A stretch of DNA of 64,000 nt from Polytrichum commune (Eukaryota > Streptophyta > Polytrichopsida > Polytrichales > Polytrichaceae): NCBI GenBank assembly GCA_950295325.1, contig OX485806.1, positions 58,523,169 through 58,587,168 on the forward strand, written 5' to 3'. Below are positions 1 to 64,000 of this stretch, one piece after another. The translations under genes were made by a program, and so were the position numbers. The stretch's first letter is position 1; the number at the start of each line of letters is the position of its first letter. The notes under the pieces were generated by a model. The model was not told where the DNA came from and ran no database searches. It saw nothing but the letters and a program-made list of their open reading frames with translations.

Positions 1-276
1 ACTCACTGCCAGACAATTGCCAGGGAATTTAAAGTGAAGTGAGAGACTGTCACTTTTGCATGTACTGGAATGGAGTGATCTTTTAGATGTTTTTATCCCT
101 TGCCCATAAATTAATTGTCATATCGAAGTTGAAATGAAGTGTTGTACCCTTGTGTTTTCCCTAACAAAACCTTGTCTAAGACACCTAGATGATATAATAA
201 TCACCTTTTAAGTCTTCCCTGATTTGTTCCCTGATTTGTTCCCTGGTTTTGTTTCTAATCCAAAAAGCTAACTACA
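1..276 (+). repeat. 5' LTR of the Athila/Tat-like element (left part unclear)
   Basis: Bases 34-276 are a copy of the 3' LTR end, finishing with CTAACTACA just before the primer binding site. Bases 1-33 do not resemble the first 80 bases of the 3' LTR, so this LTR is truncated, rearranged or divergent at its left. It carries a 12-bp tandem duplication (TTGTTCCCTGAT type, around 220-245) that the 3' LTR lacks. Confidence 0.8.
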
Positions 277-279
277 TTT

Positions 280-298
280 TGGCGCCGCTGCCGGGGAA
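280..298 (+). other. Primer binding site (tRNA-Asp type)
   Basis: TGGCGCCGCTGCCGGGGAA lies three bases after the LTR end. It matches, with one change, the primer binding site of plant Athila elements, which is complementary to the 3' end of tRNA-Asp. The TGG start and the position fit priming of minus-strand DNA synthesis. Bases 299-522 are an AT-rich leader without an ORF. Confidence 0.75.
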
Positions 299-522
299 GG
301 CTTCGATCGATTTAAGTCTAGGTGGATAAGCCTGTTAGGAAACATTGTTAGGTTTGGCTTTTTGAATAAGGAATTTAAACTAAGTCTTTGGGAAATTCAA
401 GAAAGTGAAGAAATAAGTTCATAACTATTTTTGAAACTCTTACACGATCCTAAAGTCATAATTTTAATTCATCATTATTGCAAAAAACCAAATGCCTAGA
501 TTTATAACCCAATGTTTAATTC

Positions 523-906
523 ATGGATGAACCTAAGATATGGAAATCTAGAGGTCATCGTGAGTCCTTAAATTATCCTTTAAAATATACCCCCTTTGGA
601 TTTTCTGAGAGTACCTTAGGAGAGTTAAACCTTGTCGGCTTTGAAGAAGCCGTGGAGAGAATCGTCAAGCGAGTCTGTAAGTGTCATCTTGAAACATTAT
701 CTGACTCGTTATTTGAAGATAAACAAATTGAGTGTGCTTGTCAAACAGAGTCACATTCCCAAATAGTGTGCCAGACTTGCAAAGGTCTAGGACACTGCTC
801 GAAGGATTGTGCAGTGAATAAGCTAAAGTCTAAAACTAAAAGTGTGGGAAAGTGGAAACCAAAAGGGTCAACCCATACAGTTGAGACACAAACTGATTCC
901 CTATGA
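523..906 (+). CDS. Upstream ORF with a zinc knuckle (127 aa), function unknown
   Basis: This short ATG-initiated ORF lies in the leader before gag. It ends with a region rich in Cys and His containing CQTCKGLGHCSKDC, a clean CX2CX4HX4C zinc knuckle of the retroviral nucleocapsid type, followed by a Lys-rich tail. It is in the same frame as gag but separated from it by stops. It could be a separate nucleic-acid-binding protein of the element, like the extra 5' ORFs of Tat/Ogre elements, or a duplicated piece of gag. I recognise no other domain. Confidence 0.5.
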   Translation: MDEPKIWKSRGHRESLNYPLKYTPFGFSESTLGELNLVGFEEAVERIVKRVCKCHLETLSDSLFEDKQIECACQTESHSQIVCQTCKGLGHCSKDCAVNKLKSKTKSVGKWKPKGSTHTVETQTDSL

Positions 907-928
907 GTGAATTATTATTTTCACTAAT

Positions 929-1492
929 GTGTCAGTTTCCAAAATGTGGCCATGGGAACTTAACCCACAAGGGTTGAATACCCTTGAGAGTGGATTGTAT
1001 CAAGGACCACATTTGTTTACTGCTTTATATCGTTTTTATAAAGCATCATTCTGGGGAGTTGGAATCCACATTGGACCCAACCACCCCCTTTACCCAAAGG
1101 GATTTTTAATCAACTTCCGTAATCTACCCATTCACCTTCAAGAAAATATATTAAATAAGATATGGAATGATGGAGAGGAGTTTAATGAAATCATTATTAA
1201 CAATGGATATCCTAGGTTGAGAGTTGACCTGAGATTCTTGTTCCTCATTTATAGCCAACATAAACTAGAAAACTTCCCGATCAATAAGTTTGGTTACGGT
1301 TGTTGGGATGGAGGGATTTTTACTAGCAATGAAGCTCGTTTCTATTATGGACCTTTCGACCCTTGTGCAAGTGTCAATGTCCCAAACTTTTCCGATTCTT
1401 CACTTCAAGGCAAAAACTTTGTAAACTTCACAAAATTGTTCTTGAACGGGAGAAGGCGGATCGTGAAACACAATAGGCAAAATAGGACGTAG
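929..1492 (+). CDS. Second upstream ORF (187 aa), unknown
   Basis: An open frame between the zinc-knuckle ORF and gag, in a different frame from both. The first ATG is at 944; the frame is open from a GTG at 929. The protein is rich in aromatic residues and glycine (YYGPFDP, GYGCWDGG), with no signal peptide, membrane segment or known motif visible. The protein-like composition and position suggest an element-specific extra ORF, but I cannot assign a function. It could also be the remains of an N-terminal extension of gag. Confidence 0.4.
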   Translation: MSVSKMWPWELNPQGLNTLESGLYQGPHLFTALYRFYKASFWGVGIHIGPNHPLYPKGFLINFRNLPIHLQENILNKIWNDGEEFNEIIINNGYPRLRVDLRFLFLIYSQHKLENFPINKFGYGCWDGGIFTSNEARFYYGPFDPCASVNVPNFSDSSLQGKNFVNFTKLFLNGRRRIVKHNRQNRT

Positions 1493-1569
1493 GGTCTAGT
1501 TACGTATGAACATATGCAACTTCCATACTGGAAACTGCACATGACAGATCACACGCACAAACAGCCTCA

Positions 1570-3393
1570 GTGAGAAAGGCAGCCAATGGCAAGGCTAGAG
1601 AGGATCGTGCCATTGCTAGGGATTATCGGAGGAAGAAAGCTGAAAGAAGAAAGAGTTGGTTAAGGTCTGTCACTAAGTTGCAAAAAGAACAATCTGATAC
1701 TGAACCAAAAGTAGCGAATTCAGATCCTACAGAAAATAAAGGTCAAGAGGAAACATTATCACCTCTTAAACCTCAACAACTTTATTTTGGTTCGACTTCA
1801 AATAGTTCCCAAGTAGTGACAACTCAACCTCCTGTACTTTCTTCCTATTCGACACCTCCACTTTTACCAACACCAATAGTATCACAACCTTTTATACCAT
1901 TACCTTTACCACCACCAGTACCCCAAGTTGTAATGGCTAATATACCAGGTGCTCCAAGGATATATAACATAGTACACATCCCATATTTCCTTGGAAGACC
2001 GGGATCAGATCCTAACACTCATGTAGCAAAGTTTGAAATTACTTGCCAGGCCAATGATGTTCCGGCTGCTAAATTTCAAGAAGTTTTTGCTGCGTCATTG
2101 CAAGAAGATGGCTTTGCTTGGTATCCAAGACAACCCGCCTTTGCTAACTGGAATGCATTGAAAGCTGCATTCTTGGCTCATTTTAGACCCTTAGGCTTTG
2201 CCACGAGTCTAAAAGAGAAGTTGCGAACTGTTAGAATGGGCATCAACGAGAGAGTTGATACTTATTATGGCAGAATGCAAGATATCTTGCAACGTATGGG
2301 AAATCACCAAATCCCAGATGATTTCCTTATGAGCATATTCATTGGTGGATTATATCCAATGGAGTTGAGAACATATGTTAAGGAGGGAGCCACTGCCACA
2401 TATGCTCAAGCTTACGCCAGAGCAAAAACTTGGGAGGAGTGTAGATTGGAAAATGAGTTGGTCATATATACTGACAATATTTACTCCAATAATCCAATTC
2501 CTTCGCACTCGGGAACTTTTCCCATCAATGAGAATAACCAATATTATGTTACTGACGCACCATACGTGCGAAACCCCACTGCACAGTTATATACACAACC
2601 TACGATTAACAAGGCTCCTCAACAAGAACCCACGAGTGATAAATATGATAATGCTATATGGAACCTGACAAAACAATTGTCAGAATTGTCAGTTAAGGTA
2701 GCCAATAACCGACCTAAGAGACCCCAGCCCACAGAAGAGCGTAATAATGTGTGGTGTCACAATTGTAAAGGTCAGGGACACCTCGCTAATAAATGTCCTA
2801 CTCCGAAAGGATTTAGGACTAAGTGTATATATTGTGGAGGGAATCACGTTGTTCAAGAGTGTTGGAACCTTAAACAACAAAAAACAGTTAATCAAGTGGA
2901 TAGTGGTCAATCTCGTCCTTGGCAACAAGAACGAAATGGACCGGGACCCAATTCTACTTATAATCCTAAGAGAAATTTTAATCGCCGACCAGTACCTTTG
3001 CAGTTCCCAGGGCGTTCCAATTGGAATCAACAAAATGACACCTCCAATTGGAACCGACCTCCACCTTACAATCAAAATTATTCAAGGTTTGATTCAAACC
3101 CGGATGATTCCAGAAAATATCCTGTTTGTTATAGGTGCAAAGAACTTGGACATTATGCTAATAATTGTCCGAATCCTAAGAAACCACAGGATTATGTTCC
3201 TCTGTGCGGTAACTGCAAGACAGCAGGACACCCCACATATGAATGTCCCCATCCTAAAAAAGATTACCCACCTAATGACCGGGATTGGAAGAGGGGGAAA
3301 CGAGTAAGGATACAAGATCCAGGGGATGAAGAAGGAGGTGCTAGAGATGTAAACCACATACAACACTTTTCTACCTCATTACCTAGAGCATGA
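1570..3393 (+). CDS. gag: Gag polyprotein, Athila/Tat-like
   Basis: The frame opens at a GTG at 1570, with no good ATG nearby, and runs about 607 residues to a TGA. A basic N-terminus is followed by a Pro-rich stretch (residues about 70-125), then a retrotransposon gag capsid region (about 130-300) with the usual WN..K..F..HF pattern. Four zinc knuckles follow: CHNCKGQGHLANKC, CIYCGGNHVVQEC, CYRCKELGHYANNC and CGNCKTAGHPTYEC. The protein would form the virus-like particle and bind element RNA. The pol frame follows in the same frame directly after the TGA, so gag-pol would need readthrough of one stop, or the TGA is a mutation. Confidence 0.88.
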   Translation: MRKAANGKAREDRAIARDYRRKKAERRKSWLRSVTKLQKEQSDTEPKVANSDPTENKGQEETLSPLKPQQLYFGSTSNSSQVVTTQPPVLSSYSTPPLLPTPIVSQPFIPLPLPPPVPQVVMANIPGAPRIYNIVHIPYFLGRPGSDPNTHVAKFEITCQANDVPAAKFQEVFAASLQEDGFAWYPRQPAFANWNALKAAFLAHFRPLGFATSLKEKLRTVRMGINERVDTYYGRMQDILQRMGNHQIPDDFLMSIFIGGLYPMELRTYVKEGATATYAQAYARAKTWEECRLENELVIYTDNIYSNNPIPSHSGTFPINENNQYYVTDAPYVRNPTAQLYTQPTINKAPQQEPTSDKYDNAIWNLTKQLSELSVKVANNRPKRPQPTEERNNVWCHNCKGQGHLANKCPTPKGFRTKCIYCGGNHVVQECWNLKQQKTVNQVDSGQSRPWQQERNGPGPNSTYNPKRNFNRRPVPLQFPGRSNWNQQNDTSNWNRPPPYNQNYSRFDSNPDDSRKYPVCYRCKELGHYANNCPNPKKPQDYVPLCGNCKTAGHPTYECPHPKKDYPPNDRDWKRGKRVRIQDPGDEEGGARDVNHIQHFSTSLPRA

Positions 3394-6300
3394 AAAGTGA
3401 ATGCCGTGACCACGAGGTCTAAAGCACCCCCAGAACCTTATCCTATCCTCGATGAAAATAGTAGTGAGCCAAGTGCTGAGGAACTAAGGGATAATTTACG
3501 AGAAAATGATCCCAGAAATAAGTTAGTGATAGAGCCTAATGCGGTACCTGGAATTGCTACCACACCTATGTCTTTACCACAGGTAGAACTGGTGCAACCA
3601 GTTCTTATCCCTCTACCAACACCACCAATACCCCCGAGGCCTTACACTAGTTTGGAAAGACCAACATCATCCACTAACCCACAGACCCGACCAATAGAAA
3701 CTCGGTCCAAAACGGTACCTTATCAAATACCTCATGTAAGGAATTTCAAGTCTAGGACAAGCTTGAAACAACCCCGAACAATGGAATTAGCTAAAGGGTT
3801 GCAACAATATGATATAATGAAAGATTTGGATAATCTATGTCCTCAAATTACCATGAGGCAACTTCTGGCAGTTGCACCTCAATGTCGTACCACACTTGGT
3901 TCGGCAATGGTACGCAAAAGAGCCAAGGTTGTGGAAGTTAATGATGTAACCCTGAGTCAAGACCCTGGTGCACCGGCAGTGGATGTAATAATTGATGGAG
4001 TTCTAGTAGCGGGATTTCAAGTTGACACTGGGTCGAGTGTCAATCTCATGAGTATAGAGACAATGGAAGAATTAGGACTCACTAACATGGTTCCTACTTC
4101 TATCATCCTTAAAATGGCGGATCATACTTGTACTAGACCTTTAGGGCAATTACCTCAAGTCCCAGTTCAAATAGCGGGTCAGGAATACAATATTGATTTT
4201 GTCATTTTCCGAACCACTGATGCCATACAACCTATACCGGGAATATTAGGAAGACCATGGTTAATAATAGCTAAAGCTAAGGAAGATTGGGGTAAAGGAA
4301 CACTTACCTTAGGTAAAGGCAAGGAGAAAATGGTCTTACCTTTATTTCCTACACGGTACCAAGGCGAGACTCAAGATGAGGGAACCGAATTCACTACTGA
4401 TGGATATGAGACTGAGTATGAGGATAGTCCAATTCAATCTATTCATAACGTCGGTAATCACCAGAGATCTTATAACCCTGTAGGGATAGGAGAATATTTT
4501 ATCTCTATGAGGGACGATGATTTGGATAATGCCATTCTAAGTTGGCAGAATTCTTGCCCAATTAACAACGTTACTATGGTTGAGGAATCACAACCACATG
4601 ATAAAAAATTATTAACCTCTAACCCAAAGAAACGGACTACCCCATTAAAACCCCTCGAAAGTAAATTGCCTTCTTTTGAGGAAGATTGGGAAGATGCCAT
4701 GTTTTCTTACAATACACCTATTAAGAGTTATGTGTCTAAAGATGTTTATAAAGAAATGAATTTGGGAACCGAGGAGGTTCCTAAAATCATTAAAATATAT
4801 GAGAAATTGTCCAAGATTGAATGGCAGTATTGGTATAATTTCTTCAAAAGGAATATCAAAGTATTTGCATGGACATATAAGGATTTGAGAGGAGTCCCTC
4901 CTGAAGTATGCCAACATAAAATTGTACTTGAGGAAGGTACGGCCCCGGTCCGACAAAGACAATACCGTATGAATCCAAAATATTCCTTAATGGTCAAAGA
5001 GGAGATAGATAAACTTCTTGAGGCAGGGTTTATTTACAAAGTACCTTACAGTGAGTGGGTGTCACCCATTGTAGTAGTTCCAAAAAAGAATGGGAAATTG
5101 AGGATCTGTCAAGATTTCAGGAGACTCAATAATGTCACTAGAAAGGATTATTTTCCTTTACCTTTTACGGACACCATGTTGGATGCAGTGGTGGGGTACA
5201 AACGCTATTCATTTATGGATGGTTTCTCCGGCTATAATCAAATTCAAATATATGAACCACACCGTTGGTATACAACATTTACCACGAATTGGGGTATTTT
5301 TGCTTACATGGTGATGCCATTTGGTTTGTGCAATGCTCCAGCCACTTTTCAGAGGGTTATGACATAAACCTTTCAGGAATACCTACGTAAATTTATGGAA
5401 ATATTTTTGGATGATTTTGCTGTCTTTGGTGACGATAAAACCCATGCGGATTATCTCCAAAAATGTTTTGATAAATGTATGGAATTCGGCATTTCAATTA
5501 ATGCCGCTAAGTTAGTTTTCTTAGTACCCTTTGGAAGATTGGTAGGACACATTGTCTCTGAACAAGGCATAGCTACCGACCCCGATAAGATTGCTAATAT
5601 TGTATCTTTACCCATTCCTACTACCGTTACCGAGGTCAAAGGATTTCTGGGACACACTGGTTATTATAGAAGATTCATATTTAGACATGAGATAATAGCA
5701 ATGCCTTTGACAGAACTGCTTAAAAAGGGTGAGGATGTTCCAGTTTAGACGTCCGCATGCACACATGCCTTTAACACACTTAAGAGATAATTAGTGTCAG
5801 CTCCAATCCTCATACCTCCTAATTGGGAGAAAGACTTTCATGTATTTGTCGATGCGTCAAATGTAGCCATTGGATCAGTTCTAAGTCAAAAAGATGAAAA
5901 TGGACATGATCATCCTATTTATTTTGCTAGTCGTCAACTAGTGCAAGCCGAGAGAAATTATACAGTCACTGAACGAGAGGCCTTAGGCATGATTTTCTCA
6001 GTCCAAAAGTTCCGTCATTATCTACTAGGAAATAAATTTGTCTTCCATGTAGATCATGATGCCTTGAAATACATGATTAATAAACCTCAATTGAGTGGAC
6101 GAATTGCGAGATGGGTATTACTTTTGTAAGAGTTTAACTTTACCATTGAAGTTCGACCAGACAAAAGTCATGCAAATGCCGATCATCTTTCAAGATTAAA
6201 TGATGAATCTGGATCGGAACCCATTGATGATTCATTTCCCGATGCCCAATTATTTTATATTGATGTGATTCCCCATGAGTATGCGGAAATTATTGAGTAT

Positions 6301-7525
6301 TTACAAAATAATAAATTTCCCCCAGATTTTAATGAAAAGCAAAAACGTAGATTGGTCTTTAAAGCCATGTCTTATACTATTATTGTGGATACCTTATATA
6401 AACAAGGCAAAGATGGTATTCTACGTCGTGTTACAAGTTCCGAAATCCCTTTGATTTTAAAAGAGTGTCATGATAATATGGCGGGAGGTCATTTTGCGGG
6501 CGATGTCACGGCTAGAAAAATATTACATAGTGGATATTGGTGGCCTACCCTTTTTGCTGACTGTACAACATATACGAGACAATGTGATATGTGTCAAAGA
6601 ATTGGGAAGCCCATCGACTCTTCAGCAATGCCACTTACCCCTATCCTAGCCCTTGCCCCATTTGAGAAATGGGGAATTGATTTTGTTGGACCTATTAACC
6701 CTCCTAGTCGTCATGGACGTTATCAATATATTTTGGTGGCCACAGACTATGTCACTAAGTGGGTTGAAGCCGAGGCCACTCGGAAAGATGATAAACATGT
6801 CATAGCTAAGTTTCTAAGAGAAAAAAACTCTATCACGTTATGGTTGTCCAAAGGAATTGGTAAGTGATCGTGGCACTCACTTTGTAAATGATGTTATTAA
6901 AGAGCTCACGGAGAAATATAAAATTAAACACCGGCTCACTTCCCCATATCACCTGAGAGCTAATGGTCAAACTGAAAAGACTAATGGGATTTTGTGTAAA
7001 ATCATAACTAAGACAGTTCAAAATTCTATGACTGATTGGGATAGCAAATTATTAGATGCATTATGGGCTTATCGTACTACTTATAAAGTGACAACTAAAT
7101 TTACACCCTTTCAATTAGTTTATGGCCAAGAGGCTATACTGCCAGTTGAATTGGAACTCCCTTCATTACGCATCGCCATTGATGAAAGATTAAGTGATGA
7201 AGAATCCCTTCGCGAAAGAATAGCAATGTTAGAAAGGCTGGATGAAATCCGTAATCAAGCCTATCTAAACATGGCTGCCATTCAAAAATGGCGTAAGACT
7301 TACTATGATAGCAAAATGAAAAGTAAAACCCTCACCGCGGATGATTTAGTTTTACTCTACGATAGTCGTTTTCAAAAATTCCCAGGAAAATTCAAACTTC
7401 ACTGGATGGGCCCTTATAAAGTTAAAATTGCACATGATAATGGCTCATTTGAATTGATCGACTTTGAGGGTACACCTTTACCCACACGGATTAATGGCTA
7501 TCGTCTTAAAAAGTATCATACATAA
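3394..7525 (+). pseudogene. pol: Pol: protease, reverse transcriptase, RNase H, integrase (disrupted)
   Basis: The protease motif VDTGSSVN lies near 4020 and the ILGRPW flap region near 4240. Reverse transcriptase follows (about 4950-5700) with FCAMPFGL-type block MPFGLCNAPATF and catalytic FLDD in place of the usual YxDD. RNase H (about 5800-6180) has VFVDASN. Integrase has the HHCC finger (6460-6600) and the D, D, E catalytic residues (GIDFVGP, VSDRGTHF, NGQTEKTNG). Four in-frame stops break it at 5365-5367 (TAA), 5746-5748 (TAG), 5788-5790 (TAA) and 6127-6129 (TAA), and there is a one-base frameshift between about 6826 and 6857. Three stops sit where CAA (Gln) would fit. The copy is therefore dead for autonomous transposition. 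Confidence 0.92.
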
Positions 7526-9631
7526 CTGAGGACAGTTATGGAAATACAGTGAGGGGGAGCCATTGAGATTATTATGGTGTATAAATTAAGTATTTATTAT
7601 GTAAAATTTAAGTAATAAAAACCTTACACATTAAGTATTGGGACACTTAGATAGTAAAATAAATTTAAGATTTTAAGTTATTATTACGCAAGGCAACTGG
7701 AAGAGTTAAGTTGTAAGTCAAATAAATTAAATTTCCAAATGGCAATGGCCTATGGGAACCGGTTGGTTGATCCCACCCATGACTCTGAACAGCTAAGACT
7801 ACCTAAATTAAATTTGAGGTAGGCAATAGGCTTAGGCACTTAATTAACGAAGTGGTTGAGGAGAAGTGACGGCAGGTGGGCTATAGGCTCAATTAGTGTA
7901 CCATTAGTGACCACCTACCCATCATTACACGGTGAGCGGGAGCCGCCAAGGAGGCGGACGGCTTCAAACAGTTAGGCTCAACCAAGATTCAGGCAATAGT
8001 CTATTGAGGAGCTGCAATTGAAGGGGCGGGGACAGAAGGGGAGAGCGAAGAGTCGTCTTCTTCGCGTAGTAACAGGTATGGTTGCCAACCTGGTGTGTTT
8101 GTTGTGTAAGTGAGATCATGTTTTGCTTTAAAGATTGTCTATGATATTGCAAATGCATGAACGAACTTAAAGACTATGGCCCTTCGGAGATCAGAGCATG
8201 GAAACTTGCATCAGACTATGGACTTGTGGTAACAATGAGAAACCAATGCGGTTCAAGGCTATAGTCTGAATAAAAGAGAGAAGTCAGAGAAGAGAGATAC
8301 ATGCGGCTCTGTAGTATGCAAAGACTATTGCCATATCATGTTTTAGTTAGAGGACTGGAGACCTTGGAAGTTCTTGGTGACGCACTGAGAGCTTGGAGTT
8401 CTCAAAGACTATAGCCTAATGTGTTGCGGCAACGCCGGTTACTTGGATCAGACAATTGCCTCAAAAGATAGATCAAAATAGAGAGAGAAAGGAGGATAAA
8501 GTCTGGTTCAAATCAGGTCATGGCCATAAGCATAGTAGCATGATACATGAGTTCTTAGGGGCCAGATCAGATGAGAGACCTACTTCAGAAAGACAATGGC
8601 CTTGTTCCGGGAAGAAATCAGATGTGAGGAAAAAATGACAGAAGAAAGATGTCAGAAACTTTCATGTCAGCCCAATAATGTCCCAAAAGTAAACAGTAAA
8701 GGTCTTTCCAGTAGCATTGTGTTTTAGATGTATCATTGGCCTTATAGGAAGTGTTATTGAGAGTCCGAACAAGTCTGAAAAGATGGTCTTTATTGCAAGA
8801 AATAATGTTTAGGAAGATATGAGTTTTTTAGGCAAAGAAGTGAGGGTAATCCAAAGAAGTTAGCATGTGAAGAAAAGTTGTTGCCAAGGAGAAAAGTTAC
8901 TAAGTCCCAATGTAATGCTAGGAGAAAGTCAATAGTCTTGATTAAAAGCAGGCAAAGTTGATATACAATGCGAGGCAATAGTCTGTGAGGCCACCTGAAA
9001 AGAAAGTAAGAGGGACGTTCCGAGAGACAATAGCCTAGTAAGGATAACCTCCAGAAAGAGTGATTCTTTCACAGGGTAGAGGTAGGGCCCACTGCTGCCA
9101 TGTAACTTTTTGTCATCATCTTCTTTAACCCTGCGTCTCTGAAGAGAGAAACTTAGGAAGTCAATAGCCTGAGTGATGTTTAAGAGGTCCGTTATCCTTC
9201 TGAGAGATTATGGCCTTGCCTTATTAGCACTTGAACTTAATAGGACAACAAGATTTAACTTGATGGAAAAGTTACCAAGAAGCCGATACGGAGAAGGTGA
9301 CTAGATAAAAAAAAAAAAAAAATTTGTTCTAGAGGCAATCAACTTGAACTGGAAGAGATAAAGGAACCTATATTAGCTAAGACTGAGAAGAGGATATTTA
9401 CAAGTGGATTGTGACTGGATTGTGCAGAATGCATGACAACCTCTTTGGGGGAGAACAGACTATAGTCCGAGCCAAGGACTCCCGAGTGACCCAAGGCAAT
9501 AGCTTTCTGTAGTAAAGACTGAGTTTATAGGACAGACGATAGCACGGTGAATAGAGACTTGGTAACTAAAGGCGATAGACTTTGGCCGTCAAGACTGATC
9601 TTACCATACGAACTATAGACTGCAAGGGAAA
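7526..9631 (+). other. Long non-coding spacer after integrase, with a recurring 10-bp motif
   Basis: There is no convincing ORF in these 2.1 kb. The segment from about 7980 carries many copies, in both orientations, of GACTATAGCC and close variants (GACAATGGCC, GGCAATAGTC and others). Positions include about 7990, 8172, 8214, 8258, 8320, 8406, 8451, 8593, 8971, 9021, 9206, 9459, 9493 and 9572. A poly-A run lies at 9308. Such spacers between pol and a 3' extra ORF are usual in Tat/Athila elements. Confidence 0.65.
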
Positions 9632-12074
9632 ATGGGACCAGGGGAAACAGAGAAGGAGGAAGAAACCCCAAGACGATGGAGTGTGAAGCCCGTTGTGTTA
9701 CCTGATATCCCGTTGGCATTAAAAAGAGCATGGAAGGCCAACCAAATTAAGCTGGAAATGGCAGGGGTGTTTGAGTATTTGTGTTGGGTTTAGGCGATCA
9801 CTAAGGTGGCCTTTGTGGGCCATGTACTCCAATTTTTGGAAACGTACTCTTTGGGTATGGAAACGGCAAAAGTCGATGGCCAAGTGATTGAGTTTTTTGC
9901 CCCTGCGATAGGAAGACAATTGTGGATCCCATCCGATGGGATAGCGGAAGGACAATTGCTTGCCTTGACGAGAAAACAACACGAAATCATTTTTGAGGGA
10001 GAATTCCCTAAAAATACCCGGATCTAGAGGGGAGACAAGGCCAGGCAACACTGGAGGTTATGGTTCAAATTTGTGAACAGTTACTTGATTTTTCGACCTC
10101 ATCCTGAGACAATAGCCCAAAAATATGTCGTGGCCGCCGTTCAGACTTGGGAAGGGAAGAGGATCAATTGGTCCCAAATAATTCAACAACAAATGCATGC
10201 TGAGATTCTGCGGGTCAAGGTGGGAGTGCCACGGACAGTGGAGTTGTACTCAGCCTTTTACATATATTTTTTCTGCCGTGATGTCCCTACACCCCGAGGA
10301 CGACAGGACGCACCCTCGACGTCCCAAGCGGTGAGCCCCGTGCCGTCAAGCCCGGGAAATTCAGAGGAGCTGGTGGAGGACAATCACAGACTTAGGTTAC
10401 AGTTGCAAAAGTGTCGGGATACGTTGCGGGAGAAGACGGATCAGCTATGGGCGAAGAGCGAATTGCTCATTACCTGCCAATCCGAGAACGTGAAACACCT
10501 GCAGGAGTTGGCTGAGGCTATCCCAGAGAAGGTGGAGCACCAAAAGAGGCTTGAAGATAGCACAAAGACTATAGCCTCGAACCATGACCAGCTGGCCGCT
10601 CAGGAGAAAGAGATTATGGCCCTGCAAAGTAGGTTGGACCAGCAAGGAGGTGAATCCGAGCAATTAAACGATTGCCAAGACCAATTAAGGCGAGTTACAG
10701 AGGAGAAGGAGAAGTTAACCGAAAGGTTACGATCCTTGGAGGAAGAATTGACGCAGCAAAAAGCGTTGGCGAGTAACCTGAATGCGAGGGAACAATCGTC
10801 CATGACCTCGGTGGTTACCAGTCCGATTCGAGTTACTCCTGCGCCCAAAAAACTCTGTTTGGAATTGTGGAGCTGGGAATCCAGAGGACCGGTTCCCAAA
10901 GAATTTTTTGAGTTGTATGAAAGACAATGTCAATTTTTTCTTTTGTTTATAGGTTTGAAGAAGTCTGAATGGATTGACCATAGTCGTTTTAAAGAGCTGT
11001 GGCGTCAAAGTCTAGACTTGGGGATAGAAAATTTGTTTGTAGAAATTCTGGCCCGAAAACATATTAACCTTTCGGATCCCTACTCGGCTTTTATGGTAAT
11101 TGGGGATGTAGGGGCTAGAGTCTTGTTGTATTACGCGTCTCTAGAGCAGCAATGGGTCTTGAGATGTCAAAATACTAACCTTGTAGCGAAAAGAGAGGTA
11201 TCTTGGCAAGAATATGGAGTCCAAGTAAACTCACAATTTTATGGTCAGCCCCTAGAGAGTCTACAGTTTTGGCGGGATACTTTACAAGAATTGCTTAACC
11301 GAGTTAGGCACCCTACTTTTTTGACCAATATAATGTCCGCCAATGTTCAACGTCTATCCCTGTCACCGAGTGCGGCGTTTACCGGGTCTCATTATTTTTT
11401 TCAAATTGAAAAGACCACTAACAGACTAGAGAGGTATTTGATGGAGGTGAACACACAAAAGAAGCCCTTATTGAACCTCCATAGCCAAGTCCAGTTTGAA
11501 CTACCCCCAACTAACTTTTTGCCTACCATACCCCAGCTGCAAGTACCCGTAGTGGGGAGCCCATTGACTTTAAGATACCTGGGGCAATACGCTAACATGT
11601 TTGATCACCCGGGTGAGGAGCCTATACCCACCTGGACAGCCATCACCTGGCTACTTGAAGACTATGGCCTTTCCCGTAATGAGGAGGTACCGGCCGATAT
11701 TCAATACCGGAGACTTTCAAGACGATGGCCTGATGGACCACCAGCGGGGGTGGCGAGTCACCCACATTTTTGTCCGTGCCCCAGAAGAGGCAGGTGGAAT
11801 CCGGAAGCAACATTGTCAAGTGTCGAGTACAACTGGCCGTTAATTCAAGGGCCCAAATCAACACCAGCGGAGTGCAGAGCGACTTACAAGCATTTTTTCC
11901 AAGAGCACATTCATCACCGCGACCCTGTTTGTTTCCGAGCAGCCGTGTTTGCTAATGTGTTGGCCGATTGGTGTGGCCAGTGGAATGTGACCATTGATGT
12001 CAATCGTTTCCACGAAAGTCACCTTGAATTTTTACTCTTGTTGAAGTTGATGTATAGGCCTACGAGGTGGATTC
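9632..12074 (+). pseudogene. Extra 3' ORF of the element, coiled-coil protein, 5' part
   Basis: One reading frame runs from an ATG at 9632 to the nested insertion at 12074, broken only by TAG at 9791-9793 and 10025-10027. It resumes in the same frame at 24850 once the insertion and one copy of its target repeat are removed. The protein would be about 900 residues. It has a long heptad-rich coiled coil at about 10360-10800 (Leu/Glu/Gln/Lys-rich) followed by a globular region with many Trp, Tyr and Phe. I see no signal peptide, membrane segment or envelope hallmark, although Athila-type elements often carry an env-like ORF here. Function unknown; a structural or host-interaction role is only a guess. 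Confidence 0.6.
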
Positions 12075-12615
12075 TGTCGTGTAAACTAAGATCGTTAAAC
12101 ACAACAGATCGAGTGTCGTTGTCAACATCAATTAGCAAAATAAAATAGCAAACTAAAATGCTAAACAACCACCTCTTCAAGATGAGGGTTTATCTCTCCA
12201 AGCTTAAGAAACTAAAATGTCTCCTTACAAAGCTTAAGAAACTTTAAAATTCACACACAAGAGTCAAGCTATCTCTCACTCCACGAAAGGAGAATCCAAG
12301 AGTGCAAGTGGTGGAGAAAGAATGCAAAGGCTTTACTCATAATCTACTACACCATAGCCATGAGAAAGCAACAACAAGCTCTCTCTCTCTCTCAAAACAC
12401 ACTCACAAGACTTGACTTGACAACAATGGCAAGTCAAGAGGCCTTCCTCTCCATACAACCCCAATCCTATGTGGAGTTCATCCATGGAGTGGATGAACAA
12501 CTAACTAGGACTCCCAATGGAGTCTGTTACTCATCCCAACACACATGGACTCCTAATGGGGTCCATTTACTCCTAAATTGACGTAACTTAGCCCCCGATG
12601 TTACCTCACGTGACA
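12075..12615 (-). repeat. 3' LTR of the methyltransferase retroelement
   Basis: TGTCGTGTAAAC at the left and CACGTGACA at the right give TG...CA ends. Bases 12182-12615 match 24412-24845 with one difference seen (T at 12606 region versus C). The small ORF at 12360-12581 is repeated at 24590-24811 and is only LTR sequence, not a gene. Confidence 0.85.
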
Positions 12616-12617
12616 GC

Positions 12618-12726
12618 TGTCGTGTAAACTAAGATCGTTAAACACAACAGATCGAGTGTCGTTGTCAACATCAATTAGCAAAATAAAATGGCAAACTAAA
12701 ATGCTAAACAACCACCTCTTCAAGTG
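12618..12726 (-). repeat. Second partial LTR copy abutting the 3' LTR
   Basis: These 109 bases repeat 12075-12183 almost exactly and are separated from the full LTR by the dinucleotide GC. The corresponding 109 bases are missing from the right-hand LTR. The polypurine-like tract (AGTGGGGGCA on the minus strand, about 12726-12738) lies directly beside this copy. The arrangement resembles an LTR-LTR junction. Confidence 0.75.
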
Positions 12727-13048
12727 CCCCCACTAGCAGATAAGGAGCCCCTCCAATCGGCTAGGAACAAACACACTCATCGGTAGAGTTGTTGAACATG
12801 ATGAAGTTGTTGCTACATCTATACATATTTAATTGGGTAGTAGTAATCGAAGGAATTAAACTCGTGATTGACAAAGTAATCCAAGAACTGTAGGTTGGGT
12901 GCAATGTGAACCCCATCCTTAATCGCCTTCAACAATTAATGTTGAATTCTTGGATAACTCTTTCAATATGGTCTTAATTCCATAAAATTTCCAACCAACT
13001 AAATAACAACTTCACCACTAAAACATGTGGTAAACATCCACAAAATTC
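12727..13048 (-). other. 3' untranslated region of the methyltransferase retroelement
   Basis: AT-rich spacer between the pol stop codon and the LTR copies. It includes the purine-rich tract next to the LTR. No ORF seen. Confidence 0.6.
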
Positions 13049-16000
13049 TCAATCATGACCATTAACGGCCACGGAATGAGAGGCTTTCCGACAACGAGGA
13101 CAAACCCAATTGCCAGAAGGAAGAGTAAAAAGGGGAGGTGTCAAACATGCCATATGCCATCCACGTTGACATTGGTCGCACAATAACATTGTTGCAGCTC
13201 CTTTCTTCTCTCCACAAACATAACAAGGCAGACCCTGTGGTACAACCGCCAACTCGGGATGCACAGAGCTGTCGATGGGAAGGTGACATGGAGCACAATT
13301 CTTTGAATGCTCACGACATTCCCGTCCATCCTTGCCTTCAAGCAATAATATACCACTTGGCAAGACATCTTTTACCCGCAAAATCGTGCACCCAGCCTTG
13401 ACATCCAATGTCGTAGGCGCCTCCCGTTGCAAGTAAACATAATCCCCTTTGGAAAATCTACGAACCTGAGGTCGATAAGCTCCACTGCGGCTCCGGGCAT
13501 ACCGTAATGTATCACGATGTTGAGCAATATTTAAGTTCTCCATAGCCATAGGCATGGCCTTTTGGAAGAACGTTGCTCGGTCATGAAGACATTGAGCCCA
13601 AACATCTGGATCATCCAAGTTTACCACGGGAGCCAATTTCTCTCGCACCGAGCTAGGTAAAATTGGTTCCCGTCCATACAAGAGTTGGTAAGGACTATAG
13701 GATGCCAAAGATGCTTGCCTGCTGAAACGATAACCCATTGCTATCCATGGTAACATCAAGTCCCAATCGCGATGGTTGCCATGAAGCAATCCATACTTCC
13801 GCAAACCGCGCTTAACCGTCTGAACAACTCGTTCAGCTAAGCCATCTGCCTCAGGGTGATCTCTGGAAGTTGTCCGATGATCAATCAAAGCCTTGGTACA
13901 CAAAGCCTCGAAAGATCCAAGGAATTCTCTCCCTTGATCCGTCAACACCTCTGCAGGTGCTCCAAGCCGTGCCAAAACTCGATCAAGAAATGTCATAGCC
14001 GCCAATTCTGAGGAATTTTGGGGAAGAGCCACGAGTTCAATCCACTTACTAAAATGCTCCACCATCACAAGCACATACTTGGAACCACGTGGAGTGATAG
14101 TAAGCGGTCCGGAAAAATCCAAAGACCAACGATATCCCAAGCCCATAATAGGTAAAGGCTGAAGTTGAGGTGACAAAGTATTAGAACTTGACCTGACCCG
14201 GTCACATACTTCACACCGAGAAACATAAGTGACAACCTGTTGATACATACCAGTCCACCAATATTGGTTGCGCAACATAGAGTGCGTCCTTCGCACTCCA
14301 AAATGTCCAAGCTCCTCGTGCACTTGCCGCACCAAAGAAGCTCTTTGATCTGGCCTTGGAACGATGCGCCTCGTTCCGTTCGGCCACACACGAAATAACA
14401 AGCTGTTTGCCCAACGAAACCTTGTTATCCGGTGACTAACTCTAACTCGCTCCATAGCAGATAGTCCAAGAGGAAATATCCCTTGTTGAAGTTTGTGCAA
14501 GACCGTCTGGTCTTCCCACACATCACTAACAACGAGAGATTTATCAACCTCCTCATCTTGTTCTTTTACAAGGATCTCAGCAGCCAATCCCGACATCATT
14601 GTGAGATATGTGGCAGTATACCAACCCGGCACTGCCTCACGATCACAATCTCCATGCCACCTGGCTCCAGTTAAATCTTCATCTGAAGGACTTGGATTGC
14701 GAGACAATCCGTCTGCATCCAAGTTGGCAATTCCTGCTCGGTGAACAACTTCAAAATCATATTCCTGAAGTAACAATGCCCACCTAGCAAGTTTCCCGGT
14801 GAGCTTATCTGATTCCATAAGCCATTTTAAAGGCTGATGATCAGTCACCAAAGTAAACTTTTGCCCATACAAATAAGGTCGAAAATGTGCAATGGCCCAA
14901 ACGGCCGCCAAGGCCTCGCCTTCATAAGAAGAATAATTAGATTCAACACTATTATTGCTTTTAGATGCATAAGCCACCACATATTCCTTTCCCTCTTCAT
15001 CTTTCTGTGTCAATACCGCTCCCAATCCCACTGCACTCCAATCCGTGTGCAATTGAAAAGCTCTAGACACATCCGGGTGTCGAAGCACTGGCGTTGAACC
15101 GAGCCTCTGCTTCAATGTATCAAATGCCTGTTGTTGTTCCCGACTCCAAATCCATGGTTGGTCTTTCCCCGTGAGAATGGTAAGAGGTTTGGCAATCAAA
15201 CTAAATTTTTTGACAAACCTCCTATAATAATTTGCCAATCCTAGAAATGCACGAAGCCATGGTACATCACTAGGTGCGGGAATTTTGTGCAAAGCATCCA
15301 CCTTCGTCTGTTGCACACCAAGACCGCCAGGAACAATCATGTGGCCTAAATAGGGCAATTGATCATGGGAAAACTTACATTTTCCATGATGTAAACGGAG
15401 TCCCCACCGTTGAAGTCGTTCAAATACCGCTTGCAAATGTCTCACATGATCCTGTGGACTATTACTAAAGATGATAACATCATCAATGTAACATCTAGCA
15501 AACAACAAACCAGCCAATAATTGGTCCATCACCCGCTGAAATTCAGCTGGTGCATTCTTGAGACCAAATGGCAGAAATTTCCAATGATAAAGCTGATCCT
15601 TGCCATCTTTATCAATTCCCCAAAATGCGGTCTTCACCCGGTCCCCCAACAACAAAGGTAATTGGTGATAACCAGACCTCAAATCCAGAGTGCTGAAGAT
15701 TCTATAAAATCCCAGTGCATCAAACAACTCCTCCGGCATCGGCATTGGATATCGATCCGACTTGGTCTTGCGGTTGACTGGACGATAATCACCACACATC
15801 CGTTTTTCCGTCCAGTTGCCAAAGATATCCTTCTTTAACGGCATAACCGTGGCACAAGCATACTCTCCATTGGAGAGTTCAATCAATTCCGCTGCCAATA
15901 ACTCTTGACATCGAGTTTGAACACCCAACCTTTCAGAGGTACTAAGTCTGTACGGCCGTCTGAAAATAGGGTGGTCGTCCTCGAGTTGAATACGAACAGG

Positions 16001-16192
16001 TTTACCTTTATATCCTTCAAGATCATGAAGACTAAAGGCAAAACAATTACGGTAAGAGCGAATAAATGCCCGTACCTTTCGTGCTTCGGCACCAGTAAGC
16101 TTTGGCCCCACTTTAATTGGCCAATCGTCAAACTCCGTGGTTTTCTTCTTCATAGAAGGATTGCCACTTGGTGCCAGCACAGCCTGTGATTG
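13049..16192 (-). CDS. pol: Pol: reverse transcriptase, RNase H, integrase, C-terminal PHD finger
   Basis: An intact frame of about 1,045 residues. Reverse transcriptase spans about residues 60-300, with LPFGLKNAPAEFQRVM and catalytic YIDD near residue 231. RNase H follows (TDWSAVGLGAVLTQ, about 370-480). Integrase has an HHCC finger (HEELGHFG...CEVCDR, about 640-690) and DDE residues in LDFSGP, LTDQGREF and LAERVVQ. The C-terminus (about 987-1031) is a clear C4HC3 PHD finger: CYVCGE, LLCDQC, GWHMAC, WVCPRC. PHD fingers read the histone H3 tail; here one sits where other plant Ty3 integrases carry a chromodomain, so a targeting role is inferred. The frame follows the methyltransferase part in phase after a TAG at 16193-16195. 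Confidence 0.93.
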   Translation of the reverse strand, partial: QSQAVLAPSGNPSMKKKTTEFDDWPIKVGPKLTGAEARKVRAFIRSYRNCFAFSLHDLEGYKGKPVRIQLEDDHPIFRRPYRLSTSERLGVQTRCQELLAAELIELSNGEYACATVMPLKKDIFGNWTEKRMCGDYRPVNRKTKSDRYPMPMPEELFDALGFYRIFSTLDLRSGYHQLPLLLGDRVKTAFWGIDKDGKDQLYHWKFLPFGLKNAPAEFQRVMDQLLAGLLFARCYIDDVIIFSNSPQDHVRHLQAVFERLQRWGLRLHHGKCKFSHDQLPYLGHMIVPGGLGVQQTKVDALHKIPAPSDVPWLRAFLGLANYYRRFVKKFSLIAKPLTILTGKDQPWIWSREQQQAFDTLKQRLGSTPVLRHPDVSRAFQLHTDWSAVGLGAVLTQKDEEGKEYVVAYASKSNNSVESNYSSYEGEALAAVWAIAHFRPYLYGQKFTLVTDHQPLKWLMESDKLTGKLARWALLLQEYDFEVVHRAGIANLDADGLSRNPSPSDEDLTGARWHGDCDREAVPGWYTATYLTMMSGLAAEILVKEQDEEVDKSLVVSDVWEDQTVLHKLQQGIFPLGLSAMERVRVSHRITRFRWANSLLFRVWPNGTRRIVPRPDQRASLVRQVHEELGHFGVRRTHSMLRNQYWWTGMYQQVVTYVSRCEVCDRVRSSSNTLSPQLQPLPIMGLGYRWSLDFSGPLTITPRGSKYVLVMVEHFSKWIELVALPQNSSELAAMTFLDRVLARLGAPAEVLTDQGREFLGSFEALCTKALIDHRTTSRDHPEADGLAERVVQTVKRGLRKYGLLHGNHRDWDLMLPWIAMGYRFSRQASLASYSPYQLLYGREPILPSSVREKLAPVVNLDDPDVWAQCLHDRATFFQKAMPMAMENLNIAQHRDTLRYARSRSGAYRPQVRRFSKGDYVYLQREAPTTLDVKAGCTILRVKDVLPSGILLLEGKDGRECREHSKNCAPCHLPIDSSVHPELAVVPQGLPCYVCGEKKGAATMLLCDQCQRGWHMACLTPPLFTLPSGNWVCPRCRKASHSVAVNGHD

Positions 16193-16781
16193 CTAGTCTG
16201 TGGAGAGGGTAACACCTTTGCCCCCATCATCTACACTTGAATCCAAATGCGTATCCTCTCCACTACAATCAGTTTGTGTAGCTAAATAGCTACCCACATA
16301 TGAAGTATCACCAAGAAATAGAAGTGGAAACATTTTATGGGCCTCCAACTTCCCAAACTCTTGGGCCAAAGCTGAAAAAACACGTTGGGCTCGAAGCTCT
16401 TCCGCAACATGAAGTTTCAAAGGAAATAATCCCTCGGTGTCATTGACCTCAATGTGATCCTTGGATTGCGGCTCCATTGCCCCCTGACCATTGTTCTCTG
16501 CCCTCAGAGTAAGCAATTGGTCATCCATACGTTGTTGAGCAGCAAGACAAATTCCAATTATCCACACAATGCTATTAAGATCCATAGCTTGCCCCAATAG
16601 GAAATGTCTCTGACCTTCCTGAAGCCTATGAGCAGCCGTGGTACCTGTAAGAAAACCCATGGCGCGTTCCCGCTCATCTGCCGTAGGCTCCTCATAAGTT
16701 TGGGATTTTGAGTCCCAAACCATGCCAGGTCCACGAGATCGAAATGCAAAAGACTGTGGATATGTCACAAAAGTAGGTAGT
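16193..16781 (-). pseudogene. C5-methyltransferase, C-terminal part (motifs IX-X)
   Basis: This frame continues the methyltransferase after the solo LTR insertion. ERERAMGFLTGTT fits motif IX and LLGQAMDLNSIVWI fits motif X of C5-cytosine methyltransferases. Before these is the variable target-recognition segment (SFAFRSRGPGMVWD). When the LTR and one GTAGT copy are removed, its frame joins that of the N-terminal part without a shift. About 120 further residues of unknown role precede a TAG at 16193-16195. The reverse transcriptase frame continues in phase beyond the stop, whose next codons are CAA TCA. Confidence 0.85.
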
Positions 16782-19619
16782 TGTGGTACTTTTGGGCCAC
16801 CCCCTTTCGAGGGAGCCTAAAAGTATCACACAAGCCCTTCGGTGAAGGTGGCCTGCATTTGCAGGCGCCCAAGCCGAACCCGGATGATAGGTGTATAACG
16901 TGAGTAGTTAGATTTTTAAGGGAGATTAAATATGCGTCGTAATACCTCCGGAGGTTAGGCCTTAGTTTTTTACTAGTGTGGCTTTAAACTCCACTAACCA
17001 ATTTCATATCTAGTTCTAACCTTAACCTACAACCTATTCTACGCGCAGACGCACCAGCCTTGAAACCAAGGCAATCCTAATTTGTGAATTGGGATGGTTC
17101 TGATACACCCAACCGGGTGTGACTCATACCACCCTAACTCAACGAACGGAATAACGATAATTTGATGGACCATTCAATTCTTCCTATTTATTTATTTAGT
17201 TCTATTTAGTTTTCTAAGCGGGGGAACTTGGCCTAAGTCCCACCCTTCACACAAATTCCTTCTTAATTACTTACTTTTGTTTGCACGTCCTAACTTACTA
17301 CATTAACATATTAGGCATCACCCCTTACCTCGGGTCTCTTGCCAACAAGGGTTTACGATTTATTTGGTATGTTTTTATTGTTAAATGTGTTTACACTGGA
17401 TAGACCACGAAATGCAACTCAATGGGACCAGGGTGACGGGCGACCTGTAGGTTCAACCTGTTGCGCAATCTTCATAAATTGGGGCCATTACTCCCAATCT
17501 ATGGGGCCAACAACATAATAGTGGATTCGCGGGTCATTAACCCCACCTTTCCACCAACAACATTCAGAGTGGTCGTGTCGGTGATTAATCCGACTTACCA
17601 CACACGAAACTTGCTAATAAATGAAGCTACTACCACAAAACATACCAAGGGCCCCGAAAACAATGGAATTGGGTACTCCCTTGGCGGTCAAGTGGTCAAG
17701 CCACTTGACCTTACGAGATAGGTGAGTGGGTTTAGAGATGCGTACCTTAGCCGTGCTCCCTCCAATCCTAAATGGAAGGCTTAAGGTTAGTTAATTTACC
17801 TCAATTTTCCTCGGTTGATTTGGGCTTGATGTAGGCCGAGCCGCTACCTTCTTCCTTGCTCCACTTTCCGAGCGTCGACCTTGCCTCCTTCTTTGTAACT
17901 AGTTTGGTAGTAAGCGTACCTTAGTTAACAATTAAAATATAAAGTGTTATTCTTCCCTGTAATTTAATCCTAAGCATAATATTTATACTTAGTGCACCAA
18001 ATTATCTTTCCAATGATCTAAAAATCACTCTAATCGGATAAGAAATGCAAAAGTTATGAGGGTTGGAAGTGTGAGGTCGATTCAACCGACCCTTCCAACC
18101 CACCTATCTACCTTCTAACTTCAAAAATTCATAGCACATTCCTTACTACTTGGATCTAGGCTTTCCTTATACCATTGGAAAGCTATGAACAAGCTCTAAC
18201 TAGAAAAAATTATGACATCAGCAGGTTAAGGTAATAGAAATTCAGCGGACTCCTTGTAACACAGCAGTCAATCAAGAAGGCTTAAACTATGTATCTCGCC
18301 TTCAACAATTCATATCTAATTCAAATCTTAGTCAAATCAAACGTTCTATATGACCCTGGAGAGATATTAAAAATATTTATTTGATAAAAATATGTGATTA
18401 GAAAGGTAAGCCGAAGTGAACCCAGCAGGTCCTCTGTAATGCAGCAGTCAACCAAAAGTTCTCAAACTATGTGTCCCATCTTGCACAATTCATATCTAAT
18501 TCAAATCATGCTCAAATCAAATGTTCTAAGCCATTTTGGAAAGCTACACAAAAGTTCTACTTGGGAAAAATATAATTTCTTGGAATTAAAATTCCTATTG
18601 GGCTCGCAGGTCTGATCCAGCAGCCGCTACCCACAAGACCACCCAGTTTTTCTACTCCATCTTTGAAAATCCATAACTAATTGTCATCTCAACCAAATCA
18701 CAAATGGGAAACGGCTATGGATAGCTATATGAAATCTCTCTAAGAGAAAAATGATAAGTATCTTGTTCTAGCTTTTGAACTAAGCCTTCAGGGCATTGGC
18801 AGATGAGGTCTATAATGCCTCTACTCAAAATTCTACCATCCAACCTACCTCTACAAAAGAAGGAATCATTTTGTTGGTGTGTTAATAAACACACATTCTA
18901 ACTAGGAGAGAGAGTAGAGGAGGTTGTCAAGCCTTTCTTTTAGACCATTGAGAATACATGCTAAAGGATTTTTTCCTAACTACATTGAAGCAGGGCTTCG
19001 CCCAAAAACTAGAGAAAGAGAGAGTGCTACAAGGTGGAAGGAGGGGTTTTTAAACCCTCTCACAAAAGGGTTGGACCCCTCCTCCACCGGATCCATTTTT
19101 CAAACCCTTTCCCGAAATTTTGGCTCGGGGGTTTTCCCGGTTGAGGTTGCCACCCTCTCGCCGAGGTGGCTCCGACAAAAAACCTTTAGAAATCTTTCTA
19201 ATTTTTCCGCCATCGAGTTGGCAAGGGGGCAAGTGGGCAAGTATCCCCCTTGCTCTCTTTCTTTTTTGTCTTCAAAATTCTTCACGCCGATTTTATCTTC
19301 TTACGTAAAACACCTCCAATAGTCTTGTGTGCCTCACACTAACTAATAAACTAACACTTGCTTGGCTAGCATCTACTAACATTTGCTTAATAACTAGCAT
19401 CTACTAATATTTGCTTAGCTAGTTGTTTTTACTAGCTAGCACATTTTTTCTACTTTGCTATCTTCTAGCACTACTTAGTTTCATTTTGACCTTCCTTCTT
19501 CTAGGCTAAATGCTAAATGAACTAATTTTCCCTAAATTCCCTATCAATTCTAACTTTTAATGCTAACATTCTAACTAAAAGTGATCCCGCAGAGTGGTGG
19601 ACCACTCAAAGGGTTCACA
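16782..19619 (-). mobile_element. Solo LTR (copy 1) of a 2.84-kb LTR family, inside the methyltransferase gene
   Basis: The segment starts TGTGGTAC and ends TTCACA, is flanked by perfect 5-bp duplications GTAGT (16777-16781 and 19620-19624), and has no internal coding region. It has TG...CA ends and copies at 44230-47026 and 51084-53922 with different target duplications. That is the pattern of a solo LTR. The middle (about 18040-18720) consists of degenerate tandem units of about 120 bp built on CATATCTAATTCAAAT. The small ORFs in it recur in the other copies and show no protein motif. Confidence 0.88.
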
Positions 19620-22600
19620 GTAGTACACCTCTCGGAATTCCCACCTTGTTAATTAATGCAAATGGCAAGGTGTCATCCTTGGTAACTGCCAAGGAAGCAC
19701 GATGATCATCTAAAATGTCATCCACCTTGCGATCCATAAGGCAGGGAATGTGGACAATCGCCGCTGAAAACACCCGAGGTGATACCAAGTTGGTCCAAAA
19801 TCAACGAGGCCGATGAGCAAAGGATCCCAAAGATACAGCATCCAGAAATGTTGGAGTACCCAGAATTTGGTTAATGTACTCACCATCCTTCACCACTTTG
19901 TGCCGGGTATCATCCAATAATGGTACATTTTCGAAAATGTACCCTAGCGGAGTTGATTGGTAGGTAAACCACCATTGCGTCAATCGCATCAAAACCGCAA
20001 ACAAACTAGACCTAGGATCATCCAATCCCTGGCCAGTTCCTGCCCGCGAATGGCCTTGACAAGGCCATCCTGCAATAATCAAATCCACGTGGCCCAACCT
20101 TCTCAAATCCTCATCACTAATCATAGTGATATCTTCAGGAAGTTGACCACAACATCCATGAATGGCAGAGGCTGACAATTGTGCGGGGTATCTCAACAAC
20201 AATTGTTGGATGTGGTGTCGGACGGCTTTGTTGGCTGCATACCCATTGTCCACATGAATATATCGCCAAACTGTAATTCCAGCTTCCAACACTGCCGCCA
20301 AACCTGTGCCAATGCCTCCAAAGATCTCCACAAGGACAATACCTTCAGGTGATGGTTGCCAACGAATGGGTTGAGCAAAAGAAAATGAGGATAAAGTTGG
20401 AGGTGCCTCTCCAAGCTCCAAATCCGCTACAATGTGTCGACAATGGTCGGATAATTCCTTAGGAGTTCGCCATGGTGGAGGTGGATCCTTGAAATGTCGA
20501 GCAGGAATTTGAAAAGATGGTAAAAATTGTTGTTCTGCCGCATTACAAGTGTAGTCCATTGTTTCCTCCAATAAAACTGGAGCACAATGCAAATCTGCAA
20601 CTGAACCGCTGCAACCAAACATTGCCTCCGCAACCATAGTCATAGCAGTGGCTGCAAATGTGACGGGAATAAATACCTTCCTGCCATCTCCAGTGGACCA
20701 TCCCGGTCTAATCCATGCCTCTTCCGTCCAATTATCCAAACCAAAGCCAAGTGGGTAAAGAGCTTGCTGACCAACAAGTATATCATAGTTGGTAGCATTA
20801 GTAACAACACACTTCATTGACATATGAGTGTAAGTAGGCCCTGCCCCCACATGAAAAATCAAACGTAGAGGTGCCTTGGTGTAACCTGCTGCACGTTCAG
20901 TGCCCCCTACTGAAGTCACAATAGTAAATGGACAAGGATCCAAGCTTGCTGGCGTCAATCCAAGACTGTCAGCAAGTCCTTTGCCAATCATAACCGGTTG
21001 AGCACCGGAATCCATCATAACTCTCAGTGGTGTAGCACGGATAGTGGGCATATCCGTGCGTGAAACGACAAACAAAGATTTGTCGTTCATCAGCCGTACA
21101 ACTCCAGGTTGCAAATTATGCCGTTCGCGAGCAGGCCTTGCAGAAATGTCTGCAAGATATGCCGCTCCCGACGCATAATTCGAAAACGACGTATCCACTG
21201 CTGAAATTGATGCTGGAGGAATATCAGTTTGCTTACCAAAAGCAATGATCGCCGCATCCGCAAGACTCGCTCGCAAATTGGCTAAGTCCTCCACCTCCTC
21301 AACCACAGGTACGTCAACCACAGCTTGGGATACTTGAAGGGATGGCAAATCCGCCTTACCTTCTAACATTCTCCCGGCTAAATGAAAAACTGCAGCAGGC
21401 TTGAAATCCGAAGCCATAAACTCCAAACCCGAGAAAATTGGCATATGGAGAAATTTATATGCCAATGCCTGCGTAACATCCTTCAAGATGGAATCCCCAT
21501 CTCTCAAAGGTACAGGGTTTTTAACCCCAACAACAGTGGTGTTTACCAATCCAAATGAAAGAGGTAAACGTGCTTGACCAATTTGATCAGCTGGTCCGGC
21601 ATGGCGAGGATGTAGCACCTCGTTGCTACCACCACTCGTAGAAGCCACCGCATCTGCCAATGTTTGTGAGCGAGTAGAAGCCGCCGCCACCACCTCCCCA
21701 GCTGCTCCAAACATATACATGTCCGAACCCGAGGTGCCACCACCCACATGCGGCTCAGAAATTTGAGCAAAAGATGCAGAAGATTTGAGCTTTTGCTCAA
21801 GCTCTGCCATCTTAGCCTCAAGACTCTGCTCCCTTGGAGACTTTCCAGTGACATAACTGGCAGGCCGCATCTCAGGATGAAGTTGGAAACAATGATCCAC
21901 ATCGTGATTAGTGCCACCACAATGGTTACATTTCAATTGTCTCTTCTTAGAATTGTCCCCTGCCTTTACTGGTTCCATCTTTTGTTTTAATTTTCCCAAA
22001 GGCTGAGTTTTCTTCTTCTTAGGACAATTGGGATCATTCTTCGAATGACCAGCTTCTCCACAACCCCAACAATGCAAAATCTTTTGCTCCTTGACGGGTT
22101 GAGTCTCAGCTAAACTACTAGTAGCTGTGACAATTCTTCTTGGTTTCGGACTCTCTGTCATCCAAGATACCATATCCGTGGCATCATGTTGGCAAAGAGC
22201 CCGATCACATCTCTCGACCACGGCAAACGCTTGTGCAAGCGTAGCCCGGCCCTCGTAGTCGAGGATAATCTGAGGTGATGCCAACTCAAGTAGCCGCTTG
22301 TCAATCTTAGACAAAAAGATTTTAACAAGCTGACTCTCAGCAAAAACACCTCCCGACTCCACAGCAAATCGCGCGAGTCGCGTATACATGGTCCGTGGAG
22401 TATCATCCTTCTTTCGGCGGAAATGCTGGATGCGCTGCATCTGGTCTCGCCGAAACCCACCATACTCCACTTCCAAATGTGCGACAAATTCAGTAAGGGG
22501 ATTAAACGGAGGTGGTGGACCAACAGCCGTCAATGCTGCCTGTGTAGCATGTGCCACCCGTGAAAGGGTTGCCGTGCTACTGCTAGCCACCATTGGCCCA

Positions 22601-23133
22601 AGTGCCAGTTCCGTGTCCTTAGACTCCGCCGGCGATTCCTCCTCCTTTAAGGTGGGTGGAGCTAAGGTAGCAACCGCCCCATCCTTAAGGGCTGAAATGA
22701 GCTCAACCCGAGCCTCCCAATACTGCTCCACCTCCCGAAGTTGTCGCTGATGACCCTCTGTCCAACGTTCATAAGTTTGGAGTGCCTCATACTCCAAATG
22801 TTGAGGCAGAAGTTCAAAGGCATACCAATCATTGAAATTGGAAGACCTTTGGCATTTCTCCTTAATCCAGGTACGAAACCGGAGTTTCCAATCGGGCAAG
22901 GAAATGCCCCCAGCTCGACCTGAAAACCGATCACGCACTGAATTGTGGCGATCGTCCTCCATTTCGTCGAACGTGCCGACACTCCAAATCCGAAGCCTAC
23001 TAGTAGTGTCCAACGCCGAAATAGGCTCAAAAGCCTCGTTGGTATCTACCTCTGGCTCAAGATTTGTGGTATGCACGTCCTCCAAGTAATCTGGTGATGG
23101 AGATCGATAATATCGGCTCCTAGTTTGCACCAT
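19620..23133 (-). pseudogene. Gag - aspartic protease - C5-cytosine DNA methyltransferase (N-terminal part)
   Basis: The ATG at 23133 opens a frame of 1,110 residues to a TGA at 19801-19803; coding similarity continues to 19620. Gag occupies about residues 60-330, with zinc knuckles CWGCGEAGH (about 355) and CNHCGGTNHDVDHC (about 402). The protease motif MMDSGAQPVMIG is at about 705. From about 925 comes a C5 methyltransferase: motif I VEIFGGIGTG, motif IV GWPCQGHS with the catalytic Cys (about 1020), motif VI ENV (about 1066), and motif VIII-like AHRPR, stop, FWTNL. The FW...NL end recalls the DNMT3/DRM family. The TGA falls inside this conserved block, so it is a mutation (CGA or TGG to TGA would fit). 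Methyltransferases captured by retrotransposons are known from a few algae and protists. Confidence 0.92.
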
Positions 23134-24411
23134 AAAATAATCACTTGAGTACCTGCAACTATCTACAAGGTAATGGCAACATGCACATGTTGCGGGCTAT
23201 CTAAATGGCAATCCCTTGCCAAATGCCAAGTGTTTATGCCCCCAGAATTCCAAAATTGTGCAAAGGTTTGAGATTGGTAATTAAAATGAAAAATCAGCGT
23301 TGAAAAGACTCATTTCCAAGGTGATTATGGACTCCAATCAACAAACTAAGTGCACCAATGGACTCCTAGGAAGATTTCACACAAATTAGGCTTAAATTTC
23401 ACTCCAATCGGAGTTAATTTGCTCCCAAAAACAAAAATCAGCGTTGAAATTAATAATTTCAGCAATGATTTTGAATTCCAATCAACAATCCAATTACACC
23501 ATTGGATTCCTTGGCAAATTTCACACAAGATAGGCTCAAATTCCACTCCAATCGGAGCTAGTATGCCCCCAAATTTGAACCTCAAAGTTTGTGAGAATTG
23601 GATGCCAAGTTTGAAAGGTGAAAGTAAAAATGTGAAAATAAAATAAAATAGAAATAGAAATATTTGTTTTAATTAAACAAAGAAAAAACAAAAACAAAAA
23701 CAAAAACAAAAACAAAAAACAAAAACGAAAAAAAATAAAAATAAAAATAAAACTTAATTAACTTAATTAATTTAATTTAACTCAACCTAACTTAATTAAC
23801 TTAAACTAATGAACCTAATTTAATTAAGCTAATTAATTTAATTCACTTAAACTAATTAACTAACTTAATTAACTAATTAAGTTAACTAACTTAATCAAAT
23901 CAAGGGCTTACCTTGAAACAAGGGGGGGGGCCAGGCTGGCACCACCCGCCCCTGCCGGCCCGCTGCCAGTTCGCCGTGGGGCCCGGCCGCCGCCCGCCCG
24001 CCCGCCCCCGGCCCGGGATCTGCCACAGAGTTTAGAACCGGAGCTCCAGGAGGGTCTGGTGAGCTCCGGATCCGTCCGGAGCTCAAATTAAATTAAAACT
24101 AAATTGGATTTTGATTGTGGTTTATGTTTGTATTTAAATTAAACTTTGCTTCACAATTTGCAAGCAAGAAAATGTGACTTGAGAATCTCGAAACTAAATG
24201 GAATCTCAAGATTCAAACATCAACAATTGAAGAAAATACAAGAGACAACAAAAGAAAAATGGGAAGATTTCTCTCAAAATCTTCTTGAGGATTGCAAGAA
24301 ATGACGAACTAAGCTTTCAAACACTTGTATTACTCATTTGCTCTCATTACTGGGCCATTCTAGCTCAGAAATGCAACCAAAAATGAAAAATTTGAACAAT
24401 TGTTGTCAAAT
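23134..24411 (-). other. 5' leader of the methyltransferase retroelement
   Basis: No gene is seen. It holds two and a half tandem units of about 118 bp (23285-23590), an A/T run of AATTAACTTAATTA repeats (23745-23900), and an abrupt GC-rich block (23925-24075) with a G9 run and CCCGCCCGCCCGCCCCCGG. No standard primer binding site was found beside the LTR end at 24412. Confidence 0.6.
23285..23590. repeat. Tandem repeat, about 118-bp period, 2.5 units
   Basis: Units share AAATCAGCGTTGAAA, TGGACTCC or TGGATTCC, and CACTCCAATCGGAG with moderate divergence. Confidence 0.7.
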
Positions 24412-24845
24412 ATGAGGGTTTATCTCTCCAAGCTTAAGAAACTAAAATGTCTCCTTACAAAGCTTAAGAAACTTTAAAATTCACACACAAGAGTCAAGCT
24501 ATCTCTCACTCCACGAAAGGAGAATCCAAGAGTGCAAGTGGTGGAGAAAGAATGCAAAGGCTTTACTCATAATCTACTACACCATAGCCATGAGAAAGCA
24601 ACAACAAGCTCTCTCTCTCTCTCAAAACACACTCACAAGACTTGACTTGACAACAATGGCAAGTCAAGAGGCCTTCCTCTCCATACAACCCCAATCCTAT
24701 GTGGAGTTCATCCATGGAGTGGATGAACAACTAACTAGGACTCCCAATGGAGTCTGTTACTCATCCCAACACACATGGACTCCTAATGGGGTCCATTTAC
24801 TCCTAAATTGACGTAACTTAGCCCCCGATGTCACCTCACGTGACA
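24412..24845 (-). repeat. 5' LTR of the methyltransferase retroelement (lacks the last ~109 bp)
   Basis: It matches 12182-12615 with one difference seen and abuts the ATTC target repeat at 24846. The terminal 109 bp present at 12075-12183 are absent, and the leader begins at once. Confidence 0.85.
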
Positions 24846-25103
24846 ATTCGGATGGTTGAAGTTATGGCCATGACTCATTTCATCGCCGGAGCCCACAAGT
24901 GTTTGATAAATGAATTTCCTTATACACGGGCTGGACCGTTTGAGCGATTCCTGAGATGGCAACGAATGAATGCACCCGAGGTAGTGGCCCGCGACGAGGA
25001 TTTACAACGGGCAATTGAGAAGATGGAGACAAGAGAGTTGAAGAGAGCAGCCGAAGATGCAGCCCAACGTAACCAACCTCCACCGAAGTTGCTAAGAAGA
25101 TAG
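24846..25103 (+). pseudogene. Extra 3' ORF of the element, 3' part after the nested insertion
   Basis: The downstream part of the coiled-coil ORF split by the element at 12075-24845. The frame across the junction is continuous when one ATTC copy is counted, which proves the two parts were one gene. The part ends in a charged helical segment (Glu/Arg/Lys-rich, about 24990-25070) and a stop at 25101-25103. The polypurine tract and 3' LTR follow directly, so this is the C-terminus. Confidence 0.65.
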
Positions 25104-25450
25104 GTTGATGGGGACATCAACAAGTTAAGTGGGGGGCTATGTGATAGCAAATTTTAGTTTACATTTTTTGCAAATCAGATTTCAGTGTAAAAAGGGTTAA
25201 ACTTTGTATCGGAATCCTAGTGAAGTGAGAGACTGTCACTTTTGCATGTACTGGAACGGAGTGATCTTTTAGATGTTTTTATCCCTTGCCCATAAATTAA
25301 TTGTCATATCGAAGTTGAAATGAAGTGTTGTACCCTTGTGTTTTCCCTAACAAAACCTTGTCTAAGACACCTAGATGATATAAGAATCACCTTTTAAGTC
25401 TTCCTTGATTTGTTCCCTGGTTTTGTTTCTAATCCAAAAAGCTAACTACA
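25104..25450 (+). repeat. Polypurine tract and 3' LTR
   Basis: AGTTAAGTGGGGGGCTA (about 25123-25139) is a purine-rich plus-strand primer. The LTR starts directly after it at 25140 with TGTGATAGC and ends at 25450 with CTAACTACA, giving TG...CA ends and 311 bp. Bases 25220-25450 match the 5' LTR. Confidence 0.85.
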
Positions 25451-25726
25451 TGAGCCTCCTTCCATCCTCAAGCTTCGGAACACTAGAGCTTCCATTTTGG
25501 CATGGCTTCCACTCGCGGCTCTCACTCTTCCTACCCGCTTGCCGTCCTGATGTTGCCTACTCTTCTTTCTTCCACGAGTGTCAAATGCCCTCCAACTCAT
25601 GCAAGTAGGATTTAGTGTACCAACCTAGTTTGCTAATCCCTCCCTCCTCTACTCTCATGACACTCACCCCTCTTGGAACATCACTTCCTTTGTAGATCGA
25701 TTTCGCATGTTGTTCCTACCCGATCC
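25451..25726. other. Unassigned stretch between two elements
   Basis: The sequence lies between the 3' LTR and the CACTA left end. It is CT-rich; no gene or repeat is recognised. It is probably older flanking DNA. Confidence 0.4.
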
Positions 25727-25739
25727 CACTAGAACAAAA

Positions 25740-26420
25740 CGCACATTTTATGACTGCAATTTATGACTACTTTAAGTCATAAAATCCCAAAATATGACTG
25801 ACGAGGCTCCGGATGAAGATGACGCGCACGGTGACAGGGTCTAGTCATTACCGATGAGTCGCTTCGGACATGAGTCATATGAATATATACGGTTGTGGGG
25901 CGTATAAAAGGACAGAATCTACGATCCCCACAGCACGTGGGGCATACCTTGACTAGCCTTGGAGTTTGTGTCCTTCTTTGACCTGCCCAGGTAGAAAAAA
26001 TACCAATCCGACGTGGCATGTGACTCCATGTAGTCATGTTTTCTGTTGACATGTAATATGATTTGCCTGTGTCATAATTTTGCCGACGTGGCAAGCCACG
26101 TGGAATGTGACTGCTAGTTTTTTGACTGCTTGTAGTTATGTTTTTTGGGGCATTAGTCACATTATTATATGACGTCTTATAGTCATATTCTTAATAACAT
26201 GTGATGCACAATATGACATGATGGAGTGATATTCTCTGAGATGGAAAGTCACATTACGTAGTTCTTTGTGCGTGGTTGTAACTGTATTGAGTTAGATTCG
26301 TATTACTTGCAATTCTGAATGTCAGTCATATTTCTGGACACATTCCAAGCAATGACGACACATTCAAGTCATGCGCTACATGACTGAGCCAAATAAAAAA
26401 TTGAACACATAAATTGAACA
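25740..26420. repeat. CACTA left subterminal region with TATGACT/AGTCATA repeats
   Basis: Motifs such as TTATGACTGC, AGTCATAAAA, GAGTCATATG and TAGTCATATTC recur in both orientations. More occur at 26960-27130, 28130-28230, 29030-29090, 42270-42400 and 42940-43070. In En/Spm such subterminal motifs bind the TNPA protein. Confidence 0.75.
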
Positions 26421-26446
26421 GATAAATATAAATAACTTGAATGATA

Positions 26447-29400
26447 TTATATAGTCCATGTCTCCAAACATATCAAAATGTGTTCATCTTTGCCACATTT
26501 TCCATAAATGCGTAAACTACCGAATTCTAAGAGGCTTGTTGAGGTTCCTCCGGGATAGCCTTCAGTGCTTCCATTGGCCACTTGGTGATGAACTTCAATG
26601 CATCGTCCAAATGCAGCATCGGCATATCGTCGTCGTTGTTGCCCTCGTACAGCAACACGGATTCTACTCCAGGCTCGATTGAGGACACGCAAACTGATAC
26701 GTTGCCCTCCTTAATGAGTCGCCCGTGGAGTGTTGCTGTACAAGGGCCACGATGATGCCTTGGCCTTGTTGTCCTCGTCCAAGTCAAACAATTTGACATT
26801 GGATCCCGTGGCCAATGACAAAGGTGCGTCCTCCACCAACGCATTAGCCGTCTCCGACAATACGGGAGTGACCTCCTGTGCCTGCGTCTACATTCGAAGA
26901 CGTAATTGTCAACAAACAAAAATAATTCGTATGGAGTTACAACTGCTTCGATGCTCAATATATGACCTCACAGTAGGCTATGATTGCATAATATGACATG
27001 ACATACTCATATAACGCACCAAAATCATGATATATAATAACAATGAGTAATATAATTGCGACCTATAACTGACCATAGTCATATGACTGGACATAGTCAT
27101 ATTGTATGACTATAATAAGTAACATATTTGCCTAGGGTCCTGATATTACTTCGTAGAGTGACATATCTATGCGGACATATGTTATCAATATTTTCTCTGT
27201 CTGCGATTGGAATGAGAACCAAATAGAAACAAAAATATCCAATAGCAACTTTAATGTGTAGTTATTCTCAAAAGTGGGGTGTCGATGAACCTACCAAGTT
27301 CGCAAGTACCGACACTAGACCAACCTCCTTGGTCAGATATGCCACGCAATATTCAGTGTCGGATTGTTTGCGGGCCAATGCTTCGAATGGCCCGCAGATT
27401 CTGCAGAGGAAGTCATCGTTAGGATTTAGGGGATCCCATTGCGGAACGTTTAGGACATTTGAGGGGGGGGGGACCGCGTCGTCGCCGTTACATCGCAATC
27501 GAATTGGAGACATCGTGTTGCACCGTGGGCGGGGTCCGGAATCATACTAAATAGATTGTGGAGGTCTCGTATTGGGTTCTGGAGGGGATAGGATCTCCCC
27601 CACAAAAAGCTCCAATGAGCTGTCGTTCCGTCTGCAAGAAACACAGCTACAACCTCTAGTACGGTCTGCTCTACGGGCGACCATATCCCGACATCAAAAT
27701 TAGAGCACAACATCGATAAAAACTTGCCGCACTCGGTTCTTTTTTTTATTTTTACATTCAGGTCCTTAGCGTGGTGGATCACTAGATCCGGGCCCCACTC
27801 TCTCCTATCGTGCAAAGGTCTGATATCGCAAAGAAGTCCTATGACATTCAACACTATAAATTTCCTATGCCCGGAGTCCGACACTCTTACGGAGGGGACC
27901 TTCGCGGCTAACGGCTGGATCTTTGGAGCATTGGCAGCCTTCTTCTTCTTGATCTTCTTCTGTGGACTGCCTCCTTTATGTGCCTGTTTCCCCACCCTCT
28001 TCGCCGCAGGCTCCTCGTGGTCCTCATCCTCCTCTAATTCCACGGGTTGTTCCTGACTCGCTCCAGACGTCATAACCTGGAGCGCCACGACCCAGTAACA
28101 CAAATACAAAAGATTATGACTCGGCCCTATCATACATGACTACTTGTGATAACCTCATGTCATGTTATATGACTGCCTAGAATCATATTATATGACTGCC
28201 TACAGTCATATTATGTGACATAGTCATATGACTGTCCAATGTTGAGGCCAAATCTAAGACATGAAACTTGCGAGTAAGTATAACTACCGGACAAATATGA
28301 TGAGCATATGGCAAGAAGGCCAACCTCTTTCTGTCGAGCCATTGCACGCCAGGTAGGCCGTGCATTCCGGTCCGCCAATAGCTTCTCTGCTTCGCCTTTC
28401 CTCTTCTTGGCAATGGGTTTCTCCTTTCAAATGTCGGGTTGGTTGTCCATATCTGCTAGGGTGTTACGCAGGGGCTCCGATGCAGCAGTCCATCCAGTAT
28501 GCCGGGATTCCGCCGCTTCCTTGTTGCTTGCATGTCCTAATGATCCACATGAGGCATGTATTAGTGAACGTTCTTTCTACATGACATACAACATTGTTGT
28601 AGCAAAGGTGTTCCAGGCCTGTACTCGAAGCGAGTACCAGAGGCGATGCAGACGCAACCTTCTCGGCGGTTACTTGGATCACATCGACTCCCACTTCCGC
28701 CGTGGCACGCGGTTTCAAGGGCCCCGTCGTTCGCTTCTGTACCTTCTGTAGTAACTGCCTCACCATAGCCTTCACATCCTCCAACTCCCCCTTCATGCTA
28801 TCCTGGAAGTCGTGCAGCTCGCTCCGCGTAACTACAAGGCCTCTATCTCCCGGTCTTGCATTTGGGAGTGGCCCTCTGGACGACAACGACTAGCCCCGTC
28901 CTTATTTACCGAGTGTTGCAAGCTCGGTTTCCACCTCCAGTTGCGTCGGGGGCCGCTTTAAATCTGCGGCCTGTGAAAGGAGCAACTGTGGATCCATGAA
29001 AAATGCGTAAACTTACCAAACCCGTCCAATATATGACTGTGAAGTTTAGTGTATTCATATAACTCAAAATATGACTAGGTGAAGTCACAAAATTACTTAC
29101 AAGTCTAGAGCGCACCTCCCCCTCGGACCTTCTGGAATAGGATAATGTCTGCACCGTCTGGCGTGCAGCTTTCATGCGCGTGGCCTCCGCGATTTTATCT
29201 GTCCGGACAATTAACCGCTTGAAGTTGTCCACGTGCGCCTTCTTCACGTACGGTGGGAGCGGGCCACCGCTCTCTATTAGTTTTTTCATGTTGGACCTAC
29301 GAGTCCGCATCTGCTAGCGCAAAATCTGGAAAAATACCGCTTCAGGCACGTCTCTGAGTCCACCACGGTACTCGAACTGTGCGGCCATCTTGTCTTTAAT

Positions 29401-29507
29401 CGCCAACAACAAGGGCCGTGGGTGTGCCTTGAAGTTGTCGACGCTCCAATCGAGGTCGCGAGAGTATCCGCGTAGTCGCGTCAGCCAGTCAGGCCTGTGG
29501 ATCCCTA
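26447..29507 (-). pseudogene. CACTA accessory gene, TNP1/TNPA-like, 3' exons (degenerate)
   Basis: A chain of minus-strand coding pieces separated by introns with GTAAGT donors. Pieces include about 29440-29108, where MRTRRSNMKKLIESGG begins a basic helical segment that runs to a donor at about 29107; 28886-28540 with a short coiled coil (residues DFQDSMKGELEDVKAMVRQL); 28060-27540 with an acidic then Lys-rich stretch and a globular end; and 26958-26530. The position beside a TNP2 remnant and the basic/coiled-coil make-up suggest the second En/Spm-type protein. I cannot match a specific family and exon limits are approximate. The gene continues across the nested element at 39548-39975. Frameshifts and stops are present. 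Confidence 0.45.
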
Positions 29508-29516
29508 TCGGGCACC

Positions 29517-29605
29517 GAGGGAAGCTATCTTATAAGCGATGAGCGGTGAGCAGTAAGACATGAACGGTGAGCAATACGACATGAGCAGTGAGCGGTAATA
29601 TATGA
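29517..29605 (+). repeat. Left terminal inverted repeat of the Mutator-like element
   Basis: GAGGGAAGCTATCTTATAAG is followed by iterated GATGAGCGGTGAGCAGTAAG-like units. The right end, read in reverse, has CGGGGAGTGCTATCTTATG followed by the same units. Confidence 0.8.
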
Positions 29606-31142
29606 ATAATGAATTCAAAAATAGTAAAGGTGCATGGGTTTAGGGTACATGAACTAAATATAGTACTACATGAATTGAAGATTTTCAAATGTAAAGAGTT
29701 CAAATGAAGCAAGAAGGAATCGTATTACCGTGGATCATTGGAAATACTTCCAGTCCATTGCTAATTTTTATTATAACAATCCAAACCAAAACATGTCATT
29801 TTTTGACATTCAAATATATGGTACTTAATAGACCATTTACAATACTACTCACACTCTACAATACCAGCAAGTCAAGTAGTCGCATGACCTTGTTATAGGT
29901 ATATGTAGGTGCATGAATGAACTTGTCACTCTCGTAATCCACCTTACACAAAAATCTAAACACATAATAAAGATGTTTACAATACACCCATTTTCCTTTC
30001 TTTCCCAATGCATGAGAGGACATTTTCGTGAAATCCGGGCATGTGCAATGCGGGATGTCGCCAATTGTGACATGATATGTGATATCTTGCTTGGAGACAA
30101 TGTTGATTATCACTCCAAAGCCCGGATATGGAATGGTAGTGACCCCAACCACATAGTAACACTCCATGAGTCCGGCACTCTCCCATTTGTTTTTGTGATC
30201 CGCTAGCGGTGTTGTTGGATTACGACGCACTGTCTTCCCAAACCTGAATGTAGGGTGGGCATCCGGGTTTGGTGGCATAGAAAAATGCGAGCGAGGGATG
30301 GGGAGAGTTGCAATTGTTGAAAGCCTACAACGAGGGGACAATGCCTCCCTCTGCTGTAGTTGAAATCCAACATCTTCAAGTGCCAAAACCTCCTCTCTCG
30401 ATAGATTGGTACCTATCTTCATCGGCCATATGTTGGGTACTATAGGCCAGTCCAACACATATTTCTTCTTACTGCCACTCACACAACGCTTGATGTCGTC
30501 AGGGCAAAACCAAAATTCATACTCCACATTGTTGGGAGATCGAAATTCCTTCCTGAGCCCTTTGTATGTTGGGGCAGGTGTGCCATGTTTCCCAGTCCCG
30601 ATTTTAGCATTGCACATAGTCCATGTAATGGCCTGTAGTGCCCAACATCGTTTGGCTGAGTTGGGTGGTAATTTTGCAATGTGCCAGTTGGAAGTAAGAC
30701 AATCAGTCTCTAACACGGATGTAGTATGAGCCACACCATGAATTGCAGAACTCAACGATTCCTCTATGCGTTGACGAGTTGCTCGGGTGTTGGGACGAAG
30801 AATGGAATACTTCACTTTGTCGGGTCGATGAGAGTCACAAATCAGCACCCGGTGGTAGGTTGAGTTTGCGTTTGGTGGAACCAAAGAGTTATGACCCTTC
30901 CAATGCACAATCTCTAGTGTTGACGTCTTCTGCCCCTGGGTAAGACTTCATGGCATAAGCCAACATTTTTGGATCTCCACACCAGGCAGCTGTTTTGAGT
31001 TTCAAGGAGGCCGAATCAGGACCTTTACCATCAGACCCCCCTTTCAACCATGTCCGGTAATTTGCAATTTGCATGAAGGCACGGATCATGTCGTCCACTG
31101 TAGCTTCATATAAACAAGTCATCTTGTTGCCGGACTGTTGGA

Positions 31143-31500
31143 GCCATTTGTTGTGTACAGTCTCTGCAAGGTTGCATGTTGGCATTTCCGCACACTCTTC
31201 TATTGTCATATCCTATGAACAACACACAAATACAAGAATAAAACAAACATAAGATAGATTATATATCTAGGTTTGGGTCGTTCGACCCAAAATGGCTACC
31301 ACATTTGGGTCGAACGACCCAAACTGCCTACAAGGTTTGGGTCGAACGACCCAAACTGCGTGCCACGTTTGGGTCGTTCGACCCAAACTGTTTGTTGTTT
31401 GTTGTGTACAGTCTCTGCAAGGTTGCATGTTGGCATTCCCGCACGCTCTTCTATTGTCATATCCTATGAACAACACAGAAAGACAAAGATAAGAAAAACA
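31143..31500 (-). repeat. Duplicated exon/acceptor segment around a palindrome array
   Basis: About 110 bases at 31143-31255 (start of the second transposase exon, its acceptor and adjoining intron) are repeated at 31394-31505. The array of 20-bp inverted repeats lies between the copies. The second copy has its own ATAG acceptor near 31463 and could act as a decoy splice site. Confidence 0.8.
31272..31387. repeat. Array of four 20-bp inverted repeats, exact 32-bp period
   Basis: TTTGGGTCGTTCGACCCAAA or its AA-centred form starts at 31272, 31304, 31336 and 31368. Each unit has 9-bp arms around two bases, and 12-bp spacers of differing sequence separate the units. It lies in the transposase intron. 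Confidence 0.95.
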
Positions 31501-33929
31501 TAAGATATATTACATTGAGTGATGAAGTTTGATATGTACTTACAAGTAGCATATGGCCACCCCATTGTCTGTAACAAAAGTGCCAAAATCCCAACCACTC
31601 TGAAAGGCCAAGGATGCCTTCTTCGGAGGCAGCTCCAGATGACAACCACCAAGAACGAATAACATGGTACTTGGTCTCAGCATCGTCCATTGTTTTCGCG
31701 TCTTTGTAATCCTTGCATATTTGTTTATGTTGAAATTGCAAGGATGGTTTGATATACTTTTGGGTCACCTTATCCAAGCTTGCAGATCAATGGAAAAGAC
31801 ATGTACGCTCACGTGCAACCATGGGTAGATTTGGATCACCATCCCCGTAAATCGCCCTCACCGCAATCCAATTAGCTTGAACATTATCAGCCATAAACCC
31901 TTTGAAGTTTACGTTTGGTACACCATTTTCTGCCATGACAGCATTCAAATTTTTCCAAAAGAGAATTTGTGCTGCACCATCTTCAGATTGCATGTTACAA
32001 CACGCAATAGTCAACACTTTACAGTATCGACTGTCGTACATATGGCAAACCATGGTCGTCCAGTCCTTCAAACGTTTGACATGGTCAAACATAATCCATG
32101 AATTCTCCATATCCCCACCGACTTGCATCCTCTTCACAAGCTCCACACCACTACCTGGAAGGTCTACAAACATCTTGAAAACAAACATTTTGTCCTTTGA
32201 CTGCCCTGGGAACCGACTACCATGGACGAATTTGAAAGCAGAGTGGTCTTTGAGCGCCATAATACTATCCATAGTTCCCATTCCACTACACAAAAAACGT
32301 TTTGATCTAGATACAAAGTTACGATAATTTGGAGACGGAAAAGTGCTGAATTTGTCCATGACGACCTCTAGGGATGAACCAACCAAGAGATGGCCTTCGA
32401 CATTTGCGGGAGATTTGAGAAGGTAATTGGCCAAGAATTGTTTGCTCGCCGCCATAACTATGGCTGAATTTTTTGCTGTGGGTGTTTTCAATACTTCATT
32501 TGCAACGCATTGGTATGCCATGTCCAATGATTCACGGCATGTGTCATTGGCCACAGGGTGATCATGTACACCAAGATGAATACAAGCCCTGGACATTCCA
32601 ACGGATGTGGAGTGGATGTATACGATTCGAGCATTACACAAAGCAATGCACACAGGTGTGGAACGACATACCTTACACTCGACAGTGGACTTAGTAGGGG
32701 GAACAACACCCACAACAAATGGGATAGGAGTTGAACCGGCCCATTCAGTGTTGTTCCGGAGGCCCCCATTGCGATTCATGTAATCACAGTAGTCATTATG
32801 ACATTGGAGATGACCAGCACAAGTAGAGCGCCGGAATAACAGTCCAAAGTCATTTTGGATATTTGTGGTTTTGGTGGTGCACCAAGGGTGACCGTCGCAC
32901 ATCTTGTCCATGCCGTCCATTGAGCGACCATACGTACTTGGAGCTTTGAGTGCCACAGGAGGCAAGAGAAACAAAACATCACCATTAAAAGAAGATGGTA
33001 AGTATTTGACTTCACGAACATCTATACTGTCAAAATCAATGGATGCAAGATCGGACTTTGATTTTTTTCTTGACTTTGTCAGCTTCAAGGCATCAATCAT
33101 AGTTAACCCTGTAGATGAAGGTGAAGGGTGTAGTGGAGGACGTTGAGAACCACCTTCTTGTACATAAGACCTCAAGGGGATTTGGCTACATGTATAGGAA
33201 GTTGGGAAGGAGTAGAATGAAAACTTCTAAATGGAAATGGCGATGTGTTTGAAAGATCAACAGATGTACAAATGTCATCTTTAGAATCTGATAGCACAAA
33301 CACACTATCATCAAGGGGTTCCACCTTAACAGGTGCGATAGAGGGAATTTGAACTGTGGATGTACCGGATTCGTTTGTCAAAATGACAGTGGAAGCTTGC
33401 ATCTGAGACTCAGAAAGTCCTATCACCATAAATGAACCAGGTCCTAAGATCCACATAAAACCAACATCAGTTCTATTTTTTGGAACCAAAATCATTTCAT
33501 ACACCTCTCCATCTGCAGAGTACATCTCATGCTCTAAATACATGGTTCCTATCCGGAGGTTGAATCTCAAACTAAGTAAATCCTCTGAAACACTCACATG
33601 ACCATCATCTTGGAGTGGCAAGATGAAGGGACCAAAAGATCCATGAGCTCTAATGGTAGCCATAGAAAATCAAAAGAACATATGAACAATACATCACAAA
33701 AATATGGGGTGAATGTTGCTTTTGTATAGAGTTGTGTGAGGAAATGAATGGAAATGAAAACGTGTGATACAATAATGGATGGAGATGAAAGCGTGTGATA
33801 CATAGCATCTAATAATACAGAAGTGGACATAACACAATAATAGTCAGAAAATATTTACGAGCAAGATATACACAAAATGGCGTCAAATACTAAAGTTAAC
33901 TCAGTTCAACGTTCACATAATCTGATAGT

Positions 33930-34330
33930 GCATAAGTTGTAAGTTAGGACGGAGAACCTTGTACGTTCACTCACATGTCATGTAGTAGCAATTTATAGAG
34001 GTTATAAATTGGAGAGGAGAAACCCTATACATTAATGCACATGATATATAACAGAAATTTAGGAAGGCTAGAAGTCAGGAGGAGAACGCACAGGGTTTAT
34101 AAGAGCAACTTAGGAGGCAAGAAGTTGGGAGGTAAAACCTTGTACGTTAACACACAGGGTTTATAAGAGCAATTTAGAGAGGCCAAAAGTTGGGAGCCAA
34201 AACCTTGTGCGTTAACGCACAAAGTTTGTAATAGCAACTTAGGAAGGCCAAAAGTTGGGAGGAAAAACCATGTGCGTTAACGCAGTTTGTAAGAGCAACT
34301 TAGGAGGAAAAAAATTGAGAGGTAAAACGA
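33930..34330. repeat. Degenerate tandem repeat, about 60-70 bp period, with CGTTAACG cores
   Basis: Five to six units share AAGTTGGGAGG, AAAACC.TGTGCGTTAACGCA and TTTATAAGAGCAA. They lie in the region upstream of both divergent genes. Confidence 0.8.
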
Positions 34331-34740
34331 CTAGGAGAGCCTAAAAATAAAACAGATATCTATTGTATGAATTTAAATTGATGTTCAGAGCGTAGGAGCA
34401 AAAAAACTATTCAAAACGGGGTTAGAATGCAAGAAATGATAAATATGTCTACTCAAGTATTCATGCAATACGTTATAGGAGCTAGAAAATGACACAAAAT
34501 AGCATAATTTTCTTTTTGCCCCAAAACCCAAAATCTACAAGGTGGCCCAAAACAAGGAAATAGATAGAAGAATGAGAAAAGAAAATGATTTCAAACCAAA
34601 ACAAAATATAAAAGAATTTGTAGCTACAGAGATTTAGATAATATAGCATATATATATATATATATATTTTTGGACCCCATTAGCATTTTTTCTAGATTTT
34701 ACAAGTTTTGGCAAATCTACCAATTTTCAAATTCATGTCT

Positions 34741-34900
34741 CGGCCCTGTGCGTTAACGCACAGGGTCTATGCGCTAACGCACAGTGGCCTTAAAGTTGCC
34801 AGCGCAGACCTTGTGCGTTAACGCACGGGGTCTATTTGCTTAGCTAGAGGCTTCGCAAAGTTGGGCAAGTAAACCCTGTGCGTTAACGCACAGGGTCTAC
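34741..34900. repeat. Cluster of TGTGCGTTAACGCACA palindromes
   Basis: Perfect palindromes with up to 11-bp arms (CCCTGTGCGTT and mirror) are centred at about 34755 and 34887. A near-perfect copy lies at about 34820 and a variant (TGCGCTAACGCACA) at about 34778. A further half lies at about 35302. They sit in the divergent promoter region of the Mutator-like element. Confidence 0.9.
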
Positions 34901-35132
34901 GCTGACAACTTTCTAGCGGCTATGCGGGGCCACAAAGAGCCACGTTAAATATGGCTGCAGGGACGAGTAGTATAAATTGCCACACCCCCAAAGCATTCAG
35001 TCTTTTTTTTCTCATCTGTCGGACCTGAGCTTGTCGCTGTAAGCTCTCTCATCTACAGGTGCAGTACAAGGTTTGTTTGCACTTTCGTGATGACTGGGTA
35101 ATTGCGCATAATCAGGCGTAAATTGCGGACAG

Positions 35133-35282
35133 TTTGGGTCGTTCCACCCAAACTATGAGCATGGTTTGGGTCGTTCCACCCAAACTATGAGCATGGTTTG
35201 GGTCGTTCGACCCAAACTGGCTGTAGGCGGTTTGGGTCGCTCGATCGAAACCGCGTGGACAGTTTGGGTCGTTCGACCCAAA
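35133..35282. repeat. Second array of five 20-bp inverted repeats, ~32-bp period
   Basis: Units start at 35133, 35165, 35197, 35231 and 35263, so the steps are 32, 32, 34 and 32. The core is TTTGGGTCGTTCGACCCAAA with changes in one arm in units 1, 2 and 4. The array lies about 250 bp before the start codon of the methyltransferase gene. Confidence 0.95.
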
Positions 35283-35536
35283 CCTCGCGCCCAACTTTGG
35301 TTAACGCACAGGGTCTGCCCTTGTAGTTTTGGGGTGAGCGGCCACCCTAATCGTATAATATTTAAAGGTGCAAATGGCAATGTCTAGAATAATTTTTGTC
35401 ATTCTTCCCTGTGTTCGTGGTATTATGTTGTTATTGTTGTTGCTATTGTTGTTGTTTTTATAATGTTATTGTTAATGTGTTGCTACTAGTTTTGAAATAT
35501 TTATGACACTTATTTCATTTGTTTTAGAACCAATCA

Positions 35537-38500
35537 ATGGATTTGGAGAGAACGACTCCTATTTCTACTGATGATGATTCCACAATGCATTCAACTCAAG
35601 ATCGTCCATCTCAACAAGTTCATCATCATCATGACATATCGTCAAATCTTCATAATAAGAAAAATAAAAAAATAAATGAATCCCTCGATGATTTTGACTC
35701 GGATGAAGATAATGATGGTGACAATAAAACTTATCAAAAGAAAGTGTGGGAACTTACAAACAAACGTAAGGTTAATTGCACTTCCACAATTTCCTCAATC
35801 CGTGCTGGACCTAATGCTCGCTTGCGTGCACCCTTATGTCGCATGGTTCCTATGCCGATTGTGCGTCCTGCTTTGAAGGGTGACATTACTAAATTGGAGG
35901 CTGATTTTTTCAATGGTTATCGTGATGGAGACCGTGTGTTTTATATATCGGCCACCGATTCTAAGGAAAACTTTCAATTCGTGAATGATGAGGTTCGTGC
36001 ATCTTGGAGCCCAAATTGGGCTCAAGCGAATGCCTTGTTTGAATCTCAATTGGATACAAATTTGTCATTGACGTCATACAAGAACAAGATGTTTTTTATA
36101 TGGGATGGAAATCATAGATTTTTTGTTTGGAAAAATTATATTAACCACGTGTATACCGAAGATTATGAACGTCATGCCTTTGTGGATTCTATCATTTTGG
36201 CGCCCGAGCCTGACGACATTCCAAGTTTGTTGACTGCTATGCATGACATCAACAAGTAATGTTCTTACCTATTTTTTTACACTTATTTCTAGTTTATATT
36301 TTTTTTCCAAATTATATCATCATGAATCTAATCAATTTAATGATTTTTTCAGATCAACCGAAAATTCTCACGTATCCACCAATTTGGTGCATACTTTATA
36401 TCGGATGCAAAGTATTGGCACCATGCCTTTGACTTCCTTCAGAAAGCAACTGGATCCAAAGAATTATAAACGATGTGAGGAGAAGTCCGTCGAAACTTGG
36501 TATTCTTTGACACGACCACTTTTTTTGGATTACATGTACAGTGTAAGTTCTTCTACCATTGCTAATATGTGCCTTATGTTTATTCATCTTCATTTTACAT
36601 TACATCTATATGTACTTATAAATATTGACTTTTGTTTGATTTTTCAGCAAGAACTTGCTGAGGCTAGCGATATTGCTCTCAACCAGTACAATGAAACTCA
36701 TCCTCTTGAACGGACATCAGACGGAGTTTCAAAAGCAATGTCCGCAGCTGTCAACAAAAAATGTGCAATGTTATCTTCTAGTTTTACGAAACAACTAGCG
36801 ATTGCCAACATCAACCTTACATCTGCTTTTCTTGAAGAAGTTAAGCACCATTGGAATTCATTTTCGGTGCCTGAAATGCTACAAGAGAAACTTCATCGTG
36901 TTGCTGTCAGTAATGTAGATGCAGAAGTCAAAGTTGGATGGCTCAAGCTTTGGAATGGCAATAGATTTGACAAAGATGCATTGCATTTCCCGAAATCGTC
37001 CCTCTCTGATTCTGCACTTGATGATTGGTTATCAAAGTCTACATATTGGGCACAGTTGGAAAAAAAAACTATCGAAGAGCTTCAAAGTATTCTTTCATGT
37101 CCTCTTCAGTTGCCTGCAGATGTGCCTACTCTCTCCGAGTATATCCAAACCTGGAAGTTTGCGGCTTTCAATTCAATATTCTATCGTGAATTCCAAAGCG
37201 GAAAAGTTAAAAAACACAACGGTTGGGATGAGCAACCTAATATTGATCTTGCTATGAAACGTGTATTATACAGATACAACCTAATCTTATTATTTTTTTG
37301 ATTTTTTTGATTTTATTTGTCAAATTGTCATGGAATATTTGACTTACAATATTTTTGTGTGTAGGTATTTTCGATATGTTTTGATTCCACATAAATGCGT
37401 TATAGGGAAACCTCGTTTTTTCCCAAATTGGCGTGACACTGATGCAGGAGATTCATGCATGTTCACTACTGAGATTTGTTTGGATTGGTCGCTCCCACAC
37501 TATGAGGATTGTGGTTGGTATCTTGATTGTCCTAAGGATGCATGTCCGTCAAGTGAGAAGACAATCCGTCAGAGAAATGATGCTAAAAATGTGGATCCTC
37601 GTGATACTGCAATTTTGCAAGCACAAATTGTGCAGCTTAAACTTAGAGAGCCAGAACCAAAAGAGACAAAACGTCGTAAGAGGAAACATGTTCCTGAAAC
37701 CAAAATACAAGGTCAATCGGAAATTTCACAACATAAAGAATTGTTTGTTATTTCCAATGATTTGGATAAGAATCCACTTGGAGGCAAAAGTTCAAAGTCT
37801 GGGTGCGATGTATTGGAATTTCATTACTCCAGCACCTATGACGCTATTCGTTGTGCACCAACGGATATTTTGAGAAAAAAATTATTCATACTAAAGAACT
37901 TTCTCACGCTCTCGTTTGTTCGATCTACTGTTGTCAAGAACAAGTCTGAAGGGATGGATGTAGGCCCTCCTGAGTGGATCCAATGGCGGAAATTAATTGA
38001 AAACGTAAGTATTATTGTTTTGGTATTTTTTCTAATATTCTTACTTTTATTTGGGTTTTATTTTGTGTCTTATATTATGATATGTTGTGGTATTTCAGTT
38101 CAATGACAATCGCGAATTTTATGTCATGGGAAGTCCGACTCCCTTTGCCGTTGACTTGGTTTTTCTCCAATTTCCCGACGGTCTTGACTTCAACCTCTCC
38201 AATAGACCTGCTGAAATTCCTCTTTGGAATAAATATGACAAGAACTGGATGATTGCAACAATGTCCTTGTGCAAGTCCATCTTGTCTGATGATGGCGTTC
38301 TCATAGTATTTTCTGCTATCGATATGCAAATCAAGAAGGTTTTGAATTCAACCTTACACAACAACAACATGAAAGTTCTTAGGACTTTTATTTGCCTCAA
38401 TTCGTACATGGTGTTCAAGGATCCAGAGTCTCCAACCTACACCGTAAGTATAACACATCACAATTGTTTTTATTTAATTATTTTGGTGTTATTTGCATTG

Positions 38501-39354
38501 TATATAGTTTTAACACAATTTACATTTTTTTGTAGACTCCGGCATTTATGGCTCATGTCTTGGTAAGGGATTTTACTACCACAAAATCCACGAGACAACC
38601 AAACTCCACTTTTTTTGGCACTGGATTGAAAAGCAAAAACTTGCTTTTCAATTTTGTGGATGAAAAAAACATGTTTTTTCAAAAATGAGGAAGACCTTGG
38701 AGGGGGCCATATAAAAAATCGCCACATTTTTTTCAAGATGTTATTGAATTGTTTACACCATCGAATGGACGCGTTGTTGATTTGACATGTTCCACTGGAG
38801 CTTCTATCCTAACAACACGCGCATGTGGCAGACATCTTCTTGCATTTGAGGGTGATAATGACATGTTTGAGTACATATTGAAACCGCTTTTGGAAAACGT
38901 TTTGAAAGAGGGGTCATCTAAGGAGAATATACAAGATCTCACAAAAGAAGATGATGACCTCTCGGATGAGGAGATGCTTAAATTTGAGTGTGAGTAAGTT
39001 TTAATACAATAAATTTTTATTCAATTCATTCGTTTCATTCAATTCATTGGTTCATTTTTATTTCTTCACATTATTTACATGTTTCATCGATTTGATTTTA
39101 GGAATACGATTGGAAAGATGACATGTCTCCCGTTTTGGGCACATAGACAATTCCTACGAAGTCCAAGCCGTAGCCCGCGTCTCCCATCATATGCCGAGAA
39201 TGTTGCAATTGCAATGTTGAATCTTGAAGATTCGGATCCAAATGAAGAATCTTGCTATAGTTCCAAAATCAATTCGCATTGCAAAGGTGCTCGAATATAT
39301 ATAGATAACGAGGCAAAATATAGTTTCATGTCTAGTGCTACTACTGATGAATAA
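35537..39354 (+). pseudogene. ParB-like / permuted DNA N6-adenine or N4-cytosine methyltransferase, seven exons
   Basis: Exons fit at 35537-36255, 36353-36542, 36648-37273, 37365-38004, 38099-38443, 38536-38993 and 39102-39354; phases agree and the total is 1,077 codons. Residues about 110-235 contain MFFIWDGNHRFFVW, like the DGxHR motif of ParB/sulfiredoxin-fold domains. The last third has the order of beta-class amino-methyltransferases. A motif IV region (PFAVDLVFLQFPDG, 38145-38185) is followed by a strand pattern ending in GVLIVFSA, then motif X/I (VVDLTCSTGAS, 38773-38806) and ACGRHLLAFEGD. Motif IV has LQFP where DPPY is expected. A TGA at 38686-38688 and a lost donor (CAG/AT at 37273) show decay. 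ParB-methylase fusions are common in phages and bacteria; transfer is an inference. Confidence 0.7.
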
Positions 39355-39486
39355 ATTTTTGGACTTCATGTTGTTTATCCTTCTCAACCCTCTTATTACT
39401 AAACCCTAAAATCATCATTTTTAAGGCCACAATTCCACGGTTATAGGATATTGGTGGCCCTATTACCAAAATTTTCATCTTCCTCA

Positions 39487-39538
39487 CTGCTCATAAGTTA
39501 CCGCTCATCGCTCACCGCTCATAAGATAGCACTCCCCG
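39487..39538 (-). repeat. Right terminal inverted repeat of the Mutator-like element
   Basis: The mirror of the left end, with CTCATCGCTCACCGCTCATA units and GATAGCACTCCCCG at the tip. The 9-bp target repeat follows at 39539. Confidence 0.8.
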
Positions 39539-39547
39539 TCGGGCACC

Positions 39548-39975
39548 CGGCCTCGTCGACATTGACCCACGAACGTTGACCGTCAGTGGAAGTGTGCAGC
39601 TCGTCACTCTTCTTCAACAACCGCCGCAGGTTCTTCAACTTCGACTGTCAATGCCTCGCGTTTCCGTCACTGCCTTCAACCTTTGCCGTCCGGCCGAGGC
39701 GACGCACCTTCTCGCGAAGTTGTGTCGGATCAGCTCCTTTTTAGCCATACGCCGTAAAATGCTTACCTCCCGGAGCTCCAGCTCGTCAAGGAACTCGTTG
39801 GAGTGCCCTGTGCCATCCTCTTCTTCCTTGTTGTCCGCCGATGCTTTGTTGGCGTCCATCTCACAAGCTTGGAGAGTATCTTGCGTGTCTTGGGACAGCA
39901 AGATATCCTCCTCATCGGCTGCCTTGCCCTTCTTTCCGCTAGATTGCAACGGCCATGACTTGGGTTCATTTGCAT
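39548..39975 (-). pseudogene. CACTA accessory gene, 5' part (split by the Mutator-like element)
   Basis: The minus-strand frame from 39949 (or 39975) encodes an acidic N-terminus (EEDILLSQDTQDTLQ) followed by a helical basic segment with several Leu and Arg. Frame changes near 39640 lead to another coding frame (SKLKNLRRLLKKSDELH) that reaches the 9-bp target repeat at 39547. The gene then resumes at 29507. No family assigned. Confidence 0.45.
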
Positions 39976-39984
39976 TTCCTTACA

Positions 39985-40790
39985 TTTGCATTTCCCAAAC
40001 CCTAACCTTTGGATTATTTCTCATATCCACACTAACACTCTTATCATTACACTCACATATATATTCACACACACACACACACATTTTCATTCATTCAAAT
40101 ATACACACATACCTTTGTCAATGCATTTGGTGAAGACATTAGGTTACACATTCCAAACCCTAACCTTTGGATTATTTCTCATATCCACACTAACATTCTT
40201 ATCATTACACTCACACACATACATTTGTCAATGCATTTGGTGAAGACATTAGGTTACACATTCCAAACCCTAACCTTTGGATTATTTTTCATGTCTACAC
40301 TAACACTCTTATCATTACACTCACATATATATTCACACACACACACACATTTCCATTCACACAAATATATAAACATACCTTTGTCATTGGATTTGGTGAA
40401 GACATGGGGTTGCATACTCCAAGTTCCTTGCTTTTGATTTATCTCTTATATCCACACTAGCACTCTCATACTCATACACACATTCTCATTTATTCCCTCA
40501 CACATTTATGGTAAACCTTAATATTGCAAATATTGGGTTCCACACTTTTGGCTTGTCTCTCATATCCACACTTACATTTCCATTCTCACACTCACAACTA
40601 CATTCTCACTCCTACCCACATACACATTCTTACACTAACACACACATTGTCACATATTCTCATTCACACTCTCACACTCTTATACTCACACACATACATT
40701 GTCATTCACACTCTCAAACACATTCTCATTCATACTTTCACATACTCCCTCACACTCACACACACTCAAACACTTATATAAAACCCTAAA
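39985..40790. repeat. CA-rich tandem repeats in the CACTA element
   Basis: A unit of about 125 bp (CCAAACCCTAACCTTTGG, CTCATATCCACACTAACA, CACACACACA, AATGCATTTGGTGAAGACAT) occurs three times in 39995-40420. Irregular CACA/CATT-rich sequence follows to 40790. ORFs here are low-complexity translations and not genes. Confidence 0.85.
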
Positions 40791-40867
40791 ACTATTGATA
40801 TATTGTGTGAACACAAATTTGCGAATTTTTTAGATTTTTTTGGAATTTTCGAGCATTCGTTATAAAA

Positions 40868-41460
40868 CCTTATGGGCAAGGGGCATCGATTACCATTTTT
40901 TAAAGTGGCATCTCGGATCCGAGATGCCACTTTCAAAATGATAATCGATGCCCCTTGCCCATAAGGTTTCATAACCAATTTTAAAAAATCCATAATTATT
41001 GAGCTAATGTGGGAGGACAAATTTCTGAATTTTGTGGAATTGTTTTGAACAAACTATGAAACTTTCCGGGCAAGGGAGATCATTTGTCCTTTTAAAAGGG
41101 GCATCTCGGATCCGAGATGCCACATTAAAAAAAAAACATCTACCTCCCATAAACGTTTACAAACAATTCGAAGAAATTTTAAAAAAATCACACAATCCAA
41201 AACTATTGATATATTGTATGAACACAATTTTGGAATCTTTTGCGAATTGTTTAGATTTTTTTGGAATTTTTGGGCATTAGTTATGAAACTTTCTAGGAAG
41301 GGGGAACAATATATTTTTGAAAGTGGCATCTCGGATCCGAGATGCCACTTTCAAAATGATAATCGATCCCCCTTGCCCATAAGGTTTCATAACCAATTTT
41401 ATAAAATCCATAATTATTGAGCTGATGTGGGAGGACAAATTTTTGAGGTGCCACTTAGAA
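40868..41460. repeat. Three long hairpins centred on GGCATCTCGGATCC palindromes
   Basis: A perfect palindrome with arms AAAGTGGCATCTCGGA lies at 40902-40933 and recurs at 41322-41353, with a shorter form at 41100-41121. Around the first, arms extend to about 50 bases (CCTTATGGGCAAGGGGCATC at the outside). RNA from this region would fold into near-perfect hairpins. Confidence 0.9.
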
Positions 41461-41469
41461 ATTAAACAT

Positions 41470-41990
41470 CCATCCCCTTGATATAAATGTTTACAGAGAA
41501 TTCAAGTGAATTTAGAGAAAATTTCAAATATTCAATAATCTGTTACATTAACATACACTTGACGCAAGATCTCAAAAAATGGACATGGAGATTCATACAC
41601 ATTCACATTTGAAAGTTCCAAAATATGCATACACATGCTGAAAGGTTGTATGAATGTGAGTGTGTGTGTGTGTGTGAGAGAGAGAGAGATTTATTGTTGA
41701 ATCTAACTTCTATCACACATGCGCACACATGTACACACATACGCACACAATCTTTCCAACATAGACAAACATAAACATACCTTGGTTACTGGATTTGGTC
41801 AATACATTGGGTCATTCACTCCAAGTTCTTCGTTTTTGGGTCCTCTTTCATCGCTCCTCTCCTCTTCGGATTGAGTTTGCGATTCGGTGTTTTGGGTATG
41901 TGCTTCAAGCTCCTGGCTTGTTGCATCTACTATATTCTCCTTGGTTCTCCCGTGTGTGGCTTGTCCCGTGTGTGGCCCCAACGTGGCAAC
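41470..41990. other. CACTA interior, no gene seen
   Basis: AT-rich sequence with a TG/GA microsatellite (41655-41690) and a CACACATG-rich patch. The last 150 bases may include 5' coding or intron sequence of the TNP2 fragment. Confidence 0.4.
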
Positions 41991-41996
41991 ACATCG

Positions 41997-42745
41997 TTCC
42001 AAAGCATTGAAAAATAATGTTTACCTTGGGCATAGACGACAACTGCCAATGACCCACGAATGGAGACGACAAAGGTCCATTTTTTATGGGCAACCCGAGA
42101 TGAGACCACCGCCAAGAAGGATGAGTGGTCGAGAGCAATTGCGATATGCGAACAAGCGAGAAGAGTGGATGAAAAAACATTGCACGCACCAAGGTGGACA
42201 TACGAAAGACCCCGTACACGAACACGGAGTGAAGAGGACGACATGTCTATATGACCTTCCATACTGGAAAGTACGTGTGCTATTATGAGAATTATGTGAG
42301 TGGACGTAGTCACATGATTGCACGTAGTAATATTGTTTATGAGAATTATGTGAGTGGATGTAGTCATGTACAGCCACATGATGGCACGTAGTGTTATTGT
42401 GATTCGCACTGTCAAATTTCTGGCTGGCTCGAGTCATTGTGCAGGATCTTCTAATTCAACACACATTAGATGTTATGCACTGTGAGAAAAACATCGCTGA
42501 GAATGTCATGAAAACCATTTTTGGAGAGAAGGACACACTTGGAGTTCGTCTCAATATGAAGGAGGCGGGTATACGCAAGCATCTTTGGCCCGTACCAGGA
42601 AAGAAACCAGGCAGCGTCATTTTACCTCGGTCCTCGTATGTTCTTTCGCAGGTGGTTACTCGCTCGCTTGGTGCCCGGCCCTCCTCCACGTCCTCCTTGG
42701 ATAGGCACGCCCTCAAGGCCGCATCATCCAAGTCCGATCGTTGAT
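41997..42745 (+). pseudogene. TNP2 (Transposase_21) fragment of the CACTA element
   Basis: The first exon piece has HRRQLPMTHEWRR and a terminal LPYWK. It is joined across an intron (donor GTACGT at about 42271, acceptor TGCAG near 42441) to a piece with HTLDVMHCEKNIAENVMKT and the R-L-N-M-K-E..IR..LWP pattern. Both are hallmarks of the TNP2 family of En/Spm transposases. Only about 170 residues remain of a protein that usually has 700 or more. The catalytic core is therefore incomplete and this copy cannot supply transposase. Confidence 0.85.
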
Positions 42746-43080
42746 TGGCTCTCCGCCGTAGCGCAAGACATTCCCTCGCGCAAACGCACTCGTATTCCAC
42801 TCACAATACCACTCCGTACAATTCGGGAGCGCGTCCAAAAATTTGGAAGAGCGACACGTATTCCGGGTCCGTCAACAAAAACGGTTATAAAGACACCCGT
42901 CGTTCCCAGATGCCGTATACAGTACATTTTCCGAATACGACAGTAAAATATGACTGCGAATCATATTTTTGAATTTCGTCCCCCCCAAAGGTCGAGGCCT
43001 GGCCAAATGTGACACCCTGTAGTCACCAGTCATCCCCAGTCACATTTCCTTAGTCACAAAATACCCAATCTGTTGTAGTG
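42746..43080. other. CACTA right subterminal region and terminal inverted repeat
   Basis: It holds AGTCACA/TATGACT motifs from 42945 and the terminal repeat at 43052-43080. No gene is supported. Confidence 0.7.
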
Positions 43081-43845
43081 TCCCCACTGGAGTGGCACAG
43101 AACCACAACCACAAGGAAAATTCTACACTACCTCGAAGCTTCTGCCTCCTACCATAAATCTTGCTTCTCATGGATGCCTTTCTCCCTTCCTTGTGTGTGT
43201 CTATCTGATGCCCTAGCGTTGCATGAACTCTAAAATCATCTATCTCTACGTTGCAACGGCACTGTGACTGCTTTCATTCCCCACCGCAGTAGGGTTTCCG
43301 CAAACCCCCCCTCCTCTCTCTCTTGCAACATGCCTAATGAGCCTTACTTCTCTGAGCTCCCGAGACCCCTCCCTCTCGCTTTTTTTTTTCTTGCATTGCC
43401 AGGCATCTATTGGGCGGCCCGGAAAAAAACAACTCCACATGATTTTTTCTCTTCTCCCGTCTACTTGCTTTTTAACTTAACTTTACCACCTAGCTCTTCT
43501 CAACTTATTGTAAGTTTAGTTCATTTTATCTTTTTAATGTCAGTTAAGTTCTCACACTGTTTTTCTCATCGCCCTCACGGTTGTTTTTTAGTCTATTTAT
43601 TCATGTGAGCACACTCTTGGGCTCACATCAAACTATCTCAATCCAAGCATTGTTCATATGCCTTTGTATATATATATGCTTGTGCAATTTTATCTTCAAG
43701 ATCTTGAAGAATTGGTGCTTTGGAGCATCATAGCGTTGGAGGTGTCTAAGGGTATATTTGGTGGTTGTAAGTATTTTTTTTTTGTTGCTTAAATGTGTAT
43801 TTCAATCAAGAGCATGTGACTTGAGTAGACCGATCTGAGAAGGCT
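43081..43845. other. Flank of the CACTA element; probable remains of a copia 5' LTR
   Basis: No gene. Bases about 43625-43700 resemble 49735-49800 (AAACTATCTCA, ATTGTTC.TATGC, TATCTT). This suggests remnants of the two LTRs of the copia element between them. Confidence 0.45.
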
Positions 43846-44229
43846 TCACCTTCCAATATGAATTGCAAAGTGTTGAAAGAATACTAAAAGTGTGTCAAAA
43901 GGCCCATGTTCATCAACGGCTTCAACTTGGCAAACAACGAATTTGCACACATCAGGAGTTGCAACGGACTCACGGAAGAGTGGCAAATCCTTTGCAACAT
44001 TCAAAAGATAAATAATTTTTCCAACATTTTTTTTGTTTACCCTCACATGCAAAATGTAAGAGGGGAACAATTTGTTGGACCACGTCAACAAGGTCAAAGT
44101 GTTTGTAGGTCAGTTGGCGTGTTTGGAGGTACATGTGCAAAAGGAAAACATTGTTATAACTTTGCTCAAGGGTTTGCCGGCCTTATACAAGTACTTGATC
44201 ACCACTTTGGAGACAATGCCCATGAAGGG
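43846..44229 (+). pseudogene. Ty1/copia gag fragment
   Basis: The frame near 44072-44229 contains LDHVNKVKVFVGQLACLE and ITLLKGLPALYKYLITTLET, the core of copia-type gag (UBN2 family). Earlier bases show the same gag in other frames with shifts. The piece stops at the solo LTR insertion and continues at 47027 with sequence fitting the next gag residues (TMEYVIAHLMHKMLKRKEK). Confidence 0.85.
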
Positions 44230-47026
44230 TGTGGCGCTTTTGGGCCACCCCCTTCCAATGGAGCCTAAAAATATCACACAAGCCTTTTTTTGAAGGTGGC
44301 CTGCACTTACAAGTGCCCAAGCTGAACCTGGATGATAGGTGTATAACGTGAGTACTTAGACTTTTGGAGGAGAATTAAATATGCGTTGTAGTACCTCCGG
44401 AGGTTGGACCTTTGTTTTTTACTATTGTGGCTCTAAACTCCACTAATCAATTTCATATCTAGTTCTAATCTAAACCTACAACCTATTTTAAGCGCAAATG
44501 CACCACCCTTGGAACCAAGACAATCCTAACTTGTGAATTGAGATGGCTCTTATACACACCAACCAGATGTGACTCATACCACCCCTAGCTCAATGAACGG
44601 AATAACGATGATTTGATGGACCATTCAATTCTTTCTTATTTCTTTACTTAGTTATATTTAATTTCCTAAGAGGGGGGACTTGGCCTAAGTCCCACCTTTT
44701 ACAAAAATTCCTTTTTTATACATTTAGTTAATTTTGTTTACACATCCTACCTTACTACATTCATATATTAGGCATCACTACTTCAACGGTCCAAAGGGTG
44801 GTGTCACCCTACAAAGTTAAGTTTCCGATTTGGATATCTTGCTAACAAGGATTTACGATTTGTTTTGTATGTTTTTAATTGTTAAGTGTGTTTACATTTA
44901 AGTGTGTGATAGACCACAAAATGCAACTTAATGGGCCAACAACATAATAATGGATTCGCGGGTCATTAATCTCATCTTCTCACCAACAACATTCAGAGTG
45001 GTCATGTTGGTGATTAATCCGACTTATCACACATGGAACTTGCTAATAAATAAAGCTACTAGCACAAAACATACGAAGGGGCTTACTTGACCTTACAAGC
45101 CACTTGACCTTACGAGATAGGCGAGTGGGTTTAGGGATGCATACCTTGATCGCGCTCCCTCCAACCCTAAATGGAAGGCTAGGGTTAGTTAGTTTACTTC
45201 AATTCTCCTCAGTTGATTGGACTCGATGTAGGCCGAGTCGCTACCTCCTTCTTTGCTGCACTTCCCGGATGTTGGCCTTGTCTTCTTCCTTGTAGCTAGT
45301 TTGATTGCAAAGCTTACATTAGATAACGATTAAAATATTTTCTTTCTTTCTTTTGCACCGTAATTAAGGCCTAAGCATAACACATTTACTTAGTGCACGT
45401 AATTATCTTTTTAACAATCTAACAATCATTTTAATCAGATAAAAAATACAAAAGTTATGAGGATTAGAAATGCGAGGTCGATTCAACCGATCGTTCCAAC
45501 TCACCTATCTAGCTTCCAAATTCAAAACTTCATAGTAAATTCATTACTACTTGGATTTGGGTTTTTCATATACCATTGAAAAACTATTAACAAGTTCTAA
45601 ATGAAAAAAATATGGTATTTGCAAGCTAATCCAAGATAAATCCAGCAGACTCATTGTCATACAACAGTCAACCAGGAAGTCTTGAATATGGATCCCATCT
45701 TTTGAAATTTTTATCTAATTCATTTCTTATTCAAATCAAACCTTCTCAATAACCTTGGAAAGATAATAAAAATATATATTTAAAAAAAAATGTTATCAGC
45801 AAATTAAGCCAAGATGAATCCAGCAGACTCCTTGTAATGCAACAGTCAACTAGGAAGTCTCAAACTACGTATCCCGCCTTCAAAAATTCATATCTAATTC
45901 ATATATTATTCAAATTAAACGTTCTAAACAACCTTGAAAAGCTAGACAAAATATCTACTTAGAAAAAAATATGATTTTTGAAAAATAAATATTTTATTGG
46001 GCTAGCAGGTTTGTTTCAACAGCCACTACCCAAAAGAACACCCAAAGGAACATCCATCTTTGGAAATTCATAACTAATTGCTACATTAACCAAATCATAA
46101 GTGGAAAAATGGCTCTAGATAGCTATATAAAATCTTTATAAGAGAAGAGTAATAATTATTTTGTTCTAGATCATGAACTAAGCGTTCAACCAATCGGCGG
46201 CTGAGGTCTACAATGCCGGTTAGATTGCAATCATATAATCAAACCTATCTCTACAAAAGAAATGGAGAATTGTTTGTGTATTAACAAACACACATTCTAA
46301 TTAGGAAAGATAGTAGAGAATTTTCTCAAGCTTTGTTAGTAGGCCATTTAAAAGGCAAGATAGAAGTTTTTCCTAACTACATAGAAGTAGAGAGATATAT
46401 AGTACCAAATGGAAGGAGGGGTTTTTAAACCCTCTCAAAAAAGTTTGGACCCTTCCACCACCGGCTCCATTCTTTAAATCTTTCTCCAAAATCTAGGCTC
46501 GGGGGTTTTTCCGGTTGAGGTTACCACCCTCTCGCCGAGGTGGGTCCACGGGAGACCTTAAAATTATTTATAAATTTTCGCCATCGAGTTGGCAAGTAGG
46601 CAAGTAGTCCCTTTGCTCTCTTTATTTTTTTCCTAAAAAATTTTCATGCCAATTTTGCCTTCTTACGCCAAACACCTCCAATTGTCTTGTGTGGCCCATT
46701 TTAACTAATAAACTAATATTTGCTTAGCTAGCATCTCCTAATTTAAATCTTAGCTAGTTGTTTTTACTAGCCAGCATGTTTTTTCTACTTGGCTATTTTC
46801 TAGTACTACTTAGTTTTCATTTTGGCCAACCTTATCCTTCACTAGATTTTTGTTTCTTCCGGTTGAAGGCCCGAAGTCCTTGGTAATTCACCTTCCTTCT
46901 TCTATGCTAAATGCTAAATGCTAAATGAACTAATTTTCCCTAAATTTCTTATCAATTCTAAATTTTAATGCTAGCATCCTAATTAAAAGTGATCTTGTGG
47001 AGTAGTGGATCACTCTGGGGTTCACA
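44230..47026 (-). mobile_element. Solo LTR (copy 3), older and diverged
   Basis: The ends TGTGGCGC and TTCACA and the perfect 5-bp duplication AAGGG (44225-44229 and 47027-47031) identify the same family as copies 1 and 2. It has many substitutions and small indels against them, so it is older. It splits the copia gag. Confidence 0.9.
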
Positions 47027-49400
47027 AAGGGGTTGACGATGGAGTATGTAATTGCACATTTGATGCACAAGATGTTAAAACGTAAGGAGAAAAAACCCCA
47101 ATGATAAAAAATGCGGCAATGGTGTCGCGTTAAAATAAAGTGGGTGATCTATTTTTGTAGAGAGGCGTAACGATCTATTTCTATTGCGGCATACCGGACC
47201 ACATTGTATGATTTTGTTACAAAGCAATAAACATGGAGAGGGACATTGCCAACAATGCATAAGACAAAGATGAATTCGCATTTGCAACGCAACATGGAGC
47301 GTTTGCAAATGAATCATGGATTCAAAGGCCACAAAGCACATGACTTTACATAGGGCACCATTACCTACGAGGTGATTTTTCCATACAATGTGCATTTGAA
47401 TGATGATAGAATCGCTAAAGCTATCAAAATGGGGTCCATTGCTATTGGAGTTGAAATGAAAGACAAAATGTGCAAAATTTGTATCACGGATGTATTTCAC
47501 ATGTCCAAGTTGCAAACCAACTTGGTCTCGATGAGCAATTTTTTGTCAAACGGGTTGAAGGTGCAATTTTTCATAAACAAATGCATTGTGGGAGGTGTGA
47601 ATGGCAACGTAGTTGCAATAGCTCAACGCAAAGAGAAATTTGTATCAAATGACCTTCACAGAGGTATGCGAAGTGGATGCGGCCAACTTTGTGTGTTCAT
47701 GTGCAAGAGGCAGTCCGGTGGAGAAACTAACAACAAAACCCTTAGAGATTGTGCATTCACATATTTGTGGCCTCACATGAAAAACATATCCGTGGGAGGA
47801 GCAAAGGGTTTTGTTACTTTTGTTGATGATTCTTTGAAGAAAGTGTGGGTTTACATGATAAAATCCAAAGGAAAGTTGTTTGAGAGGTTAAAAGAGGTTT
47901 GAACATTTGTAAAAACGCAATCGGAGCATGAAATCAAGGTATTGCAGTTGATGAGCGGTGGGCACTCTATTTTGAAAGATTTTGAGGTATTATGGATAAA
48001 ATATGGCATAGAGAGTTTGCCTCGAAACATTGGACCAACATGTGTGCAAATTGAACTGTTGTCACAATGGTAATGCGTATGTTTGAAGCTCAAAACTCAA
48101 GAAATCACTTTGGGCAGAAGTTGTGGCTAATGCGGTCTACACATTAAATTGTTGTCCGACAAAGGTTTTGCGCTCTATTACACCCGAAGAAACGTGGAGT
48201 GGGAGGAGGTTTGTGTTGCGCACATATGTGTGTTTGGAAACATTGCTTATACAATGGTTCCGGATGCAAAGAAAGGCGAGCTCGATGCAAAAAAAATCAA
48301 ATATTTATTTCTCGGATATTATGAAGGTATGAAGGCATATAGGCTGATGTGTTTATAAAAGATAATGAGAACATTAAAAACAATTTGGATATGAATCCAA
48401 GTGGGAGAAATGATGGCCCTATGATGGTGGTGATGGAAAAATCTTCCTTAGGGGCAGGCATTGACAAAAAATTTAGAATTGGGAAAAAATGTAGGGTGGA
48501 TTTTATTCAAGACACATAATTTTTATTATTTTTTAGATATACAATAGCATTTTCTAAATTTGAATTTGGAAATTATATATAATGTACGTTGTGGTTAATT
48601 TGTGATAAGTTTTTTAATATAAATAATTATAATGAAGTTTAGATTTCATTTATTTGTAGGTTCAACATAAATCATCTGCCATTGGATGATAAATAAACAA
48701 ATTGCATGTGGACATATCGATATATTTGTTAAATTGGGCCCTTTTGGGTGAAAAATAACGTCATCCGATAATGGAAGGGTTGGTTGGTTTATTTAGGGGG
48801 TTCAAAAACCATGTGTAGTATGCTAAAGTTTAGGTATGATTGTATGTGTGTAATGTGCAAAGTAATATCTACGTAGTGTAATATATGTGCAAATTTTTCA
48901 CACAAAACTTTTATTATTTATAAATAAGATAAGGTGATTATAATTATGTGATTTTAAAATTTATATATATAATGATAGGGTGTTAGAAAATACCATCCAG
49001 TAGAAATTTAACTCCTTATAGGGTGGAAAATATTCAACAAAGGAGGGTAAATACCCCCCGCCCTATTAAATAAGGGGTTTCACACATGTATACATAAATC
49101 AAGTGTAGGTGCACCCCCTGTGGAATCTTCCAAATCGCCTTTGTTTGATGGTGATGGATGATTTGTGGATGGCAGGGAGCAAATGGGAGGTAATGTTGTT
49201 GCAATTGAAGAAGCACATGAAGGACCAACAAACCGTGACGTTTTTATTGAGGGAGTTAGCGAGGACTGGCAATATTCCACCAGGGAGCAACGACTTCTCA
49301 AAGATGAAAGAACCACATTTTGCCTCAACACGATGAGGAATATGCCAATGTGGCAATATTGGAAAGTCCTTTAAGTTGGAGTGAAGCAATTAAACATATA
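47027..49400 (+). pseudogene. Ty1/copia gag-pol remains
   Basis: Frames in order: the gag end, a zinc knuckle region (FYCGIPDHIV), a GAG-pre-integrase segment (47370-47640; NVHLNDDR, VFHMSKLQTNLVSMSNFL), an integrase core remnant, and the integrase end (48120-48360; VLRSITPEETWSG, PDAKKGELDAKKIKYLFLGY). A piece at about 49100-49370 fits the linker before reverse transcriptase. Reverse transcriptase and RNase H are missing. Frameshifts are frequent, so this is an old truncated copy. Confidence 0.82.
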
Positions 49401-51083
49401 TGTGGAAACTAATAGGCAATGTTCAATCCTCACTATATAAGGTTGAAAAACTAAGAAATTCATTAGTATTACAAGTCTTCGAATACTCGCAATGTGGGAG
49501 TGCTCAAGGTGGAGCATAAGATTGCTCGTAATCAATAGAAATGTAATACTACAAATAATTGTAGAAGGTAGACCATTAGATTGCTTGTAGTCAATAGAAT
49601 TATAATGAAAGAAGCATGAGAAATAATAAGGTTAAAATAAGGCAAGAACATTGGTCCAAGAAGGATGAAAGTTATCCCATATTGTCTATGTGAACAAAAA
49701 AAGGAACAATAAAATAAGAAACAAGAAGAGCATGAGACTATCTCATTTCATGGATTGTTCCTATGCCCTTATGTATGTGTATATGTGTATGCAATCTCAT
49801 CTTTAGACCTATTTACTTCCAATACATTATGGGTCCTATTGATTTCCAATATTTGTTGCAATGTCCCTCCTTTAAATGGCAAGGAAGGCAATGTTTGAAT
49901 AAACTCTTGAACCCCACCTTTGTTTCGAATGCCAAATGGGCCTAAAAAAATGCATGCAAAATGTCAAAAATATGAGAATTGGATACCAAAATGGTTGCAT
50001 GGCTTTTACGAGGATAATATCCCCATTAGTTTTATTTTTTTATGCCATATTATCATCAAAGCTTTGAGAAAAACAAGTGGGAAATAATTTCCATACAACC
50101 CTCTAACCCACCATGCAATGTGCAAAAAAATTATTGACATCACACAATTTAATATCAAAAAAATTGGATTTAATAAAAAAATCAACTTTCCACAAGTATG
50201 GGTGCACTATGTGTTTGGATGGATGGAAGAATGTTTAGACTTTAATGAGCATCATACAAATTTGTCAGACAAAAAATGTCAACATTCATAGTTCACATTA
50301 TAATTTTGTAGTATATGAACTTCAATCTCAAATCATTCATACACATACTTTTGTTAACACTATCATTATAAGTATATTGTTTTTTGTAAATCATTTTTTT
50401 GATAAGTTATAATAATAATGAGAGTTAATGTAGAAAATACATGTTCTTGAGGTTTTTTTTCTTTTAGCTCAAAGTTACTACTTGAGATATAAATATAACT
50501 CTTATAATTGTATTAAGAAAGCATATGAAAAGTTTAACTATATTGACATAATCATAAATTCAATTTTTCTCATACTTGATGGTATATCATCATAACACAC
50601 CTCATGTGAACAAAATATTCTTCTGTTATTAAAACACAACTATAATTTCTTTGTTATGATAATCATATTTAACACTCCCGGTTGAGGAACTCAATCACAA
50701 GTGTTCCTTTAAAAAAAAGAATAAACTTGATCCTACTTTTATCAAGTCATTGATAAGAGTTAATGTCAATTCAATGTCACTTTGTCTCTCAAAGTTCCAT
50801 TAATTCTTCAAGTCTTGAGCGCTTAATTCTCACCCTCACACTACTCTTTTGAGTGTTTGCTCAAAAGAGGCTATTTTCCTCTCAAATGTCAACTTATTCA
50901 AATCTCATGACATCCAACAACTCACAAAGGATTGAAAGAAAAAAAACTATCATTGTTTGAGTGCAAAGAAATTATATGTATATTGAGAAGAATGCCTCAA
51001 AAAACATGAGATACAAAATAAGCTCAAGTGTTGTTGACATTCAATCTTAAGATAACTTCGTTGCTATGGAAAGAGGTATTTGC
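49401..51083. other. AT-rich stretch, no gene seen
   Basis: Bases about 49735-49800 may be a copia 3' LTR remnant. The rest has short runs of A/T and no coding similarity. Confidence 0.4.
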
Positions 51084-53922
51084 TGTGAACCCTTTGAGTG
51101 GTCCACCACTCTGCGGGATCACTTTTAGTTAGAATGTTAGCATTAAAAGTTAGAATTGATAGGGAATTTAGGAAAAATTAGTTCATTTAGCATTTAGCCT
51201 AGAAGAAGGAAGGTCAAAATGAAACTAAGTAGTGCTAGAAGATAGCAAAGTAGAAAAAATGTGCTAGCTAGTAAAAACAACTAGCTAAGCAAATATTAGT
51301 AGATGCTAGTTATTAAGCAAATGTTAGTAGATGCTAGCTAAGCAAGTGTTAGTTTATTAGTTAGTGTGAGGCACACAAGACTATTGGAGGTGTTTTACGT
51401 AAGAAGATAAAATCGGCGTGAAGAATTTTGAAGACAAAAAAGAAAGAGAGCAAGGGGGATACTTGCCCACTTGCCCCCTTGCCAACTCGATGGCGGAAAA
51501 ATTAGAAAGATTTCTAAAGGTTTTTTGTCGGAGCCACCTCGGCGAGAGGGTGGCAACCTCAACCGGGAAAACCCCCGAGCCAAAATTTCGGGAAAGGGTT
51601 TGAAAAATGGATCCGGTGGAGGAGGGGTCCAACCCTTTTGTGAGAGGGTTTAAAAACCCCTCCTTCCACCTTGTAGCTCTCTCTCTTTCTCTAGTTTTTG
51701 GGCGAAGCCCTGCTTCAATGTAGTTAGGAAAAAATCCTTTAGCATGTATTCTCAATGGTCTAAAAGAAAGGCTTGAGAACCTCCTCTACTCTCTCTCTCC
51801 TAGTTAGGTTGTGTGTTTATTAACACACCAACAAAATTATTCCTTCTTTTGTAGAGGTAGGTTGGATGGTAGAGTTTTGAGTAGAGGCATTATAGACCTC
51901 ATCTGCCAATGCCCTGAAGGCTTAGTTCAAAAGCTAGAACAAGATACTTATCATTTTTCTCTTAGAGAGATTTCATATAGCTATCCATAGCCGTTTCCCA
52001 TTTGTGATTTGGTTGAGATGACAATTAGTTATGGATTTTCAAAGATGGAGTAGAAAAACTGGGTGGTCTTGTGGGTAGCGGCTGCTGGATCAGACCTGCG
52101 AGCCCAATAGGAATTTTAATTCCAAGAAATTATATTTTTCCCAAGTAGAACTTTTGTGTAGCTTTCCAAAATGGCTTAGAACATTTGATTTGAGCATGAT
52201 TTGAATTAGATATGAATTGTGCAAGATGGGACACATAGTTTGAGAACTTTTGGTTGACTGCTGCATTACAGAGGACCTGCTGGGTTCACTTCGGCTTACC
52301 TTTCTAATCACATATTTTTATCAAATACATATTTTTAATATCTCTCCAGGGTCATATAGAACGTTTGATTTGACTAAGATTTGAATTAGATATGAATTGT
52401 TGAAGGCGAGATACATAGTTTAAGCCTTCTTGATTGACTGCTGTGTTACAAGGAGTCCGCTGAATTTCTATTAGCTTAACCTGCTGATGTCATAATTTTT
52501 CTAGTTAGAGCTTGTTCATAGCTTTCCAATGGTATAAGGAAAGCCTAGATCCAAGTAGTAAGGAATGTGCTATGAATTTTTGAAGTTAGAAGGTAGATAG
52601 GTGGGTTGGAAGGGTCGGTTGAATCGACCTCACACTTCCAACCCTCATAACTTTTGCATTTCTTATCCGATTAGAGTGATTTTTAGATCATTGGAAAGAT
52701 AATTTGGTGCACTAAGTATAAATATTATGCTTAGGATTAAATTACAGGGCAGAATAACACTTTATATTTTAATTGTTAACTAAGGTACGCTTACTACCAA
52801 ACTAGTTACAAAGAAGGAGGCAAGGTCGACGCTCGGAAAGTGGAGCAAGGAAGGAGGTAGCGGCTCGGCCTACATCAAGCCCAAATCAACCGAGGAAAAT
52901 TGAGGTAAATTAACTAACCTTAAGCCTTCCATTTAGGATTGGAGGGAGCACGGCTAAGGTACGCATCTCTAAACCCACTCACCTATCTCGTAAGGTCAAG
53001 TGGCTTGACCACTTGACCGCCAAGGGAGTACCCAATTCCATTGTTTTCGGGGCCCTTGGTATGTTTTGTGGTAGTAGCTTCATTTATTAGCAAGTTTCGT
53101 GTGTGGTAAGTCGGATTAATCACCGACACGACCACTCTGAATGTTGTTGGTGGAAAGGTGGGGTTAATGACCCGCGAATCCACTATTATGTTGTTGGCCC
53201 CATAAATTGGGAGTAATGGCCCCAATTTATGAAGATTGCGCAACAGGTTGAACCTACAGGTCGCCCGTCACCCTGGTCCCATTGAGTTGCATTTCGTGGT
53301 CTATCCAGTGTAAACACATTTAACAATCAAAACATACAAAATAAATCGTAAACCCTTGTTGGCAAGAGACCCGAGGTAAGGGGTGATGCCTAATATGTTA
53401 ATGTAGTAAGTTAGGACGTGCAAACAAAAGTAAGTAATTAAGAAGGAATTTGTGTGAAGGGTGGGACTTAGGCCAAGTTCCCCCGCTTAGAAAACTAAAT
53501 AGAACTAAATAAAGAAATAGGAAGAATTGAATGGTCCATCAAATTGTCGTTATTCCGTTCGTTGAGTTAGGGTGGTATGAGTCACACCCGGTTGGGTGTA
53601 TCAGAACCATCCCAATTCACAAATTAGGATTGCCTTGGTTTCAAGGCTGGTGCGTCTGCGCGTAGAATAGGTTGTAGGTTAAGGTTAGAACTAGATATGA
53701 AATTGGTTAGTGGAGTTTAAAGCCACACTAGTAAAAAACTAAGGCCTAACCTCCGGAGGTATTACGACGCATATTTAATCTCCCTTAAAAATCTAACTAC
53801 TCACGTTATACACCTATCATCCGGGTTCGGCTTGGGCGCCTGCAAATGCAGGCCACCTTCACCGAAGGGCTTGTGTGATACTTTTAGGCTCCCTCGAAAG
53901 GGGGTGGCCCAAAAGTACCACA
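51084..53922 (+). mobile_element. Solo LTR (copy 2), nearly identical to copy 1, inverted
   Basis: TGTGAACCC at the left, ACCACA at the right, and the 5-bp duplication TTTGC (51079-51083 and 53923-53927). It is 2,839 bp against 2,838 in copy 1, with only scattered differences visible. Orientation names are arbitrary, because no coding region shows the transcription direction. Confidence 0.92.
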
Positions 53923-56492
53923 TTTGCTCTCAAAAAAATTCACTCTGTATAAAGTTTTTTTTTCTCAAATCCTAAACCATATTTTGAGTGGTTGCTATCT
54001 CTTCTTTCTTAGATATCAACCTATCTATGACGGTTGTGGATGATGCTTATCACAAAAGGATTATAACCGTCAAGCTACTTATGTACATATTTATAAGTTT
54101 TCAACATATCTTTGTGGTGGCTACATGGTAGGTGGGTAGAAGATTCCCTTGAAAATTGTTTAATCCTCAATACATAATTACCGTGACGCAATAAATTGAG
54201 TTGCATGAATCCACGTCAGCTAAGCTTGGTCCATCCCCGTAGATAAGGTCGCCTAAGACCATGCAATCTCCTCATATTCCCTTGAAATGGGCTCCTATGA
54301 CCGTGTCAAAGGCCTGAGCCTGTGGCCGGTACTTAACCTTATTCGGCTCTTTTACCCGTGGCTTCTTGGCCTCTCTCCTGGCTCATTCCCTTAGCTTTCT
54401 GGCCATGGCCTCGTTCCTAGCTCATTTCCTTAGTTTTTGATTTTTGGTCTTGCTTTTTGGCTTATCCTTCGGCCTAAGCTCTGTTACCTTGGTTTCACTC
54501 TTAACCTAATCCTTCACATCACTTATTTTTACAAATTTTCCAACAATCCCCCATTTAATTATGATCTTCTTTTAATCATCCTATCCCTTCATTTAATGTC
54601 CAAGTATTTTTTTTCCATATTCTTTATATTTACCTTTACTTTATATTTTTCTAACATTTACATTAAATTAGGCCTAAATCTCCTATGTTTACTCAATCAT
54701 TCTTTAATTTTTGAAATGGTAAATTTGTCCCCTTCCTAGTTAAAATCCTACTCTTGATTCTTCACCCCCTTCACAACTTGCATAGACTAAGTGGAAAAAT
54801 CCTCCTATCTTGATTTCAAGTCCATTAGTCAATAATTTCTCTTAAATTTCTTCATGAGTTACCAATCGTAATTGGTGAGTTTATTTATTTATTTATTAGT
54901 GTTTGATTCTACCCGGTTTAATTGGAAAATTCTTATGATATGAAATCTTAGTTTTAAAACTTTAGGATAGGTGACAATTGATTTGGCCTACTTGGCAGTG
55001 TTGTGTGAATCATCAACATGATCTACCCTTCATCCTATAATTTTTCATTGCATAATGGTCCTCCTTCACTTCGATTAGATTCCACATGACTTCCTTCGGG
55101 TACACTTTAATGAGCTACCAATCTAATTTTAATTGAGTATTAACCTTGGTAGGATGTTTCAAGTTTTATCTCTTTTAATTTTGAATTCTTTTCTTGGTCA
55201 TTTCTTTTGTTTGTTCAAGAAACTATTTTGTAATATTTTCAAAACATATAAAAAGGTTCAAGTTTCTCTATGCTTGTTAATTTCTTGAAGTAGTTATCTT
55301 TTCACTGATTCAAAAGTCTTAAGTGTGTTTTATTGTATTTTGATCTTTGCGTTTTCCAACTTAAGTCTCAAAACCTAATATTTCAACTATCGATTGTGAA
55401 TTCTTCTTAGTAAATTTTTTTCAAGTTGCATTTCTCCAAGTCTCAAGTAGTCACGTAGAATCCATTCTCCATGCATCGTAAAATCCAAGTAATCTTTAAG
55501 TGTCTAATTCTCACATTTATTCAAATTCTTGACTCAAGGATGATGACATCAACATCCTCATTGCTAAGTTGGTTTTGGTCTATACAATCATGTGGGTGGA
55601 AACTGCAAGAAATTTCCTCTGCAACAAGACCCCCCTATCAATAAGGAGGACCACGTCCAAATCTTGAAAGCATTATTGGACAGTCTAGCCCAAACTAAGC
55701 ATAAAGATTTTACATATGTATAGAGTTTGAGTTGGACCGTCCAATAATGATTATGTAACTTAATTTCTCTATGATTTTAGTTTGATTTAACTTTGTGTTC
55801 ATTATTTGGGTTGTCCTACCATAATCATTCAAATTTGAATTCTTATTTGAGTTGTGCCCTTTATTTGTGCATGTATTGATGTGGGCCATTACAACTAAAT
55901 GTTTGCATGTTTGATTTTCACACACCATATCCTATTATTTATGTGACTTTGTCTATGTTCTTATATATGTAAATGTCTTCTAATGACAAAAAAAATCTTG
56001 AATAATCTAATATAGTGTTAAATGTCAATTTGGAGTTTTGATCAAATTATATTTGATGGAATTGAAGTTAGTCAAAATAAAGATTCTACAACTATCCTAT
56101 TACATTGATCAAATGTATATCAAAATCAGGAATCATGAATTAAAATTTAAAATGCGAAATAAGACATGATAATAATATTTATTAGATTTTACTTATTTCT
56201 TAAAACCTTTATAAAAATGCCTACCATGGGCCGCAACTACTCATGAACCTTAAAAGTGGGAACATGGGAAACTTCAATGTATGTAGATAGGAAGAACATT
56301 TCAAATACTTTAGATTTAGAAAAATAGAATTAAGCTTTTACATCAAGTTTAAAGTTTTATTTTTAGTTGTACAAAAAATTATTTTAAATAAGGAAAATAC
56401 CTAGATGTCAAACACTATATAAGAAGGCCAATATAATGGCCCTAATACACTTCATTTGCCCTGAGGATTTTCCATGAGTGTCCTAGCTCTCC
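53923..56492. other. AT-rich intergenic stretch, no gene seen
   Basis: No ORF of note, no domain and no clear element ends. Confidence 0.4.
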
Positions 56493-56677
56493 AACATTAG
56501 CATTGGCACCCACGGTGCATTAAAAACCCCTAACATTAGCATTGGCACCCACAATGCATTAGGAAATCCTAACACTAGTATTGGCATCCACGGTGCATTA
56601 GGAATCCTAACACTAGTATCAACACCCACAGTGCATTAGGAATCTTATCACTAGTATTGGCACTCACAATGCATTTT
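56493..56677. repeat. Minisatellite, 38-39 bp x 5
   Basis: Units have the form AACATTAGCATTGGCACCCA followed by CGGTGCATTAGGAATCCT, with a few substitutions each. Confidence 0.9.
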
Positions 56678-59600
56678 AAAACTTACATGCACGGAGGAGA
56701 ATGCACAAAAAAATTCAAGAAGATAAAGACTTAGAAAATTTTCAAAAATAAGAATTCTCATAAGCATCAAATAGGAACTAAGATACTTACCACAATTTGT
56801 AGGACAAGCACTTGAGTTTACCGGATGAAATCAAGGTCTCACATCAACAAAACATAATTGGAGAATGACATCAGAGATCTAATCGGTGTCAAGGGCAAAC
56901 CATCATTTGAGAGGTGATAAGCACAAGGCCACCAAGTAGGCCGAATCAAACATCACTTCACACTCAAACTAATCCTAGGATTTCACATCATAAATAATAA
57001 TGAAGTGGATTTAGACTTCAAGTGAGAGAACATACCTACCATTATAAATAAAAATCTAAAGGAATAAATTTTTTTTTTTACCAAGTAAATGATGGATAAG
57101 AGGATCTAGGACCTAGACCATGTGAATGACAAAGAAGGTGAGAAATCACTTAACCTTTAAATTATACTTAGGGGGATTGAAGTTGAGGACACATGACTAG
57201 TGTTATCCTAGAGATATCTAACCTTGACATTAGGGTCTTAGGGAAACATAAGCTTGCAAAACTTTGAGCATTGAATTCTAGGGCATATTTAAAATGTCTT
57301 AGAAATTCGTTAAACAAAAAGGGAAATTCACACCTTGTCATTCAATCAAGATTTCAAGGAGTTACAAGAAACTAATTTGATGGCTCAAAGAGATAGAAAT
57401 AGTAGAGAGCATAAAGTGTTACAATTAGGTGATAGTTTGAACCCTCAAGGTGTTTAAAGTAAACCTGGAAGAGGATACATTCCTCAACTCTGAAACTAGA
57501 GATACTTAAGTCATGAAACTAACATAGAAACTTATCCTTGGCAGATTACTTAAAGGTTCTTAGAATTGTTTGAAGTCCTAATTCTCGTAGGAATGAATTT
57601 TGTGTAACCGATTCACAACATGTTACACTATCTAAGGTTGAGGGTAGGTGGAGACCTCAACAAGTACAAATATTGGTCATAATATGATAATAAAAAAAAT
57701 TATGGTTTTATATTCACAATATTGAAATCAAAGTCTTCAAATTTTATGATTATAAGAATCCATGGTTAAATCTATCATATATCCTAACCAAGATACAATT
57801 TGACAAATGTGAAAGCATTTTCCGTGAAATCCCTAAGTGTCACGGTGTCAAAGCATTATCATAACATGGACATCATGAATTCAATGAGAACATTCAAGGG
57901 TAGTAAGAGATATGCCTCACCAATTTGATTTAACCAAAAAAAACCTTGAAACCAACAATGAAGGCCTTAACTTTGAATGGAAGAAAGATGAATGCAATAC
58001 AATGATATGTTTATGAAATATCACAATAAATTGAATATAATTTATTCACAATAATCCAAATTATGTCAGTTCAATATTAAGGAAGATCAATGGGTATATT
58101 AAGATGTGACATATACAATAAACCAATACAAATTGAACGAGCTTTATAAAAATAAGTACAAGCCTAAAAGTTCATAGTAAATGTGTTGAACAATTTTAAA
58201 ATGACATGTGTTCAATATTGATCTAAACTGGAGTATAGAATGGTATTGTATTAGAATAGGATAAATTCTTCACAAACAACAATAAAATCTACAAGGTTTT
58301 ATGATGTTTAATCAGTCGTAATTTAAAAATACATGCAACATTGTAATGTATGTTGTTGTATAGAAAATCTCACAGTAAGAGATTAATCTCAAAGCAAATT
58401 ATTCATGACCATAAATTGAACGATATGATTTATTGTTCAATTGATGTCTCTTGCATTTAATAGTTCAAATGTTGCTTGATTATCTATTTATTATGGAACC
58501 ATAGCCAGTATTATTGATATATTAAAGTCAATTTTGGCTTCATTAGGTCAGATTGAAACATTTGTTGACATATATGAAAAATTAACCACATAAAAGTGAA
58601 GTAGTTTGAATTTCAAGAAGGTTCAAGAAAATTAAAACTTTAATTACAACATTACACATCAACCCTTGAGCCAAACTCTAAATTCTACAATAATAGGAGT
58701 CAATCTAAATAGTATGGGAGATGAAACCACATATTTATCTAACTAATATCTGTAGTTCAAATATGCCAATTTTTAAATTTTAAATTCCAAACCCAAATTA
58801 AATTTTCTGGTTGTGATTTGTGTGATATTTGTAATAGTTGGTCCTTAAAATGGGGATAGACCCACTATTTTCGTTTAAATATGACTAATCAGACCACTAG
58901 ATATTATTTGCATAGAATTTGGGAAGTAATATTAGTATAAGTGTTCTTTTAGTAGAAATCATAGTAGGATAATTGAGGCGTGGGAATGGACCCACAAGAG
59001 GGTAGCAACATTGAACCCTACACCAACTACGGGTATAAGACTATTATGGATACTAGGTTAAGGTATAGATTTGGTCTAAATATTGTTGTTACTGTATAGT
59101 ATTGTATCCTCTAATAAACACCTCTATATATATCTTAACACTGGCACTTGTTAACATTTAACACGTCCTATGTATAATAACAACCCCACATATTAGTATG
59201 TATTTTGGCATTGTGGTAATTTTATGCTCAAAGTATAATTTTTGTAATTGCCAATATGCAATAATACAACAAAGATAATAATATCATAAAAGAAGACATG
59301 TGTACATTTTCCAAAAATTAGAGAAGAACCAAAATTCAATTTTTCTAAATAAAGCTCCTAAGACATGAGCAACCCAACAAGTGAGGTGGATTTATGGTAG
59401 ATATAATTCAACATCTGTTGCATACATACTTCAATAGATTTCTTAATTTAACAAGGATCCAAAGTCACATCATCCACACCCTCCCACCCACTCTGATTCA
59501 TCAATTTTGAAAAGTAGAAATATAAACTCATAATGTGCACGTATTATCTTTCTTTCATTGAAATTAGTAAAAAGGGAACAAGGAAGGCCTACCAATCAAC

Positions 59601-60531
59601 TTGCAACCCACCCTCTAAAACAAGCCCCATCCAACACCTGCTGAACTCTTCCAGTTTTTTACCCAAGAGAGCTTCAGATGTTGCAAATTCTCGACCATTA
59701 TACTGTACATGTCATTGTACATTTTATTGATTTTGTTTTTGCATTTTACAGACTAAATCCAATATACTGGATCTCACAGTTGGCAAGCTAAATTTGTTTC
59801 ACTCCCCTTGATGCTCTGCTTTGTTGTAGGCAGCCACTTCAACACTATCACATCAACTCTACAATTTGACAAACAATGTCATGACAAACTAAATTTTATG
59901 ATTTGTACGCGGATTGCATCAAAAAAGTAGAAATGTCCTTCATGAGCGCAAAAATGGGTGGTCATTAAGGTGATTTGGTTTTCCAATCATTTGAGAGGAC
60001 CTATCAATGTTTGAGACAAACCTGAAACTAGAATTGATGGTTGATGGCTCAGAATATATAGATCAGACTCATTGCATATTGCATACGATGGGCAAATTTG
60101 AGGCTGTTAAGAGTTGTTCAAACCATAGTACAAACACCCAACAAGTGTTTCCAAAGACCTAAAGCTATGTGTGCAGAGTGGGTTTTACACAAACTCAATG
60201 GCAATCTTGTTCTAGACACCATCCGGAATTATTGACAAGTATCTAATGCACCAGTGCTGTTGCTTATGTAACCTCAACTTACTTATACTCGAATACACCT
60301 CATTTGGACTTCATGTCTCAGCTCAATGTCTCATGGCTACAAGACTTCTGAGTGTTAATGATTTGCATAGATGAACCACATTGCCAGCATTACCGCCAGG
60401 GAGTACTCCATTATTTTAGCATGAATGTCCTTCACATTTTCTACTAACAAGTGCAGATAGCCTGGGAGGACATTAGTGCTGGTGCATGTATAACTTGCTT
60501 ATGTGGATATCAGTAGTGGTGCCTTAATCTT
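56678..60531. other. AT-rich intergenic stretch, no gene seen
   Basis: There is no supported gene. The last part is the 3' flank of the RCE1 gene on the minus strand. Confidence 0.4.
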
Positions 60532-63123
60532 TTAGCCCCTCCACTTGCAGTGACCAAAACAACAATTGCAGTCACTAGGAGGGACTATGTTATTATACAA
60601 CAAAGGAGATGTAACTGGCCGTAGAAGATAAATGAAGCCTCCCAAACCAACAAGGAACGCAAATCCCAACACTGCACAGGATATCCACCAGGACACTTAA
60701 AAATGTCAGGTTCGAAAATATATTCTTGCAAATATATTGCCAAGACTGTTCAAACTTGACCATAACATAACTGTACACCCTGGATGATTTGATCAGCAGA
60801 AAATTTAGCAAGGTTGGATTGACAAGCCTTTCATAAATAACCACCCTCAACAGCTCTAAATACAGTAAGATCCACATATTGGCAGCTGGAACACCGAAGA
60901 AAATTGATAATTTTACCAAACTAATGGCCTTCAACAAAAGCAGAGGATGAAATTCACACTAGGTGGTGGTCTCTGCTGACGCAGATTTTGTGGTTCTCAA
61001 CAATGGGCCCCACACATTGATTGTCACCTCATGCATGCCTTGTAGAAACCAATGTAAACCCTATATGGAGATTCCAGAAAAATCAAAAACCCAAGCCATA
61101 AACAAAATATGTTTAGCAAAACCTTTGGTATGGGAAGAACTGAAGATGTCCCCAAGAGCTGGCAAACCCATTACGTTGCACAACACATGAGCAACAATTG
61201 GTGCCACTAAGTGCCCTGCATGTCAAAACAACCATATCAGTGAGTATATTGTAATCACAATGTCAGGAATGCTTATTAATTGTTTAGAAAACTCCTTTGT
61301 ACATATATTGAAACCTTACACAAAATTGCATAATAAAACAGGAGTGCCTAATAATGATGAGCTACGCTTCAAAGAACACCACATTCTGCATTTAAGCATT
61401 ACTTCTCTATCAGATGAGCAATGTTGGTTACTAAGTCACATATGGTTCCAGCTTGCTATATTGTGCTGTAATAGACTCCCTGGAGCAGCTTCTTCAGCTC
61501 ACCCAAGGCTGTTGACCAAAAGTATCATTCATAACAAAGTTGTGGTTTGAGACCTCAAAGCATCCATAATTTACATGGATTTTGTATGAAAACAAGCAAA
61601 ACTCACCTCTCTTATGCCTAGTAGTAACTTCAATTCATGGTCAAGGTCAACATACCTGTGCGAAGAAAAAGATAAGCTGCATACCATCCAAAGATTGTAG
61701 TATAGGCAAACCTGAAACCTGTGAAACAATCGAAAGTTTTCCAAATTACCAGTTGCATTCACATACTCTAATAAGACAATTTATAAGTGTACCATGTGAA
61801 CTCAATCACAATTGCAATGGGCAACTGACAACTTTGCAAATATTCATGTCCCTCTGATCTACGAAAAACCTGAAAGCTCACTTCATTGGCTCACAAATTC
61901 ATATATGAATTTATGAATTTATTCAAATTCCACTAGCATTTTGGACATATAGTTCACTTCAAATATTTATTCAGTCCAAGGCAGGGGCATTCAAGTTGAT
62001 TCTTACCCACAATGAATGCTGCCTTTTGATAATCTTTCTTCTCAGGATAAACCACCTCCCAGTAGTGATTTAAATGTGCTGCCAAGCCAACTCCATCTTG
62101 AACGATTTGGAACCCAAGGAGTCTACAAACCCAGTGCACATGTGGTTCAACAAAGCCAATGCGGATTTTGGAAAACTAACCACAATCTCAACAATCATTA
62201 ACCAGTATGGGAGTAGACAGAAAGCATCCCAAAGAAGTTTTAAGTTGCTTTCATGTTATCTTGAATGCTTTCTGGTTACTGCAGCCACTTGCAAGTACAC
62301 ATGTCTCTTTAATTAATTATCCAACGCCAAAAAAAAAGCCTATCCATGTAGGTTCACCAGAACCCACCCTATATTTATTTTCTGACGTAGACTAGACCGG
62401 CATCCAGGAGCCTACTCTAAGATATTTTCAATCGGTGGTGAATACATTGGAGAACATAGATTATCAAATAGATGCAGTCCACAGAATTGAGGTTTGACTT
62501 TACCAAGGCCAAAGAAAAGTGGGCAAAAAAGCATAACTTTGGTTGGAGAATAGCCTGCACACAACAACAGAGGAATCATGCAAGCTCGAAACACCCACTC
62601 CTCAGTGACCGGCCCCTGTTACAATCATTTGAAAGGGCATTAAAACTAGGTTAAGCAAAATATGAATTGAATTTACTGATTAATAATTAAGAACATCAAT
62701 TACCTTGATAGCACCTTAGAATTTTAGCTAAGTAAATTCCCACGAAACAAAGTAATGTTGATTTTAGGAAAATCCAAGAAAATTGTAACCTCACATATGT
62801 TGTGGGGTTAATGTCCATGAATTTAATGAGCTGTAATCACCAGATCATCTCCCATGAAAATTCAAAAGGAAGTTGGATAGAGAGAGCAATTTAAGGAAAG
62901 ATTGTACCACAACAAAGTTTCGCCATGCAAATACGTCAAAAACAAGTGACCATGTTTCAGCTGCAAACTTTGTAAATAAACTCTGGACAAACCCTGTCCC
63001 ACGTAATCCTTGGAAATCTAATGCATCGGAATCTGCAGTTGATACAAAGTCGAGAGATGCCATAACCAGGGGGCCGAGATACAGGAGAGCAGTCAAGAGC
63101 AGAGGGTATGTAGTCGCCTGCCA
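60532..63123 (-). CDS. RCE1: CAAX prenyl protease 2 (RCE1/FACE2), six C-terminal exons
   Basis: RCE1 is a multi-pass ER membrane protease that removes the -AAX tripeptide from prenylated proteins. Exons: 62908-63123, 62504-62615, 62007-62078, 61656-61718, 61123-61215, 60532-60671. All have AG acceptors and GT donors, and phases agree (696 nt, 231 residues plus stop). Exon two begins with the catalytic EExxxR motif (GPVTEEWVFRACM). The next junction gives FFGLAHLNHYWE with the catalytic His, and exon five has HLVAPIVAHVLCN, the conserved His...Asn. Hydrophobic segments fit membrane helices. The family usually has about 310 residues, so roughly the first 80-110 lie upstream, beyond 63124 or outside the window. 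No stop or shift is seen; it looks functional. Confidence 0.9.
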
Positions 63124-64000
63124 CTGAGGATAAAAAGGGGAGGAAATAGCCGTTTAGAGACAAATTTACACAAATCATCAGGAAATAAACGCAGCTGCAT
63201 ACCAATAAGATTCCAAGGAACACTACCAGGCAGCTAGATCATTTTCTGTGCTGAAGAATTATATAAATGTCTATGTACCTAAACATTCTTCTGGATTATT
63301 TACATGATCCACAGAAAAGCAAGATCCTGAACTCAGCTGACAATATCATGATGGAGGGAATGGATGCATAGAATGTCATTATAAAAGAAAAGAACTTCAT
63401 TCATCAAATACATTAATACAGAAGGAACAAATTCTTGAAGTGAAGGGATGCATCTAAATTCTTAAGGAAAAGATTGACTTAAATCCATGAAGTTACCAAA
63501 TTATAGACATCAATTGGCAATAAAAATAAATTAAGAGATTAAATCTTAATATATAATCTAATAATTCGTTTACAATTGGGCAGTTTCATATCAATTTCTG
63601 ATGTAAGATACATGAAGTTGCAATACCTGGAAATGGACAAAACTATAAGGAATTTTGAGTAGTGAAAACATCTCTACTTCCAACCTCACGTGGTACTTCT
63701 AAAAGTGTCCAATCAGATCATGTTCAAAAATCTCCTTTCAACAGCAAATGGCCATTGGTCTCTATGAGGTCACAAGCTGATTTAGATCACAAAGAAGAAG
63801 GCAGAAGTACCAAGTGATCAGTACGAAGGCCGAAAATGGCAAGGAGAGATGGTTTGTTGTAGCTCAGTTGCCCTTCTACCTTCATGAAACATTAGAAATG
63901 AAACATCAGCTAGATTCATTGACAAATGAGTTGCAATCATCTCCTCCAGTAAGTCTGCTAGACATGCGTCCAAGAAACTCTGAAGGGTACCAAACCTGTC
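63124..64000. other. Upstream intron or flank of RCE1, exons not recognised
   Basis: Minus-strand N-terminal exons of RCE1 should lie here or beyond, but none could be identified with confidence. A plus-strand open stretch at about 63868-63957 is bounded by CTCAG and a GTAAGT. It could be an exon of another gene, but there is no motif to support it. Confidence 0.35.

Follow-up and report, generated by a model that had tools for sequence, protein, structure and literature searches.

The closest described system is KnitGypsy-Dnmt3 from the alga Klebsormidium nitens. According to the description given by de Mendoza et al. 2018 (PMC5890265), it carries a DNMT3 domain in a gypsy Pol, has DIRS-like repeats, and its DNMT copies are under purifying selection. 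The enzymes of SymbioDIRS-Dnmt3 from Symbiodinium, a related case, are described there as performing de novo CG methylation, and a SymbioLINE-Dnmt enzyme tested in 2018 gave no DNA methylation in yeast (PMC5890265). The term PHD is absent from the main text of that paper.

We studied a window of 64,000 nucleotides, i.e. the whole stretch of DNA that was analysed. On its minus strand it contains a Ty3/gypsy-type element with a C5-cytosine methyltransferase (MT) located between the protease and the reverse transcriptase, as the first-pass annotation had claimed. This is a jumping gene with its own DNA-methylating enzyme, of the type used by hosts against jumping genes. It agrees with the published description of KnitGypsy-Dnmt3 (PMC5890265) in the gypsy-type Pol, the non-permuted DNMT3-type domain inside the polyprotein, the DIRS-type repeats and the purifying selection on DNMT copies. 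In this comparison, made by published description only, it is set apart by its host, which is probably a land plant and not an alga; it may also differ in the position of the MT at the end of ORF1, followed by a conserved UAG, in the PHD finger of Pol and in the 4-bp duplications that flank insertions. SymbioDIRS-Dnmt3 is likewise a retrotransposon that has A-coding-B-A-B repeats and carries DNMT3 (PMC5890265); a tyrosine recombinase is present there, and a DDE integrase with target duplications here. No matches named Klebsormidium were present among the relatives listed, including the 120 listed in one search. KnitGypsy-Dnmt3 is the nearest precedent, and we regard the element as a new variant of that type, probably in a land-plant host.

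The A-coding-B-A-B repeats are also those of the DIRS order, whose elements are not known to form target duplications; the studied element differs from it by an rve integrase and 4-bp duplications in place of a tyrosine recombinase. The order reverse transcriptase-RNase H-integrase (DDE) and the short target-site duplication (4 bp) are those of Ty3/gypsy, but ordinary identical LTRs are not present at its ends. Since the ends are split direct repeats, it is called gypsy-type by its Pol. Chromoviruses likewise have a Ty3/gypsy Pol that ends in a chromatin reader; here the reader is a PHD finger rather than a chromodomain, and the MT and the split repeats are additional.

Limits of the element and its repeats

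The features of the ends are as follows.

12071-12074, no strand: target-site duplication ATTC, left copy, perfect match to the right copy
12075-24845, minus: complete inserted element, 12,771 bp with a foreign solo LTR of 2,838 bp counted in, limits set from the repeat ends, the target duplication and the ORF that it interrupts
12075-12182, minus: terminal repeat B2, 3' end of the element, completing A-coding-B-A-B
12183-12615, minus: internal repeat A2, 433 bp, one mismatch against A1
12616-12617, minus: dinucleotide GC linking B1 to A2, missing at the outer ends
12618-12725, minus: internal repeat B1, about 107 bp, directly upstream of A2, 1/107 mismatch against B2
24413-24845, minus: terminal repeat A1, 433 bp, 5' end of the element, one mismatch against A2
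24846-24849, no strand: target-site duplication ATTC, right copy

The element breaks a neighbouring ORF, whose frame is restored across the reconstructed empty site. Given this and the ATTC duplication, the limits proposed by the first-pass annotation, 12075 and 24845, are the exact ends of the element.

The ends form split direct repeats of the DIRS-like type both in the window and in copies from the same genome, where the A-coding-B-A-B arrangement was found in seven of the eight fetched 3' ends. The linking GC is present in all eight and in L001, in which the B1 region and the B1|A2 junction are also conserved. In each of the six other copies whose two ends could be observed, the target duplication is 4 bp long and perfect. 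An explanation by ordinary LTRs plus a duplicated flank of 108 bp was given up once the repeat comparison and the copies showed the split arrangement. It is very improbable that the ends are ordinary LTRs rearranged through recombination: extra or inverted repeat pieces do occur in two of the eight fetched 3' ends (L051 and L055), but the counts given above and the junction kept in L001 argue against this, as does the equal repeat structure reported for KnitGypsy-Dnmt3 (PMC5890265, Fig. 4 legend). An Rfam scan gave no matches at gathering scores, and a tRNA search found none.

Coding content and the methyltransferase

The coding features, all on the minus strand, are listed in the order of translation.

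19801-23133, minus: ORF1 as open in the window copy, with gag-like region, protease and first MT part, ending at a premature TGA
20770-21033, minus: aspartic protease region, PF13650 1.2e-4, motif DSGAQ
19801-20379, minus: MT piece A, motifs I, IV and VI with the beginning of VIII, PF00145 8e-11, PDB matches to HaeIII and DNMT3
19620-19800, minus: MT piece B, same frame, between the premature stop and the solo-LTR insertion, BLASTP identity 39-60% to 18 relatives
16782-19619, minus: solo LTR inserted in the MT, 2,838 bp, ends TG...CA, 99.3% identical to window positions 51084-53922
16193-16781, minus: MT piece C, motifs IX and X, ORF1 tail ending with TAG at 16193-16195, BLASTP identity 43-63% to 18 relatives
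16187-16195, minus: in-frame TAG CAA TCA at the ORF1/ORF2 boundary, probable readthrough site, identical in L001
13049-16192, minus: ORF2, 1,047 codons, open, with reverse transcriptase, RNase H, integrase and PHD finger
15335-15811, minus: reverse transcriptase, PF00078 (RVT_1) 2.7e-30
14759-15073, minus: RNase H, PF17917 4.7e-38
13853-14353, minus: integrase, H2C2 and rve core, PF17921 2.7e-17 and PF00665 1.1e-12
13091-13225, minus: PHD finger at the C-terminus of Pol, PF00628 4.3e-10

The gag-like region was assigned by eye from its position and zinc-knuckle-like motifs. The protease match scores 23.1 bits, slightly under the cut-off of 24.3, and the RVT_1, RNase H and rve matches are well above theirs. 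ORF1 and ORF2 lie in one frame and are split by a UAG. This ORF1-terminal TAG is present in all 11 copies from the same genome that reach the boundary, and CAATCA follows it in 10 of them. The context CAR-YYA after UAG is a readthrough motif. Since an in-frame UAG with this type of context ends ORF1 after the MT, Pol is probably made through readthrough.

In the window copy, the premature stop (19801-19803) directly follows AHRPR, at a position where relatives have Trp. The solo LTR, around which ACTAC is duplicated (19620-19624 and 16777-16781), parts motif VIII from motifs IX and X; because this insert is a solo LTR flanked by a target duplication, an intron or a programmed insert at this place is ruled out. 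Judged by these two lesions, the MT of the window copy is broken and cannot work. The motifs had been annotated as being in order and in a single frame within a cytosine methyltransferase; the order and the C5 class stand, the latter now narrowed to DNMT3, but the single frame does not hold in this copy.

The assignment to DNMT3 was made on relatives. Among the 60 PDB matches listed of 68, their MT has its best profile match in the catalytic domain of DNMT3 (DNMT3A, 1.7e-14), with weaker matches to HaeIII (1.9e-7), 4onj (8.7e-6), which we take to be a DRM, and DRM2 (2.4e-3). The predicted fold of the MT of relative P0012 has a TM-score of 0.82 of target against the DNMT3 catalytic domain, and all 50 of the fold matches listed for this model are from DNMT3 entries. 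By profile and modelled fold of the relatives, the enzyme is of the DNMT3 type. A DRM origin was rejected, given the weaker match and the non-permuted motif order I-IV-VI-VIII-IX-X, unlike that of DRM; so was a DNMT1 or CMT origin, neither being named among the 60 matches listed. Chance motifs are excluded because the MT is kept in dozens of relatives and its profile and modelled fold, as judged on relatives, are those of DNMT3.

Copies and relatives

The best 34 of 999 candidate ORF1 copies in the same genome were scored. All 34 span gag, protease and MT, and 14 have no stop, so copies with an uninterrupted ORF1 do exist and the MT belongs to the element family and not to the window copy alone. 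The outcome that the first-pass annotation had named as refuting, an MT confined to this copy or lacking conservation between copies, was thus not observed. The family has recently expanded to many copies. Private stops were counted in 13 copies, the window copy included: there are 9 in 3,971 MT codons and 3 in 10,509 gag-protease codons (Fisher p 0.0008). Given this higher density, the MT may be unnecessary in cis, or be in decay, in this genome. C/T differences between copies are enriched at CG and CHG, which suggests that the copies are or were methylated; this fits host methylation equally well as self-methylation. The same genome contains 41 dirigent loci above the cut-off; since dirigent genes are not known outside embryophytes, these loci point to a probable land-plant host, as had been supposed at first.

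The relatives range from green algae to a liverwort. Of 84 MT domains from them, 77 keep the catalytic Cys and 81 the Glu of motif VI. MT and pol are co-inherited (Mantel r 0.79 for 31 proteins; no permutation out of 5000 reached this value). In the comparison with L001, piece A of the MT is constrained, with pN 0.18 and pS 0.74 (dS saturated), and constraint is lower in pieces B and C (pN 0.33 and 0.28). Four relatives are Marchantia polymorpha proteins, P0025 (Mp_8g17980), P0026, P0028 and P0029. They belong to the same MT clade as the window element and combine a gag-like region (by eye) with a DNMT3-type MT in one protein, with DSGAQ in three of the four (not P0025), but themselves have no pol.

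In a related clade with homologous MT, pol and PHD, the MT sits after RNase H and before the integrase (reverse transcriptase-RNase H-MT-integrase-PHD, e.g. P0035 and P0044) and not between protease and reverse transcriptase; P0086 of Volvox reticuliferus has the order MT-integrase-PHD. Both the MT tree and the pol tree set this clade apart from the window's type, and in it the motif IV Pro is often Glu and the motif VI Val often Thr. This second MT position, together with the split direct repeats with 4-bp duplications, the in-frame UAG and the PHD finger, goes beyond what had been claimed for the locus.

Possible role of the methyltransferase

We consider the following explanation as a whole probable (about 0.72). 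The window copy would be a young, damaged member of an abundant Ty3/gypsy-type family, in which ORF1 encodes Gag-Protease-DNMT3, and ORF2, presumably reached through the UAG, encodes reverse transcriptase-RNase H-integrase-PHD. The internal B1-GC-A2 junction holds both complete cDNA ends joined, and may act like a circle or end-to-end junction; the DDE integrase would insert the DNA with 4-bp target duplications. As the MT would be made at the Gag level, many molecules could be present per particle, and these may methylate newly made double-stranded cDNA at CG. The mark might give the cDNA the look of silenced chromatin of the host, protect it until integration, or let the PHD-bearing integrase settle in marked chromatin. 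Such self-methylation might hide the element from host silencing or mimic it.

The MT could instead act in trans, silencing rivals or disturbing host silencing by methylating host or competing-element DNA and not the element's own cDNA. Many copies and the presumed expression at the Gag level could yield much enzyme, and effects on the host epigenome are discussed by de Mendoza et al. (PMC5890265), but packaging with Gag-Protease would keep the MT inside particles, and we regard this as unlikely. To the same degree we doubt that the MT holds down the number of element copies, fresh insertions being marked for maintenance methylation by the host, which would thus be spared: the recent expansion speaks against such a limit, although the C/T differences at CG and CHG would agree with it. 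Still less likely is a non-catalytic MT, either structural or carried as a dead passenger. The concentration of private stops in the MT and the Glu and Thr substitutions of the related clade favor it, whereas the retained catalytic Cys and motif VI Glu and the low pN in piece A oppose it. As for the view that the window copy alone recently picked up a piece of a host methyltransferase, without family-wide meaning, the interruption of this MT is the sole point on its side; the MT is present in the other scored copies and in relatives, Marchantia included, down to about a third identity, and we reject this view as having practically negligible probability.

Returning to methylation of the element's own cDNA, a wider generalization is possible, which we hold doubtful: DNA methylation may be a part of the replication of split-direct-repeat retrotransposons, so that elements with joined-end cDNA would repeatedly carry an MT. 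Those concerned would be DIRS elements with Dam-like enzymes, SymbioDIRS-Dnmt3 and the integrase-bearing gypsy clade of the window. By the mark, completed double-stranded circles or ends would be recognized before integration and set apart from incomplete ones or from host DNA, and the green lineage would have kept the pairing of MT and split repeats through one relocation of the MT within Pol.

With a high-copy family, probably in a land plant, that includes uninterrupted ORF1 copies and is matched by homologous proteins of Marchantia, a model liverwort, the question why a transposon carries the silencing enzyme of its host becomes testable. The combination of a gypsy integrase and DIRS-like ends is relevant to the exchange of replication parts between retrotransposons, as is the placement of the MT at two different positions in sister clades. 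Three scans of viral contigs found no relatives of the element, and another gave 28 loci with distant MTases.

Layout of the element and its insertion site

The first-pass annotation placed a C5-cytosine methyltransferase domain (MT) between the protease and the reverse transcriptase (RT) of a Ty3/gypsy-type polyprotein, and this order was borne out: ORF1 contains a gag-like region, the protease and the MT, and is followed by the pol frame, ORF2. The MT matches PF00145 (Pfam, E 8e-11), and the protease scores slightly below the Pfam cut-off. The gag-like region was assigned as gag from its position and zinc-knuckle-like motifs judged by eye; no Pfam gag family was matched in the scan of the element.

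Features of the window
12075–24845, minus strand: the element; ORF2 codes RT, RNase H (RH), integrase (INT) and a PHD finger, in that order
19801–19803: premature stop of ORF1, where relatives have Trp
16782–19619 (2,838 bp): solo LTR inside the MT, with TG...CA ends and ACTAC duplicated
16193–16195: TAG terminating ORF1
10073–12074 and 24850–25103, plus strand: ORF split by the element, a protein of about 750 aa
51084–53922 and 44230–47026, in opposite orientations: further copies of the LTR inserted in the MT (99.3% identity to it and mostly 76–87%, respectively)
47372–47902: Copia-type Pol fragment (Pol_BBD)
1570–7525, plus strand: second Ty3/gypsy-like element, its pieces (gag, zinc knuckle, protease, RT, integrase) lying in different frames
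35537–38106, plus strand, and 29856–33175, minus strand: five long ORFs, no Pfam match at E 0.01

The split reading frame resumes after 24849 once one ATTC copy is removed; its first part (10073–12074) gave no Pfam match above the cut-off. The direct repeats A1 and A2 of the element differ at 1 of 433 bases, hence the insertion is young. Beyond the premature stop the MT stays in the same frame as far as 19620 and picks up again at 16781. ORF2 is open over 1,047 codons.

Copies, ends and the junction of the two ORFs

The genome holding the window comprises 407.8 Mb in 64 contigs. A 401-bp ORF1 probe yielded 170 candidates, and 40 were scored: 39 copies at 99% identity besides the window itself. 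The relative protein P0003 (1,354 aa) yielded 999 candidates; the best 34 were scored, all covering residues 1–1354 with 67–68% identity. The first-pass annotation had proposed to look for intact copies in the same genome; 14 of these 34 have no stop within the aligned ORF1, a share that is not representative since only the best of the 999 candidates were scored. The family is real and widespread, and was mobile lately in this genome.

Repeats follow the order A1–coding–B1–GC–A2–B2 along the window element. The 3’ ends were fetched for eight of the 12 copies studied further (L038–L049), and seven of the eight show this arrangement; among the seven, L051 carries additional tandem pieces and B2 is shorter than usual in L057. 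In the eighth, L055, an inverted stretch of A stands where B2 would be. The odd tips of L055 and of L039/L051, where partial A copies in tandem and an additional B are seen, were read as unusual replication products. According to de Mendoza et al. (PMC5890265), A-coding-B-A-B is the typical DIRS repeat layout, and their K. nitens elements have the same structure.

All six copies with both ends are flanked by perfect 4-bp target duplications (GAAT, CAAG, AAGA, ATCC, TGAT, ACCA), and their A1 and A2 show 0–5 differences over about 432 bases; A1 of L038 and L043 was not found within the fetched stretch. The elements have TGTC...GACA at their outer ends and GACA-GC-TGTC at the internal junction; this junction may represent joined cDNA ends, trimmed when integrating. 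The junction of the related element L001 is a near letter-for-letter match, despite diverged surroundings.

L001, an uninterrupted relative, was the sole locus found in the search of genome_contigs. Its 9,285-bp contig is filed under a cyanobacterial metagenome-assembled genome and has 127-bp identical ends, as a circularised assembly would show; most likely it is eukaryotic contamination. In L001, ORF1 and ORF2 share one frame with TAG CAATCA between them. Among the own-genome copies reaching the end of ORF1, TAG is present in 11 of 11 and CAATCA in 10 (the exception is L048); the ORF2 part covered in these copies, 184–228 codons, contains a stop in four. UAG-CAR-YYA is a stop-codon readthrough context. 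With such a signal between the ORFs, the MT would be produced at the Gag level, exceeding Pol.

Constraint and possible decay of the methyltransferase

The window element was compared with L001 by the Nei-Gojobori method; the pN/pS ratios are rough because synonymous sites are saturated.

Proportions of nonsynonymous and synonymous differences, window element vs L001
MT piece A: pN 0.18, pS 0.74
MT piece B: pN 0.33, pS 0.74
MT piece C and ORF1 tail: pN 0.28, pS 0.73
Gag part: pN 0.21, pS 0.71
Knuckle and linker part: pN 0.34, pS 0.80
RT: pN 0.07, pS 0.68
Integrase: pN 0.04, pS 0.73

The motif I–VIII part of the MT is clearly constrained, and the whole MT is under weaker constraint than Pol.

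The MT was found in 11 of the 12 fetched copies (the stretch fetched for L044 contains an insertion and so stops short of it) and is open end to end in three of the 11. The 12 copies and the window carry 15 in-frame ORF1 stops, all at differing sites: three in gag-pro, three in the linker and nine in the MT. These private stops are about eightfold denser in the MT than in gag-pro (Fisher test: p 0.0008 counting all codons, 0.006 counting stop-prone codons alone, in a small sample picked by similarity to the window). The excess is seen although the datable copies are young.

The C/T differences in ORF1 between the window and the copies, pooled from 12 non-independent comparisons against one sequence, number 184 per 264 CG sites, 165 per 274 CHG sites and 363 per 1,093 CHH sites, an enrichment at CG and CHG relative to CHH. 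The pattern fits methylation of the copies, whichever enzyme was responsible.

Enzyme class, host lineage and relatives

A profile of 18 relatives matched DNMT3A first (1.7e-14), followed by other DNMT3s, HaeIII (1.9e-7), the DRM 4onj (8.7e-6) and HhaI. The structure model of the relative protein P0012 (mean pLDDT 63.9; MT core mostly 75–93, weak at 423–432 and 573–583) best matches DNMT3 catalytic domains (TM 0.82 of target, 21% identity), and the 50 fold matches listed are all DNMT3 entries. The catalytic Cys is present in 77 of 84 aligned MT rows (four gaps, three substitutions). Our best guess at the function, tentatively and with a probability of about 0.4, is methylation of the cDNA.

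Dirigent proteins are not known outside land plants. Their profile has 42 matches in the window's genome, 41 above the cut-off, and none in 14 control genomes, algae not being known to be among these. Taken with the relatives from Marchantia, these matches indicate a likely land-plant host. The precedents KnitGypsy-Dnmt3 and SymbioDIRS-Dnmt3 are described in PMC5890265. According to PMC6338049, green algae and charophytes are among the groups that have Ty3/gypsy and DIRS elements encoding DAM or DCM, and such elements are absent from land plants, such as tracheophytes. PMC12344493 mentions retrotransposon-embedded DNMT3s reported from streptophytes and dinoflagellates, and PMC5784723 lists five Marchantia DNMTs of the classes MET, CMT and DRM. 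Among the titles and abstracts retrieved on such elements in land plants, on gypsy PHD with MT and on split repeats with integrase there was no land-plant report, which is weak evidence of absence as most subscription papers lie outside the literature searched.

Protein searches with the MT gave 21 matches in one case and 42 in another (limit E 10, the two weakest being at 5e-4 and 4); four proteins of Marchantia polymorpha were found. The match at E 4, P0049 (2,136 aa, annotated RVT_1 and DNA_methylase), is perhaps another methyltransferase-bearing retroelement, or chance. The pol search gave 293 matches at E up to 1e-60; the 120 listed include Haematococcus lacustris, Volvox reticuliferus and V. 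africanus. Domains were scanned in 171 sequences (169 proteins plus two window sequences): 26 have the order RT-RH-MT-INT-PHD, five have MT-RT-RH-INT with or without PHD, and 31, including the window ORF2, have RT-RH-INT-PHD with no MT in the same ORF, where it could sit in a separate ORF1 or be missing.

The MT tree (84 rows) was built without MT matches shorter than 200 aa (the window was kept) and without P0048/P0049. A single branch (SH-aLRT 100) splits the RH-MT-INT class, 48 rows including proteins with MT directly before integrase though RNase H is not visible, from every form with MT after the protease, the window's type. The split recurs with 100/100 in a 59-row tree, from which four long-flagged rows, P0084 and the window were removed and the RH-MT-INT class limited to 26, and with SH-aLRT 100 in the pol tree (63 rows). 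There P0141, with no detected MT, falls on the RH-MT-INT side; on the opposite side, the five MT-RT rows are not a single clade but lie dispersed among rows without MT in the ORF. Distances for the MT are correlated with those for pol (r 0.79 for 31 proteins, 0.81 within 26), and the Marchantia MTs nest in the clade with MT after the protease, alongside P0021 and P0023. One relocation of the MT within Pol and two related captures would each fit these trees, which contain no host DNMT3.

In the RH-MT-INT class, motif IV Pro is replaced by Glu in 24 of 48 MT domains and motif VI Val by Thr in 22 of 48. Proteins P0036 and P0044 extend C-terminally past the PHD finger; the extra region of P0036 looks by eye like an N6-adenine methylase in which the motif is altered.
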